Assembly (NCBI RefSeq): GCF_009900765.1
Contig: NZ_JAAABL010000036.1
Span: forward strand, 1 to 35,285
Length of the DNA: 35,285 bases
Direction of reading: 5' to 3'
DNA from: Rhodovarius lipocyclicus
GTDB taxonomy: Bacteria > Pseudomonadota > Alphaproteobacteria > Acetobacterales > Acetobacteraceae
Shown here: piece after piece, positions 1 through 35,285 of the stretch
Layout of the letters: every line of letters begins with the position of its first letter
How positions within the stretch are numbered: position 1 is the first letter of the stretch
Program-made: the position numbers and the translations under genes
The notes under the pieces: model-generated
The model's input: the letters and a program-made list of their open reading frames with translations, nothing else
The model's database searches: none
Told to the model about the DNA's origin: nothing

Positions 1-113
1 ATTCCGTCCCGAACTCACCGCCACCGCCAAAAACTTACAGAATGCGGCATGCTCAGGCGACGCCGACGCTGAAAGCCGGTCAACCAGCCCATCCGGCCGC
101 TTTCTGAAACCGC

Positions 114-131
114 TTTTCAGCAGCCTGCTAG
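114..131. repeat. 18-bp repeat, copy 1 (IS-end-like)
   Basis: TTTTCAGCAGCCTGCTAG. It matches 15788-15805 at 17 of 18 positions, in the same orientation. Motifs of this form (TTTTCAGCA, one or two bases, CCTGCTAG) look like the ends of insertion sequences or miniature elements, but no transposase is attached here. It lies directly beside the palindromic element at 135-198. Confidence 0.5.
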
Positions 132-137
132 AGCATC

Positions 138-167
138 ATCCGATCAGATGGCATCATCTGATCGGAT
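138..167. repeat. Palindromic element with 13-bp perfect arms
   Basis: The arm ATCCGATCAGATG at 138-150 is followed by the loop GCAT and the exact reverse complement CATCTGATCGGAT at 155-167. CTAGAGC occurs on both sides in the same orientation (128-134 and 192-198), so the whole unit of about 70 bp looks like a discrete mobile or mosaic repeat of the alphaproteobacterial intergenic palindrome type. Its base composition is much lower in GC than the surroundings. It sits immediately before the LysR remnant. Confidence 0.6.
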
Positions 168-198
168 AAAGATGATCGTGAAAACAAATATCTAGAGC

Positions 199-390
199 GC
201 TGCCCGATCTCTCGGCGGAGGGCTTCATCCTCTATCGCGGCCAGTCCACGCCCAGCATCGCGGACCAGATCGTGCATCACTGCCAGCAGGCGGGTTTCAC
301 CCCGCGCATCGTGCAGGAGGCGGACGACATGCAATCCGCCGCCGCCCTGGCCGCGCTGGACATGGGCGTCACGCTCGTCGCCGAATGCCT
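199..390 (+). pseudogene. LysR-type regulator, C-terminal remnant
   Basis: The plus frame (codon phase of the GTG at 272) encodes the second half of a LysR effector-binding domain: it begins near LPDLSAEGFILY, continues with AGFTPRIVQEADDMQ and ends at LDMGVTLVAE. In LysR proteins these segments form the end of the effector pocket. There is no start, no helix-turn-helix and no proper end. Near 390 the frame runs into sequence that is antisense to a Bug gene. It is a decayed fragment left by a deletion or inversion, preceded by the CTAGAGC repeat edge. I infer that the parent was the regulator of a nearby uptake or catabolic locus. Confidence 0.7.
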
Positions 391-682
391 GGGCCAGATG
401 CGGCGCGGCGGAGGTCGCGCTGTCGAACATCGCGTCGATCCGCCCCGCGACCAGGTCGGTCACGGCGGGGCCGGAGCCGCGATAGGGCACATGCGTCATC
501 TCGATGCCCGCGCGGGCGCAGAACAGCGCGGCGCACAGATGCAGCGAGGTGCCCAACCCGGCCGAGCCATAGGTCAGCCCGCGCGGGCTGGCGCGGGCGG
601 CCGCCACCATCTCCCGCACCGAACGATAAGGGGAGACCGCCGGCACCACCAGGATGTTCGCCACCGTGCCCACGGGCGCCAC
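389..682 (-). pseudogene. Bug/TctC-type solute-binding protein, internal remnant
   Basis: About 98 codons match the middle of the tripartite tricarboxylate transporter binding-protein family. Recognisable parts are VANILVVPA, YGSAGLGTSLHL, EMTHVPYRGSGPAV, and RIDAMFDSATSAAPHL. It closely resembles the intact Bug protein at 7606-8571 over the same stretch. The signal peptide, the first third and the last third are missing. The reading frame continues past 389 only into antisense LysR sequence. On the same strand a good ribosome site and ATG at about 707 lead into a different frame, so the upstream side was also rearranged. It is not expected to make a working protein. Confidence 0.75.
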
Positions 683-831
683 GGCGGCGCCTCTGCGATG
701 GCGGTCATTCTGGTTTCCTCTCCGTGGCGGCGAAGCGCCTTGGAGGGACGTCCTAACGAGGCAGCGGCGTCAGGGCCAATCCATAGAGGGTATCGTCGAT
801 GCCCGTTTTGGTGGGTGGTCGGCCGGGGCCG

Positions 832-1398
832 TCACACCGCCTCCACCTCCACCACCAGCGCCATAGCCGCCGCATCCCGCGCCACCATCGTGACCACGCC
901 CGCCGGCAACGCGGTGTCCCCCACGCCCAACGCCTCCACGCCCACCGCCAGCGCCCCCGCCAGGCAATGGACCGCCGCCGCGCGCAGCGTGACGGCATGC
1001 CCCGCCGCCAGGCTGCGCACCGTCACGCCGCCGCGCCAACCGGCGCGGTCCAGCAGCAGGTTGAAGGCGCGGCCCGGCAGGCCATCCATCGTGCAATGGG
1101 TCGGCCGATCGCCCGGGAAGCTGGCGGGCACGAAGGGGCGGCAGCGCAGCGGGCCGCTGCCCTCGATGGTCAGCGTCGCCCCCTGCCCCTCGATGATCGT
1201 GAACACCCGGTCGATGCCGGCATAATGGGAAAAGGCGGCATCCCCGGTCAGATCGGCGATCGCGATCATCCAGCCGAAGCCGCCCGCGCCTTCCCCGAAC
1301 TGGGCGATGTTGCGGCTGATCCCCAGCCCGTTCACCCAGGGCCGCGGCTCCAGCGTGGCGCCGCGGATGATGGGGCAGGATGACGGGGGCATGGCCAT
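832..1398 (-). CDS. HutD/Ves-family cupin protein
   Basis: A 188-residue protein of the HutD/Ves type (double cupin fold, no clear metal-binding set). Matching features are NGLGISRNIAQF near the N-terminus, the WMIAIADLTGDAAFSHYAGIDRVF block, and ..GQGATLTIEG. HutD proteins are often linked to histidine degradation, but their biochemical role is not settled, and no hut gene is present here. The start at 1398 is chosen because GAGGA lies 7 nt upstream; an internal Met two codons later is possible. It follows the cytochrome c gene on the same strand after 71 bp, so it may be the last gene of the dehydrogenase operon. The link to sugar oxidation is inference. Confidence 0.75.
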   Translation of the reverse strand: MAMPPSSCPIIRGATLEPRPWVNGLGISRNIAQFGEGAGGFGWMIAIADLTGDAAFSHYAGIDRVFTIIEGQGATLTIEGSGPLRCRPFVPASFPGDRPTHCTMDGLPGRAFNLLLDRAGWRGGVTVRSLAAGHAVTLRAAAVHCLAGALAVGVEALGVGDTALPAGVVTMVARDAAAMALVVEVEAV

Positions 1399-1469
1399 GG
1401 CTCGGTCCTCAATAGCGGCACGCACCGCACCATCAGGCACGGCGCGTGTCGAGCCCTCCCCGCGCGCCT

Positions 1470-2798
1470 TCAGGCGGCCAGCGGGCGCCGCCTGCGCCGG
1501 CACACCGCCAGCAGCCCCAGCAGCACCAGGCAGACCACCATCGCCGCCCCGGCGATCCAGGGCCACAGGGGCATGCCGTCGCCGCCGCCGCGCTGCTTCG
1601 CCACCTGCTCGGGCAACACCGGCGCCGCCGCGTTGCCCCAGCTGTTGCGCACATAGGTCAGCACATCGGCCACCTGCGCGTCATTCAGCCGCCAGGCCAG
1701 GGAAGGCATGGCGGGCGTGGTCGGCGCGCCGGGCGTATGCGCGCCCTGGCTGCCGGCCAGTACCAGGTGCACCAGCGTTTCGGCATTGGCCTGCCGCACC
1801 AGCGGGTTGCCTGCCAGCGCCGGGAACAGCTGCCGCGCCCCCGTCCCCTCCGCGCCATGGCAGGCGGCGCAATTGGCGGCATAGACGGCCGCCCCCGCCC
1901 GCATGCGCGGCTCGCTGGCCGCCACCGGCTGCGGCACGGGCGACGCCGCGGGCCGCAAGGAGCGCAGATACACCGCGATCGCCCGCAGATCGGCGTCGTT
2001 CATCCGAGAGGTGGAATTCTCCACCGCCTCCCGCATCGGGCCGGAGGCGACGCTGTGCGCGTTCACGCCCGTGCGCAGATAGGTGACCAGCTCCTCCTGG
2101 CTCCAGCCGCCGATGCCGGTCTGGGGGTCGCCCGTGATATCGGGGGCGAACCAGCCTTGCAGCGAGGCACCGCGCAGCGCCTGGCTGGTATCATCCGCGC
2201 CCAGCATGGTCTTGGGCGTGTGGCAGGACCCGCAATGCGCCGGCCCCTGCACCAGATAGGCGCCCCGGTTCCACTCGGCCGATTGCGCGGGATCGGGCCG
2301 GAAGGGCTGCGGCGTGAAGTTCAGCAGGTTCCAGAACAGCATCGACAGGCGGATGTTGAACGGGAAGGGCAGCTGGTTGGCCACCACCCGGTTCGCCACC
2401 GGCTCCACCGTCGCCAGATAGGCCCAGAGATCGGCGATATCCCGCTCGGTCATCAGCGAATAGGCCGGGTAGGGCATGGCCGGATACAGCCGCCGCCCGC
2501 CATGGCCGATGCCGGTGCGCATCATCCGGGTGAAGTCGGCCTCGCTCCATTGGCCGATGCCGGTTTCGGGGTCGGGCGTGATGTTGGGCGGCACCAGCGC
2601 GCCGAAGGGTGTCTCCAGCGGCAGGCCGCCCGCGAAGGGCGCACCGCCGGGGCGGGTGTGGCAGGCCATGCAGTCGCCCAGCACGGCCTGGTACTGGCCG
2701 CGCATGATGCGGTCGGCCTGGTCCGCGCCTTCCGCATGGGCCGTGGCGGTGCCGACGACCAGCGCCAGCGCGGCCAGCGTGTTGCGCAGCGCGCTCAT
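1470..2798 (-). CDS. Tri-haem cytochrome c subunit of membrane-linked FAD dehydrogenase
   Basis: A 442-residue cytochrome c with three CXXCH haem sites at residues 43-47 (CMACH), 189-193 (CGSCH) and 310-314 (CAACH). A signal peptide covers about residues 1-22 (ending ATAHA), and a C-terminal membrane helix at about 412-432 is followed by an Arg-rich end. This is the layout of the electron-transfer subunit of gluconate, sorbitol and fructose dehydrogenases of acetic acid bacteria, which passes electrons from the flavoprotein to ubiquinone at the outer face of the inner membrane. Its ATG overlaps the TGA of the flavoprotein gene by 4 bp, so translation is probably coupled. Substrate specificity lies with the flavoprotein, not with this subunit. 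Confidence 0.92.
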   Translation of the reverse strand: MSALRNTLAALALVVGTATAHAEGADQADRIMRGQYQAVLGDCMACHTRPGGAPFAGGLPLETPFGALVPPNITPDPETGIGQWSEADFTRMMRTGIGHGGRRLYPAMPYPAYSLMTERDIADLWAYLATVEPVANRVVANQLPFPFNIRLSMLFWNLLNFTPQPFRPDPAQSAEWNRGAYLVQGPAHCGSCHTPKTMLGADDTSQALRGASLQGWFAPDITGDPQTGIGGWSQEELVTYLRTGVNAHSVASGPMREAVENSTSRMNDADLRAIAVYLRSLRPAASPVPQPVAASEPRMRAGAAVYAANCAACHGAEGTGARQLFPALAGNPLVRQANAETLVHLVLAGSQGAHTPGAPTTPAMPSLAWRLNDAQVADVLTYVRNSWGNAAAPVLPEQVAKQRGGGDGMPLWPWIAGAAMVVCLVLLGLLAVCRRRRRPLAA

Positions 2799-4561
2799 GC
2801 CGCCACCAACGGCTGGCCGGCCGCCTTCAGGTAACGGTTGCGGATGGCGTCCGCCGCCAGGAAGGCCAGCGCCCCCACCGTGCCGGTCGGGTTCTTGCCC
2901 GCATTGTGCGCGAAGGCCGAGGCCCCCACGACGAACACGTTGTTCACGTCCCAGCTTTGCAGATACCGGTTCACCGCGCTGCGCGTGGGGTCGGTGCCCA
3001 TGATGGCGCCGCCGGTGTTGTGGGTGCTCTGATACGGCACGGAGTTCCAGGCCTTGGTGGCGCGGCTGGTGGTGTGCTGCCGCCCGCCCAGGGCGCGCGC
3101 GATCTCCTCCGACCGGTCGGACATGAAATGCGACATGCGGATGTCGTTGTCCGGGAATTCGAAGGTCATGCGCAGCAGCGGCCTGCCGTGCCGGTCCTTA
3201 TAGGTCGGGTCCAGGTCCAGGTAGTTGCTGCGCTGCGGATAGCTGCTGCCCTGGCAGCCGAAGCTCAGCGTGCTGCGGTAGTTGCGCGCCGTCTCCCGCT
3301 TCCAGGCGCTGCCCCAGCGCGGCGTGCCCGGCGGCACCGGCCGGTAGCCGATGGGCCGCGCATTGGTCGGGATGCAGTTGATGCCCGCCCCGCCCACGAA
3401 GTTCACGTTGCCATGGTCGAAGGCATCGCCGTTGAAATCGTCCACCGTCTGCCCCAGGGAGCCCGCGGCGATGAACGGGTTCAGCTCCTTGCCCTCCAGG
3501 AAGACCTGGGTGCCGCAATTGGTCTGGTAGCAGTAGTTGCGCCCGACCGTGCCCTCATTGGTGTTGGGATCGTATTGCTTGCCGATGCCCGAGAGCATCA
3601 TCAGCCGCACATTCTGCAGGCCATAGGCGCAGAGCAGAACGATGTCGGCGGGTTGGAAGAACTCCTCGCCGGAGCTGTCCACATAGGTCACGCCGCGCGC
3701 CATGTTGCCGGAGCGGTGCAGCTCGACCTTCAGCACCTCGCATTCCGTGCGCAGCTCGAAATTGCGCTTGCGCATCAGCACCGGCAGCACGCAGGTCTGC
3801 GCGCTGGATTTGGAGTAGTTGGCGCAGCCGAACCGCTCGCAGAAGCCGCACATGGTGCACTGCCCCATCGCGACGCCGAGCGAATTCACATACGCCCCCG
3901 ACAGGTTGGCCGAGGGGGTGGGGAAGGGCGACAGGTTCAGCGTGCGCGCGGCCTCGGCGAACAGGGTCGGCGCATAGGTCATCTGCATCGGCGGCAGCGG
4001 GTATTCGCGGGCGCGCGGGTCCTCGAACGGGTTGCCGCCCGGCTGCTTCTGGCCGCGGATATTGCCCGCCTTGCCCGAGATGCCGCAGAGATATTCGAAG
4101 GCGTCGTAATACGGCTCCATCTCGGCGGCGGTCACGCCCCAGTCCTGCAGGTCCAGCCCCGCGAACTTCGCCGCGCCGTAGCGCTCGGTCAGGTGGCTGT
4201 TGATGCGGAACTCGCTGTCCCAGAAGCGCCAGGTGTGGCCGTTCCAGTGCACGCCGGCACCGCCCACCCCATGGCCCGGCAGGAAGGAGCCATAGTCGCG
4301 CATGGGCAGCGCCGTCTGGGACGGGTTGTTGCGCATGGTGATGGCTTCGAGGGCGGGCTGCAGGAACAGATCCTTGCGGATGGCATAGCGCAGCTCATCC
4401 TGGGCGTAGCCGATGTTGAAATCGGTGGCCGTGTCGCGCCACGGGCCGCGCTCCAGCGCCAGCACGTCCAGGCCCTCATCGGCCAGTTCGTTGGCGATGA
4501 TGGAGCCGGTCCAGCCCAGGCCCACGATCACCGCGTCCTTGCGGGGAAGAATACGTGTCAT
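2795..4561 (-). CDS. GMC-family FAD dehydrogenase, large subunit (gluconate/sugar type)
   Basis: A 588-residue GMC flavoprotein. The FAD-binding motif GLGWTG lies at about residues 14-19, with the acidic end of the second strand at LALERG. The C-terminal active-site region has His-514 in STHNTGG and Asn-557 in GKNPTGTVG. A cysteine cluster at 235, 238, 241, 246 and 257 (starting CTMCGFC) matches the region that binds a [3Fe-4S] cluster in FAD-dependent glucose and fructose dehydrogenases. It has no signal peptide; in this family the small Tat-exported partner carries it to the periplasm. The gene starts 4 nt after the small-subunit stop and has GAGG upstream. The likely substrate is an aldonic acid, sugar or polyol; which one cannot be told from the sequence. 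Confidence 0.92.
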   Translation of the reverse strand: MTRILPRKDAVIVGLGWTGSIIANELADEGLDVLALERGPWRDTATDFNIGYAQDELRYAIRKDLFLQPALEAITMRNNPSQTALPMRDYGSFLPGHGVGGAGVHWNGHTWRFWDSEFRINSHLTERYGAAKFAGLDLQDWGVTAAEMEPYYDAFEYLCGISGKAGNIRGQKQPGGNPFEDPRAREYPLPPMQMTYAPTLFAEAARTLNLSPFPTPSANLSGAYVNSLGVAMGQCTMCGFCERFGCANYSKSSAQTCVLPVLMRKRNFELRTECEVLKVELHRSGNMARGVTYVDSSGEEFFQPADIVLLCAYGLQNVRLMMLSGIGKQYDPNTNEGTVGRNYCYQTNCGTQVFLEGKELNPFIAAGSLGQTVDDFNGDAFDHGNVNFVGGAGINCIPTNARPIGYRPVPPGTPRWGSAWKRETARNYRSTLSFGCQGSSYPQRSNYLDLDPTYKDRHGRPLLRMTFEFPDNDIRMSHFMSDRSEEIARALGGRQHTTSRATKAWNSVPYQSTHNTGGAIMGTDPTRSAVNRYLQSWDVNNVFVVGASAFAHNAGKNPTGTVGALAFLAADAIRNRYLKAAGQPLVAA

Positions 4562-4565
4562 GGCG

Positions 4566-5318
4566 TTACCTCGCGCTCCATTCGGGGGCGCCCATGATGG
4601 ACACGGGCGGCAGCGGATAGCGTTGGTTGTGCTTGGAGACCCAATCCCGGTAGTCGTAGCGCGTGCCCGGGAAGCCCAGCATCCGCCAGGAGGCCATGCC
4701 CCGGTTGCCGCCATAGACGGGGTCGGAGAAGAAGCCCTCCATCGTGTTCTGCAGCACCAGGTTGAAGAAGCCCTGCGCCCCGCCGCTGCCCGGGGGCAGC
4801 GTGACCTCCCCCTTTTCCAGCCGGGTCAGGAAGGCGTCCTGCTCGACGGCCGGCAGGGCGGCGAAGCCCCGGCCCTTCTCCCGCTTCAGATGCGCGTCGA
4901 TGGCCGCCAGCCCCGCGCGATAGCGCTGGGCCGGGTTCATCTCCCCCTGATAGCCCTGGGTGGGCAGGCCGGGCAGGAACGGCCCCTGGGTGTAGAGCCG
5001 GCTGGAATGGCCATAGGGCCCCGCCAGCTGGCGGTCGATGAAGACGGCGCACCCCGCCTCCTTCCCGCCCACGCTGAGGTCGTCGGCCGGCACCAGCCGG
5101 TCCACGATGGCCTCCACCGCCACGGCCTCGTCCTGAGTGAAGAACACCCAGGCGCCCGGCAGCACCGGGCGCGGCGGATCGGCGGAATAGGTCCTGAAGG
5201 GAAGGGAGCCGGAGTAGCCGCGGGCCCCCGCTTCCGAGGCGCTGGCCAGCAGAGAAGTGACGGCGACGGAGGCCAGGAGCTCTCGGCGTGAGCCGGAGCG
5301 GATGGGTGGGCTAGTCAT
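4566..5318 (-). CDS. Small (gamma) subunit of FAD dehydrogenase, Tat-exported
   Basis: A 250-residue protein of the gluconate 2-dehydrogenase subunit 3 type. Residues 10-15 (SRRELL) followed by a hydrophobic stretch form a twin-arginine signal. After it come the typical features ..FFTQDEAVAVEAIVDRLVP and, further on, the GFFNLVLQNTMEGFFSDPVY block. In related enzymes this subunit is needed for folding and export of the FAD subunit. The start at 5318 was chosen because it places the Tat signal at the N-terminus. It is the first gene of the gamma-flavoprotein-cytochrome set on the minus strand. Confidence is high for the family and low for the substrate. Confidence 0.9.
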   Translation of the reverse strand: MTSPPIRSGSRRELLASVAVTSLLASASEAGARGYSGSLPFRTYSADPPRPVLPGAWVFFTQDEAVAVEAIVDRLVPADDLSVGGKEAGCAVFIDRQLAGPYGHSSRLYTQGPFLPGLPTQGYQGEMNPAQRYRAGLAAIDAHLKREKGRGFAALPAVEQDAFLTRLEKGEVTLPPGSGGAQGFFNLVLQNTMEGFFSDPVYGGNRGMASWRMLGFPGTRYDYRDWVSKHNQRYPLPPVSIMGAPEWSAR

Positions 5319-5419
5319 GGGCCTGCCTTCCAGCTGTGCGGCCAACGGGCCGCATCTGCGAATGTCCTGGGCCAGCCTACGCCCGGATCGCGCTGGCCGA
5401 CCAGTGACATGGCATGCAC

Positions 5420-6325
5420 TTACCGGGAGTTGACCGTGCGCCGCACCATGGCCCGCAGCGAATGCCCCGCCCGGTCCGACAGCCGCGCGCGCACCAGCGC
5501 GGAGAACGCCCGCGCGGCCGCGCTCTGGTAGCGCTGCGGGCACCACAGCAGCGCGGCGCTGCGGATCGGCGGCGGGTCGCCGATGGCGCGGCAATCCAGC
5601 CCGCCCCCCACCACCGAGCGCGAGGACAGCACCGTGCCCACCGCGCCGCTGCGCACCAGCGCCAGGATGGAGCCGATGGCATCCACCTCCGCCACCACCT
5701 TCGGCACCCAGCGCCCGGCCAGCGCCGCGTCGATCATCCGCCGCGTGGCGAAGCGCTGGGGCAGCAGGGCCAGCGGGATTTCCTCCGGCGGGGCGCCGGC
5801 CCAGCGGCCGCCCTCGGCGGTGACCAGCACCAGCGCCTCATCGAACAGGCGCAGGCAGCCGAGGCCCGGCTCCCCGGCCGGCGAGAAGGCCAGGCCCAGG
5901 TCCAGCTCCCCTTCCAGCAGCCCGGCCTCGATGTCGCGGGCGATCATCTCCCGCGCGTCCACGCGGATGCCGGGGTGGCTGCCCAGGAATTCCGCCACCA
6001 GCCCCGGCATCAGGTTGGCGTGGAAGGAATGGATGACGCCCAGGCGCAGGGTGCCGCTTTCGGCGCGCTCCTGCTCGGCGATAGCGGCGCGGGCGGCCGC
6101 GGCCTCGTTCAGGATGCGGGTGGCGAAGCCGCGCAGCAGATGCCCCGCCTCCGTCAGCCGCAGCCCCCGGCCCGCGCGGTCGAACAGCACGGTGCCCAGG
6201 CTGCGCTCCAGCGCGGCCAGGTGGTGGGACAGCGTGGCGGGCGCCAGCCCCGAGGCGGCGGCGGCGCGGCCGAGATGCCCGGCCTCCGCGATGCGCAGAA
6301 ACAGCTGAAGCTGGTGGAAATCCAT
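5420..6325 (-). CDS. LysR-type transcriptional regulator (CatR/CynR-like)
   Basis: A 301-residue LysR protein with the usual N-terminal winged helix-turn-helix (FLRIAEAGHLGRAAAASGL, then SHHLAALERSLGTVLFDR) and an effector-binding domain from about residue 90. It is divergent from the cycloisomerase-like gene, with 94 bp between start codons, which is the classic arrangement for a LysR regulator and its target. I infer that it controls the 6420-8571 genes and probably represses itself. The effector is likely an aromatic-ring-cleavage acid, by analogy to CatR, but this is not shown by the sequence. Confidence 0.88.
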   Translation of the reverse strand: MDFHQLQLFLRIAEAGHLGRAAAASGLAPATLSHHLAALERSLGTVLFDRAGRGLRLTEAGHLLRGFATRILNEAAAARAAIAEQERAESGTLRLGVIHSFHANLMPGLVAEFLGSHPGIRVDAREMIARDIEAGLLEGELDLGLAFSPAGEPGLGCLRLFDEALVLVTAEGGRWAGAPPEEIPLALLPQRFATRRMIDAALAGRWVPKVVAEVDAIGSILALVRSGAVGTVLSSRSVVGGGLDCRAIGDPPPIRSAALLWCPQRYQSAAARAFSALVRARLSDRAGHSLRAMVRRTVNSR

Positions 6326-6335
6326 TTGAAATTCT

Positions 6336-6350
6336 CGAACGATCCATTCG
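6336..6350. promoter_or_regulatory. Candidate LysR operator between divergent genes
   Basis: CGAA, seven bases, TTCG forms a short dyad in the 94-bp gap between the LysR gene and the cycloisomerase gene. CGAAC recurs at about 6380. LysR sites are often interrupted dyads around a T-N11-A pattern, which this only partly fits. It is positioned to act on both promoters. The evidence is weak and rests mostly on location. Confidence 0.25.
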
Positions 6351-6419
6351 CTTACCGGATATTGATCGAACAGCCGGCTTTCACCAGTCTTTCCCGCAAC
6401 CAAACCGGAGGAATACGCC

Positions 6420-7583
6420 ATGCCGCGCTTCACGCCCCCTGGGCGGCTTCCGATCGAACGCATCGAGGCGATTCCCGCCCGCGTCCCCACCATCCGCCCG
6501 CACCACCTGTCCTTCGCCACCGTCGATGCGATGGATGTCGTGATCGTGCGCGTCACGGCCGGCGGCATCGAGGGCTATGGCGAGGCCAGCACCATCGGCG
6601 GCCCGCGCTGGGGCGAGGAAAGCCCCGAAGGCATCGCCGCCATCGCCGGCACCTATCTGGCCGAGGCGATGCTGGGCCAGGACGCCATGGCGCTGAACAC
6701 CGCCGAGGACCGCATCGCGCGCGCCGTGCGCGGCAACCATTTCGCCAAGGCCGCCCTGTGCATGGCCCTGCACGATGCCGTGGCGCGCGCCATGGGCCTG
6801 CGGCTGGCCGACCTGCTGGGCGGGCCGCTTGCCACCGCCCTGCCTCTGGCCTGGACGCTGGCCAGCGGCGACACCGCGCGCGACATCGAGGAAGGCGAGC
6901 GCATGCTGGGCCTGCGCCGCCACCGCGACTTCAAGCTGAAGATCGGCGCCAAAGCGCCCGAGGTGGATGTGGCCCATGTCTCGGCCATCGCGCGCGCCTT
7001 CGCGGGGCGGGCCTCCATCCGGGTGGATGTGAACCAGGCCTGGGACGAGCCCACCGCCGCCCGCTGGCTGCCCGCCCTGACCGATGCGGGCGTGACCATG
7101 GCCGAGCAGCCCGTGCCCGGCTGGAACGTGCCCGCCATGGCGCGGCTGCAACGCGCCAACCCGCGCCTGGCCATCATGGGCGACGAGGGGATCGCGACAC
7201 CGCAGGATGCCCTGCGCCATGTGACGGAGGCCGCCTGCCACGCGGTCGCGCTGAAACCCGCCAAGCATGGCGGCGTGGCGGGCACCCGCGCGGTGGCCGC
7301 CATCGCGCGCACGGCGGGGCTCGGCCTGTATGGCGGCACGATGCTGGAGGGGACGATCGGCACGCTGGCCTCTCTGCACCTGTATTCCACCCTGGGCGAT
7401 TATGCCTGGGGCACGGAGCTGTTCGGGCCCCTGCTGCTGCGCGACAGCCTGGCCACCACCGCCATCGAGGTGCGGGACTTCGCCATCCACCTGCCGGACG
7501 CCCCGGGCATCGGCACGGATCTCGACACCGACAAGCTCGAACATTTCCGCACGGATCGCAGCCGCACCCTGCTGCCGGCCTGA
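6420..7583 (+). CDS. Muconate/chloromuconate cycloisomerase-family enzyme (enolase superfamily)
   Basis: A 387-residue enolase-superfamily protein of the muconate-lactonizing subgroup. The catalytic set is visible: KLK at residues 172-174, Asp-203 in RVDVNQAW, Glu-229 in EQPV, Asp-255 in GDEG and Lys-279 in ALKPAKHGGV. Members turn cis,cis-muconate into muconolactone in catechol degradation; others racemize or dehydrate related acids. GGAGGA lies 8 nt before the ATG. It is divergent from the LysR gene and followed after 22 bp by a Bug gene, suggesting that uptake and processing of one organic acid are coupled. No catA or catC is in the window, so the muconate role is likely but not proven. 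Confidence 0.85.
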   Translation: MPRFTPPGRLPIERIEAIPARVPTIRPHHLSFATVDAMDVVIVRVTAGGIEGYGEASTIGGPRWGEESPEGIAAIAGTYLAEAMLGQDAMALNTAEDRIARAVRGNHFAKAALCMALHDAVARAMGLRLADLLGGPLATALPLAWTLASGDTARDIEEGERMLGLRRHRDFKLKIGAKAPEVDVAHVSAIARAFAGRASIRVDVNQAWDEPTAARWLPALTDAGVTMAEQPVPGWNVPAMARLQRANPRLAIMGDEGIATPQDALRHVTEAACHAVALKPAKHGGVAGTRAVAAIARTAGLGLYGGTMLEGTIGTLASLHLYSTLGDYAWGTELFGPLLLRDSLATTAIEVRDFAIHLPDAPGIGTDLDTDKLEHFRTDRSRTLLPA

Positions 7584-7605
7584 CACCACCGAGGAAACGA
7601 CAAGA

Positions 7606-8571
7606 ATGAACCGCCGCTCCCTGCTGGCCCTGCCCGGGCTGTTATCCACGGCCCTGCTCGCCACCCCCGCCCTGGCGCAATCCTGGCCCACGCGCCCGCT
7701 GCGCCTGATCGTGCCCTTCCCGCCCGGCGGCGCCATCGACGCGATGACGCGCCTGCTGGCCCCGCATCTGGCCGAGGCGCTGGGCCAGCCCTGCGTGGTG
7801 GAAAACCGCGCGGGCGCCGGCGGCACCATCGGCACGGAGGCCGCCGCGCGCTCCGCCGACCAGGCCACGCTGCTCATGGTCTCCATGGCGCATGCGGTGA
7901 ACCCGGCGCTGTATCCGCGCCTGCCCTATGACCCCGCCGACCTGCTGGCGGTCGCCCCCGTGGCGGTGGTGCCCAATGTGCTGGTGGTGCCCGCGGCGTC
8001 GGCCATCCGGGACGTGCGCGGGCTGATCGACGCGGCGAAGGCGGAGCCGGGGCGGATCTCCTATGCCTCGGCGGGGAACGGCACCTCCATCCATCTGGCG
8101 GGGGCGCTGTTCTGCGCCACGGCGCGGGTGGAGATGACGCATATCCCCTATCGCGGCTCGGGCCCCGCCATCGCGGACTTGCTGGCCAACCGGGTGGACA
8201 CGATGTTCGACAGCATCACCTCCTCCGCGCCGCATATCGCCAGCGGGCGGCTGCGGGTGCTGGCGGCCACGACCAGCCGCCGCGCCCAGGCCTATCCGGA
8301 CCTGCCGACGGTGGCCGAGGCCGGGCTGCCCGGCTATGCGGTGGACCCCTGGTTCGCCATGCTGGCGCCGAAGGACCTGCCGGGCCCCGCGCGCGGGCGG
8401 GTCGAGGCCGCGGTGCTGGCCGCGATCCGCGACGGCGGCATCCGCGAGAAGCTGGCCGGCATCGGCGCCGAGCCGATGAGCGGCGACGGCGCGGCCCTGC
8501 AACGCCTGATCGAGGCCGAGACCCAGAAATGGAGCGCGGTGGTGCGCGAGGCGGGCATCCGGGCCGATTGA
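7606..8571 (+). CDS. Bug/TctC-family solute-binding protein
   Basis: A 321-residue periplasmic binding protein of the tripartite tricarboxylate transporter family. The signal peptide ends at about residue 24 (TPALAQ). Typical parts are LIVPFPPGGAIDAMTRLLAP, VVENRAGAGGTIGTE, the PYRGSGPAIADLLANRVDTMFD region, and the LPTVAEAGLPGY block. It sits 22 bp after the cycloisomerase gene with GAGGAAACGA upstream, so the two are probably co-transcribed. No TctA or TctB membrane component is nearby, so it must share a transporter encoded elsewhere or act as a sensor ligand-binder. The remnant at 389-682 is a close paralogue. Confidence 0.92.
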   Translation: MNRRSLLALPGLLSTALLATPALAQSWPTRPLRLIVPFPPGGAIDAMTRLLAPHLAEALGQPCVVENRAGAGGTIGTEAAARSADQATLLMVSMAHAVNPALYPRLPYDPADLLAVAPVAVVPNVLVVPAASAIRDVRGLIDAAKAEPGRISYASAGNGTSIHLAGALFCATARVEMTHIPYRGSGPAIADLLANRVDTMFDSITSSAPHIASGRLRVLAATTSRRAQAYPDLPTVAEAGLPGYAVDPWFAMLAPKDLPGPARGRVEAAVLAAIRDGGIREKLAGIGAEPMSGDGAALQRLIEAETQKWSAVVREAGIRAD

Positions 8572-8583
8572 GGGGGCGGGTCG

Positions 8584-9729
8584 CTACAGCCCGCGCAGGA
8601 ACTCCAGCACATGCGCCACCGTGGCGCCGGGCTGTTCCTGCTGCACCCAGTGCCCGGCGCCGGGCACCAGGTGGCAGCCGCGCAAATCGGCGCAGGCGCG
8701 GGTCTGCATCGCCTCGAAATCCCCGGGCTTCTGGTACACGCCCCAGTCGCTGGCGCCCGCGATGTAGCAGGCCGGTACCTCGATCCGCCTGCCGGCGAAC
8801 AGCCGCATCTCGGCCGCCGCCAGCCCGCTGGTGGTGCAGCGATAGGCCTGCAGCCCGCCCTGGAAGCCGGTGCGGCCATACTCCATGGCATAGACGGCCA
8901 GATCCTCCTCCGGCAGCCAGCGGTTGGCGGCGATCTCGGCGGCGCCGGGCATCTCGGCCGCCACGGTCTCCGCCATGCCCAGGCCCAGCGGCATGATGTA
9001 GTAGGTGGGCATCACCGCCAGCTCCAGCGCCTCCCACCCCGCCAGGCGGTGGGGCTTGTTGGCGGCCCAGTCGGCGCTTTTGTGGTGGTAGTAGGCGCGG
9101 ATAAAGTTCCCCAACCCCTGCTTGGCCCGCCACATGTTCTCGTTGGCTTCGCGGGTCGAATAATACCACTGGTAATGCTTGCGCGGCGGGTCGAGCCGGG
9201 CGAGCGCCTCGTTCATCGCGCCGGAGGCCAGGCCGGTGGCGGCCTCGGGCGCCCCCGGCACGCCGAGGGGCCAGGGGCGCGGCCCGGCATAGGGCGCGCT
9301 CATCAGCACGGCGGCGCGGAACACGTCCGGCCGCGACAGCGCGCAGTTCCCCGCGACCGGCGAGCCGAAATCATGGCCGATGACGGCCGCCACCTGTGTG
9401 CGGCCCAGCGCCGCCACCAGCGCCAGCGCGTCGCGCACATAGTTCAGCGGGCCGAAGCTCTGGATCTCGCCATCGAAGGCCGCGGTCCAGCCGGTGGTGC
9501 GGCCATAGCCACGCTGGTCCGGCGCGACCACGTGATACCCCGCCTCCGCCAGCCGCGGCATGACATGCCGCCAGGAGAAGGCGAGCTCCGGAAAGCCATG
9601 CAGCAGCAGAAGCAGCGGCTTGTCCGCCGCCCCGGCCTCCAGCACATGCATGTCCAGCCCATTCACCTGGCGGATGATGCGGGAGCGGATGCCAGGGGGC
9701 AGATGCGCCGGGGCGAGCGGTTCGGTCAT
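8584..9729 (-). CDS. Alpha/beta hydrolase, epoxide hydrolase-like
   Basis: A 381-residue alpha/beta hydrolase. It shows the oxyanion-hole motif HGFPE (44-48), the nucleophile Asp-120 in GHDFGS, and the general-base His-360 in GAGHWVQQE. An Asp nucleophile instead of Ser points to epoxide hydrolases or haloacetate-type dehalogenases. A cap domain lies between about residues 140 and 290, with several Tyr residues (YYHH, PTYYIMP), which suits epoxide activation. No signal peptide is seen, so it should be cytoplasmic. It is convergent with the Bug gene (12 bp between stops) and divergent from the AEC transporter gene. The substrate is unknown. Confidence 0.87.
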   Translation of the reverse strand: MTEPLAPAHLPPGIRSRIIRQVNGLDMHVLEAGAADKPLLLLLHGFPELAFSWRHVMPRLAEAGYHVVAPDQRGYGRTTGWTAAFDGEIQSFGPLNYVRDALALVAALGRTQVAAVIGHDFGSPVAGNCALSRPDVFRAAVLMSAPYAGPRPWPLGVPGAPEAATGLASGAMNEALARLDPPRKHYQWYYSTREANENMWRAKQGLGNFIRAYYHHKSADWAANKPHRLAGWEALELAVMPTYYIMPLGLGMAETVAAEMPGAAEIAANRWLPEEDLAVYAMEYGRTGFQGGLQAYRCTTSGLAAAEMRLFAGRRIEVPACYIAGASDWGVYQKPGDFEAMQTRACADLRGCHLVPGAGHWVQQEQPGATVAHVLEFLRGL

Positions 9730-9884
9730 GGGCTTCCTCCGTTTTGCGGCCATGCTAGGCCGCCGCGCGGTGGCCGCAACCGCCCAGCACGCACACCCGC
9801 CTTCGCCCGGCGTGGCCATCTTCCCATCGGCCGCGTTCCGTTTCATGGAGGACACACCGGCCCCGTGCGCAAGGACATGACCGC

Positions 9885-10850
9885 ATGCTGACGGCCTTCC
9901 TCGCCGTGTTTCCCATCTTCGCCCTCATGGGGGCGGGCTTTCTGGCCGGGCGGCTGCGCTGGCTCGGCTCCACCGCCAGTTCGGAGCTGAACCGCTTCGT
10001 CATCTGGCTGGGCCTGCCGGCGCTGATGTTCCAGGTGATCGCGGAGGCCGACTGGGCCCGGCTGTGGCAGCCCGGCTTCATGGCGGCCTATGCCCTCGCC
10101 AGCTGCGCGGTGATGTTCGCCGTCATGGCCTGGCACCTGCGCGCGGGGGAGCGCGTGACCGGTGCCTCCCTGCATGGATTGAACGCCTGCTACGCCAATG
10201 TTGGCTACATGGGCTTTCCCTTGTGCGAGGCGGTGTTCGGACGGGAGAGCTTCGGCCTTGTCTCGCTGTCCGCCATCACCACGGTGGGGCTGCTGTTCGC
10301 GCTGGGCATCATCATGATGGAGGTGGGGCGCCAGCGGGCCGCGCATCCGCTGCGGCTGGCCGGGCGGGTGGGGGTTTCGGTGCTGCGCAGCCCGATGGTG
10401 CTGGCGCCGCTGGCGGGCGGGCTGTGGGCGGCCACGGGGCTGGCGCTGCCGCAACCCGTCTCGGCCACGCTGCACATGCTGGGGGGCGCGGCCAGCCCCT
10501 GCGCGCTGGTCGCCATGGGCCTGTTCTTCGCGGAGCGGCGCGCGGAAGGCGGGGACACGGCGGCAGGGGGGCCGCCGTGGGGGCTGGTGGCGGTGAAGCT
10601 GTTCGGCCACCCGCTGCTGACCGGGCTGCTGGCCTGGGCGGTGTTCCAGCAATCCCTGTTCGCCACCGGGGTGGCGGTGTTGTGCGCGGCGCTGCCCACG
10701 GGCACCGGGGCCTTCATGCTGGCCGACCGGTACCGCGCGGATGTGCGCGGCACCTCGATGTTCATCCTGGTCAGCACCGCGCTGTCGGTGTTCACCCTGG
10801 CGGGGCTGATCGCGCTGCTGAATGCCCAGGGGCTGGGGACGGCCCCTTAA
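9885..10850 (+). CDS. AEC-family transporter (auxin efflux carrier type)
   Basis: A 321-residue integral membrane protein with about ten helices in two bundles separated by a polar segment rich in Arg and Gly (near residues 205-235). The opening FPIFALMGAGFLAGRL, the ELNRFVIWLGLPALMF motif and the NACYANVGYMGFP motif in helix 4 are typical of bacterial AEC carriers, which move small organic acids such as malate. It is divergent from the hydrolase gene, 155 bp apart, so a shared promoter region is possible. Its TAA stop lies in a TTAA tetranucleotide shared with the stop of a possible convergent gene. Confidence 0.9.
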   Translation: MLTAFLAVFPIFALMGAGFLAGRLRWLGSTASSELNRFVIWLGLPALMFQVIAEADWARLWQPGFMAAYALASCAVMFAVMAWHLRAGERVTGASLHGLNACYANVGYMGFPLCEAVFGRESFGLVSLSAITTVGLLFALGIIMMEVGRQRAAHPLRLAGRVGVSVLRSPMVLAPLAGGLWAATGLALPQPVSATLHMLGGAASPCALVAMGLFFAERRAEGGDTAAGGPPWGLVAVKLFGHPLLTGLLAWAVFQQSLFATGVAVLCAALPTGTGAFMLADRYRADVRGTSMFILVSTALSVFTLAGLIALLNAQGLGTAP

Positions 10851-11221
10851 CGGCAGACGCGCCGTTCCACGGTGCGGACACGCCAATGGCCCCAGCGGTC
10901 GCGGAAGCGCACTTGGCGTGCCTCCATCCAGCAGCGGGGCCGGCGGTGGCGGCGGGGCGGGCCGTCCCGATACTGGACCGGTTCCACATCATCGCCGCCC
11001 GTTTCGGCCTGGGGGCCCGCGAGCACGGCGGGTTCCGCGCGCGGGGCCGGGCCCGCGGCCAGCCCCGTGGTATCGCCTGGCATGGCGGCCCCGGCGGGCT
11101 TCAGGCCCAAGGCGGCGGCGGCGCCCGCCAGGGGGACCGGCCAAGGGGATGATGCTGGAACGGCCTTATCAGAAATCACAGATTCGAGATTGAAGGACAT
11201 CCAAATATAGAATTTCATCAT
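10847..11221 (-). CDS. Small hypothetical basic protein
   Basis: A possible 124-residue protein with no recognised family. The middle is Ala/Gly/Pro-rich and could include a hydrophobic export-like stretch (PLAGAAAALGL). The C-terminus is Arg/Trp-rich with two Cys (CWMEARQVRFRDRWGHWR and a final VCR), a style seen in small secreted proteins of this order. The start is uncertain: ATG at 11221 or 11200, in an AT-rich patch, with no clear ribosome site. It is convergent with the AEC gene and shares its TTAA stop. Strong third-position GC supports coding in the second half more than in the first. Confidence 0.4.
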   Translation of the reverse strand: MMKFYIWMSFNLESVISDKAVPASSPWPVPLAGAAAALGLKPAGAAMPGDTTGLAAGPAPRAEPAVLAGPQAETGGDDVEPVQYRDGPPRRHRRPRCWMEARQVRFRDRWGHWRVRTVERRVCR

Positions 11222-11260
11222 ATTCCATACGAATCGGTATCTGCCCCGCCGATCAGGCCC

Positions 11261-11941
11261 ATGGAAACACGAACCAAGGCCCGGGGCATGACAGGAGTTC
11301 TCTTGCGCCACCCACTGTTCCTGCGCCGCTTGGCGCCGCTGTTCTTCCTGGCACTGACCCTGCCGGGTTGCGCCACCATCATCAGCGGCAGTTCCAGCAA
11401 TATCGCGGTCATGACGGAACCGCCCGGCGCCAGCTGCACGCTGGAACGCGAGGGCGGGGTGGTGGCGGTGGCGAACCCCACGCCAGGCTCCGTCACCGTG
11501 CGGCGTTCCACGCGCGACATGATGCTGCGCTGCGCCCACCCCGCCTATGGCCAGGGCAGCACCACGGTCACGGCCGGGATCAACCCCATGGTGATCGGCA
11601 ACATCCTGGTCGGCGGCGTGGTGGGCGTGGTGGTCGATGCCGCGACCGGGGCCGTCGGCCGCTATCCGGAACAGGTCTCCCTGGCCCTGCAGCCCGATCC
11701 GCGCCTGGCGGGCATGGGGCAGCCGGGCGGGGATGCGGCCCTGCTGCGCCGCGTGCTGGACGAACGCATCGCCGCCACGCGCTTCATGTGCCCGCGCATG
11801 GGCGGCAGCAGCGGCGAATGCGCCGCCCAGCTGCGCACGCTGCAACAGGAACGCGACGGGCTGGCCGCGCCTTCGCCTTATGGGGTGCCAGGGGGCACCC
11901 CCTATCTGCCACCCATCCTGCCGGTCAGCTTCGGCAGCTAG
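11261..11941 (+). CDS. Predicted lipoprotein, hypothetical
   Basis: A 226-residue protein with a lipoprotein signal: basic N-terminus, hydrophobic LAPLFFLALT, then lipobox LPGC with Cys at residue 37. The mature part has a PEGA-like beta segment (EPPGASCTLEREG, then NPTPGSVTVRR), a Gly/Val-rich hydrophobic stretch near residues 105-128 and a C-terminal Pro-rich tail. PEGA-like proteins sit at the cell envelope; the exact role here is unknown. A later start at 11288 is also possible and would leave the lipobox unchanged. An AT-rich patch (11160-11250) upstream is the likely promoter region. Confidence 0.7.
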   Translation: METRTKARGMTGVLLRHPLFLRRLAPLFFLALTLPGCATIISGSSSNIAVMTEPPGASCTLEREGGVVAVANPTPGSVTVRRSTRDMMLRCAHPAYGQGSTTVTAGINPMVIGNILVGGVVGVVVDAATGAVGRYPEQVSLALQPDPRLAGMGQPGGDAALLRRVLDERIAATRFMCPRMGGSSGECAAQLRTLQQERDGLAAPSPYGVPGGTPYLPPILPVSFGS

Positions 11942-12016
11942 CCACCGCGCCACCTTCCCCTGCCCCGCGCTTCCTGCAAAAATTGCGGCAGCGGGGACAC
12001 ACCCAGGGGAAGCGTC

Positions 12017-13639
12017 ATGGCCGACAATTTCGACTACATCATCATCGGGTCCGGTGCCGCCGGTTCCGTCCTGGCGGACCGCCTCAGCGAGGACGGCACC
12101 ACCACCGTCTGCGTGCTGGAAGCCGGCCCGAAGGACACCAACCCCTGGATCCATATCCCCGCCGGCTTCACCAAGACGCTGAGCAACCCCAAGGTCTCCT
12201 GGCAGTTCAGCACCGAACCGTCGGAGATGACGGGCGGCCGCCGCATCCCCACCATCCAGGGCAAGGTGATGGGCGGCGGCACCTCCATCAACGGCATGAT
12301 CTACAACCGCGGCCAGCCCGATGACCTGAACAGCTGGGCGCAGCGCGGCAACCGCGCCTGGGGCTATGCCGACTGCCTGCCCTACTACAAGCGCAGCGAG
12401 CGCCGCATGGGCGTGGGCGACGACACCCGCGGCAAGGACGGCCCCACCCCCGTGACGGATATGGACTGGTTCCACCCGATCTCGGAGGCGTTCATCGAGG
12501 GCTGCGTCGCCTCCGGCCTGCCGCGCACCAAGGACTACAACAACGGCAACCAGTACGGCGTCGGCTACTTCCAGCGCATCATCGCGGGCAACCGCCGGCG
12601 TTCGGCCGCGCGCACCCGCCTGGCCCCCGCCATGGCCCGCAGCAACACCGAGGTGCGGGTGAACGCCCGCGCCAGCCAGCTGGTGTTCGAGGGCAAGCGC
12701 TGCGTCGGCGTGCGCTATCTGACCGAGCAGGGCGCCGCCCCCATCGAGATCCGCGCGAACCGGGAGGTCATCCTCTCCTGCGGGACGCCCAACACGGCGC
12801 GGCTGCTGCAGATCTCGGGCATCGGCCCGGCCTGGCTGCTGGAAAAGCTGGGCGTGGCCCCGGTGCACGTAATGCCCGGCGTGGGCGAGAATTTCCGCGA
12901 CCACTATGCCTCCCGCTTCGTGATGCGCGCCAAGCCCGGCGTGATCACGCTGAACGAGCTGGCCAAGGGCTGGCGGCTGGGCCTCGAGCTGGCGAAATGG
13001 GCGGCGGGCAAGCCCTCCATCCTAGCCACCGCCGTCAGCCACGTGCACCTGTTCCTGAAAAGCTTCGAGGGGCTGGACGAGCCCGATATCCAGGGCGTGC
13101 TGACGCCCGGCAGCTACAAGCCCGGCAAGACCTATATCCTGGACGACTATCCCGGCGTCTCGGCCGGCACCTGGCAGCACCGGCCGGAATCCACCGGCTA
13201 TGTCCGCGCGCGCAGCGCCAGCGTGTGGGAAGACCCGGAGCTGCAGCCCAACTACCTGTCGGTGGAAAACGACCGGCGGGTGCACATCGCGGGGCTGAAG
13301 CAGATGCGCAAGCTGCTGAACACGCCGCAGATGCAGCGCTTCCTGGAAGGCGAGATCCTGCCCGGCCCCCAGGTGCAGACCGATGACGAACTGCTGGATT
13401 TCGCGCGCCAGAACGGCACCACCACCTATCACCTGATCGGCACCGCCAAGATGGGCCCGGCGACCGACCCGATGGCGGTGGTGGACGACACCCTGCGCAT
13501 CCATGGGCTGGAGGGCATCCGGGTGGTGGATGCCTCCATCATGCCGTCCATGACCAGCGCCAACACCATGGCGACCACGCTGATGATCGCGGAGAAGGCC
13601 TCGGACATGATCAGGGGCAAGGCCGCGCTGGCGGCCTGA
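12017..13639 (+). CDS. GMC oxidoreductase, choline dehydrogenase-like
   Basis: A 540-residue GMC flavoprotein with the dinucleotide-binding motif GSGAAGSVLADRL near the start, the second GMC signature GKVMGGGTSINGMIYNRG at about 90-107, and catalytic His in TTYHLIGTAKMG plus Asn in MTSANTMATTLMIAEKAS near the C-terminus. It oxidizes a primary or secondary alcohol to the aldehyde or ketone, with electrons going to a quinone or to oxygen. It lacks a signal peptide, so it is cytoplasmic or attached to the inner membrane. It is a different branch from the three-subunit enzyme at 2795-4561 and has no Cys cluster. A strong terminator follows it. Calling it BetA would be too specific. Confidence 0.9.
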   Translation: MADNFDYIIIGSGAAGSVLADRLSEDGTTTVCVLEAGPKDTNPWIHIPAGFTKTLSNPKVSWQFSTEPSEMTGGRRIPTIQGKVMGGGTSINGMIYNRGQPDDLNSWAQRGNRAWGYADCLPYYKRSERRMGVGDDTRGKDGPTPVTDMDWFHPISEAFIEGCVASGLPRTKDYNNGNQYGVGYFQRIIAGNRRRSAARTRLAPAMARSNTEVRVNARASQLVFEGKRCVGVRYLTEQGAAPIEIRANREVILSCGTPNTARLLQISGIGPAWLLEKLGVAPVHVMPGVGENFRDHYASRFVMRAKPGVITLNELAKGWRLGLELAKWAAGKPSILATAVSHVHLFLKSFEGLDEPDIQGVLTPGSYKPGKTYILDDYPGVSAGTWQHRPESTGYVRARSASVWEDPELQPNYLSVENDRRVHIAGLKQMRKLLNTPQMQRFLEGEILPGPQVQTDDELLDFARQNGTTTYHLIGTAKMGPATDPMAVVDDTLRIHGLEGIRVVDASIMPSMTSANTMATTLMIAEKASDMIRGKAALAA

Positions 13640-13663
13640 TGCGGCTGCGCCGCATCTTTTCTT
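13638..13663 (+). terminator. Intrinsic terminator after GMC gene
   Basis: GATGCGGC, loop TGC, GCCGCATC is a perfect 8-bp stem at 13638-13656, followed by TTTTCTT. It begins on the stop codon of the GMC gene. This is the clearest factor-independent terminator in the window and separates that gene from the Bug gene downstream. Confidence 0.8.
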
Positions 13664-13754
13664 GCCCTCAGACGCCGGGCGCGGCCGCTTATTGACAGCC
13701 CGGCGCCCGGCGGGCTGAATCCCCGGTAATAAATCCGACCGAGGAAACATCCCC

Positions 13755-14693
13755 TTGAAACGCGCACTGCTCGCGGCCGCCTGCGGCCTGTCCTTTCTTG
13801 CCCATTCCGCGCAAACGCATGCGCAGAATGCCGTGACCATGATCGTCAACTTCTCCGCCGGCGGATCGACGGACCTGATGGCCCGCATCCTGCAACCGGA
13901 ATTCGCCGCGGCCCTCGGCACCAACATGGTCATCAAGAACACCTCCGGCGCCAATGGCACGGTGGGCGCGATGGAGATGACCCGCGCCGCGCGGGACGGC
14001 AGCACCATTCTGATGACCCCCGGCGGGTCCCTGGTGCTGACGCCGCACACGCGCGGCGCGCCCTTCCGCAACGCGGATTTCGCGCCGATCTGCCAGGCGG
14101 TCTCGGCCCCCATCATCATGCTGACGCAGCAGGACAGCGGCATGCGCACGCTGGCCGACGTGCTCTCCCGCGCGCGGGAGGCACGGGGCGCCTTCCCGCT
14201 CGCCAACACCGGCCCGGGCAGCACGCCGCATATCAGCTCCATCTCGCTGGAGCGGCTGACGGGGGTGGAGTTCAACCACATCCCCTTCCGGGGCTCGGGC
14301 GATGTGGTGCAGGCGATGGCGGCGGGGCAGATCCAGCTGTTCACCGACCAGGCCTCCCTGGTGCGGCAGTACAACTACCACCCCATCGCGGTCTACGCGG
14401 CCAACCGCATGGCCGAATTCCCCGACACCCCCACCTTCCGGGAGCTGGGCCATGACCTGACCTTCTCGATCTGGTCCGGCTTCTACGCGCCCGCCGGCAC
14501 GCCGGAGCCGATCCTGGACCGGCTGGACGCCGCCTGTGCCCGCATGATGCGCAGCCCCGCCGTGGTCGAGGGGCTGGGCCGGCTGAACATGCCGATCGAA
14601 TACCGCAACCGGGCGGATTTCACCGCCTTCCACAACGCCGAATACGCCCGCTACGAACAGATGGTGCGGCAGTTCAACCTGCGCGTGAACTGA
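13755..14693 (+). CDS. Bug/TctC-family solute-binding protein
   Basis: A 312-residue periplasmic binding protein. The TTG start is chosen because GAGGA lies about 9 nt upstream and a signal peptide (LLAAACGLSFLAHSAQTHAQ) follows at once. Family features are IVNFSAGGSTDLMARILQPEF, then TSGANGTVGAMEM, and HIPFRGSGDVVQAMAAGQIQ. It is more distant from the 7606 protein than the left-edge remnant is. It follows the GMC gene after a terminator, so it likely has its own promoter; TTGACA at 13692-13697 is a possible -35 box, but the -10 is weak. No transporter membrane subunit is near. Confidence 0.9.
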   Translation: MKRALLAAACGLSFLAHSAQTHAQNAVTMIVNFSAGGSTDLMARILQPEFAAALGTNMVIKNTSGANGTVGAMEMTRAARDGSTILMTPGGSLVLTPHTRGAPFRNADFAPICQAVSAPIIMLTQQDSGMRTLADVLSRAREARGAFPLANTGPGSTPHISSISLERLTGVEFNHIPFRGSGDVVQAMAAGQIQLFTDQASLVRQYNYHPIAVYAANRMAEFPDTPTFRELGHDLTFSIWSGFYAPAGTPEPILDRLDAACARMMRSPAVVEGLGRLNMPIEYRNRADFTAFHNAEYARYEQMVRQFNLRVN

Positions 14694-14714
14694 GCGGGCG
14701 CGGGCGGCGGGGGC

Positions 14715-15686
14715 TTATTCCGGCTTCAAATTCGCCGCCCGCACCACCTCGGCATAGGCCACGGTGTCGCGCCGGATGCGTTCGGTCAGGGCCCCAGGGC
14801 CCTGGGCCAGCACGTCCAGGCCCATATCCTCCAGCCGCGGGCGCAGGGCCGGGCGGCTCATCGCCTCGATGATCGCGGCGGAAAGCGCGCCCTTCACCTC
14901 CGCCCGGGCGCCCGCGGGCATCACCACCCCGTACCAGGTGTCGGACACCAGCTGCGGGAAGCCCTGCTCGGCCATGGTCGCCACCTCCGGCAGCAGCCGG
15001 TGGCGGGCCCGCGCCACGATGCCCAGCCCCACCAGCTTGCCGTCCCGGATCGCGGGCAGCGCATCGGGCAGGTTGGCCAACGTGTAGTTCACGCGCCCGG
15101 CCAGCAGGTCCGTCATCATCGGCGCCACGCCGCGATAGGGCACGTGCTCCGCGTTCAGATGCGCCAGCAGCTTCAGGTGTTCCAGCCCCATGTGCTGGCT
15201 GGTGCCCTGGCCGTTGCTGCCGAACACCAGCCCAGGCCCCGGCGCCCGCGCGCGGGCCAGGAAGCCCTGGAAATCCGTGGCGACGGAGGGGTGGCAGACC
15301 AGCACATGCGGGGTTTCCACCAGCAGGGCCAGCGGGTCGAAATCGCGCTCCGCGTCATAGGGGCGGGGCTGGTGCAGGGTCTGGTTCACGGTGAAGCTGT
15401 TGGCCACCATGACCACGGCCTGGCCATCGGGCGGCAGCACCTTCACGGCCTGCACGGCCACCAGCGTGCCGGCGCCCGGCCGGTTCTCCACCACCACGGA
15501 TTGCCCGAGCAGTGGGGCCATCCCCTCCGCCACGATGCGCCCCACCAGGTCAAAGCTGGAGCCGGGCGGGAAAGGCACAACGTAGCGGACAGGCGCCGAC
15601 GGCTTCCAGCCCGGCTGGGCCACCGGCTGGGCGAATGCGGGGGTGGCGAGCAGGCCGGGCAGGGCCAGCAGGGAACGGCGGTGCAT
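14715..15686 (-). CDS. Bug/TctC-family solute-binding protein
   Basis: A 323-residue periplasmic binding protein. The signal peptide (RRSLLALPGLLATPAFAQ) is nearly identical in its first part to that of the 7606 protein (NRRSLLALPGLL), indicating common ancestry. Core features are YVVPFPPGSSFDLVGRI, VVENRPGAGTLVAVQ and EHVPYRGVAPMMTDLLAGRV. The start at 15686 has GGAGA 6 nt upstream. It is convergent with the previous Bug gene (21 bp between stops). It is the third intact Bug gene within 8 kb. Confidence 0.92.
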   Translation of the reverse strand: MHRRSLLALPGLLATPAFAQPVAQPGWKPSAPVRYVVPFPPGSSFDLVGRIVAEGMAPLLGQSVVVENRPGAGTLVAVQAVKVLPPDGQAVVMVANSFTVNQTLHQPRPYDAERDFDPLALLVETPHVLVCHPSVATDFQGFLARARAPGPGLVFGSNGQGTSQHMGLEHLKLLAHLNAEHVPYRGVAPMMTDLLAGRVNYTLANLPDALPAIRDGKLVGLGIVARARHRLLPEVATMAEQGFPQLVSDTWYGVVMPAGARAEVKGALSAAIIEAMSRPALRPRLEDMGLDVLAQGPGALTERIRRDTVAYAEVVRAANLKPE

Positions 15687-15787
15687 GGCGGTCTCCATCA
15701 GTCGGGCTGAGATTGCGCCCGCGTAACCTGCGAGGCCAGCCGCGATCCGGCGCCGGAATGCACGGCGCGGACAGTGGCGCGACCAGT

Positions 15788-15805
15788 TTTTCAGCAACCT
15801 GCTAG
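15788..15805. repeat. 18-bp repeat, copy 2
   Basis: TTTTCAGCAACCTGCTAG, one base different from 114-131. The stop codon of the UMF1-type transporter (CTA at 15802-15804, read as TAG) lies inside it. So the last codons of that gene may have been set by insertion or excision of an element here. Confidence 0.5.
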
Positions 15806-17040
15806 GCCGCGCGCACGCGAAGCAGCAGCAGCGCCCCCAGCCCCAGCAGGCCCAGCACCACGGCCATCCCCGCCACCTGGCTGGCGAAGGCGGTGGTGGC
15901 CATGGCCAGCAGCGCCGGCCCCATGAACCCCGTGACCCGCCCGGACAGCGCGAACAGCCCGAACCAGGCCCCTGCCTCCTCAGGCGGTGCCAGCCGCGCC
16001 ATCAACGTGCGGCTGGCCGCCTGGGCCGGGCCGAAGAACACCCCCAACCCCGCCCCCAGCACCCAGAACAGGGTCTTGCTCTCCACCAGCAGCAGCCCCA
16101 GCCCGATCAGGATGATCGCCAGCAGGCTGCCCAGCACGGTGCGGCGGGAACCCAGCGCATCCTCCAGCCAGCCGCCCGCGAAGGCGCCGAGCCCGGCCGT
16201 GACGTTCAGCAGGATGCCGAACAGCAAAATCTCCTCGACCTGCATGCCGAAGCGCCCGGCGGCGTAGATGGCGCCGAAGGCGAACAGCGTGTTCAGCCCA
16301 TCGGTGTAGAACAGCCGCGCGGCCAGGAAGCGCGCCAGCACCGGCTCATGCGGCAGTTTGCGCAGCGTGGCCCGGATGGCGGCCAGCCCCTGCCGCACGG
16401 CCTGGGCCACAGGCGGGCGCACGGCCGGGTCGGGCACCGCCAGCAGCACGGGCCAGCCGAACAGCACGATCCAGCCCGCCACCAGCAGGGCGGTGGCGCG
16501 CACATGCTCGGCCGCCGCGCGGTCCAGCCCGAAGGGCGGCGGGCCGGGGCGCAGCAGCACCAGCAGGCACACCGCCAGGCACAGCAGCCCCCCCACATAC
16601 CCCATGCCCCAGCCCAGGCCGGAGACACGCCCCAGCTTCTCCACCGGCGCCACGCTGGGCAACATGGCGTTGTAGAACACCGTCCCCAGCTCGAACGCCA
16701 CCGTCGCCAGGCCGATCAGTACCAGGGCGGGCAGCGCATCGGCGGCGCGCGGATGCACGAACCAGATGCCGGCCGTGGCCACCGCCGTCAGCAGGGTGAA
16801 GATGGCCAACAGCGCGCGCCTGCGCCCGCCCGCATCGGCCACGGCGCCCAACACCGGGGAGAGCAGGCCGATGGACAGCCCCGCCAGCGCCTGCATCCAG
16901 CCCCACATGGCCTGGCCCGTCACCGGGTCCGGCGCGACGGCGGAGGTGAAATAGGTGGCGATGACGAAGGTGGAGACCACCGTCGGGAAGGCACTGTTGG
17001 CGAAATCATAGCCACACCAGGCCCAGGCCTTGAGGCGCAT
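15802..17040 (-). CDS. MFS transporter, UMF1 (Atg22-like) family
   Basis: A 412-residue membrane protein with about 12 helices. The N-terminal WCGYDFANSAFPTVVSTFV motif is the signature of the UMF1/Atg22-like branch of the major facilitator superfamily; fungal Atg22 exports amino acids from the vacuole, and bacterial members are uncharacterised exporters. The loop between helices 2 and 3 has GAVADAGGRRRALL, a standard MFS motif A. GAGAC precedes the ATG. The stop falls inside the 18-bp repeat at 15788-15805, so the C-terminus (LLLRVRAA) may be slightly changed from the ancestral one, though the length is normal for the family. Substrate unknown. Confidence 0.88.
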   Translation of the reverse strand: MRLKAWAWCGYDFANSAFPTVVSTFVIATYFTSAVAPDPVTGQAMWGWMQALAGLSIGLLSPVLGAVADAGGRRRALLAIFTLLTAVATAGIWFVHPRAADALPALVLIGLATVAFELGTVFYNAMLPSVAPVEKLGRVSGLGWGMGYVGGLLCLAVCLLVLLRPGPPPFGLDRAAAEHVRATALLVAGWIVLFGWPVLLAVPDPAVRPPVAQAVRQGLAAIRATLRKLPHEPVLARFLAARLFYTDGLNTLFAFGAIYAAGRFGMQVEEILLFGILLNVTAGLGAFAGGWLEDALGSRRTVLGSLLAIILIGLGLLLVESKTLFWVLGAGLGVFFGPAQAASRTLMARLAPPEEAGAWFGLFALSGRVTGFMGPALLAMATTAFASQVAGMAVVLGLLGLGALLLLRVRAA

Positions 17041-17059
17041 CGCGGTCTCCGTCTGTCAT

Positions 17060-17301
17060 GCCCCCGGGGGCTTTGCCCCCGAACCCCCACCGAGGGGCTC
17101 TGCCCCTCGGCTCCCCGCCAAAGGCCGAAAGGCCCTTGGAACCCAGGAGTTTGGCGCTTTACCTTGCCAGGTCAGGCGCCATTTTCATTATAAAAATCAA
17201 TGGGAAAAACCCTTCCAAGATCAGCGCCAAGCTGATCTAGGTCCAGGACCGAGCACGGTCCTGGCGGGGGTGTCGGGGGCGGAGCCCCTGACAGGCGCTC
17301 C
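17060..17301 (+). repeat. Composite intergenic repeat, copy A
   Basis: This fills the 265-bp gap between the transporter start and the glutamate dehydrogenase stop. In order it has a GC-rich stem (CGAGGGGC, TCT, GCCCCTCG at 17091-17109), a GGCC-GAAA-GGCC tetraloop hairpin near 17122, a GGCGCC box, an AT-rich core (TTTTCATTATAAAAATCAAT), a GATCAGC/GCTGATC hairpin, and AGGACCG-AGCA-CGGTCCT. The same order appears inverted at 28918-29147. It carries no reading frame of note. Confidence 0.8.
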
Positions 17302-17305
17302 CCCC

Positions 17306-20300
17306 TCAATGCAGCCCCGCCAAGGCCCGGGCCGCCACCGTCACGGCCGACAGGTCCGGCACGCGGCCGGCTTGTTCCACCAGCTTCGCCACGGCCTCGG
17401 CCGCCGCCGGCAGGGCGCCGCCGCGCAGCCCCTGCCCGGCCAGCCGTGCCTGTGCCGTGTCCAGGTCCGCCAACAAGGCCGCCCGCGCCCGGTTGCCGAA
17501 CTGGCCGGAGACCGGGGCCGCCTCCGCCGCCGCGCGCAGCGCCGCCAGATGGAACTGGCCCGCCACCGCGGCCCAGGCTTCGGCGGCGGCTTCGGGCGTG
17601 GCCCCCGTCTCCCGCGCCAGGCGCAGGATGGCCGGGGCGGCGCCCAGCAAGGGCAGCTCCACCAGCGGGGTGCCCGGGGGCAACAGCGCCGGCAGGCCAG
17701 GGCTCAGCGCCGCCAGCACATCGCCCAGCGGGCCGCCCTCGCTCAACATATGGCGGGCGGCCTGGGCATGCAGGGCGCGCAGGGTGGCCAGAGCGTCCAG
17801 CTTCGCGGGGCCGTGGGTCTTGTCGGCGGCGTCATAGGCCGCCTCCAGCCCCAGCAGCGTGTCGGCCAGCCAGGCGGCGCGCACGGCGGTGGCGGGGCTG
17901 GCTTCGGCGGTCAGGCGGCCGATGCCGGCGCAGCCGATGCGGTTGGCCACGCCGTTGGACAGCGCGGTCGCCACCAGGTCCCGCCGCAGGCGGTGGCGGG
18001 CGATGAAGGTGCCGAATTTCTCCCGCAAGGGCTTCGGGAAATAGGCGACCAGCAGGGGCAGCAGCGCCGGGTCGTCGGGCAGATCCGATTCCAGGATCGC
18101 CTCGTTCAGCCACAGCTTGGCGAAGGGCAGCAGGGCCGCCACCTCGGGGCGGGTCAGCCCTTCGCCGGCCGTGGCGCGGCGGGCCATGGCGGCTTCGTCC
18201 GGCAGGCCGGCGAGGGCGCGGTCCAGCAGCCCCACCTCCTCCAGCCGCGCCATCAGCGCGGCCTGGGCCGGCAGGGCGGCCGCGCCCTGCGCGACCTCCA
18301 GCGAGACCGCGAGCGATTGCAGCCCGTTGTCGCGCAGCACCAGCCCCGCGACCTCGTCCGTCATCTCCTTCAGCAGGTCGTCGCGCTGGCGGCGGGTCAG
18401 GGCGCCGCTGGCCTCGGCATCGGCCAGCAGGATCTTGATGTTCACCTCATGGTCGGAGGTCGAGACGCCCGCCGAATTGTCCAGCGCATCGGTGTTGATG
18501 CGGATGCCCTGGCGCGCGGTCTCGATGCGGCCGGCCTGGGTCACGCCCAGGTTCGCGCCCTCACCCACCACCCGCGCCCGGATCTCCCGCCCATCGACGC
18601 GGATGGCGTCATTGGCGCGGTCGCCCGCATCGGCCTGGGTTTCGGTGCTGGCTTTGATGTAGGTGCCGATGCCGCCGAAATACAGCAGGTCCACGTTCAG
18701 CTTCAGGATGGCGCGCATCACCGTGGCGGGCTCGACCTTCTCGGGCACGCCCAGCAGCGCCTGGGCCTCCGGCGACAGGGTGATGTGCTTGGCGGTGCGC
18801 GGGAACACGCCCCCGCCCGGGCTGATCAGCGCAGGGTCGTAGTCCGCCCAGGAGGAACGGGGCAGCGCGAACAGGCGCTGGCGCTCGGAGAAACTGGCTT
18901 CCAGCTCCGGGTTCGGGTCGATGAAGATGTGCCGGTGGTCGAAGGCCGCGACCAGCCGGGTCTTGCGCGAAATCAGCAGCCCGTTGCCGAACACGTCGCC
19001 CGACATGTCGCCCACGCCGGCCACGGTGAAGGGCTCGGCGAAGATGTCGTGGCCCAGCTCCTCGAAATGCCGCGCGATCATCACCCAGGCGCCGCGCGCC
19101 GTGATGCCCATCACCTTGTGGTCGTAGCCGACCGACCCGCCGGAGGCGAAGGCATCGCCCAGCCAGAACCCGTATTCGGCCGACAGCCCGTTGGCGATGT
19201 CGCTGAAGCTGGCCGTGCCCTTGTCGGCGGCGGCGACGATGTAGGGGTCGTCCCCGTCGCGGCGCACCACGCGCGGCGGCGGCAGCACGGTGGTGCCGTC
19301 CAGATTGTCCGTCACGTCCAGCATGCCGCGCACCAGGGTGCGGTAGCAGGCGATGCCCTCGGCCATGAAGGCCTCTCGGTCGCCGGCCGGGGGCGGGTGC
19401 TTCAGGATGAAGCCGCCCTTGGCCCCCGTCGGCACGATGACGACGTTCTTCAGCCGCTGCGCCTTCATCAGCCCCAGGATCTCGGTGCGGAAATCCTCCC
19501 GCCGGTCGGACCAGCGGATGCCGCCGCGCGCGACGGGCCCGGCCCGCAGGTGGCAGCCCTCCATGCGCGGGGAGTGCACGAAGATCTCGCGCCAGGGGCG
19601 CGGGCTCGGCATGTCGCCGGCGGCGGCACTTTCCACCTTGAAGGAGAGGTAGGGTTTATCCTGGAAGAAGTTGGTGCGGCGCATCGCGTCCAGCACGGTG
19701 CGCAGGCGGGACAGGATGCGGTCCGCATCCGGGTCGGCCACGCTGTCCAGCAGGGCGGTCCAGGCGTTGGCGATGCTGGTTTCGTCGGCCAACGCATCGG
19801 GGTTGAAGCGGGCGTGGAACAGCCGGACCAGCAATGCGGCCGCCTGGGGCGTCTCGGAGAGCACCTTCTCCACGCTGTCCTGCGCGAAGGGGAAGCCCAG
19901 CTGCTTCACCCAGCGGTACATGGCCCGCAGCAGCCAAGCCTCCCGCCAGTTCAGCCCGGCCAACAGCACCAGCCGGTTGAAGCCGTCCACCTCCGCCTGC
20001 TGGGCCAGCAGGGCTGAGAGGGTGTCGAGCACGGCGGGGAAGCGTCGCTCGTCCAGCTCCACCGGGGTTTCCAGCGTGAAGCCATGCAGCGCCACCGGGG
20101 CGGCATCGGCGGGCGTCAGGTGGTGCGGCACTTCCTCGATCGCGCGCAGGCCCATGGATTCGAACAGCGGCAGCACATCGGCCAGCGGCAGGGCACCGCC
20201 GGGGTTGGCCAGGCGCAATTGCAAGCGCCGCGCGCCGCCCGGGGCCGCCAGCAGCCGCGCCACCGGGCGGCTTTCGGCCAGCGCCTGTTCGGCCATGGCG

Positions 20301-21826
20301 ATGTCGGCGGCGGCGGTGGCCGCCGTTTCCGTGTCGTCATAGGCGGGCGGGAAGGCCCGGCCCCAGCGCGCCAGCAGCGGGGTGGCCAGGGCCTCCCCAT
20401 GGCTGGCGATCAGCGTGTCGGCCAGTTTCTCATGGAAGCCGCGCGCCATCTCGGCCACCAGCTTCTCCAGCGCCGCCGCGTCGGGGTGCACGGCGTGGGC
20501 GGGGTCGGTGGCGATGACGTAGTGCACCCGCGCCAGCGGGGAATCCCCCAGCGAGATGTAGAACACCGACAGCCGCCCGCCATGCGCGCGGGCCAGCATC
20601 TCACCCACCCGGCTGCGCAGGCTGGTGTCGAAATTCTCGCGCGGGAGCCAGACGATGGCCGAGACATAGCGCCCGAACGGGTCGGGCCGCAGCACCAGCG
20701 CGGGGGCGGGTGTCAGCGTGATGGACAGCGCCCGGCGGGCGGCGGCCAGGATCTCGGCCTCGCTGGCCTGGAACAGCTCGTCGCGCGGCCAGGTGTCCAG
20801 GATGTTGCGCAGGGCGCGGCCGTCATGGCTGGTGGCGGTGGCGCCCGCGGCCTCGATGATGCGGTTCACCTTGCTGCCCAGCAGCGGGATGCTGCGCGGG
20901 TTGCGGTTGTAGGCGGCGGCGGCGAACAGCCCCAGGAACAGCCGCACGCCCGCGCCATCGGGCAGCGGCGTGATGATGACATCGGCGTGCTGGGGCCGGT
21001 GCACCGTGCTGCGCATATTGGCCTTCAGCACCGCGACCGGCGGGGGCGCGTGCAGGGCGGCAACCACGGTGGGCGGCACCGCCGAAAGGTCCGCCAGCGC
21101 GTCGAACACCGGCCGCCCGGCATCGGCCAGCAGGCCCAGCCCGGCCTCGGCCCGGAAGCCGCCACCATCGGTCAGCAGGCGGCGATGGCCCAGCAGCACG
21201 AAATTGTCCTCGGCCAGCCAGGTGAGGAATTCGCGGGCCTCGCCCTCAGCCTCGGCCTCAGCCCGGCGCAGCTCGGCCAGCATGGCCGGGAAATCCTCCA
21301 CCGAGCGGCGGACATCGGCCAGGGTCGCGGCCACCAGCGCCTCGGTCGCGGCGGGGTCGGGTTCGGCGCCCGCCAGGGCGATGCGCATCACGCTTTCCCG
21401 CAAGGGACCCGTGGCGGCATCGGCCAGCGTGCCGTCATCCGTGCGCGTCACGTCCAGCACGGGGTGCAGCACCTGGCGCGGCGTGCGGCCCTGGCGCGTC
21501 AGCACGCCCAGCACGCTGTCCACCAGGAAGGGCATGTCGTCGGTCACCACCTCCACCACCGGGTGGTGGAAGCGCCCGGCCGGCAGGGCGCGGATGCGCG
21601 ACTGGCCCGGCAGCCGCCGCTCCATCAGCTGGAACAGGGAGGCCGCCATGGCGGCGAGCGATTCGGGGGGCGTGGCCGCCAGCTCGGCGGCCGGCACCGC
21701 CTCCGTCAGCGCGGGCAGCAGCTGGGCGGCGGTGGCGGGCAGCCCATGCGGCAGTGCCGCGACGGCGAGGCGCAATACCTCCTGCCGCAGCGGTTCGGCC
21801 GAAGCCTGTGGCTGGATGTCGGGCAT
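17306..21826 (-). CDS. NAD-specific glutamate dehydrogenase, large type
   Basis: A 1,506-residue NAD-glutamate dehydrogenase of the large bacterial class, which converts glutamate to 2-oxoglutarate and ammonia. The N-terminal half carries ACT-like regulatory regions (for example VEVVTDDMPFLVDSVLGVL). The catalytic part begins around residue 750 with ARGGIRWSDRREDFRTEI and PTGAKGGFILK, followed by the GVGDMSGDVFGNG nucleotide-binding region. The start at 21826 is supported by GGAGG upstream and gives the usual N-terminus for the class. It stands alone on its strand. The neighbours do not show how it is regulated, but such enzymes supply carbon from amino acids and suit the catabolic setting. 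Confidence 0.95.
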   Translation of the reverse strand: MPDIQPQASAEPLRQEVLRLAVAALPHGLPATAAQLLPALTEAVPAAELAATPPESLAAMAASLFQLMERRLPGQSRIRALPAGRFHHPVVEVVTDDMPFLVDSVLGVLTRQGRTPRQVLHPVLDVTRTDDGTLADAATGPLRESVMRIALAGAEPDPAATEALVAATLADVRRSVEDFPAMLAELRRAEAEAEGEAREFLTWLAEDNFVLLGHRRLLTDGGGFRAEAGLGLLADAGRPVFDALADLSAVPPTVVAALHAPPPVAVLKANMRSTVHRPQHADVIITPLPDGAGVRLFLGLFAAAAYNRNPRSIPLLGSKVNRIIEAAGATATSHDGRALRNILDTWPRDELFQASEAEILAAARRALSITLTPAPALVLRPDPFGRYVSAIVWLPRENFDTSLRSRVGEMLARAHGGRLSVFYISLGDSPLARVHYVIATDPAHAVHPDAAALEKLVAEMARGFHEKLADTLIASHGEALATPLLARWGRAFPPAYDDTETAATAAADIAMAEQALAESRPVARLLAAPGGARRLQLRLANPGGALPLADVLPLFESMGLRAIEEVPHHLTPADAAPVALHGFTLETPVELDERRFPAVLDTLSALLAQQAEVDGFNRLVLLAGLNWREAWLLRAMYRWVKQLGFPFAQDSVEKVLSETPQAAALLVRLFHARFNPDALADETSIANAWTALLDSVADPDADRILSRLRTVLDAMRRTNFFQDKPYLSFKVESAAAGDMPSPRPWREIFVHSPRMEGCHLRAGPVARGGIRWSDRREDFRTEILGLMKAQRLKNVVIVPTGAKGGFILKHPPPAGDREAFMAEGIACYRTLVRGMLDVTDNLDGTTVLPPPRVVRRDGDDPYIVAAADKGTASFSDIANGLSAEYGFWLGDAFASGGSVGYDHKVMGITARGAWVMIARHFEELGHDIFAEPFTVAGVGDMSGDVFGNGLLISRKTRLVAAFDHRHIFIDPNPELEASFSERQRLFALPRSSWADYDPALISPGGGVFPRTAKHITLSPEAQALLGVPEKVEPATVMRAILKLNVDLLYFGGIGTYIKASTETQADAGDRANDAIRVDGREIRARVVGEGANLGVTQAGRIETARQGIRINTDALDNSAGVSTSDHEVNIKILLADAEASGALTRRQRDDLLKEMTDEVAGLVLRDNGLQSLAVSLEVAQGAAALPAQAALMARLEEVGLLDRALAGLPDEAAMARRATAGEGLTRPEVAALLPFAKLWLNEAILESDLPDDPALLPLLVAYFPKPLREKFGTFIARHRLRRDLVATALSNGVANRIGCAGIGRLTAEASPATAVRAAWLADTLLGLEAAYDAADKTHGPAKLDALATLRALHAQAARHMLSEGGPLGDVLAALSPGLPALLPPGTPLVELPLLGAAPAILRLARETGATPEAAAEAWAAVAGQFHLAALRAAAEAAPVSGQFGNRARAALLADLDTAQARLAGQGLRGGALPAAAEAVAKLVEQAGRVPDLSAVTVAARALAGLH

Positions 21827-22164
21827 CGTGGCCCTCCTGCGTTTCCGGGTCTCAGTTTGGCAGCCTGGTGGTGAAGAACAAGAAAAGCGCGAGCGATTCA
21901 TTTGTGATTCACGCGCCGCGCGCAGATTGCCATGGCCGGAGCAGAAAGCGCCGGCGGCCATGCAGGAACCGGGGCAATACGCCACCGCTTGCACCACCGG
22001 GGTGCGGGGTCCATGCGGCCAGTCAGACAACCCAGGCGCGCGCTCACACAACCGTGTCGTGCAATGTCGCCTGCGTCATGAGCAAATCCAGACGTTTCTG
22101 GCTTTGAATGGCGACCATGAGCGGATCAATAAGTCTGTCCACCGGAACCGATCGAGGTGGGTGG
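21827..22164. other. Intergenic gap of about 340 bp
   Basis: The gap lies between the divergent glutamate dehydrogenase and the small membrane protein gene. No gene is visible. It is less GC-rich than its surroundings near 21870-21920, which is likely where the promoter of the dehydrogenase gene lies. A small hairpin (CCAGA-CGTT-TCTGG near 22089) is too weak to call. An ATG at 22108 would extend the next gene, but it has no ribosome site. Confidence 0.5.
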
Positions 22165-22518
22165 ATGTTCGAACAGATGCAGCGGCGGCTGAACGGTGTC
22201 AGGGCGCGCTTCGCCCCGGCCAAGCCCGCGGATGTCACGCTTCCCAGCCATCCGCGCCTGGGCGGCGGCCTGGCATCGCCCCCGCCGGAAGCCACCGCGC
22301 CCGGACCGGGCATCCCGCTGCAACACGATGTGCTGGCCGGGCTGCTGGCGGAGGATGCGCGCAACAGCCGCCGCGAATGGCGCCTGGGCGTCATAGCGGC
22401 CGGCTGCTGGTGCGCGGCGCTGTTCACCGGTGTCGCCATCCCGGCCCTGGCCGTGGCCTTCACCCTGGCCCCCGTCGTGGCGCTGGCCATGGAACTGCTG
22501 ACGCGCGACGAAACCTGA
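22165..22518 (+). CDS. Small membrane protein, hypothetical
   Basis: A 117-residue protein with no recognised family. The N-terminal half is Pro/Ala-rich and soluble; the C-terminal third has one or two membrane helices (GVIAAGCWCAALFTG, then ALAVAFTLAPVVALAME). The start at 22165 is chosen because GAGGTGG lies just upstream; an in-frame ATG at 22108 lacks a site. It is followed after 12 bp by the JmjC-type oxygenase gene on the same strand and is probably co-transcribed with it. Confidence 0.6.
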   Translation: MFEQMQRRLNGVRARFAPAKPADVTLPSHPRLGGGLASPPPEATAPGPGIPLQHDVLAGLLAEDARNSRREWRLGVIAAGCWCAALFTGVAIPALAVAFTLAPVVALAMELLTRDET

Positions 22519-22530
22519 TATAGGCGGGGC

Positions 22531-23745
22531 ATGGACCTCGCCCAGCTTCTCGCCCCGGTCACGCCGGAGCAGTTCTTCGCCGAATACTACGACAAGCAGC
22601 CCCTGCACGTGAAAGGCGGGGCCGCGAAATTCGCCTCCGTCCTAGGCTGGCGGCAGATCAACCGGCTGCTGGACATGACCCATATGTGGTCGTCCCATTC
22701 GCTGAAGATGTATGAGGACGGGGTGGCCGTGCCGCCCGAGCAGTATTGCGTCTCAGCCCTGTCGCGCGACAACCAGCAGGTCATGCAGCCGGTCGCCGGC
22801 AAGGTGGCCGAATGGATGAGGAAGGGCGCGAGCCTCGTCCTCAATGACGTGGACAGCCTGACGCCGGGGCTCAACGCCGTCTCCCGCGCGCTGGAAGGCG
22901 CGCTGCTGGGGAAGGCGCAGGGCAACGTCTATATCTCCTGGCAGTCGCACAAGGCCTTCCCGGCCCATTACGACACCCATGATGTCTGGGCCGTGCAGGT
23001 GGAGGGCGAGAAGACCTGGAATGTGTGGGAAGGCCGCGCCGAATGGCCGATCAGCCACCCCATCTTCCGTGGCGAGGGCCAGGCGCACCACGAACAGGCC
23101 AAGGGCCGCCTGCGGGAGAAGGTGCTGCTGAAGGCGGGCGACCTGCTCTATCTGCCGCGCGGCTGGTATCACGATGCGCTGGCCGAGGCGCCTTCCTCCG
23201 TCCACATCGCCTATGGCGTGCATGCGGCGCTCGGCATGGACGTGATGAACATCCTGCTGGAGCGCGTGCTGTATGAGCCGCTGTTCCGCCAGCCCCTGCC
23301 GCGCCAGGACGGCACCGCCAGCGCCAAATTCGCCCTGACCCAGCGCGTGGGCCAGCTGGGCGCGCGCCTGGCGGAGCTGGTGAAGGACCCCGGCGTGATC
23401 AACGTGATCGAGGGCTACGTCCACAACCACCGCTTCAACCGGGGCGACAACGACCTGCTGGCCACGCGCGGCCTGGCGGCCCCGGCCGCCCCCGCTGGCG
23501 GTGAGGACGGCGCCAGCTTCCGCCCGGTGGCCGAAGGCGCCAAGCCCGTGCGGCGCGGCGCCGACTGGGTGCTGAAGGGCGCGGGTTCCCCCCTGCCGCT
23601 GACGCCGCCCGAGGCCGAGGCCGCCGCCTGGTTGCTCGCCCGCCCGGATGTGACGGAGGCCGAGTTGGGCCGCGCCCATCCCGGCGTGGATGCGGCGGGG
23701 TTGCTGCGGCGACTCGTGGGCGCTGGTATCCTGGTCACCATATGA
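22531..23745 (+). CDS. JmjC/cupin-4 oxygenase, ribosomal-oxygenase-like
   Basis: A 404-residue protein with a cupin-4 (JmjC-like) domain. Iron ligands are visible as His-146 and Asp-148 in AHYDTHDVW and His-214 in LPRGWYHDA; the KTWNVWEG stretch follows as in 2-oxoglutarate oxygenases of the YcfD/RoxA group. Those enzymes hydroxylate ribosomal proteins (an Arg in L16 for YcfD). After residue 300 a winged-helix-like C-terminal region (ADWVLKG...) fits the same architecture. Whether a ribosomal protein is the target here is inference. Its TGA overlaps the next gene's ATG by 4 bp. Confidence 0.85.
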   Translation: MDLAQLLAPVTPEQFFAEYYDKQPLHVKGGAAKFASVLGWRQINRLLDMTHMWSSHSLKMYEDGVAVPPEQYCVSALSRDNQQVMQPVAGKVAEWMRKGASLVLNDVDSLTPGLNAVSRALEGALLGKAQGNVYISWQSHKAFPAHYDTHDVWAVQVEGEKTWNVWEGRAEWPISHPIFRGEGQAHHEQAKGRLREKVLLKAGDLLYLPRGWYHDALAEAPSSVHIAYGVHAALGMDVMNILLERVLYEPLFRQPLPRQDGTASAKFALTQRVGQLGARLAELVKDPGVINVIEGYVHNHRFNRGDNDLLATRGLAAPAAPAGGEDGASFRPVAEGAKPVRRGADWVLKGAGSPLPLTPPEAEAAAWLLARPDVTEAELGRAHPGVDAAGLLRRLVGAGILVTI

Positions 23746-24161
23746 TCATCCTCCTCGCCCTGCCGCTGCTGCTGCTCGCCGCCACCCCCGCCTGGGCCCA
23801 ACCCCGGGAATTCAACTGCGTCGGCGCGGAGCAGCTGGAGGACGACAATTTCGCCATCCCCTTCGCCGCCCGGGCCGCCACCCCCGGCGAGGAAGCGCGC
23901 AACGCCATCGCCGCCGCCGTGGAACTGGCCAAGCGCGAGGAACGCCGCAACATCTGCGTGCTGGGCCATGCCCTGGCGACGGAGGGCGGGGCGCAGACCG
24001 GATCGCGCCTGGCGGCGCGGCGGGCGCGGGCGGTGGCCGATGCGCTGTCGGCCGCGGGCATCGAGCGCGACCGGGTGCGGGCGGAGGCCCGGGTGGTGGG
24101 CTTCACCCGCAGCACCGCCGCCCGCCCGGCACGCGGGGCGACCATTATTATTTTGCCGTGA
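23742..24161 (+). CDS. Secreted OmpA-like protein
   Basis: A 139-residue protein with a signal peptide (LLALPLLLLAATPAWAQ) and a C-terminal half resembling a shortened OmpA-type peptidoglycan-binding domain (CVLGHALATEG, then LAARRARAVADALSAAGIERDRV). The OmpA fold normally has an Asp and an Arg that bind diaminopimelate; the Arg-rich RRARAVADAL helix is present, but the Asp is not clear. It starts inside the stop codon of the oxygenase gene (ATGA), so the two are translationally linked although one is cytoplasmic and one exported. Confidence 0.65.
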   Translation: MIILLALPLLLLAATPAWAQPREFNCVGAEQLEDDNFAIPFAARAATPGEEARNAIAAAVELAKREERRNICVLGHALATEGGAQTGSRLAARRARAVADALSAAGIERDRVRAEARVVGFTRSTAARPARGATIIILP

Positions 24162-24279
24162 CCACGGCGGGCATCATCCTGCCGTGACTTGGCGCGCATG
24201 ATCCAAACGGGCGCTTGCGCGTCGCGGCACCCGTGCCCATCCTCCCCAAAGAGAACGCCACAAGGAAAGCCGAGCGCGG

Positions 24280-25452
24280 ATGCTGAAATCCCTCTCCCTC
24301 TCCGCTCTGATCGTCGCGGGCCTGATGGCCGGCGCCGGGGCGCAGAACCTGAAGCCGCCGGCGGGCGGGGCGCCGCGCGGCACGCAGCAGCCCCAGCAGG
24401 AGCGCGTGCTGAACCTGGTGAACCGCAGCGACACCGTGCTGCGGCAGCTCTATGTCTTCCGACAGGGCGCACCCGAGGGGCCGGACCGGCTGGGCGCCGA
24501 CATGGTGCCGGCCGGGGCCAGCTATCCCATCCGCCTGGGCCGGGTGGCCGATTGCCGCCTGCTGGTCCGCGCCATCTGGCAGGATGAGAGCGAGGAGACC
24601 CGCGCCATCGATGTCTGCGCCGAGCGGCAGCTGGTGCTGACCGACGAGGGCCGCCGCGACGTGCAGGTGGTGAACGACACCGACGCCACGCTGATGCAGG
24701 TGTTCCTGATGCCGCGCGGCGGCAACGACCCCGGCCCCGACCGGCTGGGGGCGGCCATGGTGCCGGCCGGCGAGAATTTCCGCATCCGCCTGCGCGGCTT
24801 CGCCGCCTGCGAGGTGACGGTGCGCGCCGCCTTCGCCGGCCTGCCCGCCGAAACCCGTGACGCGAACATCTGCGAGCAGCCGCGCCTGGCCTTCGGCGAC
24901 CCGTCGATCCCGCTGCGGGAACTGCAGGTGGTCAACCGCAGCTCCGTCGTCTTGCAGCAGCTGTACGCCCTGCCGCTGGCCCAGGGTGCCACGCCGCCCG
25001 CCGCCCCGAATTGGGGGCCGGACCGTCTGGGGGCCTCTGTGATCGGGGCCGGGCGGGATTTTCCCATCCGCATCCGCAGCGGCGAATGCCGGGTGGTGCT
25101 GCGCGCCGTCTTCGCCAACCGGCGGGAGGAGATCCGCGACAACGTGAATATCTGCACCCCGCAGCCCGTGGTGTTCCAGGGCAGCCGGCGCCTGGCGATC
25201 GGCAATCTGTATGAGCGGCCGATCACCGGCATCTACCTGTCGCCCGTCGAGGAACGGGACTGGGGCAACAACCAGCTTTCGGCCCCCATCAGCCAGAACG
25301 GCACCGCCGAGCTGGGCATGGAAGGCGGCTGCCGCGCCGATCTGCGCATCGTGTTCGACAATGAAGCGGCCGAGGAGCTGCGCAACTTCGACATGTGCCG
25401 CAACCCCGCCATCACCCTGCGGCCCGGCTGGGTGACGGAGGCTCGGCAGTGA
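24280..25452 (+). CDS. Secreted protein of four Cys-paired tandem repeats, uncharacterised
   Basis: A 390-residue protein with a signal peptide (residues 1-21, ending GAGAQ) and four tandem domains of about 80-90 residues (roughly 43-124, 127-210, 214-303, 306-385). Each has a VVNRS-like strand, a LYxxP-like segment, then in the first three a GPDRLGA motif, an AG.xFxIR strand, and a Cys pair: 92/113, 177/198, 270/292 and 351/373, always 21-22 residues apart. The repeats suggest beta domains, each with one disulfide. The fourth is the most divergent. I do not recognise the family. Its TGA overlaps the GTG of the TetR-like gene, implying co-transcription. Confidence 0.8.
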   Translation: MLKSLSLSALIVAGLMAGAGAQNLKPPAGGAPRGTQQPQQERVLNLVNRSDTVLRQLYVFRQGAPEGPDRLGADMVPAGASYPIRLGRVADCRLLVRAIWQDESEETRAIDVCAERQLVLTDEGRRDVQVVNDTDATLMQVFLMPRGGNDPGPDRLGAAMVPAGENFRIRLRGFAACEVTVRAAFAGLPAETRDANICEQPRLAFGDPSIPLRELQVVNRSSVVLQQLYALPLAQGATPPAAPNWGPDRLGASVIGAGRDFPIRIRSGECRVVLRAVFANRREEIRDNVNICTPQPVVFQGSRRLAIGNLYERPITGIYLSPVEERDWGNNQLSAPISQNGTAELGMEGGCRADLRIVFDNEAAEELRNFDMCRNPAITLRPGWVTEARQ

Positions 25453-26060
25453 GCGAATCCCTGCCCCGCGCCCTGGATGGGCTTTGGTCCGCCGTGGCGG
25501 AGCATGGCTGGCACGGCGCCACCCTGGCCCGCATCGCACAGGCCGCGAACCTGTCCCTGGGGGACCTGCGCCGCCTGGCGCCGGGGCCGTTGGGGCTGCT
25601 GGCCCTGCACGGCGCCGCGACCGACCAGACCGTGCTGGACGGCACCGTGCCCACCGAGGGCGAAAGCACCCGCGACCGGCTGTTCGACGTGCTGATGCGC
25701 CGGCTGGACACGATGCAGCCGCACCGCGCGGGGCTGCTGCGCCTGCTGAAGGACCTGCCGCTGAACCCGCCCCTGGCCCTGTGGCTGGGCTGCGAGACCC
25801 AGCGCAGCATGGGCTGGATGCTGGAAGCGGCCGGGGTGGATTCGCGCGGCGCACTCGGCCGGCTGCGGGCCAAGGCCCTGGCGGGGGTGTGGCTCTATAC
25901 CGTGCACGCCTGGGCCAAGGACGAGAGCCCGGACATGAGCGCCACCATGGCCGCGCTGGACAAGGCGCTGGACCGGCTGGAACAGGCGGCGAAAAGCCTG
26001 GACCCCTTCGCGCGCAAGGCCGCGAAGCCGGAAGAGGCGAAGGCGGAAGAGGCGGATTGA
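25449..26060 (+). CDS. TetR/COQ9-like protein
   Basis: A 203-residue protein with a TetR-type helix-turn-helix at about residues 20-50 (ATLARIAQAANLSLGDLRRL) and a long helical C-terminal part (RDRLFDVLMRRLDTMQPHRAGLLRLL) of the kind shared by TetR regulators and bacterial COQ9-like proteins. The C-terminus is Lys/Glu/Ala-rich. The GTG start overlaps the previous TGA. It could be a regulator or, as COQ9 does in mitochondria, a lipid-binding helper in quinone synthesis; a regulator is the safer call. A hairpin begins on its stop codon. Confidence 0.75.
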   Translation: MSESLPRALDGLWSAVAEHGWHGATLARIAQAANLSLGDLRRLAPGPLGLLALHGAATDQTVLDGTVPTEGESTRDRLFDVLMRRLDTMQPHRAGLLRLLKDLPLNPPLALWLGCETQRSMGWMLEAAGVDSRGALGRLRAKALAGVWLYTVHAWAKDESPDMSATMAALDKALDRLEQAAKSLDPFARKAAKPEEAKAEEAD

Positions 26061-26077
26061 GGGGGCGCCGCCCCCTC
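26059..26077 (+). terminator. GC hairpin on the stop of the TetR-like gene
   Basis: GAGGGGGC, loop GCC, GCCCCCTC is a perfect 8-bp stem starting inside the stop codon. There is no T-run, so it may act with Rho or as part of the repeat copy C that starts here. Confidence 0.5.
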
Positions 26078-26216
26078 AAACTCCCCCGGCAGGAGCCGAA
26101 AGGCCCCTGCACCCCAGGAGTTTGGTGCCCGTCCTGGGAAGGTGTTTCTTATTGAATTTTATCATGAAAATGGCGCCCCGCCTGCCAAGGTAAGGCGCCA
26201 AACTCATGGGTTCAAA
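26059..26216. repeat. Composite intergenic repeat, copy C left part
   Basis: A rearranged copy of the family at 17060 and 28918. The first part (stem, GCCGAAAGGC tetraloop, CCCAGGAGTTTGG) runs in the orientation of copy A. The second part (TTATTGAATTTTATCATGAAAATGGCGCC, given here only as position 26149-26177, then GGCGCCAAACTCATGGGTT) runs in the orientation of copy B. So the same half-unit occurs twice, facing inward. It ends abruptly at the IS110 boundary and resumes at about 27403. Confidence 0.7.
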
Positions 26217-26240
26217 GCAACCGTCTTTCCGCGCGCCTGC

Positions 26241-27206
26241 TCAGCTGGTCTGTCTCTCCTGCTTCCACGCGCATTTGTTTCTCAGCATGGCATTGAGAGC
26301 GACGAGCAGCTTGCGCATACACGCCCCTAGCGCGACCTTGTGCGGCTTGCCCCGGGCGCGCAACGCCTCATAGGCGGGCTTGATCACCGGGTTGCATCGG
26401 CTGGCCACCAGTGTGGCCATGTACAGGCAGCAGCGCACCGGGGCCCGCCCGCCCGACATCCGCCGGCTGCCCTGCCGCTTGCCGCTGTCGTCGGCGAAGG
26501 GGGCCACCCCCACCAGGGCTGCGATCTCCTGCCGCGAGGCCCGCCCCAGCTCCGGCAATTCCGCCAGCAGGGTCGCAGCCGTCGCGGGGCCCACGCCCGG
26601 CACCGAGCGCATCAGCGCCGCGGGCCTCGACAACGCCTCATGGGCTGCGACATGCGCCTCGATGGCAGCCTCCACCTCGCGCAGGCAGTCCTTGAGATGG
26701 GCGATGCGCCGCGCCGCCAAGGCGATCAGGGTGGGCAGGCGCAGCGGGCGGGCCTGCTGGCGGGCGGCCACCAGCTCGGCCGAGAGCTGGCGGCGCAGCA
26801 GCACCATCTCGGCCAGCGCCTCGCGCAGCGGGTCGGGCTGCACGGCCGGGCTGTCGAAGGTGGCGGCGCAGCGGGCGATGACCAAGGCGTCGATGCGATC
26901 GGTCTTGGCGCGCTGGCCGGCGGTGCGGGCGAATTGCCGGACCCTGCCGGCATCCAGCAGGCGGGCCTGCAGGCCTGCGGTGCTCAGGGTTCGCAGCACC
27001 TCGCGCTCGTATCCGCCCGAGGCCTCGCAGGCGGCCTCTGTCACGCCATGGCGGGCCATCCAGGCCAGCAGGGCCGCGTGGCCTGGCGGGTCCTGGGCGA
27101 AGCGGGCCGCCTGGCCCTCTGGCCAGAGGGCCGCATCGAGCCAGTCCTTGGCCACATCGATGCCCACGACGCGCCGAACAGGCGGCGCAATGACAGTATC
27201 AGACAT
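26241..27206 (-). CDS. IS110-family transposase (DEDD recombinase)
   Basis: A 321-residue transposase with the N-terminal RuvC-like DEDD domain: Asp-17 in VGIDVAKDW, Glu-61 in ACEASGGYE, Asp-103 and Asp-106 in KTDRIDA. The C-terminal Tnp_20 domain shows SVPGVGPATAATLLAELPELG-type helix-hairpin-helix sequence (split here as SVPGVGPATAAT and LLAELPELG), then LVGVAPFADDSGKRQG and a Ser-rich stretch where the nucleophile lies. All key residues are present and the length is normal, so the element may be active. The ATG at 27206 is preceded by GGGAGGGAGAGG. Confidence 0.93.
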   Translation of the reverse strand: MSDTVIAPPVRRVVGIDVAKDWLDAALWPEGQAARFAQDPPGHAALLAWMARHGVTEAACEASGGYEREVLRTLSTAGLQARLLDAGRVRQFARTAGQRAKTDRIDALVIARCAATFDSPAVQPDPLREALAEMVLLRRQLSAELVAARQQARPLRLPTLIALAARRIAHLKDCLREVEAAIEAHVAAHEALSRPAALMRSVPGVGPATAATLLAELPELGRASRQEIAALVGVAPFADDSGKRQGSRRMSGGRAPVRCCLYMATLVASRCNPVIKPAYEALRARGKPHKVALGACMRKLLVALNAMLRNKCAWKQERQTS

Positions 27207-27402
27207 CAGCCTCTCCCTCCCTTGCACGTGCGGGGTCCCGGCAAGAGCTGGGCCCCGGCCAACCGTTCGGGCTACAAAGAGGACGGATCCGGGCCTTGCT
27301 TTGAAACGGTGTCATGCACCGGGGGTCGAACGGCCTCGAGATCGCGTCACCCGGGCGGGCAGGCCCGCCCGGGTGACCCATTCTTGCACCTTTCGTAAGA
27401 CA
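27207..27402 (-). ncRNA. Candidate bridge RNA of the IS110 element
   Basis: A non-coding leader of about 196 nt upstream of the transposase, the place where IS110-group elements encode the bridge RNA that pairs with target and donor DNA. It contains a perfect 15-bp GC stem with a 2-nt loop (27346-27360 and 27363-27377) and a CGGTG/CACCG hairpin near 27310. On the transcript strand UUCAAAGCAA (27305-27296) is complementary to the element/flank junction at 26211-26220, and ACGGUUG (27266-27260) is identical to the element's right end at 26224-26218. Guide assignment is inference. Confidence 0.5.
27346..27377. repeat. 15-bp perfect inverted repeat in IS110 leader
   Basis: GTCACCCGGGCGGGC, loop AG, then the exact reverse complement GCCCGCCCGGGTGAC. 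It is the most stable hairpin in the window. It could be a structural stem of the bridge RNA or a block to read-in transcription. Confidence 0.85.
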
Positions 27403-27478
27403 CAAGGGTTGCTACAACCCTTTGCGGGGATGCAAGGGGCAGCGCCCTTTGCCGGGGGTCCAGGGGGCGGAGCCCCTT
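27403..27478. repeat. Composite intergenic repeat, copy C right part
   Basis: This continues copy C beyond the IS110 element: a AAGGGTTG-CTA-CAACCCTT hairpin in place of the tetraloop stem, then GCAAGGGGC-AGC-GCCCTTTGC (one mismatched pair) and GGGGGTCCAGGGGGCGGAG up to the stop of the C26 hydrolase gene. The stem has the same position as the 17091 and 29100 stems in copies A and B. Confidence 0.6.
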
Positions 27479-27482
27479 GGCC

Positions 27483-28262
27483 TTACTCCGCCGCCTGTAA
27501 TTTCCGCCCTTCGCGTTCTTCCATCCGGGCCTGGCAGGCTTCGGCGAAGACCTGGAAGATCGACAGGCTCAGTTCGTCGCGTTCCCAGTCGTATTCCGGG
27601 TGCCATTGCACGCCCATGGCGAAGGCGCGCGCCCCTTCCACCCGCACGGCTTCCACCGTGCCGTCGGGGGCCCAGGCTTCCGCCACCAGCCCTGGCGCCA
27701 GGCGCTGGACGCCCTGGTTGTGCAGGGAGTTCACGGCGATGCTCTCGCGGCCTGACAGGCGGGCCAGCAGGGTGTTGGGCTTCAGGCGCACATTGTGGGC
27801 CTTGCCGGTGCGCACCAGCGGGATGTGCTGGTCGGACGGCGTGGAGTGGTCCATGCGGCCGTCCAGATCCTGGATACGCTGGTCCAGGCTGCCGCCGAGC
27901 GCCACATTCAGTTCCTGCATGCCGCGGCAGATGGCCAGCAGCGGGATGCCGTTGTCGATGGCGGCGCGGATCAGCGGCAGGGTGGTGGCGTCGCGCTGAT
28001 GGTCCTCGGGCGTGCCTTCCAGATGCGGCGGGCCGCCATAGTATTCGGGCCAGACGTTGGATCGGCTGCCGGTCATGATGATGCCGTCCATGCGCGCCAC
28101 GATCTCGTTCACGCATTCCGGGCCCGCGCAGGGGACCAGGGCCGGGATGCCGCCCACCGGGCCCATCACGACCTTCACATAGGAATCCGAAGCTGCGTGG
28201 TTTGGCGTGTTGAAGATGCCAAAGGGCTTTACGCAGCAGGAAATGCCGATCAACGGCCGCAT
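27483..28262 (-). CDS. Class I glutamine amidotransferase-like hydrolase (peptidase C26, PuuD-like)
   Basis: A 259-residue protein of the gamma-glutamyl-GABA hydrolase group. The nucleophile Cys-112 lies in AICRGMQELNV, and the catalytic His-221 and Glu-223 lie in VQWHPEYDWE. MTGSRSNVWPEYYGG matches the family's substrate region. PuuD releases GABA from gamma-glutamyl-GABA in putrescine breakdown; here no other puu gene is present, so another gamma-glutamyl compound is possible. It is cytoplasmic. It is divergent from the GlcG/HbpS gene with 182 bp between starts. Its stop abuts the repeat copy C. Confidence 0.9.
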   Translation of the reverse strand: MRPLIGISCCVKPFGIFNTPNHAASDSYVKVVMGPVGGIPALVPCAGPECVNEIVARMDGIIMTGSRSNVWPEYYGGPPHLEGTPEDHQRDATTLPLIRAAIDNGIPLLAICRGMQELNVALGGSLDQRIQDLDGRMDHSTPSDQHIPLVRTGKAHNVRLKPNTLLARLSGRESIAVNSLHNQGVQRLAPGLVAEAWAPDGTVEAVRVEGARAFAMGVQWHPEYDWERDELSLSIFQVFAEACQARMEEREGRKLQAAE

Positions 28263-28315
28263 GATGCCTGTCCAGTCAGCGACATGTCAGATGTGTGAAG
28301 TGTCGCCTCGGGCCG

Positions 28316-28331
28316 TGGCACAATCAAGGCA
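28316..28331 (+). promoter_or_regulatory. Weak sigma-54-like promoter candidate
   Basis: TGGCAC, then AATCAAG, then GCA gives the GG-N10-GC spacing of a sigma-54 promoter. The -24 half is perfect and the -12 half (AGGCA instead of TTGCA) is poor. It lies about 115 bp before the GlcG/HbpS gene. A GACATGTC palindrome sits nearby at 28281-28288. Confidence 0.22.
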
Positions 28332-28444
28332 TGGATTCGCGGGCACCGCCCCGCGCGCGGTGCATCGCTTGCACGGCGGCCCACACACTGGACAGTTTGG
28401 CCACGCCCCGCCACAGAACAAGGCAGCAAACCCGGAGAAACCCC

Positions 28445-28912
28445 ATGCCCCAGCCCGCCCACCCCGCCGCCATCAACGGCCTGACCCTGGCCCAGGCCGA
28501 GACCATCGCCGCCGCGGCCCTCGCCAAGGGGCATGAGGCGGGCTTCCTGCCGCTGACCGTGGTGGTGCTGGACGCCGGCGGGCAGATCAAGGTGGTGAAG
28601 CGTGAGGATGGCTGCTCCATCCTTCGCCCCGAAGTGGCGCTGGGCAAGGCGTTCGGCGCCATGGCCATGGGTTTCGGCACGCGGGAACTGGCGCGCCGCG
28701 CCCAGGCGGTGCCGGGCTTCACCAACGCGCTGTCCGACCTGACGGGCGGCCGCGCCGTGCCGGTGCCGGGCGGCGTGCTGATCCGCGACGCGAACAATGT
28801 GCTGCTGGGCGCGGTGGGCATCTCGGGCGACACCTCGCCGAACGATGAGATCTGCTGCATCGCGGGCATCGAGGCGGCAGGGTTGCAGGCGGATAACGGC
28901 GACCCGGCCTGA
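28445..28912 (+). CDS. GlcG/HbpS family protein
   Basis: A 155-residue protein of the GlcG/HbpS (DUF336) family. Typical features are LTVVVLDAGGQIKVVKREDG, then ALGKAFGAMAMGFGTREL, GGRAVPVPGGVLIRD and the ending GAVGISGDTSPNDE. Members bind haem or act beside glycolate and other oxidation systems; many are cytoplasmic proteins with no known reaction. GGAGAAA precedes the ATG. It is alone on its strand, and a strong GC stem follows its stop. The role in this genome is not shown by context. Confidence 0.88.
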   Translation: MPQPAHPAAINGLTLAQAETIAAAALAKGHEAGFLPLTVVVLDAGGQIKVVKREDGCSILRPEVALGKAFGAMAMGFGTRELARRAQAVPGFTNALSDLTGGRAVPVPGGVLIRDANNVLLGAVGISGDTSPNDEICCIAGIEAAGLQADNGDPA

Positions 28913-28917
28913 GGGGG

Positions 28918-29147
28918 ACCAGGCCAGGGGGCGCTGCCCCCTGGACCCCCCGCCAGGACCGTGCTCGGTCCTGGACCTAGATCAGTTTGGCGCTGATCCG
29001 GGAAACGTTTTTCCCATTGAATTTCATCATGAAAATGGCGCCCGCTTACCAGGAAGAAGCGCCAATTCCTGGGTTCCAAGGGCCTTTCGGCCTTTGGCGG
29101 GTTCCAAGGGCAGAGCCCTTGGTGGGGGTTCGGCGGCGAAGCCCCTG
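28918..29147 (-). repeat. Composite intergenic repeat, copy B
   Basis: The inverted counterpart of copy A, with the same order of parts when read on the minus strand. The AGGACCG-AGCA-CGGTCCT stem and the GGCC-GAAA-GGCC hairpin are unchanged, while the large stem reads CCAAGGGC-TCT-GCCCTTGG instead of CGAGGGGC-TCT-GCCCCTCG; both sides changed together. It fills the gap between the convergent GlcG/HbpS and CoA-transferase genes. Confidence 0.8.
28924..28944 (+). terminator. GC hairpin after GlcG/HbpS gene
   Basis: CCAGGGGGC, loop GCT, GCCCCCTGG is a perfect 9-bp stem 12 bp after the stop codon. It is part of repeat copy B and has no T-run. It could end transcription from either convergent gene. 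Confidence 0.45.
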
Positions 29148-29148
29148 A

Positions 29149-30501
29149 TCACGCCTCCACCGCCCCCAGCTCCCCAGCCGCCAGCGCCCAGCCCATGGGC
29201 GCGCCCGCGATCGCGGCGGGCGGGGCGGCGCGGCGTGCCGGCCCCCAGGCGGTGTGTTCGATCCCGGGCGCCAGGTCGGCCTCGGCCAGCCCCGGCAGCG
29301 GCGCGGTGCTGGCCTCGCCCCTGTGGTCCATCAGCCAGAACGCGGTCCGCGCCAGCGACAGGCGCGTGACGCTGCCCAGCCCATCCCGCCGCCTGGCGAT
29401 CAGCGCGCGCAGCACCGCCGCCGCCATCAGGTAACCCGTGGCGTGGTCCAGCGCCTGCACCGGCAGGGGCGTGGGGCGGTCCGCCTGTTTCCAGCGCATC
29501 CCGGCCTCGGCGATGCCCGTGCTCATCTGCACCAGGCTGTCGAAGCCGCGCCGCTGCCGCCATGGCCCGCTGTGGCCATAGGCGTTCAGCGACACGTCGA
29601 TCAGGCCGGGGCGCAGCGCCTGGCGCTCGGCGGGGCCATAGCCCAGCCCCTCCAGCGCGCCGGCGCGATAGCCATGCACCAGCACATCGGCGCGGGACAG
29701 CAGGGCCTCGAAGCGCGCGCGGCCGGCGGGGTCGCGCAGGTCCAGCCGGGCGCAGCGCTTGCCCAGCGTGACCTCGGGCACCACGCCCGGCTCGCCCCAG
29801 CCGGGCGGGTCGATGCGCAGCACATCGGCGCCATAGCCCGCGAGGAACCGGGTGGCGACCGGGCCCGCCAGCACGCGCGTCAGGTCCAGCACGCGCAGGC
29901 CCGTGAGGGGGCGGCCAGGGGTTGGCTCCCAGCCGGGCGCGGCATCGGCCGTGCCGGGGCGGATGTCGAAGATCGGCTCCGCGCGCACCGCCTGGCCCTG
30001 CGGGTGGGCGCGCCAGGCCTCGGGCGTGTGCATGGCGGCGGCGCAGCCCTTGGCCTCCACCACCGCCTGTTCCAGGGCCTGGGCGGGCCAGCGGGCGACG
30101 GCCTGGGCCACGGCCTCCCGCGTGTCGGCGCAGCCCAGCACGGCCAGCGCAGCCGCGTGGTGGTGCGGGGCGTTGGTGTGCAGCCTGATCCAACCATCGG
30201 CGGCGGCGTAGTCGCCCGCGATGGGGTCCCAGGCGGCCGGCAGGGTCCAGCCCTGGGGCACCAGCGTCCAGTTGAACCACAATGAGGCCAGGCGCGTATC
30301 CACCACCACGCGCGGCGCCCCGCCGGTCAGCTCCGACACCGCCAGGCAGGCCGCGCCGATCGAGGCCACCGCCAGCGGGGTGACCGGAAAGTAGGAGGGC
30401 AGCCGGGCATCGCCGCTGATCTCCAGCCGGCCGGGCGCGCTGTCGGGCAGGCCCAGCGCCTGCCAGGCCTCCGTGAGGATCGGGAGGATTTCCGGGGTCA
30501 T
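29149..30501 (-). CDS. Family III CoA-transferase with permuted domain order
   Basis: A 450-residue CaiB/BaiF-type protein. The usual N-terminal motif (TGLRVLDLTRVLAGPVATRF) is at residues 200-219 instead of near residue 5, followed by GADVLRI, the VLVHGYRAGALEGLGYG stretch and a likely catalytic Asp-352 in QALDHATGYLMAAAV. Residues 90-170 (DPIAGDYAAADGWIRLHTN through EAWRAHPQGQ) resemble the part that normally comes second. So the order of the two halves looks circularly permuted. Such enzymes move CoA between carboxylic acids. It is divergent from the citrate-synthase-like gene, 45 bp apart, suggesting joint control and a shared pathway. Confidence 0.82.
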   Translation of the reverse strand: MTPEILPILTEAWQALGLPDSAPGRLEISGDARLPSYFPVTPLAVASIGAACLAVSELTGGAPRVVVDTRLASLWFNWTLVPQGWTLPAAWDPIAGDYAAADGWIRLHTNAPHHHAAALAVLGCADTREAVAQAVARWPAQALEQAVVEAKGCAAAMHTPEAWRAHPQGQAVRAEPIFDIRPGTADAAPGWEPTPGRPLTGLRVLDLTRVLAGPVATRFLAGYGADVLRIDPPGWGEPGVVPEVTLGKRCARLDLRDPAGRARFEALLSRADVLVHGYRAGALEGLGYGPAERQALRPGLIDVSLNAYGHSGPWRQRRGFDSLVQMSTGIAEAGMRWKQADRPTPLPVQALDHATGYLMAAAVLRALIARRRDGLGSVTRLSLARTAFWLMDHRGEASTAPLPGLAEADLAPGIEHTAWGPARRAAPPAAIAGAPMGWALAAGELGAVEA

Positions 30502-30546
30502 GGGCGTTCTCCTTGACGGGGCGCCCAGGAAACGACCAGAACCGCG

Positions 30547-31668
30547 ATGCCATCAATCTTGATCAAGACGATCAATATGCCCGAATGGATCGACCGGGAA
30601 ACCGTGCTGACCCGCCTCGGCGTGAAGCCGCAGACGCTGTATGCCTATGTCAGCCGCGGGCGGATCGACATGCGGCCCGACCCCGCCGACCCGCGCCGCA
30701 GCCTCTACCGCGCCGAGGATGTGGCCGCCCTGGCCACCCGCCGCGCGCGCGGGCGCCGGCCCGCCGCCATCGCCGAAAGCCTGATGGCCTGGGGCGAGCC
30801 CAGCGTGCCCACCGCCATTTCCACCGTGCATCACGGCACGCTGTACTACCGGGGCCGGAACCTGGCCGCGCTGGACAGCACGGCGGAGGCGGTGGCCGCC
30901 CTGCTGTGGCAGGCGCCCCGTCCCGTGACCTTCGCGCCCGGCACGCCCGGCGACCCGTTCCAGACCCTGGCCGGGATGATCCCGCTCAGCCAGCCCATGC
31001 TGGGCCGCAGCCCGGACCGCCTGCGTGAGGACGCGGCCCAGGTGGTGGGCCGGCTGGCGCCGGGTGACGGGCCGTTGCACCAGCGGCTGGCGCGGGGCTG
31101 GGGCGCCGAGGACGCCGCCGACCGGATACGCCAGGCGCTGGTCGCCATGGCGGACCATGACCTGAATGCCTCCACCTTCGCCACGCGGGTGGCGGCCTCC
31201 ACCGGGGCCAGCCTGGCCGCGAGCCTGCTGGCGGGGCTGTGCACGCTGTCGGGGCCGCGCCATGGCGGGGCCTGCCCGGCGCTGGTAGCGCTGCTGGGCG
31301 ATGCGGCACGCGACGGCGCGGGGGCGGCCGTGCGCGCCTGGCTCAATCGTGACGCGCTGCTGCCGGGCTTCGGCCACCCGCTGTATCCGCATGGCGACCA
31401 GCGCGCCGCCATCATGCTGCAAGGGCTGGTGCCGGACCCGGCGATGGCCGCGCTGCGCGACCAGGTGGCCGCCGATACTGGCCTGCTGCCCAATTGCGAC
31501 TTCGCGCTGGTGGCGGTCGCACGGGCCTTCGGCCTGCCGCCCGAGGCACCCTTCACCCTGTTCATGCTGGGGCGCACCATGGGCTGGTGCGCCCATGCCA
31601 TGGAGCAGGTGCTGAAGGGTGGGCTGATCCGTCCGCGCGGGCGCTATGTGGGGCCGGCGCTGGATTGA
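30547..31668 (+). CDS. Citrate-synthase-like protein with N-terminal MerR-type HTH
   Basis: A 373-residue protein. Residues 12-70 form a helix-turn-helix of MerR/excisionase type (WIDRETVLTRLGVKPQTLYAY, then RRSLYRAEDVAALATRRARGR). From about residue 85 it is a citrate synthase with the catalytic triad visible: His-239 in GPRHGGA, His-277 in GFGHPLYPHGDQRA and Asp-318 in NCDFAL. Starts at 30547 or 30577 both fit; the DNA-binding domain is complete with either. It may be an enzyme, a regulator sensing acyl-CoA or oxaloacetate-like ligands, or both. Its divergent CoA-transferase neighbour supports an acyl-CoA link. The triad being intact argues for catalysis. Confidence 0.87.
   Translation: MPSILIKTINMPEWIDRETVLTRLGVKPQTLYAYVSRGRIDMRPDPADPRRSLYRAEDVAALATRRARGRRPAAIAESLMAWGEPSVPTAISTVHHGTLYYRGRNLAALDSTAEAVAALLWQAPRPVTFAPGTPGDPFQTLAGMIPLSQPMLGRSPDRLREDAAQVVGRLAPGDGPLHQRLARGWGAEDAADRIRQALVAMADHDLNASTFATRVAASTGASLAASLLAGLCTLSGPRHGGACPALVALLGDAARDGAGAAVRAWLNRDALLPGFGHPLYPHGDQRAAIMLQGLVPDPAMAALRDQVAADTGLLPNCDFALVAVARAFGLPPEAPFTLFMLGRTMGWCAHAMEQVLKGGLIRPRGRYVGPALD
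30552..30576. promoter_or_regulatory. Candidate operator at the start of the citrate-synthase-like gene
   Basis: A 10-bp perfect palindrome CTTGATCAAG (30558-30567) is flanked by two direct copies of ATCAAT (30552-30557 and 30571-30576). It is an AT-rich island in GC-rich DNA, ending exactly at the alternative ATG at 30577. If that ATG is the real start, the site lies in the leader, where the gene's own DNA-binding domain could bind and control both divergent genes. Confidence 0.4.
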
Positions 31669-31677
31669 TCGGGCGGG

Positions 31678-32199
31678 TCAGCGCCGGGCACGGCGGCCCG
31701 GCTTGCGCTTGGCCAAGGGCTTGGCCGTGATTGGCTTGGCCGTGATTGGCTTGGCACGGGCGGGTTTTGCCCTGACGGGTTTCGCCCTGCCGGGCTTCAC
31801 CCTGGCGGGTTTTGCCTTCGCGGCGCCGGACTGCTTCCTGGGCGCGGCGGGCATCGGCTCCGGGGCGGGGATGCCCTCGGTCCCGACATAGCGCTGGATC
31901 GTGGCACCGGCCGCGACATGCGGATAGGCGTCGGCGCCCTTGGCCCAGGTGCGGGCGAAGGCCGCGACCTCCGCATGGTCCTGCTTGCGGATGGTCTGGA
32001 CCAGGACATGCGCCGCCTGCGCCGGGCGCAGCCGCAATTCGTTTAGCAGGTACAGGTGCCATTCCCGCGCCCGCATCGGGCACCAGTCCACCAGGGATTC
32101 CTGCAACGCCAGGCGCACCTCGGCCGGCAGTGCCTCATAGGCGCGATAGGCATCGCCCTTCAGCGTGCTGCGGGGCCGGGTTGCCATGCTGTTGTCCAT
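31678..32199 (-). CDS. Hypothetical protein with basic AKPxx-repeat tail
   Basis: A 173-residue protein. The N-terminal 110 residues (YEALPAEVRLALQESLVDWCP, then WHLYLLNELRLRPAQAAHVL) form a small helical domain, possibly of a DUF6525-like kind, though this is uncertain. The tail from about residue 127 is a run of five-residue units [AV]KPxx ending KRKPGRRARR. Such Lys/Pro/Ala tails occur in histone H1-like and AlgP-type DNA-binding proteins. DNA binding is inference. The gene is convergent with the citrate-synthase-like gene (9 bp between stops). Confidence 0.7.
   Translation of the reverse strand: MDNSMATRPRSTLKGDAYRAYEALPAEVRLALQESLVDWCPMRAREWHLYLLNELRLRPAQAAHVLVQTIRKQDHAEVAAFARTWAKGADAYPHVAAGATIQRYVGTEGIPAPEPMPAAPRKQSGAAKAKPARVKPGRAKPVRAKPARAKPITAKPITAKPLAKRKPGRRARR
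31705..31812. repeat. 15-bp tandem repeats encoding AKPxx units
   Basis: Two exact 15-bp units (CTTGGCCGTGATTGG at 31720-31734 and 31735-31749) and at least three variant units of CGGGTTTTGCCCTGA type from about 31768. Each encodes five residues on the minus strand. The repeat number could vary between strains by slippage. Confidence 0.75.
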
Positions 32200-32233
32200 G
32201 GCCGGGCTTCTAGCGAAGGAAGGCGCGTGGGGA

Positions 32234-32731
32234 CTAGGCGCCGTTTATGCGCAACACCATCCCGTCCGCGGTCTGGCTGACCGGCCAGCCCTCGGCCTCG
32301 GCCAGGGCCGCCAATGCCGGGTGCCCGGGCCTGCATTCCAGCTCGGGCCCGGCGCGCAGGGTCAGGCTCTGCCCGCCCTTGGCCCATTCCAGCAGCGCCA
32401 GCTCCAGCCCCGGGCGCGGCAGAGGGACATGCGGCAGCTTCTCCAGCTCCATCGGGATGGCACGGCCGGCCATCACCTCCAGCAGGGGCGCGAGATCCGC
32501 GAGCAGCCTGTCGGGGCGGGCTTCCTCGCGGCTGGGCAGGGCCGCAAGCCGGGTGAAGGGCAGGATGGAGGTTTCCAGCCGGCGCGCTGCCTCGACGGCA
32601 CGGGACAGCTGGCGCGCTTCGGGCGAGCCCTCCGGCAGGCGCCGGGCCAGCATGTCCAGGTTCGCGCCCAGCACCATCAGCCAGTTGTTCACCGCGTGGC
32701 GCAGGGCGGCCGCGACATCCGGCAGGCTCAT
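32234..32731 (-). CDS. Degenerate histidine-kinase-like protein
   Basis: A 165-residue protein. Residues 8-33 (AALRHAVNNWLMVLGANLDML) look like the first helix of a histidine kinase dimerization domain, with His-12 followed by NN as in His-Val-Asn-Asn-type kinases. The rest (LELALLEWAKGG and the final GWPVSQTADGMVLRING) keeps the outline of an ATPase domain but lacks its glycine-rich boxes. So it could be a phosphotransfer protein like ChpT or a non-catalytic pseudokinase. Its ATG overlaps the TGA of the peptidoglycan synthase gene by 4 bp, so the two are translated together. Confidence 0.6.
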   Translation of the reverse strand: MSLPDVAAALRHAVNNWLMVLGANLDMLARRLPEGSPEARQLSRAVEAARRLETSILPFTRLAALPSREEARPDRLLADLAPLLEVMAGRAIPMELEKLPHVPLPRPGLELALLEWAKGGQSLTLRAGPELECRPGHPALAALAEAEGWPVSQTADGMVLRINGA

Positions 32732-34590
32732 CGGGTCGCCTCCACGATTTCCCGGAACAGCCGCGCCGGCAGGGTGCCGCCGCTGACCTCCTCCATCGGC
32801 TCGCCATGGTCATTGCCCAGCCAGATGCCGATGAGAAGCGCGTTCTCACCCTGGCCGATGAAGCCGATGAACCAGGCGTCCTTATAATCCTGCGTGGTGC
32901 CGGTCTTGCCGCCGATGAGCAGGCCGGGGAAGCCCGCCGCGCGCCCGGTGCCGCGCGCCACCACGGCCTGCAGCATGCGGCGCATGCCGGCGGCGCTGGC
33001 CTCGCTGACCACCTGCTCCGGCGCGGGGGGGCTGTGCGGCTGCACGCGGCCATCGGACAGCACCTGGCGGATGCCGTGCGGCACCACCCGCCGCCCGCCA
33101 TTGACCATGGCGGCATAGGCGCCGGTCAGTTCCAGCAAGGTCAGCTCCCCGGTGCCCAGCGCCAGGGAGCCATTGGCGGGCCAGCGCGCGCCGATGCCCA
33201 GCCGGATCGCCATGGCCCGCGCGCCCTGCGGCCCGCCCGCCAGGTCCATCACCCGCACGGCGGCGGTGTTGACGGAGCCAGCCAGCGCGTCCTCCAGCGT
33301 GATCTCGCCCCGGCTGCGATAGCGGCCATTGCCCGGCGACCAGTTGCCGCGCCTGAGCGGCGCGTCCGAGACCATGTCCCCCGGCGAGGCCCCGCGTTCC
33401 AGCGCCGCCAGGTAATAGACCGGCTTGAAGGAGGAACCGGGCTGCCGCCGCGCATCCGTCACCCGGTTGAAGGGGGAACCGCGATAGTCCCGCCCGCTCA
33501 CCATGGCGCGCACGGCGCCCGTCGCCGCATCCATCACCACCACCGCCCCCTGGGAGAGGTTGGCCCGCGTGCCCTCGCGCTCGATCAGCCCGCGCAGGCG
33601 CGCTTCGGCGGCGGATTGCCAACGCGGGTCCAGCGTGGCGCGCACCGTCACGTCGGTCAGTTCCGGCATGCGGGCGGAGACGGTTTCCATCACCCAATCC
33701 GCGAACCAGCCGCCGCCATTGCCCGGGCGGGCCGGCAGGCGCATCTCGGCCACCGCCTGTTCGCGCTGGGTGTCGGTGATGGCGCCGGTGTCCACCATGG
33801 CGCGCAGCACCTCCGCCGCGCGCTGCATGGCGCCGTCGGGGTTGGTGCGGGGGTTGGTGCGGCTGGGCGCCTGCGGCAGCCCGGCCAGCATCGCCGCCTG
33901 CCACAGCGTGACGCGGCGGGCGGAAACCCCGAAGAACAGCCGCGCCGCCGCATCCACGCCATAGGCGCCGCCGCCCAGATAGACGCGGTTCAGATAGATC
34001 TCCAGCAGCTGGTCCTTGCTGAAGCGGCGTTCCAGCCACAGGGCCAGGATCGCCTCCTGCACCTTGCGGCGGGTGCTGCGCTCGGCGTTCAGGAACAGGT
34101 TCTTGGCCAGCTGCTGCGTCAGGGTGCTGCCGCCCTGCACCACGTCGCCGGCCGTCAGGTTGGCATACAGCGCGCGGGCCACGCCGATCGGGTCCAGGCC
34201 GAAATGCTCGCGGAAACGCCGGTCCTCGATGGCCAGCAGGGCGGCGGGCAGATGGGCCGGCATGTCGCGCAGGCGCAGCACCTCCCCGAACATGTCGCCC
34301 TGGGTGGCGAGCAGGGAGCCATCGGCGGCGAGGATCGCGGCGGCGGGGCGGCGGGTGTGGTTCAGCGCCTGGTCGGGGCGCGGCATGTCGTGGGTGAACC
34401 ACAGCAGCACGGCCGTGCAGGCAGCCGTGCCCCAGATGGCCAGCATGACGAGCATGCGCAGCCACCACAGCCCGGTGAAGGGCTTGTGCGAAGGGCGCGC
34501 GGTCCGCGCGGGGGGAACTTCGGCGGCCCGGGGGGCGGGTGCCGCCGATGCGGCCACTCGCCCGGCGGTGCGGGCCGGTGCGCGAGGCAT
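32728..34590 (-). CDS. PBP1-type bifunctional peptidoglycan synthase
   Basis: A 620-residue class A penicillin-binding protein. It has a Pro/Ala-rich cytoplasmic tail, one membrane helix at about 43-65, a GT51 glycosyltransferase domain with catalytic Glu-122 in AIEDRRFREHFG and GGSTLTQQLAKN (153-164), and a transpeptidase domain with SSFK (386-389), SVN (439-441) and KTGT (562-565). All catalytic motifs are intact. It polymerizes and crosslinks peptidoglycan at the inner membrane. It is shorter than PBP1a of enterobacteria, lacking inserted domains, and is close to the PBP1C/MrcA-like short forms. It is followed by the kinase-like gene. Confidence 0.94.
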   Translation of the reverse strand: MPRAPARTAGRVAASAAPAPRAAEVPPARTARPSHKPFTGLWWLRMLVMLAIWGTAACTAVLLWFTHDMPRPDQALNHTRRPAAAILAADGSLLATQGDMFGEVLRLRDMPAHLPAALLAIEDRRFREHFGLDPIGVARALYANLTAGDVVQGGSTLTQQLAKNLFLNAERSTRRKVQEAILALWLERRFSKDQLLEIYLNRVYLGGGAYGVDAAARLFFGVSARRVTLWQAAMLAGLPQAPSRTNPRTNPDGAMQRAAEVLRAMVDTGAITDTQREQAVAEMRLPARPGNGGGWFADWVMETVSARMPELTDVTVRATLDPRWQSAAEARLRGLIEREGTRANLSQGAVVVMDAATGAVRAMVSGRDYRGSPFNRVTDARRQPGSSFKPVYYLAALERGASPGDMVSDAPLRRGNWSPGNGRYRSRGEITLEDALAGSVNTAAVRVMDLAGGPQGARAMAIRLGIGARWPANGSLALGTGELTLLELTGAYAAMVNGGRRVVPHGIRQVLSDGRVQPHSPPAPEQVVSEASAAGMRRMLQAVVARGTGRAAGFPGLLIGGKTGTTQDYKDAWFIGFIGQGENALLIGIWLGNDHGEPMEEVSGGTLPARLFREIVEATR

Positions 34591-34632
34591 GCACGCTGCG
34601 TAGCATGCCGCCCCGGCGCCGGGCGAGGGGGG

Positions 34633-35067
34633 TCAGTCGAGCAGGAAGGTGATCCCGAACTGCTGGGCGATCTCCATCACCCGGGCCTCGCCGGCGGCGC
34701 CCACCGCGCCGAAGAAGCCCTCGAACCCGCCGGGGGTGACGAAGCACAGCAGCGTGCCGTCCGTGGCGCCGACATTCTGGAAGCGGTGGGGAATGCCGCG
34801 CGGCAGGGCGATGCAGCCGCCGGCGTCCATCTCGACATAATCCTCGCCGCACCAGAAGCCGAACCGGCCGGAGACGACCTGCAACAGCTCGTCCTCGCGC
34901 TCATGGATATGCAGGGGCGGGCCGCCGCCGGGGGGCACGCTGGCCTCGAACAGGCCCATGGTGCCGCCGGTCTGCGCGGCGGTCAGGCGGATCAGGTGCG
35001 GGCCGAAGCCCAGGGCGATGGTGCCCTGCCCGGCGGGGGCGGCGGCGGCGCGGGTGAAGGGGCTCAT
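34633..35067 (-). CDS. Single-domain cupin protein
   Basis: A 144-residue cupin with the first motif visible as GGGPPLHIHEREDELLQVVSG (His, His and Glu metal ligands) and the second as ALPRGIPHRFQNVG (His). This is the quercetin-dioxygenase-like metal cupin type; reactions in this group vary widely, so no function is assigned. It has no signal peptide. It lies 42 bp upstream of the peptidoglycan synthase start on the same strand, but no functional link is apparent. The intact IS-type fragment lies about 100 bp beyond its start. Confidence 0.8.
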   Translation of the reverse strand: MSPFTRAAAAPAGQGTIALGFGPHLIRLTAAQTGGTMGLFEASVPPGGGPPLHIHEREDELLQVVSGRFGFWCGEDYVEMDAGGCIALPRGIPHRFQNVGATDGTLLCFVTPGGFEGFFGAVGAAGEARVMEIAQQFGITFLLD

Positions 35068-35168
35068 AGCGGGTATCCTTCCGTCGGGCGGCGCCGTAGC
35101 GCGGCGTGGCCGGCAACGGCATCGTCAATTTCCAGCAAGCCCGCTCGGTATTCCGCAAAGGGTCTCGA

Positions 35169-35285
35169 CTAGGAGAGCGGGTTATCCCGGCAGAGTTTGA
35201 GCAGGAGGCGAGTAAGGTTCCTGGCTCTGTTGTTGTACCTGAACTCGCACTCCTTGAGGTGCAAGTGGAAGGTGGCGCGGCTGAG
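35169..35285 (-). CDS. IS1595-family transposase, C-terminal fragment cut by window edge
   Basis: The last 38 residues of a transposase read from the edge inward: TFHLHLKECEFRYNNR, then RNLTRLLLKLCRDNPLS and a TAG stop at 35169. This matches the C-terminal end of ISXO2/IS1595 DDE transposases (FHLYLKECEFRFN-type sequence). The rest lies outside the window, so integrity cannot be judged. The end of the element is probably within about 35100-35168, but no inverted repeat could be matched without its other end. Confidence 0.75.
   Translation of the reverse strand, partial: LSRATFHLHLKECEFRYNNRARNLTRLLLKLCRDNPLS

Follow-up and report, generated by a model that had tools for sequence, protein, structure and literature searches.

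A family of modular, hairpin-rich intergenic repeats in Rhodovarius lipocyclicus and a congener

RIMEs (Rhizobium intergenic mosaic elements) are mosaics of palindromes found in alphaproteobacteria. Passages of two accounts (PMC3733652, PMC1525189) describe REP sequences and BIMEs as high-copy palindromes that form inverted pairs, lie behind genes or between convergent ORFs, frequently show GT pairing and are targets of insertion sequences. In parts of another (PMC2229807), bacterial MITEs such as ERIC, Correia/NEMIS and RUP appear as small, non-coding, mostly intergenic elements with inverted ends, and the CIR (Caulobacter intergenic repeats) as intergenic repeats of alphaproteobacteria in which a linker joins two inverted arms.

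We analysed a window of 35,285 nucleotides of Rhodovarius lipocyclicus (NZ_JAAABL010000036.1, positions 1-35,285, + strand; assembly GCF_009900765.1, hereafter the own genome). A preliminary description had reported two copies of a composite repeat, at 17060-17301 (+) and 28918-29147 (-), and we verified these positions and the common order of modules; the repeat is real and larger than described. Copy 1, delimited from its outer hairpin to its right end by sequence, BLAST and a covariance model (its middle part, 17114-17268 (+), scores 184.5 bits), carries on the + strand a left outer hairpin GGGGGC-TTT-GCCCCC (17066-17080; sequence), hairpin 2 (CCGAGGGGC/GCCCCTCGG, 17090-17110; sequence, RNA fold and hairpin counts), hairpin 3 (17118-17139), a central core with the AT-rich TTTTCATTATAAAAATCAA (17140-17242; sequence and alignment), hairpin 4 (CCAGGACCG/CGGTCCTGG, 17243-17264) and hairpin 5 (GTCGGGGGC/GCCCCTGAC, one G.T pair, 17272-17292; sequence and hairpin counts), with hairpins 3 and 4 assigned from sequence, RNAalifold and hairpin counts. 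Copy 2, assigned from sequence, the covariance model and comparison with a congener (G005) in which it is absent, has hairpin 2 at 29104-29122, where CCAAGGGC/GCCCTTGG replaces the stem of copy 1 on both sides as had been claimed, hairpin 3 at 29076-29097, hairpin 4 at 28953-28974 and hairpin 5 (CCAGGGGGC/GCCCCCTGG) at 28924-28944, all on the - strand and all from sequence and hairpin counts. The GGCC-GAAA-GGCC hairpin was likewise seen in both copies.

The window holds a third copy beyond these two, on the - strand, split into 27480-27404 and 26216-26057 by an IS110-family sequence. Its left part (27404-27480; sequence and structural scan) comprises the outer hairpin, hairpin 2 and most of hairpin 3, and its right part (26057-26216; sequence and covariance model) the remainder of hairpin 3, the core, hairpin 4 (26110-26089) and hairpin 5 (26079-26057), the last overlapping the stop of a + strand gene that ends at 26060. 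The ends of the insertion (26217-27403, - strand, about 1187 bases, with a transposase at 26241-27167) are placed according to how hairpin 3 is expected to run. What looked like a solo half-element in the window proved to be the left part of this split copy.

A search for the modules extended the family to at least 136 places in the own genome. BLAST with copy 1 gave at least 57 matches (the best 40 of 244 candidates were scored), which include pieces or the opposite strand of one place, and with a covariance model of the middle part the best 150 of 3100 candidates were scored, 14 of them the opposite strand of a listed place; the best 100 rows had E <= 1.5e-20. At least 75 matches to the model were scored in the congener. 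The unit, about 230 bases long, is built of interchangeable hairpins: each copy is an imperfect palindrome in which two inverted halves, of two to three tandem hairpins with C- or G-runs between them, flank a usually AT-rich core. Hairpin modules are exchanged within and between halves (90 copies, two species), and identical hairpins recur mirrored in left and right halves and in different copies. The 90 copies used for hairpin counts are 70 from the at least 136 own places and 20 from the congener, which has at least 74, drawn mostly from the top of the score lists with a model built on copies with AT-rich cores, so that another core class is under-represented among them. Hairpins 2, 3, 4 and 5 had stems of 8 pairs or more in 76, 88, 89 and 85 of the 90, respectively; two pooled alignments (A3 and A4) were left out of the counts because strands were mixed in them. 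A structural scan for standalone halves over about 555 kb listed mostly parts of full copies, since the scan permits G.T but not A.C. Rfam gave no match in the window at gathering score, and ten matches around copy 1 at E up to 10 all lay far under their gathering scores.

High copy number, inverted pairs, a position behind genes, GT pairing and use as an insertion-sequence target are shared with REP, BIME and REPIN sequences. The family differs from REPs and REPINs in its longer unit (about 230 bp, four to six hairpins, against 20-40 bp for a REP), and visual inspection of the hairpin bases in the alignments showed no fixed GTAG/CGTC tag (a pooled regular expression matched somewhere in 65/90 copies, which is uninformative). 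It differs in the lack of a Y1 transposase: PF01797 (Y1_Tnp) matched none of 9 genomes of the genus and none of 24 of the family (genus included), while the same search was positive in 5/14 controls and in 5/40 genomes overall, and a REPIN with its RAYT was therefore rejected. A composite transposon was rejected as well, since of nine genes called between five close copy pairs the eight scanned include no transposase; no transposase with element ends was found either. Like MITEs, the copies are small, non-coding, mostly intergenic, present or absent between relatives and inverted at their ends, where end hairpins and linkers are by eye reverse-complementary if both are present; unlike MITEs, they have ragged modular ends, no parent insertion sequence was found, and target-site duplication is not clear, with one 7-base candidate (C14:17653) among six empty sites whose flanks have strongly diverged. 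Inverted arms around a linker or core recall the alphaproteobacterial CIR, but the unit is about twice the ~110 bp of a CIR and only 6/90 copies contain GANTC, so membership was rejected. The mosaic of palindromes resembles RIMEs, compared by description alone. IHF sites were found in 0/90 copies, and searches of open-access papers gave no published description of the family.

The statement that each copy sits at gene ends holds for copy 1, which follows the 3' end of a glutamate dehydrogenase gene and lies 5' of an MFS gene, and for copy 2, which fills the gap between the convergent stops of an HbpS-like and a CoA-transferase gene. After 8 of the 90 were dropped (7 for a missing flank, L009 for a low coding score), 46 copies were convergent, 35 tandem and 1 divergent, compared with 63, 256 and 62 of 381 gene pairs; as in REP/BIME sequences, copies lie behind genes and avoid divergent promoters. 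The presence of copies differs between the two species, through gain or loss, and a fixed site is not supported: of 13 own sites compared with the congener, 12 could be classed, of which six are empty there (window copy 2, C4:153118, C21:31000, C14:8180, C14:17653 and C14:23307), four coincide with synteny junctions (window copy 3, C2:58922, C21:39325 and C21:48390) and two are occupied in both species (C4:140944 and C4:150383). At the congener counterparts of window copy 2, where the element is absent, and of C4:153118, the convergent stop codons overlap. C4:150383 has different modules and core sequence in the two species with hairpins still in place; L212:14383, a weak match, is counted among the 13 with those occupied in both, and at a further convergent site (L008/L147) both species are occupied, with the copy inverted and other modules present.

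The predicted folding energy of copy 1 as RNA is -149.9 kcal/mol; shuffled sequences give -98.7 (sd 5.28). RNAalifold on the 26 nearest copies gave two-sided change in only 3 of 34 consensus pairs, hairpins 3 and 4 being almost invariant; such similar copies are no test of covariation, and the set was therefore widened to include more distant ones. Across the 90 copies, 98.7-99.9% of cells in hairpins 2-5 were paired, compared with 66-85% when 3' partners were shuffled (outer register), with stems taken as the best per window, a choice that itself favours pairing. Paired changes, which the preliminary description had read as selection on a folded RNA or a bidirectional terminator, are general and that reading is partly supported, but a terminator is not supported in the window copies, which have no T-tracts.

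Read outward from the core, mismatches were G.T in 152 and A.C in 9 cases (90 copies), or 45 and 9 over distinct hairpins, and the bias is the same in both halves; a rough hand count of separate alleles gave 8 G.T and 3 A.C (p 0.23, not significant). Because the copies are related, these counts of G.T pairs, like those of paired changes, exceed the number of separate events. The GAAA loop, taken earlier as a GNRA clue, falls on the strand that carries the A.C mismatch in that hairpin (in copy 1, the + strand of hairpin 3), and the opposite, G.U strand has a UUUC loop. The G.T-biased strand is antisense to the mRNA of the gene adjoining each half, which would place A.C mismatches in the 3' RNA of that gene itself.

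The at least 136 own places, the 6 empty sites of 13, the four sites at synteny junctions, the position behind genes, the mirrored modules, the maintained folding and the G.T bias lead us to consider it somewhat probable that this is a mobile, recombining mosaic palindrome of REP/BIME/MITE-like kind, whose hairpins are selected to fold as single strand. New copies would land at many places, and those at gene ends would survive, since insertions elsewhere disrupt genes or promoters; scattered inverted copies may recombine, which would shuffle modules and rearrange the chromosome. What would maintain the hairpins is use of each half as a folded single strand in the outward reading; this strand is most likely DNA, handled by a putative enzyme during movement, and less likely RNA. 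That the halves are recognised as folded single DNA strand by a recombinase other than Y1/RAYT, with hairpin modules as exchangeable recognition parts, and form a new class of mobile element evolving by fold-preserving hairpin swaps, we hold to be unlikely. Against the main reading, a module swap can carry a paired stem as a single block, and the repeated use of a site could also reflect selection for a hairpin device at 3' ends. Such a host RNA device, in which hairpins terminate transcription in both directions or stabilise 3' ends and copies are retained where helpful, is a possibility that we rate as doubtful. It would account for the strong 3'-end position, the paired stem changes, the G.T bias and the greater conservation of hairpins than core in the shared copy L114/L145, where hairpins show 0-1 change per 21-22 bases, flanks 36/496 and 22/497, and the core, the fastest-changing part, 20/102. 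It also fits a second core class, one long hairpin in 4/19 lower-scoring copies inspected (L188, L256, L212, L263), with intrinsic-terminator-like A- and T-runs in the own copies L256 and L212:14383 outside the 90, and one convergent site where both species keep a core of this kind with unrelated stem sequences; these last observations raise its odds slightly. However, the window copies lack T-tracts, positions 16500-30000 hold 2 terminator-like sites versus 4.9 expected (one weak one within copy 2), and the core scan found a terminator-like core in 0/90 copies; a canonical terminator lies ahead of the element at C21:31000, and one is also present in the empty congener site. The empty sites and the antisense position of the bias, with A.C in the adjoining gene's 3' RNA, likewise tell against it.

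Outward-read RNA could also arise if a promoter in the core drove the right half as a structured small RNA, which would suit the G.T bias and the sigma-70-like match (9 of 12) on the element's + strand in 43/70 own copies; the opposite strand has one in 9/70, and shuffled sequences in 4.6%. These 43 are not independent events because copies share ancestry, the congener has only 7/20, mostly with other hexamers (4/20 on the other strand), the left half shows the same bias without an equal promoter, and the core changes fastest in L114/L145; we find this reading very improbable. BIMEs may bind gyrase or relieve supercoils, and palindromes can undergo arm-to-arm correction. A DNA-level palindrome lacking any folded-strand function, its covariation produced by template-switch correction and recombination and its hairpins perhaps binding gyrase or relieving supercoils, would be in keeping with such correction, with modules that appear as blocks in both halves and with copies between convergent genes, but arm-to-arm correction predicts no outward excess of G.T over A.C in both halves unless mutation is strand-biased, and we judge it quite improbable.

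The family adds to the Acetobacteraceae a large repeat family that has no Rfam match here. Lichenicola cladoniae is an acetobacter relative. CGTC-tagged REPs were reported missing from Acetobacteraceae in one passage of an earlier account (PMC3733652), and part of a later survey (PMC12306157) gives 1,369 REPs in L. cladoniae. The strand-specific G.T bias in both halves offers a concrete handle on which strand folds, and, with many copies and with sites that are empty in the congener or filled in both species, the family opens a long-standing question to test: whether palindromic repeats persist behind genes in the service of host transcripts or of their own mobility.

The two copies set out in the preliminary description, copy 1 at 17060-17301 (plus strand) and copy 2 at 28918-29147 (minus strand), lie at those positions, have their module order in common and belong to a real element, a palindrome of about 230 bases with two inverted halves around a core. 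In the orientation of copy 1, the left half consists of an outer hairpin, a C-run, hairpin 2, CCCCGCC and hairpin 3; after the core come hairpin 4, GGCGGGG and hairpin 5, some copies also having a right outer hairpin. The right half mirrors the left, and unoriented copies therefore align with each other. The number of modules varies, with extra or fewer in copies L009, L025, L026 and L129. A covariance model of the middle part (R1), built from 26 copies of this genome, matches a third copy at 26085-26235 (minus strand) in which hairpin 3 is broken. An IS110-family transposase gene (26241-27167) adjoins the right part of this copy and the missing left part is found beyond the gene, at 27480-27404, so that about 1187 bases of IS110-type sequence split hairpin 3, with exact ends inferred at 26217 and 27403 (minus strand). 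The insertion adjoins the sequence AACC-CT-TTG; IS110 elements have their target sites chosen by a guide RNA. At least three further repeated sequences that resemble insertion sequences have ends abutting copies of the element, two kinds in outer or end hairpin loops and one in the AT-rich core (L003, L009/L249, L010, L011, L019, L250, L251; L007, L030; L254, L260, L262), and many contigs with such ends stop at that point. On contig C38 (stretch L209, 12595-14162), a DUF2252 gene is flanked by two copies in opposite orientation, which have an extra hairpin module in common (GTGGGGCTTCGCCCCAC).

Copy 1 as a BLAST query gave at least 57 matches in this genome, a 4.59-Mb draft of 111 contigs in which the window is contig 36 (best 40 of 244 candidates scored), and R1 gave at least 150 among 3100 candidates, in at least 136 different places. 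Among the matches listed, copies are spread very unevenly: there are 2 on the 556-kb contig C1, whereas small contigs carry 3 or 4 within single 20-kb stretches (C1 and C2 versus C14, C20, C21 and C38). At E <= 0.001, R1 matches eight of nine genomes of the genus, with at least 75 matches each in this genome and in the congener G005 and weaker matches, numbering 8 to 24 per genome, in six others; in the rest of the family it matches 2 of 15 other genera (15 and 1 matches) and at class level none of 16 genomes. A wider family sample, searched at E <= 1e-10 with stricter filters and the best 10 candidates per genome, gave matches in 5 of 299 genomes, namely this genome, G005, G007 and, with one match each, two other genera. 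Eighteen stretches from named Acetobacteraceae and from uncultured relatives contain an exact 28-base segment of hairpin 3, and R1 matches all 18 of them, at 35 to 54 bits except for one 100-bit (100.1) match on a G005 record. The modules are therefore more widely distributed than the composite as a whole.

The paired changes in the stems are real. The two-sided change in hairpin 2 between copies 1 and 2 is present, and many distinct stems occupy each position; inner stems of hairpin 4 include ACCG/CGGT, GCCG/CGGT, GGCC/GGCT, AAAC/GTTT, ACAC/GTGT and AGCC/GGCT. We surveyed 90 copies (70 from this genome, 20 from G005), taking the best stem in each of four windows and penalising G.T and A.C alike. 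In the outer register, paired cells amounted to 99.5% (hairpin 3), 99.9% (hairpin 4), 99.4% (hairpin 2) and 98.7% (hairpin 5), against 83.6%, 85.3%, 82.7% and 66.5% when the 3' letters were shuffled, although best-stem choice favours pairing, and the counts are inflated by relatedness and block swaps and are not numbers of independent events. The 26 nearest copies hold little variation on which to test covariation. Mismatches on the outward strand, read from the core away, comprised 152 G.T versus 9 A.C (hairpin 3, 50:3; hairpin 4, 54:0; hairpin 2, 12:4; hairpin 5, 36:2), or 45:9 over distinct hairpins. This bias is outward in both halves, hence on opposite strands of the element, and points either to folding of a single strand, as DNA or as RNA, or to a strand bias in mutation. 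For the gene beside a half, the outward strand is the antisense of its mRNA, an argument against a simple 3' hairpin belonging to that gene. The GNRA argument does not hold: hairpin 3 has its GAAA loop on the inward strand, and the outward loop reads TTTC.

The two genes that flank copy 2, HbpS-like and CoA-transferase, are joined in G005, where their stop codons overlap, and in five other congeners with readable downstream DNA the HbpS-like gene has different neighbours and no copy. The dehydrogenase and MFS genes on either side of copy 1 adjoin without a gap in G008 and are separated by about 150 bases without a copy in G001; G005 and others have different neighbours at this site. Comparison with G005 over 22000-35285 of the window and four 20-kb stretches of this genome (L184, L208, L210, L212) covered 13 sites, of which 6 are empty in G005, 4 lie at synteny junctions and 2 are occupied in both species; at the remaining site, C2:43107, the G005 counterpart consists of 2.9 kb of different DNA that contains no match. 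Of 13 synteny junctions seen, 4 have a copy of this genome and, among the G005 sides examined, 6 have a copy of either genome.

At C4:140944, a copy lies in the same orientation in both species (L114 and L145). Its hairpins differ at 1/22 (hairpin 2), 0/22 (hairpin 3), 0/21 (hairpin 4) and 0/21 (hairpin 5) bases, the core at 20/102 and the flanks at 36/496 and 22/497, which is not the pattern predicted for a duplicate in neutral decay; the hairpins could also have been kept alike by copying from other members of the family. At C4:150383, the same convergent genes enclose hairpin frames in both species (L212 at 14383, and L263) with different modules, each core being a long hairpin of unrelated sequence. 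Outside the 13 sites, L008 and L147 lie between the same convergent genes, the copy inverted and its modules different. By a crude codon model, the 82 classified copies lie between convergent (46), tandem (35) or divergent (1) genes, compared with 63, 256 and 62 of 381 background pairs in 435 kb, and by hand count the nearest coding stretch is no more than 60 bases from the approximate edge of the element on 149 of 173 flank sides.

A bidirectional terminator, as proposed earlier, fits a minority of copies at most. In 4 of 19 lower-scoring copies inspected, one long hairpin replaces the AT-rich core within a frame of the same half-elements (L188, 1508-1661; L256, 1183-1303; L212, 14383-14502; and, from G005, L263, 374-524), and in L256 and L212 this hairpin is preceded by an A-run and followed by a T-run, resembling a bidirectional intrinsic terminator. 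The copies in the window lack T-tracts, and a scan found such a core in 0 of the 90 copies, which had been selected using a model based on the other core class. In this genome, the element at C21:31000 is preceded by a canonical terminator, which is also present in the empty site. Promoter-like matches occur in 43/70 copies of this genome versus 7/20 of G005. A 3' role in some copies is favoured by the second core class and by three places that are occupied repeatedly. The Y1 transposase expected of a REP system was not found in any of the nine genomes of this genus; the 90 copies contain no IHF consensus, and 6 of them contain GANTC. As for the target-site duplication expected of a MITE, the 6 empty sites gave one candidate, of 7 bases. 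In its overall behaviour the element most resembles a mosaic mobile palindrome of the REP/BIME or MITE kind.
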